Source: Fusarium oxysporum f. sp. lycopersici 4287
Lineage: Eukaryota; Ascomycota; Sordariomycetes; Hypocreales; Nectriaceae
Direction: 5' to 3'
Assembly (NCBI RefSeq): GCF_000149955.1
Contig: NW_017264847.1
Span: forward strand, 99,647-163,646
DNA length: 64,000 bases
Below are positions 1 through 64,000 of the stretch, one piece after another (the stretch's first letter is position 1; each line of letters opens with the position of its first letter). The notes beneath the pieces were generated by a model. That model ran no database searches, was not told the DNA's origin, and saw nothing but the letters and a program-made list of their open reading frames with translations. The position numbers were made by a program, and so were the translations under genes.

Positions 1-2
1 GC

Positions 3-251
3 GAGGTTGAGAACCTAGTCTTTGGATTTGAAGAAAAGCACCCAGATCTAGTTGAAGCAGGTGTCGCGAGACCGGGCTTGATTATTAATGACTCTACCGA
101 CGTGAAAGAAGTTATGGCTCGCCTAGGTAAGGAGGTCACAACCATCAAGCTGGAATCAGTTGCAGCAGCTCTCCTTCAGCAAGCTCTTCATGGGACTGAG
201 AACAAAACTCTTTGGTCCGATGATTTGAAGCGTCTTGCAGGATCTCAGTAG
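3..251 (+). CDS. 3' end of a Rossmann-fold NAD(P)-binding (epimerase-like) protein, partial
   Basis: An open frame enters from the left edge and closes with TAG after 82 codons. It reads as the C-terminal part of a small atypical short-chain dehydrogenase / NAD(P)-binding epimerase-like protein. The visible evidence is an ARPGLI stretch followed by a helix rich in Ala and Leu (VAAALLQQAL) near the end, the usual layout of fungal proteins of about 230 residues in that family. The nucleotide-binding GxxGxxG motif lies outside the window, so the family call is tentative and no substrate can be given. It converges with the P450 gene that follows. Confidence 0.6.
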   Translation, partial: EVENLVFGFEEKHPDLVEAGVARPGLIINDSTDVKEVMARLGKEVTTIKLESVAAALLQQALHGTENKTLWSDDLKRLAGSQ

Positions 252-796
252 GATGATTTACCTATACCTACTACTACTGTACGCAGTCGGGCCTGTAATT
301 AGATAGAATACAATAAAACTAGTCCGTGCACATTGCTCTGTTATCTTTGCACGCGTCGTGTGCTTTGGCGGTTGATAGGCAGATAGGTATCTGTGTTTCT
401 AAAATAGCACAGGTCCTATCTTAATTCCCATATTTACTTTAGCTCTCTCTGCTACCAGGCTGCCTCCCGCTGTGCTATTCCACTCACTACCTCAAGTGGC
501 TTTTTAATCAAGGTCCTAATAGCCTGCTGTTGTTTTCGGAGTAAATCACTGTCTTAAGGTTATAGAGCCTTGGGGAATTTAAGTTATAAAGCCACTCTAA
601 ACTTTACTAGAGCTAGAGCTAAACAAATCTATAAAGTTTAGAAACATAAAAATGCTTTTGGATCTTGATTTCTTTACATAAGATCTAACAACAAGACATA
701 AAATAATCAGTGTCGGTTTGCTTCTGTTAACCTTTTGCCTTCTAGCTCCAGTGCGTCTAGACTTGGAAATATGCCTCCCACGCCCACCATGTGTTC
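252..796. other. Intergenic, tail to tail
   Basis: Between two convergent stop codons. It holds AT-rich 3' flanks and pyrimidine tracts. No open frame of coding quality and no repeat was seen. Confidence 0.6.
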
Positions 797-2483
797 TTAC
801 ATCTTCCTAATATACCCGAACTTGAGCGCCAATCTATGGCCTACAGGTCCTGCGAGGTAGGCATCTTCCAATTCCATACTTCCATGGTCATGCAGCGTTG
901 TCGTGAAGTTAGTGTACACGCTTGCAACGACATTCTTCATGGCTGAACCGAGAATTAGCAAATATCACAACTGTGTTCCAGTGATTGACATTACTTACAG
1001 AAATATGCAAAATTGCTTCCGATGCACATGCGGCCTCCGCTTCCAAATGCCCAAAACCATCGGCGCATGGTGGCGAGATGCTCAGGTGATGAATCGATCC
1101 ACCGCTCTGGCTTCCACTGGTCTGGCTCGGGAAAGATCTCGGGCGTGCGATGCAATGAGTACGCATAACACTGAACGGTAGTGCCGGCTGGAATGTTGTC
1201 GTGACCTCCTAGCGAGCTGGGCTTTGGGACGCGACGGGGCTGACCACCTGGGACAGATGGGTAGAGGCGGAGAGATTCTAATATGACAGCCTCTAGTAGC
1301 GGAAGTTTGTCGATGGCCTTCGGCGCAGGCACTACCCATTCTCCTTCGGCCGGTGGCGGGAAGTACAGTGGCGGATCGAGGGTGAGCAACTCTTCTCGCA
1401 GCTTTGCCTGAAGTTCTGGTCTCTTGGATAGCTCGTAAAAGCAAAAGGTCAGAGTGTTGCCACTGGTTTCATGGGCTGCCGAGTTGTGTGCAAACATGTC
1501 ACTGGCGATTTCCAGGCGCTGAGGATATTGACCAGGCTTGGCATGAGGATCGCTCATGGCCTTGAGTGCAAGAGACATAACGACGGGCTTATCCGCATCT
1601 GACAAGTCCTCTTCGCCTTGTGCAATGAGTTCCTGCGCTTTGTCACACTTCTCAAGGTTCCACTGTTCGATGTCGTGGAAGCCACTGTCGACCTTTTTCG
1701 GAATAAGGCCAATTGTCTTGAGCCAGTTGTTCAGTCTTGGGAACTCGTATTGCCAGAACGTATATGGTGCGGCAGCAAAGAATCCATCCAGGTATAGCCG
1801 TCTCTCCTTTTCGTCTTCAATCAGATTGCTGCTCAGCGTGCTTCCAAACTGCCAGGTGATGAATGAGTCCATTGAGTACGAGTAGAATAGCTCGAGCACT
1901 TCCAATGGCTTCTTGCTGTCAGCTGCACGGCTGAATACAGGCAGAAGCCTCCCGAACAAGATTTTCTTCATAGAAGCTTGACTTGTACTATCGGCAAGGA
2001 TAAAAGATTTAGAGAAAGTACCGGAGATGATTCGTTTGCGGGCAGAGTGGGTTCCATTGTCCTGGAAAGTGAAAATGTTTTCCGTACTATAGAGTTATGA
2101 CGAGATTAGTACCTGAGAATCTGTGAAAAGACAGGACTTAACGTTTATTACTTGTAATTGATGAATCCTCGCGTATAAAACTCAGTCTTAGGGAAGCCTC
2201 CCAAGTAGACCTGCTTCAAGCCGCCTTCGAAGCAATTGAGGCTGACCAAACCTGGCGAGAGTCTTAGAGCCTTCCCCTTAGCCATGTGATTTTTATAGAC
2301 CAGCTTGTTCTCCTGGTGAGTGAGCTTTGCCCACCACAGCCAAAAGGGAGCAACATGGCAGCTCCAATGCGGCGCCGGGATCTTGGCGAGTGGAGATAGG
2401 AACGCGGGCTTGATTATTCTCTCGTAAAAAGCTAGTAGAAGCACCAGGCCGGCAGCAACCGCGGGGATATTGAGTGAAGTCAT
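797..2483 (-). CDS. Cytochrome P450 monooxygenase, 521 aa
   Basis: Membrane-anchored haem-thiolate monooxygenase. Three exons (2483-2152, 2086-999, 942-797) joined at GT-AG introns of 65 and 56 bp give exactly 522 codons. The N-terminus has a hydrophobic anchor (AAGLVLLLAF). Next come the family-typical HSARKR block just after intron 1, an I-helix AHETSG, the K-helix ESLR (Glu381, Arg384) and the haem loop FGSGGRMCIG with ligand Cys465. Length and motif order are normal for fungal microsomal P450s. The last exon restores the end of helix L and a C-terminal tail that the long central frame misses. Substrate cannot be told. It faces the same way as the ALDH, cupin and Baeyer-Villiger genes that follow, which suggests an oxidative pathway. 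Confidence 0.93.
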
Positions 2484-3601
2484 CAGTTGGAGTTGGCTCG
2501 GCGTTTGAGTATAGTCAACCGTTGTGTGATTGAGTTGAATTGGACTAAATATGAAAAGACTGAAGAATTATTTAGTTTTACAGGACATCCATTATATCCT
2601 TTCGGGACTAACTAGACTGGACGAGCCTTCGGTTACATGCAAGTATCGTAATGGTTCGATGCGTATGTTGCGAAGCAGTCCCTGGCCATTTCTGGCCGGC
2701 TAACGGTAGCACATGCGCATCATTGGATCGCGTATTGATCAAAAAAGGCAAGTGGGGAGACGCGGACGTGACCAGATTCACTGTTGCCGGTGATTTTCCC
2801 TTGGACTCTGACGGCACCCAACCATTCATCATCTTGCTGTGGTAAGTCGTATCGAACCTAAAAAGGGATCCTCGGGTAAAGCGACCAGTAACAGCACTTC
2901 CGGAAATTCGCTTTTCCTATGATATCATCTTATTTCTAAAAACCATCGCGTAGTAGGCTTCCAGCCCATTGCTAGGCGCAGGTGTGAAATCAACCCCACC
3001 TACAGTACTAGAGAGACTACTTGCTACAGTGGGTTGTACACGGCACTCGCAGTGAGATTTTACAGGCGTCAGTGTTCCGCTGAAAGGTTATTGTCTAGCC
3101 TAGCAATACAACCGAAAAAAGATCTCACATTTACTCGGAGTCATTTCCGTCGTGAGTGGAACAGGCTAGTCTAGTGCACGGTACTCCGGAAGGGTTTTTC
3201 AAGAGAACACAACTGAACGCTGCTGAGAGGAGCGCCAGACGAGAGCTAGGCCACTGCACGATAACTCGTGATAACGGGTTGGGATGTTGTCCAAGGATCC
3301 CATGACGAAAAAAGGTGAACGATTTAGTTCAAGATGGCATTCAAGACGGAAAATTCGACAGATGAAAATGTAAATGACTTGCAACTAGCATTCGAATGGC
3401 TTTTGAGGGATTCCGACAGTACATTACATTCTTGCTCACTGCTCGAGGTAGGCGCGTGATGCAAAGATTAGCTGTAAGGATTATCAACGCTCAATTCTCA
3501 ACCTTAAATCACGGTCAGGTAAAAAGATAAAGGTGTAGTGACCTCAGTTATATAAATTCCAGTTTTATTAACCCTCTCAGACGCCTTTTACCTCAGTGCA
3601 T
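2484..3601. other. Intergenic 1.1 kb, promoter side of the P450
   Basis: Short chance frames of 60-75 codons are present on both strands but none shows a recognisable fold or plausible introns. It probably holds the P450 promoter and the ALDH terminator. Nothing else was seen. Confidence 0.5.
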
Positions 3602-5351
3602 CTAGAGACGATTTCCCAGGTTTACATGAACAGCCTTGACAGATGTGTATGCCAGAATACCCGACTCTCCCAACTCTCGTCCGATGCCTGACTGCTTCAC
3701 ACCACCGAATGGAATTCGGAAGTCCGAGTCGTTGCTACTGTTGACCCAGACCACTTTGAATTGTTAGCTGACATGATACATGTATTTATGGTTGATCTTG
3801 CACGTGACTTACTTCCTGCATCTATCCTCTTGGCAATTGCATGGGCTCGAGTAATATTCTCTGTGAAAATCGCAGCCCCCAAGCCGTAGAAGCTATCGTT
3901 GGCTCTCTCAATTGCCTCATCTTCGGTCGAGAAGGAGCTGATGGCGGCGAGTGGGCCAAAGACTTCTTCGCGGTAAATCTTCATGTGGTCCTTGACATCA
4001 GTGAAGACAGTAGGCTCGATGAAAAAGCCCTTTCCATTGACACCCTTATAAGGTTTGCCACCGAAGCTCAACGTGGCGCCTTCCTGCTTGCCTTGCTCAA
4101 TGTACGATAAGACACGTTCGTACTGGGCCTTGGTGACCTGAGGGCCTTGGAAGGTTCCAGCAGCATAAGGGTCGCCAACGACAGAGGTCTTCTTGACCTG
4201 TTCGACAAAGAGCTCAATGAACTTGGGATAAATCTTCTCGTGGATAAGGAGTCTGCTTGTAGCTGTGCAGATTTGTCCCTGGTTGGCCATAATGCCATAA
4301 TGAGCCCACTTGACGGCATTCTCAAGCTCGGCATCTTCAAAAATGATAAGGGGTGACTTCCCACCTGTCTCGAGGGTGATCTCTTTTAAATTGGTAGCTG
4401 CCAGTTTCATGATCTCGCGACCTGTGTTTGTAGACCCTGTAAAGGCAATCTTATCCACGTCGATGTGACCTGCTAGGCTTGCTCCAGCTGTGCGACCAAA
4501 TCCATTGACGATATTGATTACACCAGGCGGGAAACCGGCCCTTTCAATAAGAGTGGCAAATAGCAGGACAGATAGAGGGGTCTGTTCGGCAGGCTTGAGC
4601 ACAATTGCGTTGCCAGCAGCCAGCGCCGGGCCGAGTTTCCAAGCTGCCATTCCCAATGGATAGTTCCAGGGAATGATCTGGCCACAGACGCCAATCGGTT
4701 GTCGGTTCGTATACGCGAATTTGTTATCGTTGGTAGAAATAACTGCAATGACAAGCCGTATCAGTAAAATTCTTTTGTCGTTCGACAGTTCTTCCACTTA
4801 CCTTGGCCTGAAATCTTATCGGCGAACCCGGCATAATAGCGAAGCACTCCTGTCAACTCGCGAACGTCTCCTTGGGCCGACGAAAAACGCTTCCCTGCAA
4901 AAGTCAGCAATCTGCAAGCGACGGATGGGTTTAGAGTTGGCTGCTATACCATTATTCCAGGTATCGATCGAAGCAAACGTGTCTGTCAACTCTTCAGCCA
5001 GGTCGGCCAGCTTTCGCATGAGCTCGCCACGCTCTGTCGGGCTAATTCTTGACCATGGCCCTCGGAAAGCTGCGCGGGCTGCTTTCACAGCATCGTCAAT
5101 GTCTTGCTCGCCACCGGCATGGACCTTGACGATTTCTTGCTCGTCTCTATAAGATGTGAGTTTAGGTCAGCAGCCCCAAATGATGTGGAGGCAGGGGGGA
5201 AAGGGTAGTTTTGCGCTTACATGGGGCTTACGACTGTGATCTTTTCGCCAGACTTTGCCTCGCGCCATTCGTTGTTGATGAACAGACCCAGAGGCTGCTC
5301 GACTGAGCGTCCATTCGGGGCCGTAAGGGTCTGGAAGAGGTTTGCAACCAT
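3602..5351 (-). CDS. NAD(P)-dependent aldehyde dehydrogenase, 500 aa
   Basis: Oxidises aldehydes to carboxylic acids in the cytosol. Five exons (5351-5221, 5146-4950, 4894-4802, 4742-3813, 3753-3602) with introns of 55-74 bp sum to 501 codons, the normal length for the class 1/2 ALDH superfamily. The general base Glu265 sits in LETGGKSP and the catalytic thiol Cys299 in [11 protein letters not shown]. The FTGST and PWNYP cofactor motifs are intact, and the C-terminal exon supplies the FGGVKQSG motif. The start ATG opens a standard N-terminus (MVANLFQTL). It lies downstream of a cupin and a Baeyer-Villiger enzyme on the same strand, so a role in finishing oxidation of an alcohol or ester product is reasonable but not shown. 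Confidence 0.95.
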
Positions 5352-6029
5352 GATTTGCGAATGCGAAGTTTAACGAATCGGAAGACTTCGACTTGGATAG
5401 AACATGGTTGAGGAAATCGAAGCATTAGCGATGATTATATTCCTGTTCAAGGAGTCTGGGTACCATAAGTTCCCGGTCTGCATTATTACCGGTAGCTTGA
5501 CCTTCTCTCATGACTGATGGTACCTAGCTTAGTTTGCGAAGCGCTAGGAGGGCGGTGGGTCAAGTACACCTCGCGACCTGTCTAGATTGGGCAAGTCATG
5601 CCATGCATGAAAAACCACAAACCCCAAGCTAACAGTCCCTCGTGTCGAAGCTCGATTCGGAAAGGTTAGATGCCATCATAGGCTAGCTCTCCTCGGTTGT
5701 ACAGCAATCGAGCTGGCTTATCACCCCGCGGCAGTTGGAGGGGTAAATTGGAAGGGTAACTTAGAGGGGTACGGAGCGGATGATGTAAGGTTAATTACTT
5801 GGCTGATGAGTCCCTGTCGACTTACGAGCCGTGAAAGGAAGCTACGTAAGATAGTGGGGGGGGGGGCACCAGTCATGAATGCAATCACAGGTGAGATCAA
5901 AGTTGGAACAAGAGTCGATCGATCAATTGCATAGAAGAAACCAATTCGATTAATTCTAAGAAAGGCAAAATGCAATTCTTTATTCATTGATACGTCTTTC
6001 GTAACCCAACATTTACTATTCTCCTCGCT
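5352..6029. other. Intergenic, ALDH promoter side
   Basis: Holds a CCGCGG palindrome at 5726-5731, about 375 bp upstream of the ALDH start, and a run of 10 G residues near 5857-5866. Repeated GGGGTA-type words lie between about 5735 and 5780. The 88-codon minus-strand frame at 5721-5987 has no recognisable features and is not called. Confidence 0.5.
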
Positions 6030-6407
6030 CTAAATCAGCGTGATTCGTTCATTATCGATAAACACGGCGACATTGGCAAATTCGGGTCCAAACTCAAAGT
6101 CCACTGTAGTTCCCTTCTTTAGGTACACAAATTGGTCTTTTGTCAAGGTGAATGTTTCTCCTCCATGAATCGCGAGCTTAATCCACCCCTCGGTGACATA
6201 GAAGAACTCGTCGCAGGGGTAGGTTAGTGTTGCAGTACCACTCTCTTTGGCAGCTCCGGCAACGATCTTGCCATCAGCAGACCGATACAGGACTGATTTA
6301 GATCCTGCGTATTCGGGGAAGTCTTCCCACGGGAAAGAGTCCCAAGTGCCGTAAGGGGTGTCTTTGGGGGCGTTGGAGCCCTTACTGTTGGGAACAGAGG
6401 GAGGCAT
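6030..6407 (-). CDS. Small single-domain cupin protein (DUF861/EutQ-like), 125 aa
   Basis: A single-exon gene for a one-domain beta-barrel cupin. The sequence has the cupin signature in order: ATLTYPCDEFFYVTEG (motif 1 region) and KKGTTVDFEFGPE (motif 2 region). The classical metal-binding histidines of motif 1 are largely replaced, as in the cupin_3 / DUF861 group. Such proteins often act on small amine, ureide or sugar-acid compounds, or are accessory factors whose reaction is unknown. The start ATG is the only in-frame one before the fold. It sits between ALDH and a Baeyer-Villiger monooxygenase on the same strand. Function within the pathway is unknown. Confidence 0.85.
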   Translation of the reverse strand: MPPSVPNSKGSNAPKDTPYGTWDSFPWEDFPEYAGSKSVLYRSADGKIVAGAAKESGTATLTYPCDEFFYVTEGWIKLAIHGGETFTLTKDQFVYLKKGTTVDFEFGPEFANVAVFIDNERITLI

Positions 6408-7101
6408 GGCTGAATATTTTGTTTTGAGAGAGGTTATGTTGTTGCTTATTCTGAGAATTTGGGGAAGGATAGATTGGCAGACGTGCTAAAGACAATGAAT
6501 GGTTTGGGTCTGGTAAGAAACGCGCCTGGAGCTGAGGGTAAAGGGCATAATAAAAGATCACGGGCAGTATTCAACTTGCTCACATTTTAGTCGAGTTCGT
6601 CAATCAACTGCATTAGGAAATTTTGGGCATCATCATGTGCTTCGGATGTGTTAGCTCACCCACCTCAAGGTGCATCTGAGGTCGCTAATTTTCCATGTCT
6701 GGTAAGTTGATCGGCTCACTAACTTCGGATGCGGGGGTTGGAGAACAGATCTGTTAGTACCGAAGGGCCCGCCCGCAGATACAGTGGGACATTAATAATG
6801 ATACTGTGCTTGATATTCCAAAGGCCTCCGAGACCGGTTCTTGCAAACAGAGAACTTTGATTGCGGCAGTCAAACATAGCAGGTCTTTTTGTTGGGTTTC
6901 TGGAGATACTGCATGCAATCTATCACCGCCTAAAAGGGTGAAGCTATTTGGTCGTTGGCTACACCAGGCGGCATCCAAGTTACAGCGCTGCGTCGCTCAT
7001 TTACCTTCAATCGCACGGTCACAATCATCGTCAATTTGCAACCCAAATAATGCGAACAGCATGTACGTATTCTTATCATTGCCTATGTCTTCACTTGTAA
7101 A
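6408..7101. other. Intergenic between cupin and Baeyer-Villiger genes
   Basis: Cupin promoter and BVMO 3' flank. A 118-codon plus-strand frame at 6806-7162 overlaps the end of the BVMO gene antisense and looks like chance. Nothing else was seen. Confidence 0.5.
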
Positions 7102-8817
7102 TCAAGAACCAGTAAAACCGGGAAACCCTTCCTTAATCTCCTTCTGTGCCCACTCCCGGTAGCGATTGAGACCGCCAAAGTAAAACTTTGTACTTGACTT
7201 GCGCCCCTCAACATTCGCCCCAAAGATCCAGCTGGCAGTTGTCTTGAACAGTGAGCCCTCTACCAGCTGATCACAGAGCTCGCTCCACTGCTGCTCCGCT
7301 TTGTGTGAAACCTCCATGACGTGATTCTGCTTGTTCTTCTCAGCATGTAGAATGCACTCGGTGATAAGGTCAATCTCGCTTTCAATGACAACGGGGAAAT
7401 TGGCAAACGCGCCCTGTGGCCCAGACACGATGAACATGTTGGGGAAGCCAGAGCACGCGATTGCACCATAGGCTGTTGAGCCATTCTCCCAGTGTTTCTT
7501 GATAGACCTTCCGTTTCGCCCTGTTATCTTGATACGCAGGTAATTGCCTTCAATTGCGTCGAAGCCGGTGGCAAAGATCAAGGCGTCGAGTTTATGCACT
7601 TCGCCGTCCTTGGTCTTGATACCCTCCGGTACAATTTCTTGAATAGGTGTCTCTCGAAGATCCACGATATCCACGTTGTCGCGGTTGAAGATTTGATAAT
7701 AACCTGAGTCGCAAAGAGGCCGTCGGGCGTAAAGATCGCATGGCTTCAGCGCCTTGGCCTTCTTGGGATCCTTGACAATTTCGTCAATCTTGCTGCGGAT
7801 GAAGTTGCACGCTTCCTCGTTCGCGTCGAGGTTTGTCGTGATGTCGCCAAAAGCACTGAACATGAAGCGGAAGCCGTTGCCCTTATCCCAGACTTCCTGG
7901 AACGCTTGACGACGTTCTTCAGGTGTGACCTCCATTGTCTTCCGCGTGCTCTCAGGTACACCGAAAGCGGTTGATGAGGACCATACGTCTCGCCAGATCT
8001 CATCGTAGTTTTCGTTAATCTTTTCACGGTATCCATCAGGAATCTGGCCTTGGCCACTAGGGACCGAATATTGTGGATGGCGTTGGAACGAGACAAGACG
8101 ACCAACCTTGGGAGCTATCGCCGTCATGACCTGAACACCCGTTGACCCATTGCCGATAATACCGACTCTTCGCCCCTCCAACTTCAATTTGTCATCCCAC
8201 TTCGCTGTGTGGACGATGTCGCCGGCAAAGGAAGAGATACCGGGGATGTCAGGGTAGTTGGGCTTCGACAGGAGCCCCAGGCAGTTCACCAAGTAGCGGG
8301 CCTTGATGACCAGATCGCCTGAGCATGAGATGATCCATTTGCCGTCTTTGTCATCCCAAGACGCTGACTCCATCTCGGTCGAAAAGCGCATGTATTTCCG
8401 AAGATTGTGTTTCTTTACGACGTGTCGCAGGTAGTTGAGAATCTCAGGCTGGTAGACATAATGTTGCGACCATGGGTAAGTTCGTAGATCTTCCTTGTCC
8501 CACGAATAACGATAAAGGTAGGTTTCTGTGTCACTCATGGCGCCAGGATAGGTGTTCCAGAACCACGTACCACCGACATCACTAGCCATGTCAATACATT
8601 GTATGTTAAGCCCCGCCTTAGTAAGCTTGTAGGTCGAGTAGATGCCTCCAACTCCGGCACCGACGACGAGAGCATCGACCTCGAGGGTTTCAGGCAAGGA
8701 TCCCATATCGGACTTGGAAGGCTGTGAAGATGTAGGTACAGTGGTTTTGCGGCTTGGGTATGTAGGCTTGGAGGACCGAAAGAGACTGTGAGAAATAGAA
8801 GGGAATCGACCGATCAT
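7102..8817 (-). CDS. Flavin-containing Baeyer-Villiger monooxygenase, 571 aa
   Basis: Class B flavoprotein monooxygenase that inserts oxygen next to a ketone, giving an ester or lactone, using FAD and NADPH. It is uninterrupted by introns. The FAD-binding GAGVGG lies at residues 53-58, GGTWFWNTYPG at 82-92, the Baeyer-Villiger fingerprint FAGDIVHTAKW at 197-207, and the NADPH-binding GNGSTGVQ at about 222-229. The end retains a normal C-terminal domain. The first 45 residues are rich in Ser, Arg and Lys and could be a weak organelle-targeting leader; Met38 is a possible alternative start immediately before the fold. The length matches cyclohexanone-monooxygenase-like fungal enzymes. Neighbouring ALDH and acyl-CoA dehydrogenase fit degradation of a ketone or its ester product, by inference only. 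Confidence 0.95.
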   Translation of the reverse strand: MIGRFPSISHSLFRSSKPTYPSRKTTVPTSSQPSKSDMGSLPETLEVDALVVGAGVGGIYSTYKLTKAGLNIQCIDMASDVGGTWFWNTYPGAMSDTETYLYRYSWDKEDLRTYPWSQHYVYQPEILNYLRHVVKKHNLRKYMRFSTEMESASWDDKDGKWIISCSGDLVIKARYLVNCLGLLSKPNYPDIPGISSFAGDIVHTAKWDDKLKLEGRRVGIIGNGSTGVQVMTAIAPKVGRLVSFQRHPQYSVPSGQGQIPDGYREKINENYDEIWRDVWSSSTAFGVPESTRKTMEVTPEERRQAFQEVWDKGNGFRFMFSAFGDITTNLDANEEACNFIRSKIDEIVKDPKKAKALKPCDLYARRPLCDSGYYQIFNRDNVDIVDLRETPIQEIVPEGIKTKDGEVHKLDALIFATGFDAIEGNYLRIKITGRNGRSIKKHWENGSTAYGAIACSGFPNMFIVSGPQGAFANFPVVIESEIDLITECILHAEKNKQNHVMEVSHKAEQQWSELCDQLVEGSLFKTTASWIFGANVEGRKSSTKFYFGGLNRYREWAQKEIKEGFPGFTGS

Positions 8818-9460
8818 GTCTTGAGAATAATATTCTTGTTGAATTGAAACGCCAACATTTAATCTATTTATTTTCCTTAGCTGGACCTCTCTGCTTTAGT
8901 CTTATGTATTCACAATTGCTCTCACAGTGTGCAAATCAAGCCAACACATGCTTAGGCTAAAGTAGCTGACGCTAAACTACAGCACAAGTTGTCCAGTTCT
9001 GGTTATTTCGCGAGCCTGGTGCATGTAGCACTTCCGACTCACTTTTTTTCACAAGCTAGCTGCCGACTTTCTTTCTATGTATCATGAACCGCCAAACTCC
9101 ATCATGAACCTACAGGTAAATAGTACGGATACTGCCCGCCCAATACGAACCTGGTTATGGTGGATCGGGTTCTCGACCGCGCCCCCGCATCTCGCGTAAG
9201 TGTCAAATCGGGCAAGAAGCAAGATGAGTCCAAGTGGCGAATTGCAGGGTTATCATGATAGGCAAGACATCAACATCAGAAACGCGAAGAGATTGCCTCA
9301 GAACCCGTGTGGGTAAAACAATTGACGGCTGTTGGGTAGGGCACATACTAGGTAACTCCTCTACACAAGACACGACACAAATCACGGTCTTTCTTCTTAC
9401 CCATGGGTGGCAAGCTCGGCCTTTAAGCTTCAGTGATTCTGTACTGAGATAACTCTCTAT
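8818..9460. other. Intergenic, BVMO promoter side
   Basis: BVMO upstream region. A repeated ATCATGAACC word occurs twice between about 9080 and 9115. A 72-codon plus-strand frame at 9234-9452 has no family features and is not called. Confidence 0.5.
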
Positions 9461-10252
9461 CTACTCACTGGCAGCACGCCAAAGAGGAACCAGGTATCCT
9501 TCATTTCCAATTACAGGATCCTGTGGCATGGGAACTTGAGCAATCAGCTCCAGTAATTCTGGAGCCTGATCCAGCCGCCTCTCTCCGTTCTCAGATATCC
9601 ATCTCGGCGAACCCTCGTTTAGAATCAGCTCTGAGGTAAGGTAGGTGTACAAGTCAATAAAACCTTACCTCAGGGAAGAAGGATAGATAGCGATAATCAC
9701 CTTCGTCGCGGACGTTGGAATGGCCGGTGCCAGCCGGGTGTATGACCACGTCTCCTTCTCTGAGGGTCAGAAGTAAACCAGGCTTATCATGCCGTTCGCT
9801 CTCTGATGAAACTCCGTCGGTATCATCAAATTTTCCTACTCCCATCAGAACGTCGGATGACCCCGAAAGAATTGCTATCAAGTAGTACGACACCATGCTC
9901 AGCCTTTTTTCATTTATCAGATGAAGCCTCACGGGGCTTTTACATACCATAACACTCATGGACATTAGGATGAAAATGGCGTCGAGAAGTGGCTACCCAG
10001 ACAATACCCTTCGACAAGAATTAAAGAGATCCCGAGATAGCTTCGTTGGAGCAACCCAACGGATGACTTGTTACTCACTGCTCTCAACCAACCATTCTTT
10101 TCAATCCATGCCTGCGCTGAGTCGATCGTCCGCGGACTTGGAAGAACGTTGCGATAAACCAACACCGGCATTTTGCTGTTGGGGCAATACTCGGTAGGTG
10201 GCAAGAAATATTGCTCTGGTGGTTTAATTTTTGACTGAGCTTGAGTAGTCAT
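9461..10252 (-). CDS. Cupin-domain protein, 202 aa
   Basis: Four exons (10252-10079, 10008-9948, 9874-9669, 9628-9461) with short introns join to exactly 203 codons. The protein shows a cupin core: RRHFHPNVHEC with two histidines of motif 1, then DVVIHPAGTGHSNV with the second-motif His, then a C-terminal segment ending in PLWRAA. This pattern is common in a family of fungal cytosolic cupins of about 200 residues with no assigned reaction. Metal binding is plausible because His residues are kept. The chosen ATG (second Met of the longest frame) lies just before the conserved start PPEQYFLPPTEY. Intron 3 needs the acceptor CAGAG rather than the first CAG, which is slightly unusual. It is transcribed like its neighbours. 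Confidence 0.85.
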
Positions 10253-12536
<2,284 letters not shown>

Positions 12537-12662
12537 CAGGGTAATAGTTTAGATTCTTAAACTAAGAAGTGAGGTTGAACATAACAGTCTTGGTCTTAGT
12601 CAATGCTTCCAAAGCATACTTCACCCCTTCTCTGCCGGTGCCACTTTCAGTGGACAGCAGGT

Positions 12663-14199
12663 TTAAATCTTGGCTTGGGTTGTCTCCTTGGCCAGTTGTG
12701 CACGGAACTGCTTAGTTAGTTGCCTAATCGCCAAGTCCAACAGAACATCCTCGCTTCCACCAGGAATCCTGGCCCCAGGCACTTCTCGATAAATCTCTAT
12801 ATCGTCGTGTCAGCTCTCTGTCTCGGTATAAAAGCATCTGCTGAATAGCTTACTCTCCGCAATCTCGCCCTTGCCCGTACGCGTATAACCGTTGCCGCCG
12901 AACAATAGAACAGCGCATCTCGCACACTCGTCAAGAACAATGCCAGCGTTGGCTTTGCACAGAGCGGTCAGACCACCGAGTTCTTGGTCTGCTGTTTCCT
13001 TAGACATCTTGGAGAGCTGGTATGCAAATGATTCTACCCAGGACCATTGCGCTTCCAGGATTGCACCACACTTAGCCAGTCGGTGACGTACCACGGGTTG
13101 TTCCATGAGAGTCTTGACAAAGTCAGCTGTGAATCACATCCACTCCACCTTCTAAACCCACCTTGTTGAATGCCTTGCGCTGAAGACAATAAGCGAAGGC
13201 GCTGCTCAGGGCAACTCGAGCCTGACGGGTGACACCAACAGAGATAAACATACGCTCGTGGTTAAAGTTGTGCATGATGTACTTCATGCCCTCGTTCTCA
13301 CGCCCGATCAGGTTTTCCCGTGGGACTCTCACATCATCAAGTTCGATAAAGGAAGTTCCCGCCACAATCTGCCCCGCAACTTTAAGTCGTCTCCTTGTCA
13401 CGCCAGGATGGTCCTTGAGCGGGACTAAGATTAAAGAAATGCCTTTTCCTCCAGAGTTTTCCCCACCAGTTCGGACTGCCATGCTAGCATAGTCTGCCAT
13501 CATTCCATTGGTAATCCACTTTTTGGTCCCGTTGATGATATATTCGTTGCCACTCAGAGTAGCCGTCGTGGTGATGTTGGCGACGTCAGAGCCAGCACTA
13601 GAGACGAGATCAGTAAAGCTCTCATTGAGTGATATCTTGAACCCACTCTGGCTCCGTAATAGCAATACAGATTCTCTTTCGCCCGACTAAGAGATCTGGG
13701 AGAAATCTTTCTTGTAGCTGAGGCTCTGCATAATGCAACAGAGGGGGGATACCAAAAGCAACGCCAGTGGTGATGGAGCCAGGTGGTCCAGCAAGGCCGG
13801 AGCGGCTCATCTAGTGTTCAATACAGTCAGCATCTCGATTGATAATGCACCCGTGGGGTGCCATACCTCATCTGCATATATCATCGTATGCAAAGTGTCC
13901 CATTCCTTCACAGGTACCTGGCCGGGCATATGAGTTATGCCTAGCTTTCGAAGCCATTCTACAGGTAAAGGCGCTGGCAAAGACGGCAGGATGAAATTAC
14001 CCTTTGCAAAGACCTCGAATAAGTTGGATGGTACCTCCTCTGCTGATTCCCAGTCCAGGGCATTCTTGTTTAGGTTCTCATCGACGAATTCGCGACAAGC
14101 AGCCTGGAATCTGCGATGCGACGCGTTGAAGTACGGCGACGGGGCGCCTCTAAGCCACGGGGGGTCTGCGAAGGGGACTTGGTGAACCGCAGGGGGCAT
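12663..14199 (-). CDS. Acyl-CoA dehydrogenase family flavoprotein, 441 aa
   Basis: Five exons (14199-13867, 13810-13647, 13597-13162, 13112-12854, 12796-12663) join to 442 codons. The order of motifs is standard for the superfamily: N-terminal helical domain, ITEPDAGSDVAN (acyl-CoA dehydrogenase signature 1) formed across intron 2, a beta domain with KKWITNG, then the helical C-terminal domain with FNHERM, LFGGNGYT and RIPGGSEDVLLDLAIRQ. It should catalyse FAD-dependent alpha,beta-desaturation of an acyl-CoA or act on a related substrate; the set of fungal paralogues is large, so specificity is open. No mitochondrial leader is clear. It is on the same strand as the BVMO and ALDH, which supports a catabolic pathway. 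Confidence 0.94.
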
Positions 14200-15603
14200 T
14201 TTGGAGGTGTTTCTGGAGATAGCAAGAGTTTTACAACAGTTAGAAGGTATATTTAATGAATCGTAAGCTTGCATATATAAACAGTATTCCAAGGCTGCCA
14301 ACTTCAGCGGCAGGCTTTTCCTATTGAGGAAACATGCCTCGGCATAACTACGTGGACTACCCTAAGCAAGCCGAGGCTGATTTTCGAATTTTCCTACCAA
14401 CTCTCCCCTGTAAAAATTCTTTCTTGGCACGCACTGTTAGTGCACTGTTAGGAGCGGGATTTTCTACGGGCTACTCGGCCACACAATACTGCGGGGACGC
14501 CATCGGCTCCCTAACAGCAGTTTTCAGAGAAGGAATTTTGGAGAGTTCACCTTCTCTGACAACACCTTTGTCGGATCTAATGGCGGCACCTCAGAACCAG
14601 AACGCCTTAGATATCGGAGGACGGTGCCCGTGGCATCGGTAGCGACATCCTCCCGATCAACGACGCCGATTGCGATGGGTTTTTCCCCTTTGAAGGCAAG
14701 CCGCACCGCCGGCCTCTGATTCCTTCCCAAGGTTTTTCCCTGCCGCCACGACAGTCGACTACGAGCTACAACTTGGTTACTGGAGATTGTGGACTGCGTC
14801 AGCAGATGTAGTGATGCGTGAGAGAATTCTGGTCGGTGGAAAAAGCTCGACAGTAGATTGCCCCCGAACCCGCTGACGGGTGACGGGCTTGAGAAATACA
14901 GCACCTTTTGTGCCATTGGTATGCTGGATGGTGAAGGAAGCGGGGTTTCCCTGTACCTAGCTAGCTCAGCACGTCTTTTGCTCCAGTAGGAGATCTGGCT
15001 TCGTTACAGCCACCCAGACGAAAAATATACAAACAAACAAACAAACAAACGAATTTTCCTACCCACTCAAGTGTCTCATTCCGGGTCTGATCAACATGGA
15101 CGTGCCGAACGTCAAAGCTTGGACTAGGACTGAGAGTCATTTCAATTAATTGCTGGCATTAAGCCAGCCGCTTCCGCTCCCATCATGTGAGAGAGTTAGA
15201 TTCTTCAGCGGCGACACGTATCTTCGACTCATCGACACCTTGACAGCTGCGAGTGGATGCCTCTTTGGCAGCGTCTTGATGTTGATGTATTTTCTTATGC
15301 CAGCTTGGGCATGCAACCACAGGACCGAAGGGTAGTCCATTGCCAGAGCGACCGTCGCCGTAAAGAGCTGCCTGGCCGTACGTGCGTGATATCCTTATAG
15401 TTTAAATGGCGTTTTAGCATTTGTCAGTGTCTCGAATCCAATAAATAGTGGATGTCCACTAATGCCCGCTGGACGCTGACTCAATAATACGTTCTTAGTA
15501 AAAGGCATTCTGTGACCCAAATTAAAGGCCAGTGCATTATAAGCTGGCTCTAACACTGCTGAAGTTAGCGGGCTAGTTAACATCCTTAATGATAGTATAG
15601 GCA
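14200..15603. other. Intergenic 1.4 kb with a CAAA microsatellite
   Basis: Contains opposite-strand frames of 102 and 130 codons (14334-14642 plus, 14524-14916 minus) that overlap and show no recognisable domain. A CAAA repeat of about five units lies at 15030-15050. No joined gene could be supported. It may hold promoters and degraded sequence. Confidence 0.5.
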
Positions 15604-16728
15604 CTAACTTGGATTCATAGTGTCAGGAATAGTGCCATTGCACAGCCACTTAGGAATGGGTTTCTCTTTTGAATCCAGTGCAGTGTGTAGCTCGAGGGCC
15701 GCCTTAACACGCACACCAACGTCCGTGGATCTCCACACGTCCATACCTTGGATACGCAGCGTCTCGGCGATGTGAGAGATGGATGAGATGCCAAAGCTGG
15801 TGTGGGCAAAATCTCGGCAGGTCTCCTGCGTGATGCCACTAATTGGGAAGGTTTTTTGATTGTGCCAGAATTTGATAATCTCCGCGGTGGTATTGATCCC
15901 ACCACGGCCTTGCACGGGATACTTCCCATCAGAAGTCAGGTAGATGTACGCGGGAACCCGGCCGGAGAACAACTCCAAGGACTTTTCGTAGAGAGCTGCA
16001 TCTTCAAGGAAGACGGCAGCCCCTATGGTAGACTCAATCATCACTACGAGCGTCAGCAGATCCGCTAGTGACAGTAATACAGAAGTAGTGGACCTACCTA
16101 GTTCCCAGTTTCCATTCTTCTGCGGGGCGCCGTCCTCGATGATGGGGATGTAGGCGTGTCGTAGCATGTCAGAAAACGTCTTGATACTCTTCTTGGACCA
16201 GTGTTCATAGCTCGAGCGCATGATTTCACCTGCACGTACCCAATTAGCGGCCGACCAGGCCGCCTGCAGTGGTGCGTTGCTGTTGTTGTGACCTTGGATC
16301 GTGCTAGACCAGGCATCCATATAATGGATGGATTTCTCAGCATAGTGCTTGTCCTTCGTGATCCACCATGCCAATGCGTTCATATATGCCGCCATGGAAT
16401 CCTCGCGCTCCTGATAACACCCAATGTTGGGTGTCGATGTCGGTCCGCACTGGACCGTCTCATATGGCTCGGCCGTTCGCGTAGGCGAGATGTACGACAT
16501 GTTTAGCATGGAATCCAATGCCTCCGTCCAAGGATTCTCCTTAGCCTCGATCTTCTTGGCAATGTGGTCAAGCTGTGGCCCAGAAACAAAAACTCCTGGA
16601 TGATCCCATGTCTTGGGCGCGTTGGTTGGAATGGGAAAATAAGGAGTCGCTTTACTATCACTTGCCGCATATACAGATTTAAGGGCAGAGGAAGCTTCCA
16701 AACCAAGCATCAGGAATTGGAGCTTCAT
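15604..16728 (-). CDS. Alginate-lyase-like domain protein, about 356 aa
   Basis: Alpha/alpha-toroid protein of the alginate_lyase type found in many plant-associated fungi; likely acts on a polysaccharide outside the cell. The first 22 residues (MKLQFLMLGLEASSALKSVYAA) form a weak signal peptide. The body has WDHPGVFVSG, a YMDAWSSTIQGHNNSNAPLQ helix region, AANWVRAGEI and NGNWE. A 54-bp in-frame stretch at 16044-16097 with GTAGGT donor and GTAG acceptor is best taken as an intron, because removing it restores NGNWELVMIES in place of an odd insert. The uronate substrate is not determined. An AGGTGCC-TGA-GGCACCT inverted repeat lies about 110 bp upstream. Confidence 0.85.
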   Translation of the reverse strand: MKLQFLMLGLEASSALKSVYAASDSKATPYFPIPTNAPKTWDHPGVFVSGPQLDHIAKKIEAKENPWTEALDSMLNMSYISPTRTAEPYETVQCGPTSTPNIGCYQEREDSMAAYMNALAWWITKDKHYAEKSIHYMDAWSSTIQGHNNSNAPLQAAWSAANWVRAGEIMRSSYEHWSKKSIKTFSDMLRHAYIPIIEDGAPQKNGNWELGRSTTSVLLSLADLLTLVVMIESTIGAAVFLEDAALYEKSLELFSGRVPAYIYLTSDGKYPVQGRGGINTTAEIIKFWHNQKTFPISGITQETCRDFAHTSFGISSISHIAETLRIQGMDVWRSTDVGVRVKAALELHTALDSKEKPIPKWLCNGTIPDTMNPS

Positions 16729-16835
16729 CTTGTCAGTGAAATTAGTAATAATTTAGCTTGGTAGATATACAACGCTACTCCTAATTACAATAAATATTAT
16801 AGCTCTAATAGCTATTTTATACCGCATCATGTTAA

Positions 16836-16852
16836 AGGTGCCTGAGGCACCT
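16836..16852. promoter_or_regulatory. Perfect inverted repeat upstream of the alginate-lyase-like gene
   Basis: AGGTGCC, a 3-base loop TGA, then GGCACCT. It lies 108 bp upstream of the start codon, a position that could serve a dimeric regulator. No known factor is assigned. Confidence 0.35.
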
Positions 16853-17328
16853 ACATGCCTAACAATCTCCACCAATAATGTTTTACTAAAATTCGAAATT
16901 TTCCACTAATTAGCTAGTCCCCTCTGTTCTTCTCGCTCACTCCTCAGTTCCAGGTAAAACGTTTGACGCTTTAACTTCTTGTTGTATCTCCATTGCCTCT
17001 TAACATATCGCTTACCGAAATCCACTTCACCGCGAAACAACCATCTCCAGTTTCCCTAAAGCTTTATAAAACAAATTTTATAACCGTAATCGAACAATCC
17101 TGAAAATTTGAACCCGCCCCATATATCCGCACCCTTATTCGAAAAGGTGGCTGGTTAAGACTTTGGATATGAGTGTTTGAATATGCTGATAGCAAAGTCA
17201 TCTTTGTCGCCAGCTTTCCAGATGATATACTCCTGATAGCCAGCCCAAGAACCTGAGATAGCCTTGTTCACCTCCATCCAGTTTATTTTTTCAGTTTGTC
17301 GTTCTAAGGCGCTGAGCAGTGACGGCTT
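16853..17328. other. Intergenic upstream of the alginate-lyase-like gene
   Basis: No coding-quality frame, repeat or RNA gene was seen. Confidence 0.45.
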
Positions 17329-17737
17329 TTAGCTGATACTTAGAGTCGATTCACTCATGTGAGACTGAATGAAATCAAAGGTGGCCTGCGGATACTTAAT
17401 TGCTAGGTCTATAGGAGCTTGAACTCTGCCACATCGAAGTGAAATTCCTAGTCATATAGTATAAGACTGGTCGTCCGTTCATATCCCTCAAGCCAACACT
17501 TGCACCATCCTTGAACAGTTTTTGAGCGATAGGCAAATATCCCTTGGCCAACGCAATGTATAGAACCTCAGTGAGAGAGTGACTGGTCAACGAAGGCTTG
17601 TGCCCAAAACGAGAGGCTAGGTCAGCCGCCGTTTACTTATTCTTTGAAACAGTATTGACAGCGGCTCCGTAGTCAAGAAGTAATTCGATTGTTTTCTCGC
17701 TGCCACGCCGTGCCGCATAATGCAATGGTGTTTATCC
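17329..17737 (-). pseudogene. Ankyrin-repeat gene fragment
   Basis: The minus strand reads a clear ankyrin unit (TPLHYAARRGSEKTIELLLD followed by YGAAVN) and a second weaker unit (ALAKGYLPIAQKLFKDGASV). The first unit is preceded by a TAA codon where Gln or another residue is expected before TPLH, and a second TAA stands inside the next repeat (VSKNK-stop-TAADLASRFG). A frameshift then separates the second unit from a terminal QAPIDLAIKYPQATFDFI segment. The 5' side runs directly into an AT-rich scar. This is a decayed 3' fragment of a longer ankyrin protein, a class often found next to NACHT or HET domains in fungi. Confidence 0.75.
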
Positions 17738-18000
17738 ACATTATATTATACTTGGTTTATTTATTATAATTTTAAAATATTCTTCCTAACTTAACTTTTA
17801 ATCTTTTTTACTTATAATATAATAGCTATATTATTTTAATAAATATTATATAAAATAGCATATAATTATATAATTATAATTATTAACTTATATAATTAGC
17901 CATAGTTTTTATTTAACTATTAAACTTATTTCAAAAATAATTAATAGAAAAAAACTTAAAAAGAATTTGTATACTGATTTATAAGAATAGATAAAGCGAA
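17738..18000. repeat. Very AT-rich scar, likely RIP-degraded
   Basis: About 260 bp made almost only of A and T, dense in TATA, ATAATT and TTAATA words. It abuts the ankyrin fragment sharply at about 17738. The composition differs strongly from both flanks and is what repeat-induced point mutation leaves in old repeats. No terminal repeats or transposase similarity remain. Confidence 0.6.
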
Positions 18001-18317
18001 ATTAGTGAGAAAGCAGTGATTTAGGTTAAAGTTGTTTTATAGTTTAATACGGTGCTCTGGTTGCTTTACATTGTGGAGTCTTGAGGTCACCATCGGTGGC
18101 GTCTCTTGTTATTAGTCCAAAAATGGTAAGCCGGGAACCTCGGCCTCATCGAATTGACAACCTTCTACCAGACACTTGATGCGGGGTAGCTATTTCCTCT
18201 ACAGCCCGAAGACCCTACCTATAGAAGGAACTATCATAAGACTCCTTTGACATTATCATTGTCGAAGTCACCTAACTTTTCTTCCACAAGTTCGGATCAT
18301 ATCTTCTCCCAGCTGTC
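18001..18317. other. Upstream region of the alcohol dehydrogenase
   Basis: Normal composition returns here. Presumed promoter of the downstream gene; no specific site recognised. Confidence 0.45.
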
Positions 18318-19518
18318 ATGAAGTCCGTCGTATTCAAAGGAGTCAAGCAAGTGGCTCTTGAAGATCGGCCGAAACCCACAATTCAAGACCCAACCGATAT
18401 CGTTGTAAAGGTTAAGTACACAGCTTTGTGTGGAAGGTTTGAACAAAATGTCAAAACGATACAGTTTATCACGTACTTACTTCTCACAGCGAACTTCATG
18501 TCTTTCGCGGCCACCAACCTTCCGGAACCGGCTTCATCATGGGCCATGAATTCACGGGCGTCGTCGATGAAGTTGGCTCTGCTATCACCAAACTCCAACC
18601 CGGGGATGCGATCGTAAGCCCTTTCACCGTGAGCTGCGGAGAGTGCTTCTTTTGCAAACATGGGTTCTCGTCACGATGTGACAAAAGTCTTCTCTTTGGC
18701 ACTGTTCCTCTTGATGGAGCGCAGGCTGAGTACGTGAGAATTCCGTATGCTGAAAGTACTGTCGTAAAGGCTCCTGAGGAGATTGACGACCTGAAACTAT
18801 GCCTGATGGCAGATATCTTCCCAACTGGCTGTTATGCTGCATCTAATGGTCTGAAGGATTTGAGTAAAGAGCAAGTGGAGGATAGTATCGTTGTTCTGAT
18901 CGGTTGCGGACCAGTGGGCATATGTGCGCTCATCGCCGCGTTGGAGTATAAGCCCAAGGCTATTCTCGCAGTTGACGGTATCGAGTCTAGACTATCACTT
19001 GCCAAGAGTCTTGGTGCCGAACCATGGAATTACCTCACCCAGAAAGATGATCTGGAAAAGCGAGTCAAGGAATTAAGTGACGGTCGTGGCGCTGATGTGA
19101 TCATTGAAGTTGTTGGACATAGCTCAGCTCTAGATATGGGCTTCAAGCTTCTTCGACCCTGGGGCATCATCTCTAGTGTCGGTGTTCACAATGGGGAGAT
19201 TCCGTGGACTGGCAATCAGGCTTACGGGAAGAACCTGACTATTAAGATGGGCAGATGTCCGGTCAGGAGTAAGTTCATGTCGCGGGCGCTGGGAGTCACT
19301 TTCTGACTTTTATCCTTAGGCATCTTTGAAAACTCTCTGAAGCTGCTGGCAAAGAAGCAGCATCTCCTAGAGTAAGTGGCTATGCAAGTCAATATGACTA
19401 AACTAACCTGTCTAGTTTCATGACCGCGACGGTAATGCCGTTGAGTAATGCTCTTGAAGGCTACGAGCTTTTCGACTCGATGAAAGTTCAAAAGGTCATA
19501 TTTGACGCGGAGAAATAA
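18318..19518 (+). CDS. Zinc-dependent medium-chain alcohol dehydrogenase, 350 aa
   Basis: Four exons (18318-18436, 18490-19268, 19320-19371, 19416-19518) with 44-53 bp introns sum to 351 codons. Catalytic-zinc ligands lie in LCGSEL (Cys, formed across intron 1) and GHEFTG (His-Glu). The structural zinc lobe CGECFFCKHGFSSRC has all four cysteines, and the NAD-binding motif is GCGPVG. It oxidises an alcohol or reduces an aldehyde or ketone in the cytosol; specificity cannot be read. The ATG opens a standard MKSVVFKG strand. The gene stands alone between the AT-rich scar and the tyrosinase gene. Confidence 0.94.
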
Positions 19519-20162
19519 GAGATGTATCAAGGACCAAGTGTATCAAAGTCTTGCTCAGCTTGCTAGCTTATGACAGGTAGTCAAACTCGAAATACTAGCC
19601 TCTGATTGCGTCTCGTGCGCACGTAACTACAAGACTTCAATCAGTGCCGGTTAACCGGTTCTGCCTATTGCGATCCTCGCCGATTAGCTGAAATTGACGT
19701 TGAATGAATGTTTGACATATTGCAAGTGGGGTTCCAACGACAAGGCTGTACCAACTGCGGTAACAATACATTAGCATATCGTGCGTGGAGCTTCGGATTG
19801 TGGAGGCTCTAAACTCGATTATCAATTGCCGTACGAGTATGGCAGAGTGGGAACATTGTCTGGGTCAAAGTGCATCGGCAATCCTCGTCTTGGAGGAAGT
19901 GGCACTAACCCTCGATGCCCTTAGATTGGTTACCATGCTCCCTCTCGTTGCGACCCTGGTGACTGTGGAGGCTTTTAAGAAACTTTGAGAGGGTTAATAT
20001 CACTTGGTTATAGCTCGGCGTGGCATCTAGGAAGTCGAGTCTTAGGGACTACTAGTATCAGACAATTGACAATTACTGCTGCTTATACAACTATTAAATC
20101 ACGCATCGCTGAATTATATGTTTATTCTAACACAGTATTAGATATTACTACTATTCAATGTT
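19519..20162. other. Intergenic, tail to tail
   Basis: Contains a 12-bp perfect palindrome CCGGTTAACCGG at about 19646-19657. Frames of 60-90 codons have no recognisable features. Nothing else was seen. Confidence 0.45.
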
Positions 20163-21282
20163 CTACATGGATGAGTAGGTATAGCACAGCGGGCCAGCTC
20201 GGGTATCCATATAGTCCTTCACCACAGGCTCTACATCAGCTAGACGCATAACAGGCATTCTATCGTTGATCTCGGCAGTGTTCCACTTGTTGGGATCGTT
20301 AAAGCCAGTATAGTCAGCCAGACGAGTGGCGTTGCGACCTTGCCACTAAAGAATAATTAGCAAATAGGAAAATTTAGAGGGAAGTAGGAGTATCTTACCT
20401 TGGCCCAGACTCGGTCGACATTAGCGTGGTGAAGGAAGAAGAGGGGTTCGTTTGGTGAAGTAGCGGGGCCCATATCACCGAAGATGATGCTGTGAACTAT
20501 TGACATGTTAATATTTTCAAACCGAAAGGGCGTGGAGATGACGTACTCTGAGCATGAGGCAAGCCCTCAAGCATATCAGACATAGAGTGATAGTTGTCAA
20601 AGCTATAGATGGTATCCATGACCCGAGAGTTGTAGGCAGTAGCCTGCATATCACCAAGGATCTGGTTACCATCCTCATCCTTGCCAAGACCACCGTTGAA
20701 TTCGCGGGTGAAGCAGTGAAGACGGTTACCAGGAGTGTTCATGTCAGGCCATCCCATAGCCAAAGTAAGATTCGTGTTGGCAAAAGGTCCATCGACGACA
20801 CAGCGCTTGAAGCCAGGAACATTACTGCCAGTGAGTTTCGCATCACCACCAAATCCAGTCTTAGGGTCAAAGAGGGGAGAATTGACGACGTCGTTCTTAT
20901 CAGCGTCAATCGTCCAGTCCCAGTATGGCTGAACGCCCTTGTAGTCGCACTCATCGCGAAGCATATCCTCATGAAGCTGGACGTACCAACGATGCCAGGG
21001 GAGGAAATTCGCGACAAAGTGGATGTCCGTGTTGAGAGTGAAGTGAGTATAGACGAGATCGTCCATGCGTGTTGTGACATCGTCGACATCCTTGTATGCC
21101 TTTTTGGGGAGGTTGCGAAGACAGACTGCAGCGCGGAGATATTCTGTCTTTTCGGCGCTGGTGAGCTCGCGCCATTCTTTGCGAACAACGGGATCGGAGC
21201 ATGAGCCTTCTGCACGGGCTACGGGGCTGGCGATGGATAGGGCGGCGAGAGCCAGGCTGGCGAGGAATGAGTGGGCGAGCAT
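20163..21282 (-). CDS. Secreted short tyrosinase (copper type 3), 338 aa
   Basis: Oxidises phenols to quinones with a dinuclear copper site. Three exons (21282-20547, 20496-20399, 20345-20163) give 339 codons. The chosen Met begins a clean signal peptide (MLAHSFLASLALAALSIASP, cleavage near ARA-EG). CuA histidines lie in YTHFTLNTDIHF and FLPWHRWYVQLHE; CuB histidines in GLPHAQIHS (completed across intron 1) and PLFFLHHANVDRVWAKWQ. It is a one-domain enzyme without the large C-terminal shield of melanogenic tyrosinases, like enzymes of several fungal secondary-metabolite and secreted sets. It is divergent from the gasdermin-like gene, 828 bp away; a link is not implied. Confidence 0.94.
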
Positions 21283-22110
21283 TTTGTGTAAAGCGAATGT
21301 GTTGGAACGAATGACTGATTGGGGTAACGAAGTACGAGCTTGGCTGGTAGACTGAACTGCTCGGAGGACTGACAGTAACTTAAATAGCAATCAGCTGCGA
21401 GGCTCGTCCCCTGTAATGGTGTATCATGGGTTATTCTCCTTTCCGGAGCTACCGTTTAGCGGCATCTGAGAATACCGGCATGCGGGAGATGCCGTCCACT
21501 AAGAAAAGAAGTTATCGAGGAAGTGGAGCAAAAACCGTTGAGCCGGTTGCAAGTATCCGTAAATACGAACTTTAACGTCTTCGGTCATCTCCTCCTTCTA
21601 GAAGCCAAGAGCGATTCCAGTTGTCGCTAAGAATTAGAATTGGCGGATTTTCCACCAAATGTAACACGGTGAAACCCTTAGCGGATTCTTTGGCCCACGT
21701 TAAAATCTTTTTATAGCGATTGAGATCGAGGACAGGGGAGACGACGGGATGCCACGCCACGTTGGGACTAGCCAGGGCACACGGGCCATAGGGTAAGTTC
21801 ATGCAATTGTCATTGCCAAGACATTAAAGGGTGAGTTCATCTGAAATCCCGTATAGAACTGTCAATCGGATCTAGGGAGATTCAAGAGGATTTTTGATAA
21901 GATGTGACTGGGAGGCGTTCATTGTTAAGTGCCCATACACCGAGGCTGAATGTCAATAGGCAGACTGCTGAGTTGTCAGCCAACGGATAGTCAGGCTGCA
22001 GGCGGGGTTTGCCTGTTTGTCAGCCCAGCCCTCTCGGAAGCAAAGCCTTCTCACGATCTGAGTTCACTGAGTAACTAATCCCTTGAGCTTAAAATCACGA
22101 CCTACTCATC
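21283..22110. promoter_or_regulatory. Divergent promoter region between tyrosinase and gasdermin-like genes
   Basis: Start codons on both sides point outward. A 76-codon minus-strand frame at 21572-21802 has no recognisable features. Pyrimidine-rich stretches precede both starts. No specific operator was recognised. Confidence 0.5.
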
Positions 22111-22932
22111 ATGAAGTCCTGGTTTCTCGCCCCTGACTTCACCTTCACTCCCGACGGACCCCTCCAGCTTGGCGCTGTCATCCCTCATCCCAGTCGTCCG
22201 ACTCAGACCCTTGCATCACCCCGCACCGACGCAATCACGCTTCCTGAAGTGCAAACTCTGATCGAGGCGAACCATTCTCACTCAAATGATGTCACGCGAA
22301 CAGCTGGAGTTAATCTCTTTGCCAAGTTTGTAGAGCTTGCTTCTGCTTCTATCGGCTATGAGACTAGTCGGCGCAACGCTCTTGAGTATGGAACTGTGGA
22401 TCATGAAGTTCGATCTCTAGCGGCGCCGTTTACGAAGGAGTTTTTGCAGAGTATCGTCAACACGGAGGCTGTTAGAGAGCATATCGACTCTGGCTTTCTT
22501 GGAAAGCGAACCGTTTACTTTATTTCCGGACTCAGGGTTGCCACTTCTTCTTTTATGGTGACGAAAGAGAAGGGGGTTGGACATAATACCTCACTGTCAG
22601 GCTCGGGGCCAGCGGGACCCGTGCCCATCGAAGTCGGCGCTGGTATTTCAGGTGGAAAAGAGAGCTCCAAAACTGATTCCTACGAAACTGCTGTGGGCAT
22701 CATTTTTGCTTATCGTCTCCACGCCATCCGCGTTCGAGGCAGCGGCAACGTTAGCTCGGAGATGTTTTCGCACCGCAAGCTTTTCATGTCCGATAGACCA
22801 GAGTCTGATACTATGGAAGTCGTTGATGTCACTGCAGAAGTTCTGAAGGCTGATAAAGAGGAGGACGAGGCGCCAAAGTACGAGATGGAAGGTCTGGGAG
22901 ATGGGGAATACTGTCTCGTAGCGAAGGCATAG
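22111..22932 (+). CDS. Fungal gasdermin-like pore-forming protein (HET-Q1/RCD-1 type), 273 aa
   Basis: Single-exon protein without signal peptide or transmembrane helix. Length and layout match fungal gasdermins: a start WFLAPDFTFTPDGPLQLGAV, a middle VDHEVRSLAAPF and GLRVATSSFMVTKEKG, a Gly-rich turn (about residues 163-183) and an acidic C-terminal tail of about 50 residues (EVLKADKEEDEAPKYEMEG). In Podospora HET-Q1 a subtilase removes a short C-terminal piece to free the pore-forming domain, leading to cell death; in Neurospora RCD-1 allelic pairs do this without cleavage. Here the gene runs into a subtilase gene whose stop lies 67 bp beyond its own, as expected for the first mode. A phenylalanine-containing stretch at residues 218-226 is a candidate cut site. 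The family call rests on sequence look and context, not on a search. Confidence 0.82.
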   Translation: MKSWFLAPDFTFTPDGPLQLGAVIPHPSRPTQTLASPRTDAITLPEVQTLIEANHSHSNDVTRTAGVNLFAKFVELASASIGYETSRRNALEYGTVDHEVRSLAAPFTKEFLQSIVNTEAVREHIDSGFLGKRTVYFISGLRVATSSFMVTKEKGVGHNTSLSGSGPAGPVPIEVGAGISGGKESSKTDSYETAVGIIFAYRLHAIRVRGSGNVSSEMFSHRKLFMSDRPESDTMEVVDVTAEVLKADKEEDEAPKYEMEGLGDGEYCLVAKA

Positions 22933-22999
22933 ACTTATATTTGTTTCTACGTCACGAGGCTCCAACAGGAAATGAATGCGAGAATTGGTTTGTGTCTTT

Positions 23000-25826
23000 T
23001 TATCTGTACATGAATGGTGATACTGCATCATACATAGCAGCCCATGCCCTCCATGCGTCTGCCTTCTCACTCCAAAACCATATCGGATTTATAAATCTAT
23101 TATGCCCTGTCTGATCCGGTGCCATCTTTTCCAACAATCTTCTCATGCCATCGGTTCTCTTCAAACACTTTACCGGGCTTTGCTCTGTTGGTATGGGAAG
23201 AACTGTCGAAAGAACTTCTGCGTAACCTATTGTTGACGCTGCTATACCAGCAGCCACGGCTGTCGCTATCGATGATCCAGGATGACATATATGAGGGCCA
23301 AAGCGTTTGGCGATCTCGTCGTTGAGGCGGGTTGGTAGGTTGTCCCCGAATGTGCCGAGAGCAATAGTGCTTCGATCAGTGATTGGAGGGTTACTGGCAT
23401 TAAAGGTACCCTGACAGTCTGTTGCTCTGACCGATATAACCGATCGATGTCTCGCGGGAAAGGCTTCCCGTTGGTAAGCCGCGTTGTTACCAGCACTAGC
23501 CAAGAATATGATTTCGCGACTTCGCTCAACCTCTTCTATCGCTGTAGAGATGGCATCATCGTCGTGGGGAAAGCCGAAGGACATGGAGATGATATCCACT
23601 TCTGCTTCAAGTCCGGCCCATCGAATTGCCTGTATGCTGTTTAGTGTCTGGAATACGAACCAACAAATTAATTCTCCCACCTTGGATATTTGATCACTGC
23701 TGTACTCGAGCTCGTCAGCATCCTTGGCAACTCGGACCACATAAACGTGAGCTAGCGGAGCAGCTTCCATGATCAGCCGAGTCATCAGGCTGCCATGCCC
23801 GTATTCGTCTTCCATCGAGTCTGGACCAGGCGTGTCTTCGCTCTCCTCACATGTGAAGTCTTTCCATGCTTTTATGGACTTCTTCCTTCTTGGTATCTTG
23901 CAAAACGGTAAGTCTGCATCGCATCCTGTATCTAGAACCGCTATCTTAACAGGCTTGAAGTCGTGCTCTGGCTTTTTCTCCCGCAGGCTCACAATGTGCA
24001 TACTGATATGTTTCAGATTGTCGAGCCATTCTTCTGGAACGACGGTCTTGCCTGTGTGGAACGAGGCAACTTGAGAGTGGAGCTTGTTGTGATTCTCGAC
24101 CTCCCTGCATCTTGCTAAGTAGGATACGTATTTTGCATCAGTTTTGAAGGCAATATTGACGAGCTTTGACAGTGGTTCGACGATTTCAGTATAGACTTTC
24201 CGCCTTATGCCGCCTCCATCCGTGTCGGTGACAGGATTATCGTTTGTAGAACTCTTCGTTGTCATGGCTTTCGGGTTAGAAGTGGTGAATGTTCTAGGAT
24301 CTAAGCAATTCGCCACGGCTCTTGCAAAGATGTCGCGATGGGTCGATCGCGCCCATTGCGCTTTTTCAAGCTCAGAAAGTAGCTGTCTAGCGGCACCATG
24401 GTCTCTGTTTAGTCGAGATGTAAGTGGTAGGTGCGCCATTGACTTGATAGGCCTTGCAAGGCCGATCTGCAGGAGTAGAAGTCCCAGCCCGAGAATGTGC
24501 GGAAACGGGTGCGTTAGCATTGACTTATCTTCATCCTCCGAATTCCTCTTCTGACCTTCAAAGTTGAGTGAAATATATACCCGTAATGCAAGCTGATCTT
24601 TGGGTGATTGTTGATGGTCCATTTCATGCATAAACCAGATGTCATCGCTTGTCCAATGGTTTCCCATCAAGTCAGATTCATAGAATTGCCAGAAGGAATG
24701 TGCAATTGCATGAGAAAGTAAGATCTTGTCTTTGTCAGTGAGTTTGTAGCTTTGGACCACCAGAGACAGTGGAAGTCCTTGGCCTGGGCACAGAAACCGT
24801 TCAAGAGGAGCGGGTGGCGGTAATGATACAAGACCGACGTCCTTGACGAAGTTGAGATTGACTTTGGCAAATAGTTGATGTTTCAACACTTGACAGAAGT
24901 AATCCGAGTTGATCCGTTTCAGTGTAGAAATTTTACTATCTCTCTCTTCGTCACTGGAAACGTTTGCAAACTTGACAGCACCACGACGACCTTTCGTTTG
25001 CCTTCGTCTATGAGTCAGATACCAACTGCCTTTCGGGAATTAGACTCACATGGGTATACCCAGCCACAAATGCTGCCAGTAACTCATATTCTCAGATGAT
25101 ATCACAACTTCGAATTGGGCATGCCTACTCTGTATATGTGGCGTTGCGTCAAGGTGGAGTCTGATGGGATGGGCGAGCTTATGATGATGAGGCCTTACCT
25201 TCTTGGATTTATCCAGCCAAGATTTCTGCTGCGGCATTTCCGCGTGATGACAAAACGCGTGCTGGTGAAGAGCCTTGAAGAGATTTCTGCTGACATGCTG
25301 AGGATAATCATCTGGTTCTGGCAACGCCGATCCTGTTGTGAGCTGGTCAAGACCAGTCTTTTTCTTTGGCTCATCCTGGCTTAACTTAGCCAAAAACGCG
25401 TCGCATTGCTTTTTCGCTTTGGATGGGAGTGCATCGTCGGCAATGAAGGACATAGAAATAGAGTTTTTCAGCCTTGACCTGTTATCTGGTCTTGCCAGCG
25501 TCATGATGTGCATATAAGATTGCCTGGGTATGGTCTGGCTCCCCGCCGGAGTCGGAAACTATCATCTCAGCCATGTCTCAGGTTCAGGACAAGTAACATA
25601 CCATGCAGACCTCAAGCAGCGTATGCAGCAACTTTGCGGCAGCTTCCTCAGCCGCATCTTCAAGCTCGTAACCAGCGAATGACTCTTGAGCAATTTGCCC
25701 CAGCCTCGTTCCAACTTCTCCCGCAACTCGTTGTCGTTGGCGAATGCCGCATTCCATCACCAAAGCATAGACCTGCTTGGCAACTTCAGCGACCATTTCG
25801 CACGCGCTCAACCGTTCAGGCGACAT
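23000..25826 (-). CDS. Intracellular subtilisin-like (S8) protease with N-terminal fungal helical domain (HET-Q2 type)
   Basis: Probable trigger protease for the convergent gasdermin. Exons 25513-25050, 25007-23681 and 23629-23000 join in frame (introns 42 and 51 bp). Counted from the Met at 25513 this gives 806 residues. An additional 80-codon helical exon at 25826-25584 with a GTATGT donor probably precedes it, but its phase does not match any plain acceptor, so the 5' end is uncertain. The N-terminal part resembles the uncharacterised region (DUF7580-like, tentative) of fungal NLR-type proteins, with HPIRLHLD and HWTSDDIWFM. The catalytic triad is complete: Asp514 in AVLDTG, His559 in YGHGS and Ser717 in GSSIATAVAAG, with Asn645 of ASAGNN for the oxyanion hole. 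There is no signal or propeptide, so it acts inside the cell. The divergent neighbour starts 246 bp away. Confidence 0.85.
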
Positions 25827-26072
25827 CTCGACTGTCGCATGATTTGGTCACGGTAAGGCTGAGCTATTTTGAGCTATGTGGAGCAAAGGTTTGGTTTCGA
25901 TGATCTGTCTGAGTGAGGCTGAGTATCCCTGTTGCTGCGGTCACGTGACGATGTCGACAGCAATTCCTTGGGTCCTGGCCATTTTGTCGCCGTCTGACCT
26001 GCTCCTCTTTCCTACAACCCGATTTTCTAGCTATCGGAACAAGAAAGCCCGCCCGTTTTGGGCCTCAAAATC
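25827..26072. promoter_or_regulatory. Bidirectional promoter between protease and PLC-like genes
   Basis: 246 bp separate the outermost start codons of two divergent genes. It holds a perfect palindrome GTCACGTGAC at 25940-25949, a CACGTG-type bHLH/Cbf1-like site close to the middle, and two copies of a GAGGCTGAG/AAGGCTGAG word. One short control region could co-express both genes. Confidence 0.55.
25940..25949. promoter_or_regulatory. E-box palindrome GTCACGTGAC
   Basis: A 10-bp perfect palindrome with the CACGTG core recognised by fungal bHLH factors, placed midway in the divergent promoter. The binding factor is not known. Confidence 0.45.
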
Positions 26073-29000
26073 ATGGATCTCATGAGTTTGAATGCTCGAG
26101 AGCTTTCGAACAAGTGCCTTGAGGCTTTTCAACTATGCTTGACTTTTCGCTCAACAGACCCCGGTCTGTCCAATCAAGAAGCATTTCATGATGAGCGATT
26201 TGAGTATCGCCTGGCAGATTTTAATCTCTGGATTGACGGCATCGGCGCTTTGGCTCCTTCAAAGGCTTCACTAGATGCGAGGTTGAATGAACGACCGATT
26301 GATCTTTCCCTAGTTAAAGGAAACCTTGTTATGCTGTTTCAATCACTGGAAGATTGTTTGAGTCTGCTGACAACTAACCAACCGCTTGAAGATGCGTTAT
26401 TAGATCTTGATTCGGCTTTGGAAAGTCTTGTCTCGCTTTCATTAGCTATTCGCAGGACAGGGCGTCGGTCACGCCTTCACAAAGCCGACCGTCTTTTCAA
26501 ACCAGAAGAACACGCTGAGCTGAGGAAACACTTAGAAGCCATAATCCTTCTTCGACCTGGGCCTGGTCCATGCTATGAAGGTGACGAGTTCCGAAAGAAG
26601 ATGAACTCGTTGACACCACTTCAAAGTCATCTTGTCACGGCCAACCTGAAGCGAAGAAATCGGTTCATACAAGCCCATCTACACTCTTTAGGCCTGAAGA
26701 AAAGAAGTGTTGGGTTTGAGTTACCGGTTCCTGAAGTTGCAGAGCAGGCTTCTGCACCAACTCTTAGTTCAGATGATAAGATTGCCGAAGTGGCTTTATC
26801 TGCTCCCACTCCTCGACAGCCGATCGAGCCGCTACCAGCACCTATGTCAGTCACCTCTGCTTCGGTCCCTGAGAGCAAGCTCGAGTACAAGGAACCCGTT
26901 TCTCAGAAGACCGAATCGACGCCAATGACAATCATTACTCAGATCACAGCTTCTGCTCGATATCCTCGCCCAAGAGTATCTGATAATGAACAAAAATTAG
27001 TTCAGTGTCCTTGTTGCTGTCAGACATTACCTGTATCAGAGGCTAAGAACAACAACCGATGGAGGTGAGGATATTTCCCCTGGCTGCTTGTTCCTGACAC
27101 CTGATTCATCCTGTAGAAAACACTTGGCTGAAGACATACGCCCCTATACCTGCATATTCGATGGATGCCCTTCCCCGGATGTGTACTACAGTAGTAGGTC
27201 AATGCTGGAACAGCACTTTCGACAGGACCATCCACCAGTTTGGGTATGTCCTCTGTGTGACGAGGGCTCAGTCTATTCGACCATGACTGGAATGATGGAC
27301 CATCTTCATAACACTCATCCACAAGCCATTGGGGAAGACATCTCAGCAATCATATCATCTTCGGCGCAGACGAAGATGGGTGTAACGAGTTGCCCTCTCT
27401 GCGAAGTCAAGGGTGATGCTGACTCCCCAGAGCTGATTGACCACGTCCTTGAGCACGTCCACGACTTCTCGCTCAGGTCTCTTCCCTGGCCTAAATCTTC
27501 AAGGGTCGAGCTTGGCGGTGAAGTTGGGTCTTCAAACACAGACAGTAATGAGTTTTCTGCTGTGACTAAATGGTTAGAGGGGTGTGAACACCGTACGGGA
27601 GACATTGACCCGGCTTTAAAGCTAGTCGCTTGTGACTACGGGAGGTTGGCAATCATAACTGAACAGATCGAATCTCAAAAAGACGACAAACTTGGCCTGG
27701 ACATTGGCTTTGCTGACGAGCATGGTGACGAGTCTGCCGAGGCCGAGACTGATATATCGCAGCTGACGAAAGACACTCTTGACTCGGTGAAACAGCATGA
27801 TGGAGATCGTGATGTGGTCTTTTGCCATGAATGCTCTGCTGAATGGTATCGAGATGAAAATGGACTGACATGTCCCAAATGTCAAAACGAGCTGGTTGAG
27901 ATTGTGTGTTTTCTGCTGTCATTCTCTCCTTCTCATAATACTGACCTTGGTGAGCAGGTCGAACCTGAATATGATCCTCTGGATTTAGCTCTTCACACAA
28001 CTCCTACAGGGCCTCGTCTCTCTAGAACTGATCTTCTTATTGGACTTAGTGATGATGGCGGGCCTTCAAGGGCCTCCAAACCAAGCGCTCGTGGGTCAAC
28101 CTCTGGCTTTCGAAGGTTCGCTGATCGCCTTTTCTCTCGCAAGAAGGCCGATCACATTGAGCCACAGGACGACAAGCCATTTTCTGACATCTTTGTCCGG
28201 TTTCCAACTCTCACCCTGCAGGCATGCGGCATCTTGCTCAAGGTTTATGCACGCCGCCTATACCCTTTGACAAAAAAGAAGTCTGTGTTCGCAGACTTTC
28301 TTAGACGCACACAGGGTGAAGATGTTTCGCCAACCAGTCACTCCGTTTCCGACCTAGACAGCTTTTTACACATTATGCTTACGTCTTATATGGATCCACT
28401 CAAAGCCCTACCTCCCAAGGACCTCACAAAACCTATCTCAAAATACTTCATTAAAAGTAGCCATCGGACTATCCAGCGAGGAACGTCATTGAATTCCCTC
28501 CCGTCCTCAAGGTCAATCCGAGAAGTAAAATATTCTAGCCTATCCACCCTGCTGTACCGGATCTGACTTTGAATAACAGGCCCTTTATGCTGGCTATCGA
28601 TGTATCGACATTGACGTTTGGGATGGCGATGATGATTTCATGACTGATGCAAAGGGGAACTCAAATGTGTTGTATCAACCGTCTAGTGCAAAGGGCGGAT
28701 CCATCACGAAGAAACTGTACCGAAGCTCCAGCCCTGCCAGGGAAATTACTGAACCGAAGCATGGGGCCCCCAAGATCACACTCTCCAAGCCAGGTCGGTC
28801 TACTTCTCTCTCAGAACCAATCGTGACAGACAGAAGGACTCTCGCCGGGCACTTCAGCTTCAGAGAAGCTTGTGAAGTGATTAAAAGCTCTGCCTTCTTA
28901 CACAGCGATCTACCTGTCATAGTCAATATGTCTGTTTACGCTAGACCCGAACAGCAAGAGCTGATGGTCAGAATCATGAAGGAAGAGTGGAACGGCTGTC

Positions 29001-30075
29001 TGATCGATGAACCATTAGAAGGCTGTGATCCGAGGTTTCGGTTACCAAAATTAGAAGATCTTCGGAACCGGATACTTGTCAGATTCTCAGCAACTAGACA
29101 CAAAGATGTTCTTGATTCTGACGGTCTTGGCAAGACTTTGCGAAGAGAAGGACGGGATTACAAGGGCTATATACCCATTATACAGGCATTGGACGGACTC
29201 GAGATATATATGCGAAGCAAGCCTTTTGAAGGATTTGACAATATTGGCGCAAAGGACCCCGCCCACGTTTTCTCCCTACAGGAGCAGGGACTCCAGCTAC
29301 TTTTGTCCGTTCCAACTGACGACATTTCCATGGAAAACCTCGAACGAAACCAACTTTTCAGACATAACCGGGACTTCTTCTTTCAAGTCACCCCAAACTC
29401 AGCGCGAGTTGACTCTTCAAATCTCGAGCCCTTGCAGTTTTGGAAACACGGGGTCCAAATGGCTGCCATCAGCCGCCACAACATCGATGAGGGCATGATG
29501 TTGAATGAAGGGATGTTCGCTGATGAGTCAGGGTGGGTTCTTAAGCCCGACCGCTATTTTATTCCAGCTAAAGGTGTCCCATTCGGTCTACCAATACACT
29601 CCACCCTTATGGAAGTATCCATATTTGTTTTTCAGGATCAAGCTTTTGAGCTGATTACAAAGGACGGTATAATACAACAGACCAGGGACCTTTCACCATT
29701 GACTATGGCTACACTCCACGTGCATGGTGACAGCGACCACAGGCTACAAGTGGAGGATGACTTAGTCGAAGACGAGGAATCTGGTGACTTTTGTTACAAA
29801 CACCAGTTTGTTCCAGACAAAGCAATTACTAATATAATTCTTAAACTCTGCATCCTCCGGTGAGTAAGTCTACAATGTGCCGAGTGATGCTGACAGTATT
29901 ATCCAGGTTACGATTCGCGGATCACTCAACCGGCCGAGGTTTGATCGCCTGGACCAGTCTCAGGCTGGATCGCCTAAATCGAGGATACCGTCTTGTACCA
30001 CTTTATAACGAAAAAGGAGGACTTTTGAGTAAACAGAAAATGCTTATCAAGTTTAATATCAAGTTACTAGAATAG
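26073..30075 (+). CDS. Zinc-finger / PLC-like (X-Y-C2) multidomain protein, probably non-catalytic, 1264 aa
   Basis: Five exons (26073-27064, 27117-27903, 27958-28524, 28580-29859, 29907-30075) sum to exactly 1265 codons. Residues 1-190 are a helical fungal N-terminal region of the kind found before C2H2 fingers. A linker follows, then three to four Cys2His2-like fingers at about 312-445 (for example CPLC with HLHNTH) and a C567-x2-C570...C583-x2-C586 zinc ribbon. From about 690 comes a phospholipase C core: FIKSSHRT (His762), RCIDIDVWDG (789-798), a second X-half FSFREACEVIKSSAF, a Y-half RVDSSNLEPLQFW (about 1057) with GWVLKPD, and a C2 domain ending LIAWTSLRLDRLNRGYRLVPL. The second catalytic His position reads Asp866 and the metal-binding Glu of the X core reads in NMSVYAR, so hydrolysis looks lost. 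It is divergent from the subtilase gene. The role is unknown; membrane-lipid sensing is a guess. Confidence 0.85.
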
Positions 30076-30412
30076 AGGCATCTAGTCCTTCTAATCTATA
30101 ATACTCCTAGCTAGTACGTAAATCGTATTAGTGAATATAACAAAGAAGACTCATGTAAAAGACCATGGCAATGGGCATATCTACGGGCCCAGCAAGAAAT
30201 TCACTACGTATATTTTACTATATCCTAAATGTTGTTGTAACAGCCTTTAGTGTAATAAGTAGCGCCGTTGTAATAGTTCTGGCTACAGCCTGTGACTTCA
30301 CCCTGAGCATGGTAGGTATGGAGTATTCATCCCGATTCCTTTCATAAGATCTCTTGGAAGAGAGGCGGTGCCCATAAGTCTTTGTCTTCTGCAAATCTTG
30401 TATACTGTCACG
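30076..30412. other. Intergenic, tail to tail
   Basis: Holds 3' flanks of two convergent genes, moderately AT-rich. No gene or repeat was seen. Confidence 0.5.
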
Positions 30413-32147
30413 TTACGTATCCTTCACCGGCTCAAGCCCTCGGTCTCGGATAAAAGCCGTGCCAAGCAAGCAAAGCCCAATCAAAGGAACCTGCAATATG
30501 AACACACTGTGACTAGCTGACATGTACGCATCCAAAACCGTAGGAACTTGGCGCATTGACTCCGGAAGCACGTATGTTGAGCTGGCAAGGCTCTTGTACT
30601 CAGTTGGCAGAGTAGCGCGTAATTGAGCTTGGAGGACTGCTGCAGAGACAGCAAGACCGCATGCGCCTCCAATACAACGATAGAAATTCCTGTTAGAAAT
30701 GATGACTGCGCGACGGCTCTTCGGAGAATGTGCCTGTAGTGCGATCAGGGTAGGTTGAAAGATACACCCGACTCCTGTTCCGACAATGGCTAATATCACA
30801 GCGATAACGGCTGGACTAGTATGTCTTGTAAATAGTAGCGCAAGGCCTGCCCCTCTGATAAATGCGTCAGCAACTGATTCGAACAGGAACGGAAGTGTGA
30901 AGAGCTTACAAAGTCCAGATAGCAAAACCGAATATGATCACCTCGCCGTATCGGAGACGGCGACTGATGTATTGTCCCGAACCAATAGAAGCAATCATTT
31001 GCGCTGCCACCAATGGGGTGTAAACCGCTGCTGATTTGATCGCACTGTACTGGTGAGGGTTTTGGAGATAAAGTGGAACGTAGTAGAGGTAGGACTGGTA
31101 AACAGCACCGAGCAGACAGTTCTGGGCAAGCATGATAGCCAGGCTTGAGTTCTTGTAGATATCAACTAAATTGGAATGATCAGTCATATTCATCTTGGAA
31201 ACTCATTTCGGGCAGGTCCTCTTACTGGGCATCATTGGAAGCTTTGCCATCTTCCATTCCCATCCTATAAAGGCTATGAACAGCGCACCGCCAACCGCAA
31301 GAAAGCTTATCGATAGTGGCGAGTCCCATGAGAAATATGAACCTCCTTGATGATGGTTAACATTTGTGACATCAGCTTTCGTGGAGCTTTGGGTCTTACC
31401 TCCGGAGATAGGGATCAGAAGCAGTACAATACCAGCGCCTGATACCAGTGAACCCACCCAGTCAATCTTGGAAATTCCTTCCCAAAAGCCAATGGTCGGG
31501 GGCTTGGAGGGGAGAAAGATATAGGCCAAAACCGCGGTGATGAACGACAACGGGGTCAAAAGCCAGAAGAACACTCTCCATGATGACTTTTGCATGATAC
31601 CGGCGGCAATGAAGGGTCCGATCACATTACCCAATCCAACGGTGCCTCCAACAACTCCTTGAATCTTTCCTCTCTGCTCAAGAGTGACGATATCCGAGAT
31701 GATGATGTTGACAAGGTTCTGAACACCACCGCCGCCGATACCGGCGATGGCCCGAGAGACGTAAAACATAATCGCATTCTGACTCAACGAGCAGAGCAAA
31801 TCTGCCACACAGAGCAATAACGCTGCAGATACGAAAATAACCTTGCGACCAAAAACATCAGAGAGTCTTCCGTAGAGCATCTGAAAGCAAGTATTGGCGA
31901 TCAAGCTGGATGTGCCAGCCCATGAGATGGTAGCTCCGGCGTCTAAGTCTTTCGCAATGGTGGGGATAGTTACTGATATGCCATTTTGATCAATTGTGAC
32001 GAGTAGTAAAGCCGCGGAGAGGGTAGCGAGGGCGGTAACTAATTGTCGTCGAGGCAGGATATTTACCTGGTCGTGAAGAGCTTTTTCGTCCTTGGTGAGT
32101 ACCATTCTGTCCTCTGCATTGAGGTATATGGGAAGGAATAAGTTCAT
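30413..32147 (-). CDS. MFS drug:H+ antiporter, DHA2 (14-helix) type, 539 aa (525 if Met at 32105)
   Basis: Plasma-membrane exporter of toxins or metabolites. Three exons (32147-31226, 31165-30910, 30854-30413) join through introns of 60 and 55 bp to a multiple of three. The first helix follows RRQLVTALATLSAALL and carries TIDQNGISVTIP. Motif A is GRLSDVFGRK and motif C GLGNVIGPFIAAGI. There are about 14 hydrophobic segments and a long loop at helix 6-7 with SKIDWVGSLVSG, all typical of DHA2. Two in-frame ATGs (32147, 32105) are possible starts. A CCGCGG palindrome lies 89 bp upstream of the first. It is co-directional with the upstream P450 gene, so export of a P450 product or detoxification is plausible. 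Confidence 0.93.
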
Positions 32148-32235
32148 AATCAGATTTCTTGAGTCAATTGAGGTATTATGACTCTTTCGGCTAGTCCCAA
32201 ACGGTGATGCGAGCCACAATTATATCGGAGCTTGT

Positions 32236-32241
32236 CCGCGG
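32236..32241. promoter_or_regulatory. CCGCGG palindrome upstream of the MFS gene
   Basis: A CCG-CGG inverted triplet, the core element of Zn2Cys6 factor sites, 89 bp upstream of the exporter start and within 125 bp of the P450 stop. Confidence 0.35.
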
Positions 32242-32365
32242 GATTTGTCCGAATACTTCTTGATTTATGCACTGATAAGACGGAACACAAATAATACAAT
32301 CTATTGTACCATAGTCTGAAAATATCATAGAATTACACCGTGACTACCTGCCAACTCAATGCCGA

Positions 32366-34123
32366 TCACTCAGACTTTGGTGGCCACTTCACCCTCTTCT
32401 CCGCCTGAACATACAAATTGTTCGGCCGAATCAGCTGGAAGTACGGATCATACTCAATAGGCCCGTCCTGCGCCAAGCTGAACTTGTACCGATACACGAG
32501 CTTCGGTAAAAACACCTTGATCTCCTGTAACGCAAAGTTGAAACCGACGCACATTCTTGGGCCTGTCGCGAATGGGATGTAAGAGCCGGGAGGTCGATTC
32601 TTAACCTGTTCTGTATCCCAGCGATCAGGGTCAAAGCGCCCCGGGTTCTCCCATATGTCCTTGTTGTTATGCATGTGATGCAGTGCTGAGATTACTACTG
32701 CGCCCTTGGGTAGTCTGTAACCTCCTGGTAGGATCATATCAACCTTGGCGGTGCGACCAGGCTGAAAAGAGGGGTTGTGCAGGCGCTGTGTTTCCTTGAT
32801 GAACTTATCTAGGAAGCTAAGCTTGCTAGTTGTCTCAGCTGTGACCTGGGTATCCTCATCCCAGTCGTTGTCGATGAGTTCTTGAAGAAGACGTTCTTGG
32901 TTTCCTGGGTACTTGACAAGACTGTAGATCAGCCAGGATAGCAAAGATGACGTGGTGGTGAAGCCGGCGGCTGTAGCTACGAGCAAGGTTGGGGCGAATT
33001 GGGAGGGCGGCAGCTTGCTGCCCTTGTTGTCTTTGGCCCGTAGGAAGTAGTCTAGACAGTCAGCTGGGTCCGGGACCGATTAATGTACGAAGTAGTAGCT
33101 TACCGACAACATTCTCAGCCTTGAGCGCTGCATCTTGAAGCTCCAGGTCCTCCTGTCCCTTCGAAGCTCTGGCAATCGACTCCGTCATCATCTCCATAAT
33201 CCTCCCCATCGTATCTCTAACCTTCTTCGGATCACCAAACGGCATCTTAGCATACCAAGCTCCCATAGACGACACACGCTTATTCAGCTCCAGGTTCTCA
33301 GCAATCTTGAGAACCATCTCATGCAGCGGCGAGTCCACTTCCTCGAAATGCGCAAAGTCCATACCTAGAACAAGCTTACCCACTGCCTGTGAGCCAAGCT
33401 TCAGCATGTACTGGTAGACATTCCACGCTTCGCCCTTTTCATCAAGCTCATCGAAGACTTTGAAGGACTGCTCTACCGTTCGCTGCATCGTAGGAGCGTA
33501 ATGCCGAACTGCTTTTGGTCCGAGTGCAGGCGGGAGGAATTTGTGAGCAAGACGCCATTGCTCCGTGTCGGTATCGGCTAGAAAGACGCCTGCTTCTTGG
33601 TTCTTGATTGGGTGGAGGGGATGGCCGGGGACGATGTCTTTTGTGAAGTAGTGGTCTTCGGCGAGGAAGATGTTGGAGAGTTCGGCACTGTTGGTCTGGT
33701 AGAGACGGTTGCCCATGCTGTTTGTCACGAATAATGGTCCGTATTTCTCAAATAGTCTCTGATGGTTGCCGAGATGATCGGGGTAAATCTCCAGGTAGTT
33801 ACCGAAGTATGGAATGCCAGCTGGGCCAGGGACATCACGAACAGCATTGCCGTTGATGGAGACGGCAATTGGCTCGTCTTTGTCCAAGACTTCGGATACT
33901 ACATTGAGCCTTCGATCATCGTGAACAAAGCCAACGCCTAAAGATTGAAGTCAATCACTTGCGTTTCTGACGCAGCTCGGTAAAACTTACCATTTGGCTT
34001 GACAATGGCAAAGTGAGATGCGACAATGTTTTGAAGCTCCTCAAAGTCAACAGCCGGCGGCAGGTCAACTTCTCTAGTGGTGGACGGAGCCTCCCCCAAG
34101 AGATAAAATTGTTTTGTTGCCAT
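32366..34123 (-). CDS. Cytochrome P450 with N-terminal extension, 550 aa
   Basis: Three exons (34123-33991, 33937-33104, 33051-32366) with introns of 53 and 52 bp give 551 codons. The usual hydrophobic anchor is missing. Instead about 80 residues (MATKQFYLLGEAPS to INGNAVRD) with alternating strand-helix pattern precede the proline hinge VPGPAGIPYFG. The haem domain is intact: GFTTTSS (I-helix), ETQRLHNP (ExxR), FDPDRW and FATGPRMCVGFNFA (haem Cys). Absence of an anchor suggests a soluble or peripherally bound enzyme, as in CYP505-like haem domains. A cytochrome b5 reductase gene, now broken, lies divergent from it and could once have been its electron donor. Substrate unknown. Confidence 0.93.
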
Positions 34124-34969
34124 AATGATAATGATGAACTTAATAATAGCCAAGGCCGTCTGTCCAAAGCTGAAATGCTCAGAGTATTTCGATGTTATAT
34201 GAAAAAATTCCAGAAGGCGAAAGCATTCATGCATGGCACATGCAAATACCCATTCTCGCCTTCTTGTTATTACACCGCAGGCAAGGATACGAAGTCCAAC
34301 GTGGAGACGACATGTCTGTCGCCGCGCACTGCAACATGAATGACGTTGAGGTCCTGCATCGTAGAAATTTTATCGTTGCATCCGTTAATCTCTCGGTATA
34401 TCCGTGTCCGCAGATTTCTGGGTCTGATTACAACGCTTTTTACGATTGGATGATGTCAACGGGAATATCGAAAGGACCCGTGTCATGTCGGTATTCGCGT
34501 TTAGTATAATCGCGAAGACGGAAATAAGAGCGATATTCAATTCAATTTTCAGGGTTCTCTAGCCAATAGATTGCTGTGTGTTACATCAACAGCGGAATTC
34601 GCATTGTTTCACCGACTGCCTCCGGTCAGTGTGGATCATAAAGCGGGTCGGCCTCGGTCCTGTGGATCCACAACGGGCCCTGAAACCTCGGCATTTCTGG
34701 AGACCCACTACGGAGCTGCACTCCGGCCCGCTGTGGGCACATGCAAATGGCGGCATAATCCTGGTAGTTTCAGGGACCCGTTGCTTGTGAGTTTTATGGT
34801 ATGTGGCTACGTCGTGACCGCCTGATACGCAAGCATTGAGCTGTTTAAGAGAACGGTCTGCAGTAGACCCAGTCTCTGGTATTCTTATCCGAATTGTTTC
34901 AAGGTCATCGCCAAATACCTGCACTTCAATTACCTGAACCAAGTCTCGTGTTGTGTTTTACAGCCAATA
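34124..34969. other. Divergent promoter region between P450 and b5-reductase remnant
   Basis: 846 bp with start codons pointing outward. Contains chance frames up to 118 codons on both strands that show no family features. No specific operator was recognised. Confidence 0.5.
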
Positions 34970-36385
34970 ATGGAGGAATTTACGATCAAGCAGGTCGCTG
35001 AGCATAACAGCCCCGAGGATGCATGGCTGATCATCCATGGCCAAGGTAGGCTATGGCAATTCCATTATTGGGTCGCTCACTAACTAGAGGCAAGTCTACG
35101 ACGTCACAAAATACCTGGCAGATCATCCTGGCGGTGCCGATGTCCTCACAGAAGCAGCTGGTACAGACGCCAGCGAAGACTTTGACAACGCTGGACACTC
35201 AGAAGATGCCTTTGAGATCATGAAAGACTGCTGCATTGGCAAGATTCAGGGCTTTGAGAAGAAAAAGCCCAAGCTTAAGCCCCTTGCACCTGTAAAGGCA
35301 GTCAAGATCCAGACTAGAGGATCCTCATCAATTTCGACTTTGGTCAGCTTGGGCTTCATTGTCTTTGCTGGTGCAGGAGCGTATTACTTTACTCGCCGCC
35401 AAGGGTTCACCGTACCAGACTGGTTGTTGGCGTCGCTACGCAGTGATTCAACTGGCTCAAGTTTCATCAAAGGAATCATCGTTGGAGGTGGATCCCTCGC
35501 GACCGCCAATGCCGTTGCTGCACAGAGATTCACCAGCATGGCGATGAAGAGCAAGCCCTTCACGAGCTACCCTGCCCATATGAAGGTTCCTAAGCGAGCT
35601 CAAGAAGATACCTTGTTGCAACGAGGACTCTTGGATCCAGTGCGATGACCGGTCGGTTACTCCGCAAATACGAGGGGCTGAGTTAGTGCAAGACTTTTTA
35701 CAGTAGACAGTCTCAGAACCCTTTTCCCCCTCTCGTTTATTTAGCTCGGAATATCATCATCTACTTGTTGGTCGATACCTGATGTTTCCCTGAGAGCGTC
35801 GCGCGATCATATACACCAGTATCCAACAATTCCGACCTTGGCGTTCTTGAATTGGTCATTAAGGCATACCCTGATGGCAAGCTCACAAGCAAGTATCTAG
35901 CGAAGCTCGAGGTTGGAGACGAGGCTCTCTTCAGAGGACCAAAGGGAGCAATGAAGTATCAACCAAATCTCTGTAAGAAGATCGGCATGATCGCAGGTGG
36001 CACTGGCATCACACCAATGTTCCAGGTCATTCGTGCTATCTGCGAGCATGACCGTGACACAACAGAGATCTCTCTTATCTATGCCAACAGGACAGAGCAG
36101 GACATTCTGCTTCGGGAAGAGTTGGACAGATTTGCTAGGAGATATCCCAAGAACTTCAAGGTGTACTATATGCTGGATCAGCCGCCGGTGAACTGGAAGT
36201 TTGGGTCTGGGTATGTGACTCGAGAGTTGATGAAGGAGAAACTTCCGTCGCCGAGTGTGGATTCCAAGGTGTTTCTGTGTGGGCCGCCCGGAATGGTGAA
36301 TGCTTCGAAGAAGGCACTTGTTGATTTGGGTTTTGAAAAGCCCGGGGCGTCAGCTAAGATGTCGGACCAGGTTTTTGCATTTTAG
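34970..36385 (+). pseudogene. Cytochrome b5 / NADH-cytochrome b5 reductase fusion, disrupted
   Basis: The 5' part (exons 34970-35045 and 35095-35648) encodes a b5 domain with haem ligands in DHPGGADVL and NAGHSEDA, a membrane helix (SLGFIVFAGAGAYYF) and a linker that ends LLDPVR at an in-frame TGA (35646). The 3' part (about 35785-36385) encodes the FAD/NADH half from ARSYTPVSNNSDLG through GMIAGGTGITPM and FLCGPPGMV to a normal end MSDQVFAF. Between them about 140 bp should code for the start of the FAD domain but carry stops in all frames; only a frameshifted LLVGRYLMF trace of the expected LP(I/V)GQH motif is left. No intron rescues the frame. As read here it would make only a membrane b5 protein. 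A sequencing error could cause one shift but not the loss of this segment. Confidence 0.72.
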
Positions 36386-37059
36386 ATAAGACAAAATCCT
36401 TTCATCTCATATGCATGGTTGTTCTTTTCGGTATCGCGCTCTCCAAATCAAGAATCTTAAGTTTCATCCGCCATGGCTTAGTAAAATATACAAACAGTCT
36501 TTTGCAGTTTGCAGGGCATCAATGGAGAAGAAGCCTTCCTTATCTCAGCTTTTTCGTATCTCAAATGGCGATCTGTGTCCCACAATTCTGATACTTCCAG
36601 CCCCACAACCTGTATCAGTTCGCAAATAGTGAAGCAGTAATAATGCGCTACGGGAAAAGCCATTTCACTTGAACACGAAAGGACCAATCATATGCTTCGC
36701 CTTGCGCATCAAAGCTTCAGGCCGGCTAACTGGGATGGATCCAGATGTCAACCACCATGAGATTGTGTAGAATGATTGGACTGAAACTATTTACTTTTTA
36801 AAGATCGTCGTTGGCTAATGTCGCTGCTAGCATGTACTGGCGGGGAACCCGACTTTACGACAGGGTGATTACAGCCCGCAAGAAGCTCTTTATCATTCAG
36901 AGCTTGGTGTCAGGAATAAGCCAAGTGGTTATAAAAGGGAACTTGCATCCTCCAAGAGATCTTAAGGTCCCAAGACATTCTTTTACATATCAGATAAGCA
37001 ATACTTTGCTTTTGCACCAATCCTTCTGGACCTATCCGTTCTTTACTTGAGCCGTCACG
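36386..37059. other. Intergenic upstream of the PMP3-like gene
   Basis: Chance frames of 70-80 codons only. Likely promoter of the small downstream gene. Confidence 0.5.
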
Positions 37060-37347
37060 ATGCCGTTCACTGGGAGGTAAGTTATTGTCCCTTCCCCCTA
37101 ATTTGTATATTTATATTATGGATGCAGCTGCTAAACTCTCATAGTGACATTTGCAAGATCATTTTCGCGATCATTCTCCCTCCAGTCGGCGTTTTCATGG
37201 AGCGAGGATGCGTAGGTGACTTTTGGATAAATTTACTTCTGACATGTCTATGTATGTTCACAGTATCCACTCAGTTGTCGCGTGCTAACTCTAGCAGTCT
37301 TCGTTCCTGGCCTCATTCATGCCCTGTATATCATTCTGAAATATTAG
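37060..37347 (+). CDS. PMP3/UPF0057 small membrane proteolipid, 58 aa
   Basis: Small hydrophobic plasma-membrane protein of the PMP3/Sna family, which affects membrane potential and salt tolerance in yeast. Three exons (37060-37076, 37145-37251, 37295-37347) with introns of 68 and 43 bp give 59 codons. The product begins MPFTGSDICKIIFAIILPP, continues GVFMERGC and ends VFVPGLIHALYIILKY, so both membrane segments and the family motif PPxGVF.ERGC are present. Exon 1 is only 17 nt, so simple frame searches miss it. Cys-Leu-Ser-Val replaces the usual Leu-Gly-Tyr just before the second helix. It is expected to be functional. Confidence 0.88.
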
Positions 37348-38068
37348 GTGCTGCGACTCGCTTACACCGCAGTATCTTGGGCACAATGCTTTGAGGTGTT
37401 TTATTATAATTATCTATAGATATTTACTTTTATCATACTACTCTACTCGAAGCCTGCTTTGCTTCTATCTTTAGATTCTCTTAGAAAGCTTTATGGATTT
37501 AAATTTTTCGCCCCGAAAATCATTTCATTGTTGCTGTTGATATTCTATGAGGAACGTAGGCAGAGTTTCCTGGCTGCATCTCTCGAACAACACATGTTGT
37601 GATTGGCTCCCTCATGGGCTAAAGAAACATTATATAAGACGGTGCTGAGTTTGCAAAGGTCTAAATTACACTTTTACAATAAGAGATAGAGCACTAACTC
37701 ATAGCCCTATACTACGTATTGAATATTACAACGCAGCAATCTTAAACCAAATTTTTTGTCGTGCTGGATCTGTAATATATCTTACACTATACCAAACGGT
37801 CCTGAGTGAAGCTAAGTCAAAACGCTAGACAGCTATGACCGAGCTGAGCTTCAAGTGAAGTGGGTACGATCTAGCCTCCTCAAATGGGCTTAGACTGACT
37901 CATTCCGTTATTGTGATTGGCTTTCCCGTAATATTCGCCCTCGCGATGCCCGATGGCAAGTGGGGCATAACATTTATCCTCCCCTTAGAAAAACTCACCT
38001 CGCCCAGAAGTGTCATTCTTCCTATAGGTTCCCTCGTGTTTACCGTCAACGGCATTCTACGCACAACA
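37348..38068. other. Intergenic upstream of a Zn2Cys6 gene
   Basis: The plus-strand frame that continues upstream of the regulator to 37913 has no ATG before 38069 and is taken as 5' leader. A CCAAT-like ATTGG word occurs twice (about 37603 and 37916). Nothing else was seen. Confidence 0.45.
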
Positions 38069-39667
38069 ATGGCCATCCAAGGAATCGTGACTGCCAAGAT
38101 CAAGCATAAGCGCGCATCTGCTCCCAAAAGCCGTAATGGCTGCATCACATGGTACGCTTGCCCATCCTCCTTCACCTTCCAAGTCCAGTGGCTGATTTTA
38201 AGTGTCTGTCTGCAGCAAGTAAGTGGCGTTATGAGTTTCCGCCGTCCGGTTACTTATATATATAGGATCCGACACCTAAAATGTGACGAGGCGAAACCGG
38301 TATGTAACCGTTGCTGCGAGGACAAGATCAAGTGCGACGGCTACGCAATGCCTAAACCCAAAGCTCCCCGGCGAAAGCACCGTAAAAAGACTGCACCAAC
38401 AAATTCCGATACTATGTCTTTGTGCTTAACGATTGACGATATCCCCTCATTGACAAGTTCAGAGCGTTTGTACTTCCAACACTTCCTGCAGTTCACGACT
38501 ACGCAGCTGTCACTCTCTTCCGGTTCGACCAACTTTTGGCTCCGATATGCTTTGCCTATAGGTTACCAATTCGAGTCAATTCGATACAGCATGATTGCTG
38601 TTGGCGCCTCGCATCGCCTATTCATGGCGAAATCCCTCGGTCATTCGGATATAGGCGAATTAAAAGGCTTCGCTACCCACCAATACAATAAGGCTATCGC
38701 GACTATTATACCAAGCATGACAGCTTCTCAAGACTTGCATATTATCATGATCTGCTGCCTTCTTTTCGTTTCATTCGAAGGTCTGACTGGTCGCTATGAC
38801 GAGCTCCTACAACATCTCAGTGCCGGAATCTCATTATTCGATTCAGCGCTACCGTCATCAAATGATGAAGAACGCGCGATGACTACAAAGCTTGCCGAGA
38901 TGTTCTGTCGGCTTGGAGTAGAGTCATCCAACTTTATGCAAAAAGATCCAAGTGTCTCCGGGATGCGAAAGTGGTATCACACGAACGAACGTCAGCACTC
39001 CCAGTCTCCAAAACCATTCAGCAATCTTGATGAAGCATCTTCTGCATTACGGCGTTTAGATGTTCTCTACGACGAAAAGCCTTGGCACTACGAAGGAAGC
39101 GATGCAGAGGGTAAAGAGACTCTTGTGTCGGAAGCGAGTGCAAACCTCCAGAGCGCTCTCGATGGGTGGTCCGCGCGTCTTGATGCTCTCTACGAGGCCA
39201 GGAGCGAGGACATAATGATTGAGGGGGAGCAGCAGTACCGCAACCTGCGCCTGCGCCAGCAATACTGGCAGATGGCGATTAATTCATACTCCACGAAAGA
39301 AGCGGCCGCCAATCCCAAGACTTTTGAGCCATTCCTGGCAGCGGCCAGAGAAGCAGCAGCACCTTTTATTGCTCTCCGCCAGCCGACATTTTCGCTCGAT
39401 GGCGATCTGATCTCCGGCCTAGCTTTCGTCGCATCGACCACGACTGACGATGAAACCAAAGTACAGGCTCTTGACCTCTTGTGGCGATTGAATCGTCGTG
39501 AGGGGCTTTTGGACAGTCGTGATTTTGTTGAGTTGCATGAGCTTGCAAGGGCGCTTGAAACATGCGAGGAACCTAACTTTGACGAAAATTGGAAGCCTAC
39601 GGCGGCAGCTGGGCTTCCAACGATCATTGAGAGGTTACGAAACAGTCTGGGGCAATTACATATTTAA
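38069..39667 (+). CDS. Zn2Cys6 transcription factor with a 3-nt microexon, 495 aa
   Basis: Binuclear-zinc-cluster regulator, nuclear. The cluster reads C25-x2-C28-x6-C35-x6-C42-x2-C45-x6-C52, followed by a basic stretch (KPKAPRRKHRKK). To make it, exon 1 (38069-38151) must join a 3-nt exon CAA (38216-38218) and then 38266-39667: TG|C AA|G rebuilds Cys28-Lys29 exactly at the conserved CKIRHLKCDE. Both introns (64 and 47 bp) have GT-AG ends with GTACGC/CAG and GTAAGT/TAG. Skipping the microexon would give Trp instead of Cys28-Lys29 and destroy the finger. The remainder is the helical C-terminal region seen in small fungal Zn2Cys6 proteins. Targets are unknown. Confidence 0.88.
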   Translation: MAIQGIVTAKIKHKRASAPKSRNGCITWYACPSSFTFQVQWLILSVCLQQVSGVMSFRRPVTYIYRIRHLKCDEAKPVCNRCCEDKIKCDGYAMPKPKAPRRKHRKKTAPTNSDTMSLCLTIDDIPSLTSSERLYFQHFLQFTTTQLSLSSGSTNFWLRYALPIGYQFESIRYSMIAVGASHRLFMAKSLGHSDIGELKGFATHQYNKAIATIIPSMTASQDLHIIMICCLLFVSFEGLTGRYDELLQHLSAGISLFDSALPSSNDEERAMTTKLAEMFCRLGVESSNFMQKDPSVSGMRKWYHTNERQHSQSPKPFSNLDEASSALRRLDVLYDEKPWHYEGSDAEGKETLVSEASANLQSALDGWSARLDALYEARSEDIMIEGEQQYRNLRLRQQYWQMAINSYSTKEAAANPKTFEPFLAAAREAAAPFIALRQPTFSLDGDLISGLAFVASTTTDDETKVQALDLLWRLNRREGLLDSRDFVELHELARALETCEEPNFDENWKPTAAAGLPTIIERLRNSLGQLHI

Positions 39668-40720
39668 TAAAGTAATAGTAGACATAAGTATATTTCAGCA
39701 AGTTACAGTGGTCGACAATTGAGGCCTGATAAACTTTTGTTTTAGTGACAACTCCATGTCTATTGGTCCTGATTTTTGACAACATACCTATTATTAAATG
39801 ATTTCTCATGCTCAGCGCGATGCATGCTCTCCATTTTGCTTTTATCAACACATTACCCTTTATCTCTGATGGAAAAAGCACTCAATTGCTAATAGGGACC
39901 CGATTTTCATTGCAGTGTCTTTACATTGCAATACTCGCTGACTCAATGTCTCATCCGAGGGAGGTTCAGGGTAATCTGCTACTAACGATGATGACGTCAT
40001 GTGTATGGAGATATCCCAAGTGACGGCTGGTCCTCTTAACCAACGTGGGTGAGTCAGCGAGACTATTGATAGGTCAAAACCGCAAGCTGGAAGTGGTAAG
40101 GGAAGTTGGAGGCTGTATGATAAGCTTTCTGAGGTGGGAATGTGCTGTTCTTCGAAGATTCTAAAGCCAGGGCAGCCCCATATTTAGATGTGCCGAGGAG
40201 TGGAACCTTGAGGCTCAAGACAAGGATCCTGTGGATCAATTTCATGCGGTCAGATCTTACTTGCGGAAGAAACGCGGAATTAATGCCATCTTTGCGTCAT
40301 AACGGAGCCGCACCGGACGAACGACGATAAAATTGTCATCTTGGGCTATTGCGCGTACAAGCAATTGATGACCTCGGCTGCCCCACGTTTCAGTCGGTGT
40401 CACCTTTTCGGGGCTCGAATTTGAGGCAATTCGAGCCTCATCGTTGTGTCCTGTGTCCTCCGTCATGCCGTACCAGCCGGTCCCGATCGGAGGCGTCTTG
40501 CACCGACAATCCGGATCTTTGGACCGGAAATCGCCTCAAGTGTTAGACTATGTGTGTGATGAATTCTTTACAAAACCCCCCTACAACTGGCGTTTCAGTC
40601 GAGTCGCATCATCTCGTAGCTACTTCATATCACTATTATCTTGCAATTTTGCAAACATTAATCCTTTCTATACATTCTACCTGATTGCACATCCCGAAAC
40701 TGTTGCTCAACGATATCATT
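39668..40720. other. Intergenic 1 kb
   Basis: Many overlapping frames of 60-125 codons, none recognisable. A pyrimidine- and TTTGCA-rich stretch just before 40721 is probably the promoter and leader of the next gene. Confidence 0.5.
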
Positions 40721-42532
40721 ATGGGTGCTTTTATTCTTCCTTCAACCGACGGTCGCACTGTCGCCGTACTCGGTGGAGGAGTACTTGGCCGCCGCATCGC
40801 ATGTGGATGGGTTGCAAGCGGATTTGACGTTATCATCCGCGACCCAAGCTCTGAACAAAGGGCTGCTGCCGTGAAATACTGCAACAATAGCATGTCTCAA
40901 TACTCAGACTCAGAGATTCGAGGAAGAGTGACAGCTGTTGACGATCTCGCTGAGGCTGTTGCCAAGGCATGGCTCGTTATTGAAGCTGTCCCCGAGAAGC
41001 TCCCTCTCAAGATCTCAACTTTTGCAGACTTGGAAAAGCTCACATCCCACGACACCATTCTCTGCAGTAACTCGTCATCTTACAAGTCAAGAGAGATGAT
41101 TGAGGGTCTTAAGCCAGAGACGAAACGACGTGTTCTGAACATGCACTATTACATGCCACCAGACTACCGTGTCGTCGAGCTTATGACGGACGGCGAGACC
41201 GACGAGAGCATCTTTCCATTCCTGTATCAGAAACTGGAGGAAATCAAGTTCCACCCTTATATCGCACGCAAAGAGTCAACCGGCTTTATCTACAACCGTC
41301 TCTGGGCTGCTATCAAGCGCGAGGTTTTGAATATCCTCGCCGAAGAAGTATCTACGCCAGAGGAGATCGAGAAGCTCTGGGAGGAGATGTGGTATGCCAA
41401 AAAGAAGGGACCTGTTGCCATGATGGACGCTGTTGGTCTTGATACTGTGTCCTTCATTGAGCAGCATTACGTTGCCGAGCGTGGCCTGCCTGATACACCA
41501 GTCAAGTTCCTTCAGAAGTACATTGATGAAGGAAGGTTGGGAGCCAAGTCCGACAAAGGTGGATTGCTCCCTCCAAGCAAACCTGTCAAGTCGGGCCACG
41601 AGTCTTTGCTCTACTTTCTAGACATTGGCTTGTCAAGTGGGAACGCAAAAGGTTACACTTCAGCTGGTCGTGTATTGTTGGGTTCCAGTGATGGAAGGCC
41701 AATGAAGACGCTTGTCTCAGGTCAGCGCATGCCTGATGGTATCGACATCTCGAAGTCCGCCGGAAAGCTCTTCTGGACCTGCATGGGCGACCCTTCAGCC
41801 AACGACGGCGCTATCCTCAGTTGCAATCTTAATGGTACAGACCTTAAGGAAATTGTCCCTCAAGGGTCGGTGCATACACCAAAGCAGCTGACTGTTGACA
41901 ATAAGAACTCGAAGTTATACTTTGCTGATCGCGAGGGAATGAGGATAATGAGATGTAACTTCGATGGCTCCAAGCTTGAAGTCTTGATCCAAACCGGTGA
42001 TTACCAGGTGGATGCGCATATGCTAGACCCTACAAGATGGTGTGTCGGCATCACGGTATCGCCTTCTACTGGCAAGTTCTACTGGACGCAGAAGGGACCA
42101 TCCAAGGGAGGTAAGGGCCGTATTCTTCAAGCCAACATCGACTTCCAACCAGGCGAGGATGCAGAGAGCAGGACAGATATCGAGGTACTGTTCCAGGGTT
42201 TGCCGGAGCCTATTGATTTGGAGGTTGATGAGAATGAGAATGTGCTCTACTGGACAGATCGGGGCGAGCTGCCAGATGGTAACACCATCAACCGTACCAA
42301 GCTCAATGGAATTACCAAGATGTCGCACGAGAGTGCAAGTCAGCCAGGCAGAGATTACGAGGTTGTTGCGCGAGGATTACATGAGGCTATTGGCATCAAG
42401 CTTGACCTGAAGAACCGTCGTATCTTCGCCACCGATCTGGGAGGCTCAGTGTACCAGTTTGATATGGATGGTGGTAACAGGAAGAAGGTGTATGAAGAAT
42501 CTGGTGCATTTGTGGGTATTACTGTGGCTTAG
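40721..42532 (+). CDS. 3-hydroxyacyl-CoA dehydrogenase / YWTD beta-propeller fusion, 603 aa
   Basis: One uninterrupted frame joins two folds. Residues 1 to about 300 are a 3-hydroxyacyl-CoA-dehydrogenase / lambda-crystallin-like NAD enzyme: VAVLGGGVLG (dinucleotide site), VIEAVPE, SNSSSY, catalytic-His region NMHYYMPP, and a C-terminal helical domain with STGFIYNRLWAAI. Residues from about 305 are LDL-receptor-class-B style propeller blades: GKLFWTCMG, SKLYFADREGMRIMRC, GKFYWTQKG, NVLYWTDRGE and RRIFATDLGGSVYQF. The start ATG at 40721 immediately precedes the Rossmann strand. The dehydrogenase should reduce or oxidise a hydroxy acid or hydroxyacyl-CoA; the propeller may bind a partner or act as a lactonase-like domain. 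There is no secretion signal, so it is cytosolic. Confidence 0.88.
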   Translation: MGAFILPSTDGRTVAVLGGGVLGRRIACGWVASGFDVIIRDPSSEQRAAAVKYCNNSMSQYSDSEIRGRVTAVDDLAEAVAKAWLVIEAVPEKLPLKISTFADLEKLTSHDTILCSNSSSYKSREMIEGLKPETKRRVLNMHYYMPPDYRVVELMTDGETDESIFPFLYQKLEEIKFHPYIARKESTGFIYNRLWAAIKREVLNILAEEVSTPEEIEKLWEEMWYAKKKGPVAMMDAVGLDTVSFIEQHYVAERGLPDTPVKFLQKYIDEGRLGAKSDKGGLLPPSKPVKSGHESLLYFLDIGLSSGNAKGYTSAGRVLLGSSDGRPMKTLVSGQRMPDGIDISKSAGKLFWTCMGDPSANDGAILSCNLNGTDLKEIVPQGSVHTPKQLTVDNKNSKLYFADREGMRIMRCNFDGSKLEVLIQTGDYQVDAHMLDPTRWCVGITVSPSTGKFYWTQKGPSKGGKGRILQANIDFQPGEDAESRTDIEVLFQGLPEPIDLEVDENENVLYWTDRGELPDGNTINRTKLNGITKMSHESASQPGRDYEVVARGLHEAIGIKLDLKNRRIFATDLGGSVYQFDMDGGNRKKVYEESGAFVGITVA

Positions 42533-42808
42533 TACTATACGAGCCTGTCCTCTGACATCCCGGCATACGTCGAAGCAGCGTTGCAATATATTACAAGTAT
42601 GGCATGAGAGAGTATCCTTTCATAAATAACAGACTTTAATAGCTCGACTTATTCGCTCTAGTAATATACAAGTCCCTTCGCAGATTGCCAGCAGTTTAAG
42701 TGACTTGAAGCTGCGAGTCCTACTTAACAGCCAAATAGTACGTAACACACACACCAACACGTCTCATCATTCCCCCTTCCACTCGACTTGAGTGAAGCTT
42801 TAGCCCTT
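42533..42808. other. Short tail-to-tail spacer
   Basis: 3' flanks of convergent genes; nothing recognised. Confidence 0.5.
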
Positions 42809-44024
42809 CTACCGATCATCTTCGCAGGTGTTAGTATCCCGCCTAAAGATGCGTGATACCAACAGCCACATCTTGCCAGGTGGCTTATCCTCACTAGCCC
42901 TGCGAACAAGCCACCACTGAAGAGTCATAGCCGCCATCGCACTATTCCATATGAACGCCACCATCATACCGACCGAGAACGATAACGAGGTGGATATATG
43001 TCTTGTTCCGCAAAGGCTCATGACTTGGAAGTCATCGATACCGTCGGGCAGGGCAAAACCTGAAAGCATGAGAACCGCCTGACAGAGGAATATGTCGGTG
43101 TAGTTGACCATCATATGCACCCTGCGCCATCTCCTGTTTGTTGAAATCTTTGGTCTGAGACTGTTCTCGATAAGGTACACTCCAACTGCCAATGTCGCCA
43201 AAACTGCTGTGACCAACCCGATGATCTGAGGGACAGATGATCAGCACTGCTGTGCATATACGACATGCCACTTACCCCGTGTTCTGTTCGGAAATGGTCT
43301 GACGATCCCATCCCAGTCAATCCGCACAGCATCCCGATGGCTAGGAGAGGAAGGAAGAAGACGCAGAAAAGTATCTTCTGCCACTTTTCGATCCGAGCTT
43401 TGAACAAAGGTCGCTCAATGAGTTCACCAAGGGCGATTAGTGTCGAAAAGATCAGGATGATAGGGTATACAATAAAGAAAGCGAGTGTCATAGCGGCCAC
43501 TAAAATCTTCTTAACAATGCCCAGACTATGGAAGCTAACGACTTACCGTGTATGCTCGTTAGTATTATAAGGAGAGATTTCGAAATGGTGTTGACGTGAT
43601 AGCTGTTCTTGGTAAAGTCGATCAGGTAGGTGTTGCCTGAGCTGGTGATGTTGATAGGGCATTTCGGAATCTGCATACCTGAGGGACGCGTCGATGTGAG
43701 GTTTCTTTCGAGCGAAGTTCTTAGACCAGCGACGCCTCTGTTGAGCCAACATGTTGAATGGCCTGTCAAGATGTCCAAGTTGCTTTGCAAGAAGTCGGTA
43801 ACATGAAGCTGGTTCTGTGTTGTTCCAAAGCAATATTGTCGACGCGATTCTTCATCCGATCTCGGTACATTGAACTCTCGCGATATCGATAAACTCTCGA
43901 TGCTCAGTCCGGTCTCGCCATTTACATAGTCAAGATTGTGCGCCACGACACTGTTGACTTGGCCTGAGAATAATGCTGGCACGAACCAAGCCAGAAGAAA
44001 CAGTTGCTGAATGCGGGATGTCAT
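42809..44024 (-). CDS. Signal-peptide membrane protein, cytochrome b561-like, 372 aa
   Basis: Three exons (44024-43547, 43499-43276, 43225-42809), introns 47 and 50 bp, total 373 codons. It begins with a signal peptide (QQLFLLAWFVPALFSG), then an extracellular part of about 120 residues with several Cys and N-glycosylation sequons (NLT, NIT), then five to six membrane helices. Histidines placed at helix ends (TEHGIIGLVTAVL and RRVHMMVNYTD) resemble the haem-binding pattern of b561 / DOMON-associated membrane domains. That assignment is by pattern only. It may pass electrons across the membrane. It lies next to an FLVCR-like transporter on the same strand, and a CCGCGG site is 176 bp upstream. 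Confidence 0.7.
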
Positions 44025-44413
44025 AATGAAAACATGTGTCGAGGACGATAGGGGAGCAACGAAAAAAACGGAGTCACAAGAGGAAATTTATCTAATATCG
44101 AAACCAAGGGCGATGTAACCGCGAAAGGGGCTGAGAATTCTGCTTACGTCTCGCATGAAGAGCCGCGTTTAAAATTAGATTGGAAGCTTAGACGATTTCC
44201 CGCGGGACGCCGAGGAGAGAGGAATGACAGCGTGGTTGAAGCTAGACTTGAGGCTAAATGATTAGTTGTGCAGGGGTCTGAAGTATATAAGTTGGCCACA
44301 TCCTAGCATTCGAAACGTCAGGGTCAAAATTGACAATGTCAGCAGCTGACGAAGAAATCATCTTGAAAATGGTAATCTTATCAATTTATGTTTCATCTAT
44401 TATCGAGACCTGT
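44025..44413. promoter_or_regulatory. Promoter region of the b561-like gene with a CCCGCGGG palindrome
   Basis: Holds CCCGCGGG at 44199-44206, containing the CCGCGG core at 44200-44205, in an otherwise AT-balanced spacer. The frame at 44330-44746 is antisense to the transporter gene and is not called. Confidence 0.45.
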
Positions 44414-46019
44414 TCATGTGCTTTGGTGTACATTTGTACGCTTGAGAGCTACTTTATCACTGCGCCCAAACATCCCCAGCATCAGGGGCAAAGGTATCAT
44501 TGCCATTGCCAGCACAGCTTGAAAGACAGTGAAGTCCTTCATGTTGCGAGGCGGCTCAGCACTCTCAGTAGCCTTCATACCATTGCCGAGAATGATGAAG
44601 CACCCGCCAAGAAGCTGACCGCCAGCCCAGGCAGTAGTGCTAGTGATCTCGGCGCCCGCGGGATACGAGAACTCTGTCAGAACCTCCAAGACAACAGGGA
44701 CGATAGAAAGCGACGAGATACCGATGAGGCAGAGAACAGCGTATAGTGCACCGATCTCTTTTGCACCTGGAACCCATACGAATGCGAGATAGCAGAGCCC
44801 TCCGATTACCACTCCGCATTTGATGACGAGGATGAACTTCTTGGTTCGGTCGATTATGGGAGCTGTGACGGCAGAGAAGACGAGACCTAGAACGATGAGG
44901 AGACCGCCTCCAATACCGGCCTCGGTATCCGAAAACCCGTAGGGTGTGACAATCTGGTTGATCAGGGACGTTGTGGCGACGAAGAGACCAGTGTAGACCC
45001 AGAATGGGATGATGATCAGGTAACACTCTAGCGACTGAACCAATATTCGTAGCGATGGTAGAACCTTGGGTCGTTCTATATGGTGAATCGCCGATGGGGA
45101 AGTTGGCGGCGCGGCAGGAATAAAACAACCAGGAATGGCCACGGCAGATGACTGCAGATGTAAGCTTCTAAACGACTGTCTGGGGATAAAGGGTCGGAGG
45201 GTTGAGACATACAATGATGGCCACATATAAGACCACAGAAGAGATATCACTAGGTTCATTCGTCCACAACGGAACGACGATGGATCCAATCGCTGCTCCA
45301 GTTGGGTTTGCAAGACTCATAACAGCCGTCGCCGTCACACGTCCTTTGCTCGTAAACCACGTTTCGGAGAAGCGCGTGGGGGCACTCAAAACAAGAGATT
45401 GCGACATGCCCAAGAGAGCTTGAGCGACAGCGACGACGGAAACCTTGTTCCCATCGGAAGAGTAAGATCCAGCATAGCGAACCCAGTTGCCGATTAGGAG
45501 AAGAGCACTTCCGCTGATGAGGGTTGGACGAAGACCCCAGTCAAGAAGCTTGATGGTGACGAAAGTCATGGCGAAGTTTGCAAAGACGAAGATGCTGCTT
45601 AGCCAGTTCACCATTGTCTCGTCTACTCCGTAAAATTGGGCTGTAGATGAAGTGACGGGCGCAAATGTGAGCCACTGGAGGTATTGTCAGCATACAGTGA
45701 TCTCCTTGGCAAGATTCAATACTGTGCGGCAGAACACAAGCGTATGTGCAAGGTAATCCCTAACAGACTGATCACAAGAACGACATACCGACCAGCTAAC
45801 CATGACGTTTAGCAGTGTCAACACAACAAGCCCGAACCAACGGATCTTGTATGTCCTGTACGGCTGTTCAATACTACCGCGCCTGACTGAGGAGGTTGAA
45901 TCGTCGGGGGCAAAGACAGTCGGAGAGTTAGGGTTCTTCTTGTCCATGTCAGCGCTAGGACCTGCAGATTGAGCTGCTGGGGCTGCTTCGAACACGGAAT
46001 TCTGAGATGTTGACGCCAT
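44414..46019 (-). CDS. MFS transporter of the FLVCR (haem/choline exporter-like) type, 476 aa
   Basis: Three exons (46019-45789, 45674-45213, 45151-44414) sum to 477 codons. After a polar N-terminus the first helix has the family signature YRTYKIRWFGLVVLTLLNVMV and SWSWLTFAPV, made across intron 1. Then come FSETWFTSKGRVTATAVMSL and, in the second half, YGFSDTEAGIGGG, all typical of FLVCR/DIRC2-like MFS proteins. It has 12 predicted helices. Family members in animals move haem or choline/ethanolamine; fungal substrates are not known. The Met at 46019 was preferred over an earlier one because it begins the usual polar leader. It shares the GC-rich promoter segment near 46.3 kb with the divergent Zn2Cys6 gene. 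Confidence 0.88.
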
Positions 46020-46517
46020 TTTCGCTGCCTCCTTGGTCTGTTGTTTGTCTACTTGGTGATGGTTCAACAAAAATGGCATCACATTTAAATGACAAGCTCC
46101 GTGGAAATAAACGCAAAGGGAGCCCTGACTTGGGTGATGTCTCTATCTATTCTATTGCATATCTAAGCGCGTATTGTTGTGATACCTGAGTCAGGCGAAG
46201 ATATTTCCCCCCCTGGTTACCCCGCAAACGTAGCTTTCTTTATCTTAGATATGCCGAGATCGACAATCAAGGCTAACTTGTTTATCACAGACCGGGCCCG
46301 CGGGTCGCGAGGCGCGGGCTGCGCGGGCCGCCTCCTTTCCCCACCTCATTTTCTCAACATTAAGCCGGTTGCGCATTGACCGGCCATGATGATTCTCTCC
46401 GACACTCCGATCGTATCGCCCACTGGGGTTTCACGTTGTATCATACACCGACTCCATCGTTTGCAGGCGAAATCAAGCATCAAAAGTTTACTCATCATCG
46501 CCGAGTGAGAGAAAAAA
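46020..46517. promoter_or_regulatory. Divergent promoter with GC-rich CCGCGG island
   Basis: Between the FLVCR-like gene and the Zn2Cys6 gene. At 46291-46332 there is a GC-only island that contains GGGCCCGCGGG (CCGCGG at 46298-46303) and further GCGCGGGC words. It lies 279 bp and 215 bp from the two start codons. The contrast with the flanks is striking. Confidence 0.5.
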
Positions 46518-48987
46518 ATGGCCGAGGAACATTCCCCAGAGCCAGTTGGTCGAGTGGTAAGAACCTCATCTACTTCCATGTCCAGGCTAGATAGTCAACG
46601 TCGAGAATTACCATCTAATACTGGCTGTCATATTGGCGTAGTGCGACCGATGCCGTCTTCGAAAGGTGGGCTGCGCCCCGATAAAAGCTTGTACAGTGAC
46701 TAAAATTGAAGCAACAATAAAGATTCGATGCGATAGATTATTTCCGTGTTCCAATTGCCGAACAGTCCAAAAGGCCTGTAGCTTGGTTGGGTCCACGCAA
46801 GGAATACGGCAATCCAAGCAAAGAGTCCTCATATCCTCACAATAGTAAGTCCCTCTATCAACTGTCTATTGATTAAGATAAACCGTATCTTAATTGGCTT
46901 GCTTGAAAAACAGCGAACAAAAGATAGATCGCATAGAGAACCGTCTTGAGGGTATAGAACAGCTCTTGCGTAGGGCTTTTGATGAACAACCTATTACCAG
47001 AAGTGTTGCAAGACCTCCCGAGTCGTTACCTACAGACTCTTTCAATGTCTCCAGGGACTTTGGAGACAGCAGCAGAAATGGACCAAGCTATGCTGACTCA
47101 GAGATGGCTTTGGAGGGCAGCAGCTCCATGAAGGCTGCTACAGTGTACGCGAGCGACTTCTTCCAGACTGTCCTCGGGCAATCACCAGCCGCCGACACAA
47201 GCACGCGTGTTAACGCTGCATTATTTTCACTGAAGCAAATGATCGAGATTAATAGCTACCGGTCTATGGGGGATCGAATACCGAGTCGAAGGGAGACCCA
47301 GAATGATGGAATAAGAGACCTGGCAATGCCGCCCCTGCAGTCCGTTCTCACCATTCTGCGAGAATTAAAAGGGAGGCTTCAAAACAGATTCACATACGTG
47401 GCTGGTATGGACTAACCGTTTATAGAAACGAAACTGGTCACACTGACCATAGTTAGTCTGTTCATCTCCAAAGACAGACTGATCGATTGTTGCCGAGAGA
47501 TATACTTCGCAGTCGACAACTTCTCACTTCCGACCTTCTTAATCGCAAACGCAACCTTACGTTACCTGTTCCAGGAGAAAGCTCAACAGTCGCAAGATCC
47601 GTCGTCTCGTGAGGAGTATCGCAAACTGTTTCAACTATGTCGAGGTAACCTCGAGACAGCAATGAACAAGTTCAATGTTCTCGCGCCACCCAGCCTGGAG
47701 AACGCAGAGGCCTTCCTTCTCGGGGTCAGTATCCTTACATAGACTCTACAAGTTTAGGACCGACACTAAAATACTTCAAATAGGCCATCTATGCCATCGA
47801 GGTATCGCAACCAATGCTTGCTTGGCAACTCGTGTCCGGCGCGGGAGGGATATGCCAGACGCTTGGCTGGCATCAACTCGTTCCTAATAGCGATAGCACC
47901 ACTGATCGGAAAATATCTCTCTTCTGGCTAACTTACCTCCTTGATAAAGGACTCTCCTTACGCCTCGGTCGACCGGCTGTTATACACGATGAGGAGATTA
48001 CGCTACCGGAACGGCTTGACAAAGCAGATGTACCAGGTGGCTGGAGGGACTTACTTACGCAATGGATCCGCCATTCACGACTTGTTGGCAGGGCCTATCA
48101 AGATCTATACAGTCCGTCGGCGCTTAGAAAATCAGTACAAGAGCGTGGCGAGCGCGCAAGGAACTTGATGGCAGCCCTAAAACGAATCATGGATGACTCG
48201 TTGATGCCACTTGGGCAGGCACATCTGATGGAACGCAACACTGGGGACTTTGGATCAGCGCCTAATAGAATGATCAAGACAGTTCTGAAGGCTGATGAGG
48301 TGTGGTACTGGACGACTCTAACATTTATACGAAGGGCCGTTCCTTCAACTGAAGGCGGACATGGTGCTGTTAGCCCTGCGTGTCTGGAATCTGCTAGGAT
48401 GGCTTTTGAAGCACATGGGGAATGCATGAGAATGACTGACCCCAGCTCAGAGACAAAAGCTGTATATCTGCTATGGTAATGTTGCCTTACCTCCTATCCA
48501 GATTACACATTAGAGAGTTCTAATGAGTGATTTTGTACGCAGGACAATTATCTACACCCCATTCGTGCCGCTGATCGTTGTATTCTGCAACGTAATCGAG
48601 ACCTCCAACCCAGAAGACATTCGCATACTTGGGGAGTTTTGCGAATCGTTGAAACCATTGTGCGGTATATTCGAGGCTATCCAGGAGCTACACGACCTTT
48701 GTCAAGTTCTGTACAACCTGGCGATCTCATACGTCGAAGCGAAGTCACAAAGCCAAGGGGGTGTCGATAAAATGGTCGAAGATGGGTTTGATGTTCAATC
48801 GAAGAGCACGCATGGGGCAATGTCGTTTAGTAGTAGTTACTTCGATACTTTTTCTACAGGATCGAGTATTCCAGTGCCTCAGCTGAATAGTCATGTTTCG
48901 CAGGTCAGGGACTGGATCTCGGGGAATATGCATTGGATGGATGTTTCGCAAGAGGACTTCTCCGAGTTCTTGGCACAGTTGTCATAG
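46518..48987 (+). CDS. Zn2Cys6 transcription factor with fungal_trans domain, 694 aa
   Basis: Likely pathway regulator. Seven exons (46518-46556, 46642-46665, 46723-46844, 46914-47404, 47453-47724, 47784-48475, 48543-48987) total exactly 695 codons. The zinc cluster C14-x2-C17-x6-C24-x5-C30-x2-C33-x6-C40 is built from three exons; the second is only 24 nt and encodes CDRCRLRK. A coiled-coil linker follows (EQKIDRIENRLEGIEQLLRR). The middle homology region contains SLFISKDRLIDCCREIYF, GGICQTLGWHQL and ISLFWLTYLLDKGLSLRLGR, hallmark words of the fungal-specific transcription factor domain. Neighbours are the amine-oxidase, dehydrogenase and monooxygenase genes with CCGCGG promoter sites, so it is the best candidate regulator of that cluster, by inference. 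Confidence 0.93.
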
Positions 48988-49697
48988 CTTAAGTGCGACA
49001 GATAACAGAATTCTACCTTTTACAAATCCTTTTTGGTGACGAAGTAGTCAAAGGAACTCAAGTTTGGTCCCCACGGTCTGTACCGTCAGATACGGCATAC
49101 GGCAGGGTGTCAGGGGTGTAGGCTCGGGCACTGAAAAGCTTTCCTTTCTTCAGGCTCTCCGTAGATCTTCAACTTCGACATCACATCTCAAGTTGCATAT
49201 GCATAACTTCAGCTAAAAATGAGAGGCTACGAAGTAGCATGTAATGTAACTTGAGAAGGAATGTACAGCGAGTGGAGAGGGTGCGGGTTTCTATCCACTG
49301 CCGAGACCAATGAAGGTCCATGAAACGGCTGCAACTGGCCGCTGAGCCCAACGCCAGGCCGGACCAGGCTTAATGAGTAATAAGCGATTGCTACCAGAAT
49401 GAAATTACGAGACCTATCCGAAAATAGAGGTGACAAGGATGTTTGGATACAGCGCTACTTGCCCAAATAAGAGCAATTGTCAAACTGGCCCAGGGTAAAT
49501 TCGTCCTAAGCTGTGCGGGAAGAGTCCTTGGCACCTCCAACCAATAATTATGGAAGAGACAGAGAGACGGGCGGAAAAGTAGAAAAATTCATGTCATTCA
49601 GTTACAATAAGCATCTGAAAGACCAAATAGCCATTGCACCAACGTCGCATGTAAGATGCACTAATCTAGTGGAACCATGTATGTCTAGAAAAGCCCT
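48988..49697. other. Intergenic, tail to tail
   Basis: 3' flanks of regulator and amine oxidase. No coding-quality frame or repeat was seen. Confidence 0.5.
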
Positions 49698-51913
49698 TCA
49701 CCGACAGCAAACCTCTCGTTCATCCCCATTGCTGACACCATTGGTGGGGACCAACACACTCTTGTTGACAGCCTGAGTACTAGGGGGTACATCAAGAGCA
49801 GGATTGCGATCAAAAAAGTCAGCAGGTTTGAGCGCAACAGTGATAGCCTCAGCTGGCATAACCGGGTAATCCTCCACGCGGGGATTATGCGTAAGTCCAT
49901 AGGTCGCCCACACGACCAGATCCTCTCCCCGAACATTATCCTTGCGCGCCGCGTAATCCGCCACACCGTCCTTCTCAATCAGACTCTGGTTGGTCCACTT
50001 TCCACCAGCCCAGAGATCATCATCCTTGTAGCGGGTTACCCAGATATGATGCTCTGCGAAACGAGCGCGCTTGCGGACGAGGGAGGCTTGATCGGCCATG
50101 AGGAGTTGTGCTGGTGGGGCTATGACCTTGAAACCGACTGGGTTCTTGGAGATGGGGTTGAGCTTCTTCTCGTTGACAATCTTGAAGACTCGGGCCTTCT
50201 GTGGGTCGGCATCTAAGGAGCAACTCTTTTCGATAAAGGTCTTGTGCAGCTTCCAAGCATTGCCGTAGGGGTTCTCCTCTGATATGGGCAAACCGATGGA
50301 GTCTTCCTGTACGAGCGTATTCTCAATGCCATCGATCATGGGGTCGATACGGAGACTGAAGAGATGCTGGTGATTAGCGGCCAGAACACCGGGAGACACG
50401 ACGTTGCCCCAGTGGCTTGTCTTTCCTTCATCGATCAGACTAGTGGCGAGAATTCCGGTTGCTCTGGTCTCGAACTCGATGGTTCCGTTTTGCCAGAAGT
50501 GCCAGGAAAACGCGTACTCGTAATTTCCAACGGTGATGATGCTCTGAACCACGAGAGTTCGGGCACGGGTGACAGCAGCAACGTCAGTTCTGGCATTGGT
50601 ATGCTTCCATCCAATACCGGCGTCCTGATTCAACAGTTATTAAGGGACTTTCTTCGCAATTGAAATAACGCCATACCTGTTCATGCAGACAAATCACGTT
50701 GGGGGCTTGGTAGGGCTTCCCGTCGGAAGCGGTGAGTAAGGCATCGAAATAGCTGATATGTCCCAAGCAATCACAGCCGAGCTTCAGGTTGTTAGCTGTC
50801 AGGCCCGCACCAGCGTCGCCGAGATCAAAAGCTTGTCGACGATGGTATGGATATCTGGGATCTGTCCATCGACGGTTAGTCAAGATTCACAATCTTTTGA
50901 GGGCTTTTCTTACCTCCATATGGTACCGTCATCTCACTCATGCTCAAGCGATAGAAGGTCTTTCGTCCATCATACCTCACATCATGGATGGTCATGCCCT
51001 CTCGCCAATTGAAGCCAATGCGGAATCGCCATTTCTGCCAGGAGATAGAGTTCCCATCCTGCACGGTGTAGCTGGGTCCTTCAGGCTGTTGAATGACAAG
51101 AGGCTTGAGATCATCTCGCAGCTTGACGCTCAGAAGATCAGGGTGATATTCGTTCTCGGCGCAGTGAGCAAGAGGAGCCTCTAGTGCCGTATGGATGGCT
51201 GCTCCGTCCTCCTTGCCACCCGTAGGCAGAGCGTCAATTCGAACGAGTTTCAGATCAACCGAGTCAATGACGGGAGAAATGGGAAGCGGGTAAGAGTACA
51301 TGTTACTCTCAAGGTGATTATGCGGGGCGCGGGCGTAGAGCATAGCTTGAACCAGTCTAGGGGTCTCCAATGAAGAGTCTTTGTCTGCTCCGAACGGCCA
51401 AGTGTCGCATTGGACCGTCACGTTGGGGTCCAGACCAAGCTTCTTGATAGCGTCTAGGACCTCTGGATGAGATAGAATGGCATAGTTGAATGCGATAACC
51501 TCATCCCTGTTAGATCAGTGTCAGTTGCCTTTCTCATGCATGGTAAGAACGTATACGAACCTGTCGAAGCCGGCATAATCTCCAGGCTTAGATAGGGTCG
51601 ACTTGACCTCGGTCCCAGTGTCCAGACTGACGATGCTTTCAGTGAAACCTGGCTTGCCAGGGAAGGTATAGAGGACCTGAGCGCATCTAGGTACGAACGG
51701 ACGGGCAGAGACAGGGACACCGTCACTCTCCGCATCCAAGTATGGAAGAAGTAAGGACTTGGGAGGTTCGGAAAGCGTTGTGTGTTTGAACCTGACTTCC
51801 TCCTTGCCTTCAAACTTCTCTTTGACGAGTGTTCTCACTATCTCCGCGGCTTTAAGCATCTCCTCCTCGCTCAAAGCGTGGAGGGGATGAGTGCGTTGGC
51901 CTTGAACTGTCAT
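49698..51913 (-). CDS. Copper amine oxidase (topaquinone), 685 aa
   Basis: Oxidatively deaminates primary amines to aldehydes with H2O2 and NH3. Four exons (51913-51561, 51506-50914, 50861-50677, 50624-49698) give 686 codons, the normal length for fungal peroxisomal or cytosolic forms. The cofactor-forming Tyr412 lies in GNYEYAFSW; copper ligands include the HQHLFSLRID pair and a later conserved His. YPYHRRQAFDLGD and YFDALL match the central catalytic domain. There is no signal peptide; the C-terminus REVCCR is not a classical peroxisome signal. Three CCGCGG sites lie 200-305 bp upstream. The nearby dehydrogenases could act on the aldehyde product. Confidence 0.95.
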
Positions 51914-52737
51914 GGTGTTTCCGTTATCGTATTCAAAATGCTGTATTCTTGTCTCTTACAAAACTGTGAAAGCATCATCACATTGTATTTATTTTATGCC
52001 AGCTATAACATCTATTGCATCTAACCTTTGCTCAGAAACCTTATCGCCAGCGACTGTATCACCTGAACACCTCGTGAGTAGCACAAAGCAGCTGTTCACG
52101 AGCTATCATCGTCCGCGGACACCGATTTGATGATACTCGACGAGTGCGGCCCGCGGCGCAACTAATGTTATCCCGCTGTTTGCTATCTGGTGATACCCGA
52201 TAACAGTGCGGCCCGCGGCGCGATCAATCGCGTCCGTTATCTGCAGTCCACTGACCCCCTCGTAATTGTTGCGGTTAGTTTCCGGGGTACCCCGCACTCG
52301 ATCGACCTAGTGGCGGCCACGCGAGATTCGTGTGCCTGATACAGTGTTCATGGTCATTTTCTGCCGAGGCACGGTCTCAGCCAGTCGCAACGATGTGTTT
52401 GTAAATGGAATGTTCTTTGTTTCTGCGCAGGGTCCTACCGTTATGGCTCCTGTGTCTGTATTGTATGGTCGCTGTACCAGGACAGGAGAAGCAGCTGACT
52501 AGTCGCATGCTCATATACCTGTTTTGACGATCAAATGGCAAGGCATAGCCCTACGACATCAGTCGGAGCTCATCGGCTTATAGTGATTGAGTTTCAAGTA
52601 ATGTAAAAAGAATAATTGCAATTCAACTACTTGCAGTGCTACGACAAACTATCTGGGTAAGATGCGTACAGAGCCAAAGAATAATAATTTCATCTACCTA
52701 TCCATGCAACATTGTGTCCAAACTAGCTCACAGACAC
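51914..52737. other. Amine-oxidase promoter and SDR 3' flank
   Basis: 824 bp. The first 310 bp hold three CCGCGG palindromes including two near-identical copies of a GTGCGGCCCGCGGCGC block. The 62-63 codon frames here are chance frames. Confidence 0.5.
52113..52218. promoter_or_regulatory. Repeated GTGCGGCCCGCGGCGC element in the amine-oxidase promoter
   Basis: CCGCGG occurs at 52113-52118, 52151-52156 and 52213-52218. The last two are embedded in the same 16-bp block, spaced 62 bp apart, each preceded by GATACYCGA-like words. This looks like a tandem binding site for a Zn2Cys6 dimer. Confidence 0.5.
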
Positions 52738-53936
52738 TCAACTAATAAATCCCTTGATTCTCATCTCAATCTCTGTCCAGCGCCAGAGCTCCTCTGCCAG
52801 CTTCGGATCTTGCGCAGTTGGAGTCGTTTTGCCAACGATACCGACAGGTTTCAAATATTCTCCACTCATATCCCGATGAAAGTCTGGGCCGGCGATGGCG
52901 AAGAGAGACGTATATGCCGCAGTCTCAAGTGGGCTGTAGAGCCTGAAAAGTCGCATCACCGGGACGAGTGCTTGCCAAGCCCACGAACCGGTAGCGTTAC
53001 GGCCTAGACCACTTGGCCATTTGATCAGGACATGGCATAAACAAGATTATAGATAAATAGATGACTCACGTGTCAATTGTACCTGGATGCAGACTCGCGG
53101 TCCAAATCTCTTCCTGTCCGTCATTCTCAGGTGATGGACCATATCTGCGATGTAGTTCTTTGGCGTGCAAGATGTTGGCTAGCTTAGACATGCCGTATCG
53201 CGAAAATGCACTGCCCTTGATTTGGTTTATATCATTGAAATCGATTCCTGCCGAAGGGGAAAACAAGAGATGGCCGTCGGAGCTAACGTTGACAACTCGG
53301 ACAGTTCCAGGGCTGGTCGATCGCGCAGACTGGGTGAGGATAGGCAATAAACTGTAGGTCAAAAGCCAGTGAGAAAGGTAGTTTGTCTAAGCAGTGTGAA
53401 TTCAAAGGTTAGTCCAGATCATAGCCTTTCTTGAATTATAACTCACCTGGAATTGAGCTTCGTAATGATCTACAGATTCCTCGTAAGGCGTAGCCATTAT
53501 ACCCGCGTTGTTCACTAGACCATGGAGCCTCGATTCTTTTCTATCCACGTCATCGTTAATCTCAACCAAGATCGTAATGGGAACTAATTGTCTTGGTATA
53601 CTTACCGTACAAACTCGTCAGCCGCGGTCTTGACTGTCTTCAAGTTCATCATGTCCATTACCAAGACGCATATATCTGCATGAGGATATTGGCTTTTGAT
53701 CTCGACGATGGCAGCGTTGGCTTTAGCCTCGGATCGTGCACCCATGTAAACTTTCGCCTTGTGAGCTGCCAATTCCAGTACGGTATTGAACCCACTGGTC
53801 CATGTATTAGCCAATTTCTACTCCCCCAGCATAACCATGCTGAAAATGACAAGTTAACATACATTCCGGCATTTCCTCCGGTTACAATGTAAACTTGCCC
53901 CGACAAGTCAGGAAGTGATTGTGGTGTAAACGTCAT
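52738..53936 (-). CDS. Short-chain dehydrogenase/reductase (retinol-dehydrogenase-like), 315 aa
   Basis: Five exons (53936-53863, 53794-53606, 53540-53447, 53386-53070, 53011-52738) join to 316 codons. The cofactor motif TGGNAGIG is completed across intron 1; NNAGIM, a Ser in NVSSDGH and the catalytic YGMSK follow, then HPGTIDT. This is a classical SDR that should interconvert an alcohol and a carbonyl with NAD(P). Its C-terminal extension (about 90 residues after HPG) matches WW-oxidoreductase/retinol-dehydrogenase-like fungal members. A GGGCCCGCGG block lies 110 bp upstream. It stands between the amine oxidase and a zinc alcohol dehydrogenase on the same strand. Confidence 0.93.
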
Positions 53937-54337
53937 TGTAGATGGAGATTTGCGCTAGACTATGGCTCGTGGTGTTACTGCAGAAATTTGGACAATGAGA
54001 AGCTGCCAGCTCCTTTTTAATATTGAAACATGCGTTAGCTCGGGCCCGCGGATTCCACAATTTCCCCGTAGCTAGATACGGATGAGATTTGCATAAACCT
54101 AAAATATGTATGTATAACTAGCACTGCATAGAGCAACGTGACAAGGCTTTCAAATACCCATTTAATGACTATTATCATAAGTCCCAAGTCAAAATGACAA
54201 GTAATGGTGCAATCACGGACTAATCCTGTTTTTTAATTCTCCTTTTTAATAACTTTACTTTCTACATCGTAGCTGATTGCTGGCGATAAGCTTAGGCTGC
54301 TAACACACATAAATAGGACACGATATTCCCTACATAA
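53937..54337. promoter_or_regulatory. SDR promoter with CCGCGG site
   Basis: 401 bp. GGGCCCGCGG occurs at 54042-54051, 110 bp upstream of the SDR start. The rest is AT-rich 3' flank of the next gene. Confidence 0.45.
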
Positions 54338-55669
54338 CTAAACGCGAACCAATATCTTAACTTGAGTGTCCTTGTAGTTAATCAGCGTTTTGAAGCCCTT
54401 TTCCTCAATTTGATCCATCTCAATCAAACTAGTAATCATTGGCTCCGGATTCAGATCACCTATCTTCGTCAGCAATCTGTCACCTGACAGTCATGGTTAA
54501 AATGCCTTACCGCGGGCAAGAGCATCGATAACCTCCTGGAATACCGATGCCGTATATGTTGCCGAGCCTTTGAAAGTTCTCTCGTTCAGCATAAAATAGT
54601 TAGGCGAGATGGTAACCTCGGTAGCCCAGAGCGCTACATTCACAATGACAGATCGGGGTCTAGATGCAGCAAGTGCAGTCTCCAGAGTGCTCTGAACGCC
54701 GGCACAGTCAAAGACGACTTGAACGCCTTCTCCTGCGCAAAGCTTCTTGCACTCTTCACCCACATTCGTCTTTGTAGGATCTAAAACAGTGGTAGCCCCA
54801 AAATTGGTCGCAAACTCTCGTCGTTTGTCTGCGGTCTCGGTAACAATGATCTGATTTGCACCTTTGCTCTTGAGAACTTGGAGAATGGCTAGGCCAATAG
54901 GGCCAGCGCCGAGGATGAGAGCTGTGTCACCAGGCTGGAAGTTGCTCTGCTGTACAGCGTTCCAGGCCACAGCCAAGGGTTCGACCAGGGCTTGTGCTGT
55001 TAGTGGCGCATTGTCAAAGTTGAGGAGTAGATGTGCATACCGGCAACCTGCAGGGGTATGTTATCAGGAATCTTGAAGACCGCATATCGTGGGACAGTCG
55101 TGTACGTGGCCAACCCCCCTCCGATTCCTATGATGATGTCAGCCGTGGCATCCGCGTGTATGTCCTTGCGGAATTCCATACCACTCAGGCCGATGAATCC
55201 AGAGTTGGAGCAGCAATTGATCAGACCTCTCTGACAAGAACTGCATGTTCCGTCAAAAATGATCGGTTGGACAACTACCCTGTCGCCTGGCTTGAGATCA
55301 TCAACCTCATCACCGACGTCAGAAACAACGCCACTATACTCATGGCCAATGATGACTGGGGCACTTTTGCCAGTCACAGGATGAGGTGTTGTCGGGATCA
55401 GGAAAGCACCCTCAAGATATTCGTGAAGATCTATATTTGCATGTTAGTAATGAAATTGACCAGATGTGTTGGCATCCACCTGTCCCGCAGATTCCCACAA
55501 AAGCCGGTTTCAGCTGTGCTTCTAGTTAGCCTTGTCATATTGGAAGTTTGTCATCAGTGGAGGAACAACTGACCTGGACTTCTTTGGCACCAGGCTTTGG
55601 GACATTGACTTCTTCGATTCTGATGTCGCCCTTGCCGTGGAACACAACTGCCTGCATGGTATCTGCCAT
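54338..55669 (-). CDS. Zinc alcohol/butanediol-type dehydrogenase, 375 aa
   Basis: Medium-chain dehydrogenase that interconverts secondary alcohols or diols and ketones. Five exons (55669-55574, 55513-55480, 55430-55041, 54996-54511, 54459-54338) total 376 codons; exon 2 is only 34 nt and carries most of the GICGTD zinc motif. GHEYSGVV supplies the His-Glu ligands, CSSCQRGLINCC the structural zinc, and ILGAGPIG the NAD fold. The last exon restores the normal C-terminus (GFKTLINYKDTQVKILVRV). Motif spelling is closest to (R,R)-butanediol dehydrogenase-like fungal proteins. It is divergent from a Baeyer-Villiger monooxygenase; a ketone produced here would be a natural substrate for that enzyme, which is an inference. 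Confidence 0.94.
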
Positions 55670-56202
55670 CTTGTAATTTCTGTCTTTCTAAAACAAGAGT
55701 TGTCAATATTGTATTCTCAGTAGTAAGATTAATCAAGATCGGTCTAGTTTGCAGTCAAGCTTAAGCATGTAGTAACGCAGTATATGACTCTTCTGATAAC
55801 AGCCAGGTGATAAATGCCGAGTGCGAACACCCAACTCCACTATTTCCCCATGGGGTTGTACCAATGCGGGGTCTAGCAGTCTGGCTTCCCGTTCTCTCTC
55901 CGCATCATTTGTCGCCCCGCGGCGCGACACACCCGCGGAGGACCGAATAACGCAACCCGACAAAGTTTGGGTCTAGACCGTTACGTTGGTGGCCTCGGTC
56001 AGGCGACCTAACTGCGTCTCACTTTCTGATGCGGTGCCGGACGTGTAAGTCCCATGTCATTATAGCAGATTTGTTCTAAGTGGTCGTGTACTTCATATAT
56101 TATCATATATAGTAAAGAAGAAATTAAAGTATCTTAATGTTCATCAATTATCGCTCGAAAGCAACTGAAAAAACTCTTTGTCCTCAGCCTTTTACTTTCA
56201 AG
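55670..56202. promoter_or_regulatory. Divergent promoter between ADH and BVMO with two CCGCGG sites
   Basis: CCCCGCGGCGCG (core 55917-55922) and ACCCGCGGAGG (core 55933-55938) sit in the middle of a 533-bp divergent spacer, about 250-285 bp from either start. A single regulator could drive both genes. Confidence 0.5.
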
Positions 56203-58495
56203 ATGTCTACCCAAGCGCACTCGAATCCTCGGAAGTTGAAGATTATCCATGTCGGTGCCGGAGCTTCAGGTCTTTTGACTGCTTACAAGGCTGAGCGCAT
56301 GCTGCAGAACTACGAGCTTGTTTGCTACGATAAGTGAGTTCTGGCGTCTTGATCCAGTTTACATACAGGTTCTGACGTGCTCTATCCAGTAACCCAGTCA
56401 TAGGCGGGACGTGGTATGAGAATCGCTACCCAGGTATAACAAGAACGCTTCTCTCTGTAAAGACTCTCAAGGGCTAATATTTCAGGATGTGCCTGTGACG
56501 TACCTGCGCATATTTATACGTATTCATTCGAACCAAACACTGAATGGTCTTGTTACTACGCAAACTCTGCCGAGATTTATGACTATTTCCTCAGATTTGC
56601 AAAGAAGTATGATCTTGAGAAATATGCTCAGCTGCGAACGACAGTCATCAGCGCGACTTGGGATGAGAATGAAGGGAAATGTAAGTTATGAAACTCATCT
56701 TCGCAAGTTATAGGTGCTAACATCTTTTGGCAGGGGCTGTTAAGTTAAGCCAGGATGGCAAGGAAAGGATGGACTACTGCGACGTATTGATGAATGGATC
56801 GGGAGTCGTGAACAAGACCAAATGTGAGTGCTTCTGAGCCAAAGCAAACTATTTTGTCGTTTCTCACAGCTTAGTAGGGCCCGATGTTCCTGGTCTATCT
56901 TCCTACAACGGCACCATAGCTCACAGCGCTACCTGGGACCCCGCAATTAGTTGGGAAGGCAAACGGGTTGCACTCATCGGAACTGGCTCAAGCTCTGTTC
57001 AGATGCTACCACAGCTTGCCAAAGGTATGTTTAGCGCAATTGCCGGTTTACACATCTCTTCTCTGTGCTAATGCAGCCCTACGCATCAGGTTCAAAAAGC
57101 CTTCACGTCTTTGCGAGAAACTCGATATGGATCGTCCCTTCACTGGGCACAGATCTCAGCAAGGCCAACGAAGAGGGCCAAAATCCTTCTGAACAACCTG
57201 GCACGCAGATTTATTCTGAAAAGGACAAGGACGAGTTCCGCAGAGACCCTGCGACACATCTACAGTACCGGAAAGGTCTTGAGGCAACCCTGACACGCAA
57301 CTTCCCATTCTTTCTCAGGGATTCTCCAATGAGTCAGTGGGCCACTGCTGCCATAAAACAGGATATGCTCAAGAAGCTTGAGAGTGCTGATGAGGAGCTG
57401 AAACAAAAGCTCATTCCATCGTGGCCCCCAGGATGTCGGCGAATTACAGTAAGTGGATCCAGATCATCGGTTGAACATTCTGTTGACGACATCACTTTTG
57501 TAGCCTGGCAACGACTATCTAGAGAGTTTGGTCCAAGACCGTAAGTTATACTGCACTACTACACCTTAAGATGCTAACATCCACCAGATGTAAATGTTGT
57601 CTTCGAAGGCGTTTCGAGATTTACTCCCACGGGTCTTGTCACAAGCGAAGGCAAGGAGTTCGATTTCGACCTTATTGCCTGTGCTACGGGGTTTGACATC
57701 TCATATACTCCGCATTTGTAAGCACATTCGCCTCTCAGAATCAACTACTGATTACAGGAACGTCACTAATTTGAGTGTTGTAGCAAAATCACCGGCATTG
57801 ATGGAGTCACGATGAAAGACGAATGGTCGGAGGTACGTGAAATACGACGAGCTTCATTTTGTGCAATGGACTGATTCGGTGTCACCAGAATCCAAACATT
57901 TATCTCGGTATCACTGGGCCCAAGTTCCCCAACTATTTTGTCATCAATGGACCAACCGGCAACTGGGGCCAGGGATGTGTGCTTCCTTCGGTGAGTCAAG
58001 GCTCTAGGCTCTACTATCAAACCTCAGATCTAACTTCTTTCTCAAAATCAGCATGAGGTTCAAATTGAATATGCTATGCAATGCTGCATCAAGATCCAGA
58101 ACGAGGGCATCAAGGCCGTGGAGGTGAAGCAGCTGCCCACTACACAGTGGAACAAGCACCTCGACAACTGGCACACCAAGTACTCCGTCTGGGCTGGCAA
58201 CTGCCGTTCTTGGTACAAGGCGAACAAGTCAGACGGACGGGTGTATATCTGGCCTGGGAGCATGCTTCATCTGCTCAAGACTATGAAGACGCCCAGGTTC
58301 GAGGACTTCAATATTACTTACAGAAACGACAATATGTGGGATTTCTTGGGTAATGGTCGCACTCAGATTGAAGAGCTGGCTGAAGATGGGGTTGAGGTTG
58401 ATCTTGCTCCGTTCATTCGGGACCAGGACGTTCCCTGGGCGATCGATGATCCTCATACTCTGGGAGCTGTTGTAAGCCGTGAGCATAAGCTTTGA
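56203..58495 (+). CDS. Flavin-containing Baeyer-Villiger-type monooxygenase, 575 aa, 11 exons
   Basis: Eleven exons (56203-56333, 56390-56433, 56486-56680, 56734-56823, 56878-57024, 57090-57448, 57504-57540, 57588-57717, 57784-57832, 57889-57990, 58052-58495) close exactly at 576 codons. Motifs: GAGASG (FAD), GGTWYENRYPGCACDVPAH, a fingerprint-like YNGTIAHSATWD before GTGSSSVQ (NADPH) and ATGFD late in the fold. The fingerprint starts with Tyr instead of Phe and has Ser before the Ala-Thr-Trp, a common fungal variant. The C-terminal GPTGNWGQG and WTx-type region is complete. The Met at 56203 precedes a normal polar leader; an earlier Met at 56137 is possible. High intron density contrasts with the intronless BVMO at 7.1-8.8 kb, so the two are not recent duplicates. 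Confidence 0.93.
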
Positions 58496-58615
58496 GCGTC
58501 TTGATATAATTACCGTTGATTATGTATTGGGTTATCAAAGGTCATGTCAGATATTCACGGGACGGTATTTAGTATTAGAAGGCTTAGAATATTACCTAGA
58601 GCTAAAGGGGCAATA

Positions 58616-60005
58616 TTAAGCGCTATCTAACTCTACCAAGGCAGTCTTTATAGCTTCTTCAGTATCGTACTCCCAGATCGTAGATAACGTCTCCCTTAAC
58701 TCCTCAGACATTCTACTAAAATCACCACCGATCTCGGTCTGCTGTTCATATAGTTGACCTGCTCGTCTAGACTTCTGAACGACCCATTGAGCTCTTTCCC
58801 GTCTACTTCTATCAAAGGCAGAAAAAGCAGCTTCGATATCGGCTCCTACCCTGACTCTTTCATGTGACAATAAGGCAGCCAGCACAGCAGCATCTTCAAT
58901 ACATAAAGCTGCTCCCGCTCCATGATGTGGGGATGACGCATGTGCTGCATCTCCGATGATGCATATACGTCCCTTTGCAAAGCTCGGAACTGGATGGTCC
59001 CCTAAGTCGAAGATAGCCCACTGTTCACTGTTAGTACAGATATCACTAGTTGAAAATCTCAGATGTAGACTCACACGATCAAGCCTCTCGGTATGGTCGA
59101 GAACCTTCAGCACAGATGGCCGGAAGCCCTCGAAATCACGGAGAAGATCCTCCTTTGTGGCTGCAAGAACCAGCTGGCTTTCACTTGGCCACTCATCGGA
59201 GCTTGAACAATATGCCACCACATTCAAGATCGTCCCGTGCGCGACCGGATAGCTCAGTAGATGCTTGTCTTTCCCCATCTGCACGTTTCATTCAATATCA
59301 GACTGTATCCCGTGATTGGGGATTGACCTTTCGAGAACGACTCACCCAGATAGTGGCATTGAGAGCTCTCTCCTCCCCCAACACCTCGACCGCTTGTCGC
59401 ATGGGGATCATCCCTCTGTATGCATATTTGTGCGTGTAAGAGCACTTTGATGACGGATGATCTGCCCCAACTAGAATTTCTCGAACTTTAGATTTGATAC
59501 CGTCGCAGCCAACAACAGCATCAGCTTCCTCCATTGCCCCGTCCTGGAAGACAAGGCGGATTCTACCAGTGTTACCTTCCTCCACTGCTTGAAGTTGCTT
59601 ATTAAAATCAACCACATCGCTGGGCAATAGCTTGAGAAGTTCATTTACGAATGAGCCCCTGTGACAGCCCTGCAGTCCCGTACGATTCTCGATATCGAAC
59701 AGAGGGGAGTCCGTAGTCGCTGTGTCCATGCCGTCAAGAAACTCAAAGACGAAGCTTTTCTTGGATTCCCAGACGTTACCACTGGCGACTTTTTTAAATG
59801 CATTATGCACGCTCGGATCGCAAGCTACCATGGCGTCTTGTGCATTGGGACTTATTCCCAGGCCGGCACCGATGTCGCTAAAGGTGTGCGCTCTCTCGTA
59901 GATTTTGCAAGGAATGTTCCTCTTGAGAAGCGAAATTGCGAGGACAATTCCAGCAATGCCACCGCCAATAATGACAACTCGGAATTCTTTCTGACCTCGG
60001 GCCAT
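58616..60005 (-). CDS. FAD-dependent aromatic monooxygenase, salicylate-hydroxylase-like, 422 aa
   Basis: Group A flavoprotein hydroxylase using NAD(P)H, acting on an aromatic acid or similar ring. Three exons (60005-59346, 59278-59075, 59020-58616) give 423 codons. The second intron (54 bp) is in frame and was removed because the resulting LDRWAIFDL matches the family. The FAD fingerprint VVIIGGGIAG opens the protein; GCDGIKSKVRE is the DG motif and GDAAHASSPHHGAGAALCIEDA the GD motif that binds the ribityl and pyrophosphate. Length matches salicylate hydroxylases. It converges with the Baeyer-Villiger gene, 120 bp away, and probably belongs to the same catabolic set. Confidence 0.93.
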
Positions 60006-61363
60006 GATTAAAAATGTTAAATTAAATCTAATGTTGTGTAGAGGAAAGACATCCCCATGAGTAGTTGGATGTTGTGGTCTTTATAATTATGTACAATTGC
60101 AGCAGCCTATGTGACAACGCCATACCATGGTATGCCAAAACAGGCAGTTGTATGCGCACACAGATATACATATCAAGAATGAAATCGGTGGTGATTTGCA
60201 AGAATCATTATTTATCCAGGCTTGACGTTGCATTTGACTTCCATGTTTCATGTGCTATATGCAATCTAATCCCCGTTGCCGTGCTTGCCGAGTTTAGCGG
60301 GCGCAAACCTGTTACGGTAGATATTATGTACGGAACACAGCCCCGGAATCGAATTCCGTCGAATTCCGACCGATGTGACCAATGTATCTACTATTTTGGC
60401 ATATAATGCCTTGCCAGTAGAGGCATAAAAGCAGTAGGACAAAAGGGTATAAAATTTTGTACAGCTAGCCTCTTTAATTCTATTAGTGCAAAGTATTTTC
60501 TATCAATTTATATCTAGTTACCCTTGAGGGTAAACAGAATTGCCATTAAAGGGGCAGGTAGACTTAGGTTGTCAGATTTAGACTCAGGGTATCTTGGGAA
60601 ATAGTTTTAGGGTTAAGCGTTTTTATGATATTATGTCTTTATCATCTCTGTTGGGAGCCTAAAGCTTAACCTTATCGCAAGCAATCATTCAGATAAGCTC
60701 AGGGAACAGAACCAACAATGGAGGTTGCGGGCGGACCCGGCCCTTTGGCCATTGCCGCTATGACTCGGGCCACTAACGGACTCCGAACCGGTACGGCAGC
60801 CCCACAGTACGGATCACTCTTCGAAACCGTCCGGTGGAAATCTAGCTGTCATTTGAGTTTAAAGTTCCTGCTTCTGCAACAAGAGTTTTTCCTTTCCTCG
60901 GCATTTCGCAACCACTTAGACTTATCGGAATGCGAGGCACCAGTCTAATAATTAGCAATGCCTAACAAACAGTCATTAAGCTAAGCACAATAGCCGAAAA
61001 CCATAGCGGCTAAACAGTAGGTAGATGATTCATTCTAATGTAGCCCAACGTTCTTAGGGGAAGACATCAGACATCTTGAAGCATATAATTTTGAATCCCC
61101 ATTCCAATTTGAGTTATCTATCAGTAATCCACCCATCACCGCCCTGAATTGCGAGAAATAAGGCATCTACGTGTTGAGAATTGGGAGGTTATCGGAGATG
61201 GTCCGCGACCTAATCCGTTGCCCGTTAGTGGACATCGAACGATGGTGGACTAAATGTTATTAAAATATTTATCGATCCGAGCATTTCCAAGATAACATAT
61301 CGCAAGAAACACCCATCCTACCTGAGTGTCATCGCTGGGTTCAACTTGCCTATCTTCTCGCTA
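60006..61363. other. Intergenic 1.36 kb with a CGG-N9-CCG element
   Basis: Divergent promoter region. CGGAATCGAATTCCG at 60344-60358 is a perfect inverted repeat (CGG-N9-CCG), followed at once by a second GAATTCCGAC. The frames of 70-113 codons have no recognisable features. Confidence 0.45.
60344..60358. promoter_or_regulatory. CGG-N9-CCG inverted repeat
   Basis: CGGAAT, a CGA centre, ATTCCG. The spacing and ends match the type of site bound by Zn2Cys6 dimers. It is 338 bp upstream of the monooxygenase start and about 1 kb from the beta-helix gene. Confidence 0.4.
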
Positions 61364-62797
61364 ATGTCTACCAACGGATGCCAAATCAAGACCTACGCCG
61401 CTCCTGAAGGGGTAGCGGTAGCTGATGCTTTCTTGATCTATGCCCGCTCTGTGGATTCCGAACCATGGATCCCAGTATCCACCTACGCCGTTGACGTTGC
61501 TGAGGTCAACACCACGCGAAATGAATTTGACAAACATCCCATCTCAGTTGCATCCTTCGACATGGATGGCCCAGTTGAAGTTCAAGTCAAATACACTTTG
61601 AACAAAGTGCAAAGCGCTGCCATCCGGCCAAAATCTTTAGGTATCCAGTCTGTGATTGATGGTGATAACACCATTACCTTTAGCCTGGACCGACCTCGGG
61701 ATGTGATGCTAGAGATCAACCACGACAAGTGGCAAGCTCTTCACATTCTCACAAACGGTATTGATCACGATGCACCTCCCAACGATTCTCAGGAAATCTG
61801 GTACTTTGGCCCTGGTATCAACAATGGATCAGCATACGGCTTGGTCACTGACGGGAATCTTTTTGTACCTTCCAATACCATGGTATACCTGGCAGGAGGC
61901 GCATTCGTGACCTTTAAACTGAACTTCATAAAAGTCTGCAACTCTGGAGTTCGGGGACACGGCTTCATCTACAATGGTCCCAACGGCGGCGCCATCTTGA
62001 TTGAACGTTCGGAGAACATTGTCGTCGAGAACGTTACTTCGCTGGGCGCTACCGGATTCAGCCTCACAACTGGGGAAGCGAAAGGCGTAAGCATTAGTGG
62101 CTACAGATCTTTCTCGTCCCATGGAAATGGCGACGGTGTGGACCTATTCTGCTCTTCAGACATCCTCGTAGAGAACTGTTTTCTGCGCAACTCTGACGAT
62201 ACCATAGCCATCTATGGCCATCGTTGGGACTACTACGGCGACTCAAACAACATTGTCATACGGAACTGCACCCTTCTCCCAGACATCGCGCACCCAATTC
62301 ATATGGGCACTCATGGGAATCCGGCAAAGCCAGAAACCATCAGCCGTATCCATATTAGTAACATCGACATTTTGGATCACTATGAGAATCAGATGTGGTA
62401 CCAAGGGTGTATTTCTATAAGCGCAGGCGACGAGAACTTGATTGAAGACGTGCATATCCAAGATGTCCGAGTGGAAAAGATCTCCAAAGGCCAGCTGGTG
62501 AATATGCGGGTTATGAAGAATGAAATGTGGACAACTGCGCCTGGCCATGGGATACGAAATGTCACCCTCAAGGATATCAGTCTTGATGCAACTAATTCGC
62601 AGATAGTAAATCCGTCACAGATCTTGGGTTTTGATTACACGAGAAAGGTTGAAAATATTGTCTTCGAGAATTTGAATATCGGAGGACAATACATTCATGA
62701 TGGTATGGAGAAGCCAAGGTGGTATATGGTGGCCGACCTTGTCCCCATGTTCATCAACGAGCATGTCACAAACGTCAAGTTTATCTTAACAAAATGA
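61364..62797 (+). CDS. Right-handed beta-helix glycosidase-like protein, 477 aa
   Basis: Single-exon gene. Residues 1 to about 110 form a beta-sandwich-like leader (AAPEGVAVADAFLIYARSVD). The rest is a repeating helix of short strands with Asn and Gly turns: GVRGHGFIYNGPNG, NIVVENVTSLGATGFS, GDGVDLFCSSDILVENC and NSDDTIAIYGH, IHISNIDILDH. The GDGVD and NSDDT words are similar in place and spacing to catalytic Asp pairs of polygalacturonase-like (GH28/GH49) enzymes. No signal peptide is visible, which is odd for a polysaccharide hydrolase. Family number cannot be fixed without a search. Confidence 0.82.
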   Translation: MSTNGCQIKTYAAPEGVAVADAFLIYARSVDSEPWIPVSTYAVDVAEVNTTRNEFDKHPISVASFDMDGPVEVQVKYTLNKVQSAAIRPKSLGIQSVIDGDNTITFSLDRPRDVMLEINHDKWQALHILTNGIDHDAPPNDSQEIWYFGPGINNGSAYGLVTDGNLFVPSNTMVYLAGGAFVTFKLNFIKVCNSGVRGHGFIYNGPNGGAILIERSENIVVENVTSLGATGFSLTTGEAKGVSISGYRSFSSHGNGDGVDLFCSSDILVENCFLRNSDDTIAIYGHRWDYYGDSNNIVIRNCTLLPDIAHPIHMGTHGNPAKPETISRIHISNIDILDHYENQMWYQGCISISAGDENLIEDVHIQDVRVEKISKGQLVNMRVMKNEMWTTAPGHGIRNVTLKDISLDATNSQIVNPSQILGFDYTRKVENIVFENLNIGGQYIHDGMEKPRWYMVADLVPMFINEHVTNVKFILTK

Positions 62798-63632
62798 ACA
62801 TAGTTCACTTATTAGGCCTTCAGCAATAACATAATAGAAATAACTCATTTTATTATATCTATTGCCGTGAGAGTTGTGGATTGGACTTTGATATTATCCG
62901 TTCATTATAAGAGCACTGCTTATGATTTATACTTTTTCGAGCGGGATTAAGCAAACTCTGTGCTGTGTTCGACTCGGTTCGGATTGCCGCGGCGGAGATT
63001 CGGCCGGAACCTATTCCGACGCCGACGGTTAAAACTTATTCCGTCGACAATAACGCTCTGTCTGAATTGCCGAATTGGAATGACGATTTATGATACCAAG
63101 GTCCGAGAACGTCATGTATAGTCTTCTATTGTTTGCTCATTCGAATATATTCATCGATGTAAGATGAGGGAGTTTCACCACTATTTTCAGATGATGTAAA
63201 AGAACCTAGGTAAAAGCTGGAACACGTTCTAAGATCAACTTACCCTTGACTCAGATCTACAAAACTTGGTATTAATAATCCGGAGGCGAAGTCCATGCTC
63301 AGGCCGTCTCGAGTTGCTACCTGTTACGCGTTGAACCGAAAAGATACATCTTCATAGCAGAGATTTCATCACGTCTCTGTCGGGATGTGTTTCGGGCAAG
63401 AGACGGATACAATTGTTTTCATCGACCCCATAAGTCCTTTAAACCTGGCGGGGGTGATGCTCAGGCGGCCCGGCACAAATCCCGATATCTGTGGACGCCA
63501 TGCATAGGTATGAGATTGTATTATGGTTCTTACCCGCGGAAACCTCAGGTCTCGGGGCATGTCACTAGTTGCCGTCGCTCTACGGGAGTGTGGAATCGCT
63601 GGGGTTTAGATATTGCCGAATCTAATTTAATT
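62798..63632. other. Intergenic, tail to tail, with repeated ATTCCGWCG words
   Basis: CCGCGG at 62987-62992, then ATTCCGACG and ATTCCGTCG near 63013 and 63037, words shared with the element at 60344. The remainder has chance frames only. Confidence 0.4.
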
Positions 63633-64000
63633 TTAAAGATATGTGTTTAAAACCTTGACTCCATCTTCCCACTCGCCGGATTGAATCAGGCTTATCTCGC
63701 TCCAAAATCCGTGCTCTGCCCCTTCAAGCTCCGTATATCGTAGCTTGGTCTTTGGGCTAAGCTCTCGTAGCTTCGTAACAAACTTCCTACTACCCTCGAT
63801 CGGAACTTCGCTATCATCGTTACCATGATGCAACCAAATGAAAGGGAGTTCCAGCGCCAACTGCGGATTATCCTCCAACTGTTCTATCGGAAACAGGCTT
63901 CTGTGGTCCCCGAAAAAGCTGGTGTATGTACCGTGCTGCACCATTGCGATTGGGAGATTTGAGATCTCTCTGATTGATGGCTGACTCCCGTCTGGAAGCT
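63633..64000 (-). CDS. 3' end of an alpha/beta-hydrolase, partial
   Basis: The frame enters from the right edge (LPDGSQPSIREISNLPIAMV) and stops at 63633. It shows the acid-base end of an alpha/beta-hydrolase fold: LPFIWLHHGNDDSEVP with the acidic residue after the beta-7 strand, and GAEHGFW with the catalytic His. The nucleophile lies outside the window. It fits the hydrolase_3 / prolyl-oligopeptidase-like group, esterase or peptidase undecided. Confidence 0.75.
   Translation of the reverse strand, partial: LPDGSQPSIREISNLPIAMVQHGTYTSFFGDHRSLFPIEQLEDNPQLALELPFIWLHHGNDDSEVPIEGSRKFVTKLRELSPKTKLRYTELEGAEHGFWSEISLIQSGEWEDGVKVLNTYL

What the first reader, a model, noticed from the sequence alone, without database searches (positions are those of the whole stretch)
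22111..25826. Convergent gasdermin and subtilase pair: a HET-Q1/HET-Q2-type cell-death module
Directly seen: a 273-residue single-exon protein with the layout of fungal gasdermins, and an intracellular S8 protease with complete Asp/His/Ser, whose stop codons lie 67 bp apart on opposite strands. Known: in Podospora anserina the gasdermin HET-Q1 is cut by the adjacent subtilase HET-Q2 and the freed N-terminal domain kills the cell. Inference: this is an orthologous or parallel module in another genus.
Basis: partly seen in the sequence, partly recalled or inferred. Interest (0 to 1): 0.9.

Follow-up and report, generated by a model that had tools for sequence, protein, structure and literature searches.

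The report
Fusarium gasdermin-protease cell-death gene pair
A Fusarium genome carries, side by side, a gene for a gasdermin (a pore-forming cell-death protein related to those of animals and bacteria) and a gene for a protease that probably switches it on; such pairs are already known in fungi, but here a third, lipid-enzyme-like gene may belong to the set.

Summary
ORF 22111-22932 (+) encodes a 273-aa protein with a gasdermin fold: RCD-1 at E=5.4e-6 by profile, gasdermins in Foldseek ranks 1-9. The protease gene 25826-23000 (-) has four exons and encodes 894 aa: helical N-terminus, DUF7580 and a subtilase domain with Asp/His/Ser intact. The stops are 67 bp apart. The pair recurs: 22 of 120 gasdermin clusters share an exact contig length with a protease relative, 11 of them with consecutive locus tags. 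In this genome 9 of 10 gasdermin places found by protein search lie beside an S8 gene. It is a new member of the published fungal gasdermin/Q2-L clusters. One correction: het-Q1 and het-Q2 are idiomorphs, not neighbours. Less expected: a divergent neighbour with PI-PLC X/Y domains (26073-29863), whose N-terminal piece has four matches in this genome, each beside a DUF7580 protease or its remnant; degraded copies lacking gasdermin and protease domain; a mosaic gasdermin segment. Cleavage, pore formation and killing are untested.

The parts
22111..22932 (+). fungal gasdermin, 273 aa, single exon; pore-forming-type core about residues 1-225, acidic tail 226-273 (5.3 kDa, net charge -10)
   Evidence: RCD-1 hits by sequence; gasdermin fold; 56 homologues; tail mass and charge
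22750..22794 (+). core/tail junction, residues 214-228 (F219 identical in all 55 aligned sequences, F225 in 95%); candidate region for proteolytic cleavage
   Evidence: alignment A1, conservation; that it is the cleavage site is inference from HET-Q1 F238 as told in reviews
22522..22704 (+). mosaic segment of the gasdermin (about residues 138-198), closer to the F. verticillioides/F. fujikuroi type than to the P0001/P0002 type that the rest resembles
22933..22999 (.). 67-bp spacer between the two convergent stop codons
23000..25826 (-). Q2-L-type protease gene, 894 aa: helical N-terminus (8-174), DUF7580 (202-526), subtilase S8 (596-819; D602, H647, S805). Exons 25826-25602, 25558-25050, 25001-23681, 23629-23000
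   Evidence: domain ranges and model from P0057
25827..26072 (.). 246-bp upstream region shared by the protease and the divergent neighbour
26073..29863 (+). divergent neighbour, possible third member: ORFs 26073-27068, 27202-28566 and 28640-29863, read here as exons of one gene (inference): N-terminal domain, Cys/His-rich region, PI-PLC X and Y domains

Best explanation
The pair is a fungal gasdermin/Q2-L cluster, a pyroptosis-like self-killing module of a Fusarium oxysporum-complex fungus. The gasdermin is held inactive by its short acidic C-terminal tail. The neighbouring intracellular protease carries an N-terminal helical and DUF7580 sensor part; when that part detects a trigger (incompatible fusion, a mycovirus or another intruder), the S8 domain cuts the gasdermin near the conserved junction, around F225. 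The freed core oligomerises in the membrane and kills the cell. Shown here: gasdermin family and fold, intact S8 triad, pairing, recurrence of the pairing. Inferred from published HET-Q1/HET-Q2 and CHAT/gasdermin work: tail inhibition, cleavage, pore formation, death. Guessed: the sensor role of DUF7580 and the trigger.
Against: No expression, cleavage or killing data. The gasdermin model has mean pLDDT 68 and most of the tail is below 50. Pfam names no gasdermin family for any of the 55 sequences; its four weak families match one member each. One gasdermin-like place, C2:2814527, has no S8, CHAT or DUF7580 listed near it. One of the 22 contig matches has tags far apart (LCI18_007227/008062), and 10 have no comparable tags. 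Conservation of the junction may be structural. DUF7580 has no tested function.
Confidence: 0.86

Rival explanations
1. The locus is a heterokaryon-incompatibility (vegetative compatibility) locus: divergent haplotypes in F. oxysporum react when strains fuse, with gasdermin and protease (or two gasdermin alleles, as in rcd-1) from different strains triggering death.
For: Divergent named F. oxysporum relatives: gasdermins P0002 91% and P0014 86% identical; proteases P0057 and P0058 at 95-96% against P0059, P0060 and P0062 at 83-84%. Mosaic segment about 138-198: 0 of 500 shuffles in each of six overlapping comparisons. F. oxysporum entries show both segment types, P0002 and P0014. This genome has one intact copy; a search with P0062 found only this locus and remnants above 57% identity.
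Against: Alleles and paralogues are not separated: strain Fo5176 has entries of both protease classes (P0062 and P0088), which points to paralogues there. No population sample; rows are cluster representatives; no fusion data.
Confidence: 0.3
2. The protease and gasdermin are neighbours but function apart; the protease is a housekeeping or nutritional subtilase.
For: Nothing direct; 27 of 37 S8 loci in this genome have no gasdermin frame within about 1.5 kb.
Against: DUF7580 is shared with the other gasdermin-linked proteases at C11, C9, C5 and the four-copy locus; pairing in distant fungi; no secretion signal by eye.
Confidence: 0.05
3. The module is a three-gene cassette in which the divergent PI-PLC-like protein takes part, for example by sensing or editing the phosphoinositides to which gasdermin cores bind.
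For: The N-terminal piece of this gene has 4 matches in the genome, each beside a DUF7580-S8 gene or its remnant; 246-bp shared upstream region; PI-PLC-Y E=6.3e-31 and PI-PLC-X E=2.4e-17 on the last ORF.
Against: Only two independent loci (C3 and C6 are one copied block). The C11 match is weak (E=4.5e-5) and C11 is absent from the PI-PLC-Y list of 12, so that neighbour seems to lack the domain. The middle ORF finds no solved structure at E<=0.1. One catalytic His position reads Asp (my reading), so it may be no enzyme. That the three ORFs are one gene is inferred.
Confidence: 0.25

Closest known systems
Fungal gasdermin/Q2-L two-gene clusters (Clave et al. 2022; paper not held, known here only through reviews PMC10197012, PMC12881547, PMC10989679)
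   Same: Gasdermin of HET-Q1/RCD-1 size next to a multidomain S8 protease; short C-terminal tail
   Different: Protease carries DUF7580 and not the WD40/ANK/TPR repeats that the reviews name; the 2025 review also mentions kinase-like domains, which DUF7580 may be; possible third gene
Podospora anserina HET-Q1/HET-Q2
   Same: Gasdermin of 273 against 278 aa, S8 protease, predicted tail of about 5 kDa
   Different: HET-Q1/HET-Q2 are idiomorphs of one locus and HET-Q2 is 388 aa; here both genes sit in one haplotype and the protease is 894 aa
Neurospora crassa RCD-1
   Same: Closest solved sequence and fold
   Different: RCD-1 is triggered by two allelic partners, not a protease; 244 and 257 aa (PMC12881547 section 20)
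Bacterial gasdermins with neighbouring proteases
   Same: Same fold (8sl0, 9a84) and the two-gene logic told in the reviews
   Different: Prokaryotic; Foldseek and aligner scores lower than for RCD-1

Membership tests
fungal gasdermin (fGSDM) | sequence homology to RCD-1/HET-Q1 | tested here: met
   RCD-1-1 E=0.0035 single sequence, 5.4e-6 profile; HET-Q1 itself not compared
fungal gasdermin (fGSDM) | gasdermin pore-forming-domain fold | tested here: met
   Foldseek ranks 1-9 and aligner ranks 1-12 are gasdermins; model mean pLDDT 68
fungal gasdermin (fGSDM) | short C-terminal inhibitory tail | tested here: inconclusive
   48-residue acidic tail present; inhibition not testable; tail mostly below pLDDT 50
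fungal gasdermin (fGSDM) | membrane pore formation and cell death | not testable with these tools
   needs experiment
Q2-L protease | S8 (or CHAT) protease domain with intact catalytic residues | tested here: met
   PF00082; triad by motif, invariant in 62
Q2-L protease | gene within 10 kb of a gasdermin gene | tested here: met
   67 bp between stops
Q2-L protease | cleaves its gasdermin | not testable with these tools
   needs experiment
het-Q incompatibility locus | gasdermin and protease are idiomorphs (alternative genes at one locus) | tested here: not met
   both genes lie on one contig of one genome
het-Q incompatibility locus | orthology to HET-Q1 and HET-Q2 | not tested
   no Podospora protein recognised among the named rows shown
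protein-kinase-like fold for DUF7580 | kinase fold | tested here: inconclusive
   fold lists shown are filled by the S8 domain; no kinase by sequence; strand and helix order looks compatible, by eye

The most novel reading that the evidence does not exclude
The locus is a three-gene death cassette: gasdermin, DUF7580-subtilase sensor, and a divergently expressed zinc-finger-like/PI-PLC-like protein that monitors or edits the phosphoinositides to which gasdermins bind. It evolves as an incompatibility locus in Fusarium oxysporum, with mosaic haplotypes and disarmed copies, lacking gasdermin and protease domain, on other chromosomes.
Probability: 0.13. Interest if true: 0.72.

Novelty: new member of a known kind. 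Interest (0 to 1): 0.45.

Why it matters
It places a concrete, testable pyroptosis-like module, with several paralogues, in the Fusarium oxysporum complex. A review calls the stimuli that activate these sensors a major open question (PMC12881547 section 20). DUF7580 as the recurring non-protease part, and the linked PI-PLC-like gene, give defined pieces to test. If the locus proves to be an incompatibility locus it would give vegetative compatibility in F. oxysporum a molecular handle.

Tried and rejected
Pfam scan of the 55 sequences of A1: no gasdermin family; four families with one member each, best E 0.0094. Kinase fold for DUF7580: the rows shown are subtilases and phmmer of the domain gave only a stellacyanin at E=0.14 and an agglucetin at E=2, so this stays open. 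CHAT proteases (42 matches): none within 10 kb of the eleven gasdermin places except C5:4586297, about 8 kb from the C5 gasdermin, which has its own S8 neighbour. The C2:2814527 gasdermin-like place has one in-frame TGA and no S8, CHAT or DUF7580 match listed nearby: an exception to the pairing. The C4 place was found only by looking beside an S8 gene and only with a profile that held paralogues, so it is kept out of the unbiased count. Trees of the alleles were planned but not built. Clave et al. 2022 is not held. No held paper names DUF7580. For Fusarium oxysporum gasdermins the searches were made; of the four papers I opened only PMC13304501, for passages on gasdermin, so absence from print is not claimed. 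Searches were seen as listings.

Full report
WHAT IS THERE. The window lies in a 61.2-Mb, 71-contig genome at C69:99647-163646. The closest named proteins are from Fusarium oxysporum, so I take it to be a member of that species complex. ORF 22111-22932 (+) encodes 273 aa. The minus-strand protease gene runs 25826-23000. The spliced product has 894 aa and no stop, like the F. oxysporum f. sp. melonis protein P0057 (FOMG_13264), which guided the exon limits.

PAIRING ACROSS SPECIES. I compared the longest-contig lengths of 120 gasdermin clusters (56 and 64 new ones, which shows 120 of its 128) with those of 109 protease relatives (one of the 110 has no length). 22 pairs agree exactly, against 5 near-misses within 50 bp, all on contigs under 24 kb. 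Of the 22, 11 have consecutive locus tags: FNYG_10554/10553, IL306_001071/001072, FGADI_6371/6372, CEP51_007068/007069, ACHAPT_011806/011805, N0V84_004692/004691, ACHAPU_001220/001221, TWF696_001014/001013 (Orbilia), ACHAQJ_002982/002983 (Trichoderma), F53441_4808/4807 and N7462_000409/000408 (Penicillium). One has tags far apart (LCI18_007227/008062). Ten have no comparable tags. The remaining 98 clusters were not tested by this means, since only the longest contig of a cluster is shown.

PAIRING IN THIS GENOME. A search with the C10 gasdermin, itself found, gives ten gasdermin places: C69 (window), C10, C11, C9, C5, C2 and four copies on C3 (two), C6 and C70. Nine lie beside an S8 match; C2:2814527 does not. 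The four copies are identical over 284 aa; counted once, 6 of 7 are paired. From the other side, I merged the 46 S8 matches by hand into 37 loci. Ten have a gasdermin open frame within about 1.5 kb: the nine above, found with the profile of A1 alone, and C4:350k, found only with a profile that also held paralogues. The other 27 have none. Nine of the ten are convergent, with stop-to-stop gaps of 67 (window), 63, 99 and 75 bp where measured. C10 is divergent and its protease frame runs on into NPHP3_N and WD40 domains, an NLR-like sensor. DUF7580 accompanies the S8 domain at C69, C11, C9, C5 and the four-copy locus. Counts of the genome search are lower bounds by the tool's own statement.

A POSSIBLE THIRD GENE. 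ORFs 26073-27068, 27202-28566 and 28640-29863 (+), read here as exons of one gene, start 246 bp from the protease start. They carry a Cys/His-rich middle region (Pfam matches only below cut-off) and PI-PLC X and Y domains in the last ORF (PLC-beta E=3.3e-17); the middle ORF finds no solved structure. In the alignment the position of the second active-site His (recalled from the PLC family) reads Asp, so it may be inactive. The first ORF has four matches in the genome: the window; C3:898920 and C6:3557308, next to remnants of the protease; and C11:617449, upstream of the C11 DUF7580-S8 gene. C3 and C6 are one copied block, so this is two independent loci; the C11 match is weak (E=4.5e-5) and C11 is absent from the PI-PLC-Y list of 12. 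I treat three-gene membership as a lead.

DEGRADED COPIES AND MOSAIC. On C3 and C6 a block 73-79% identical to the window joins the equivalent of 21695-21829 directly to 24830-26480; the gasdermin and the S8 domain are missing. In the gasdermin, residues 1-137 are 98.5% identical to P0001 and 93.4% to F. verticillioides P0004; residues 138-205 are 82.4% and 97.1%; residues 206-273 are 86.8% and 70.6%. A maximum-chi-square scan in six comparisons put the segment at 138-198, 138-183 and 138-209 (two each), with 0 of 500 shuffles reaching the observed value each time; the six share sequences and are not independent. Both segment types occur in F. oxysporum entries (P0002, P0014). This fits exchange between old haplotypes, as expected of incompatibility loci. 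Against it, strain Fo5176 has entries of both protease classes (P0062, P0088), so some of the diversity may be paralogous; this genome has one intact copy.

COMPARISON AND VERDICT. Reviews describe about 80% of fungal gasdermin genes as clustered with protease genes, most of them S8 (PMC10197012 section 15; PMC10989679 passages; PMC12881547 passages and section 20). PMC13304501 and PMC9262711 were seen as passages only. The window is such a cluster. The pair looks like a gasdermin/Q2-L module by the features tested; cleavage and killing are inferred.

Noticed in passing
window 26073-29863 (+): Divergent neighbour with Cys/His-rich region and PI-PLC X/Y domains, linked to the protease gene.
   Followed up: partly
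L055 and L051 (C3:897.6-899.3 kb, C6:3557.3-3559.0 kb): Degraded copies of the locus that lack the gasdermin and the S8 domain but keep remnants of the protease N-terminus and of the third gene.
   Followed up: partly
L037-L040 (C3 twice, C6, C70): Four copies of another gasdermin/DUF7580-S8 pair, gasdermins identical over 284 aa, suggesting recent large duplications in this genome.
   Followed up: partly
L053 (C10:75001-84000): Gasdermin next to an S8 - NPHP3_N - WD40 (NLR-like) protein in divergent orientation.
   Followed up: partly
L070 (C2:2812501-2817500): Gasdermin-like open frames with one in-frame TGA and no protease match listed nearby.
   Followed up: partly
window 20497-21282 (-): Tyrosinase-domain ORF with a secretion-like N-terminus by eye, next to the gasdermin.
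   Followed up: no
window 991-1971, 3697-4650, 7102-8817, 15604-16728, 31203-32147 (-); 37946-39667, 40721-42532, 61364-62797 (+): P450, aldehyde dehydrogenase, flavin monooxygenase-like, alginate-lyase-like, MFS, fungal transcription factor, 3-hydroxyacyl-CoA dehydrogenase and GH28 ORFs: a metabolic neighbourhood.
   Followed up: no
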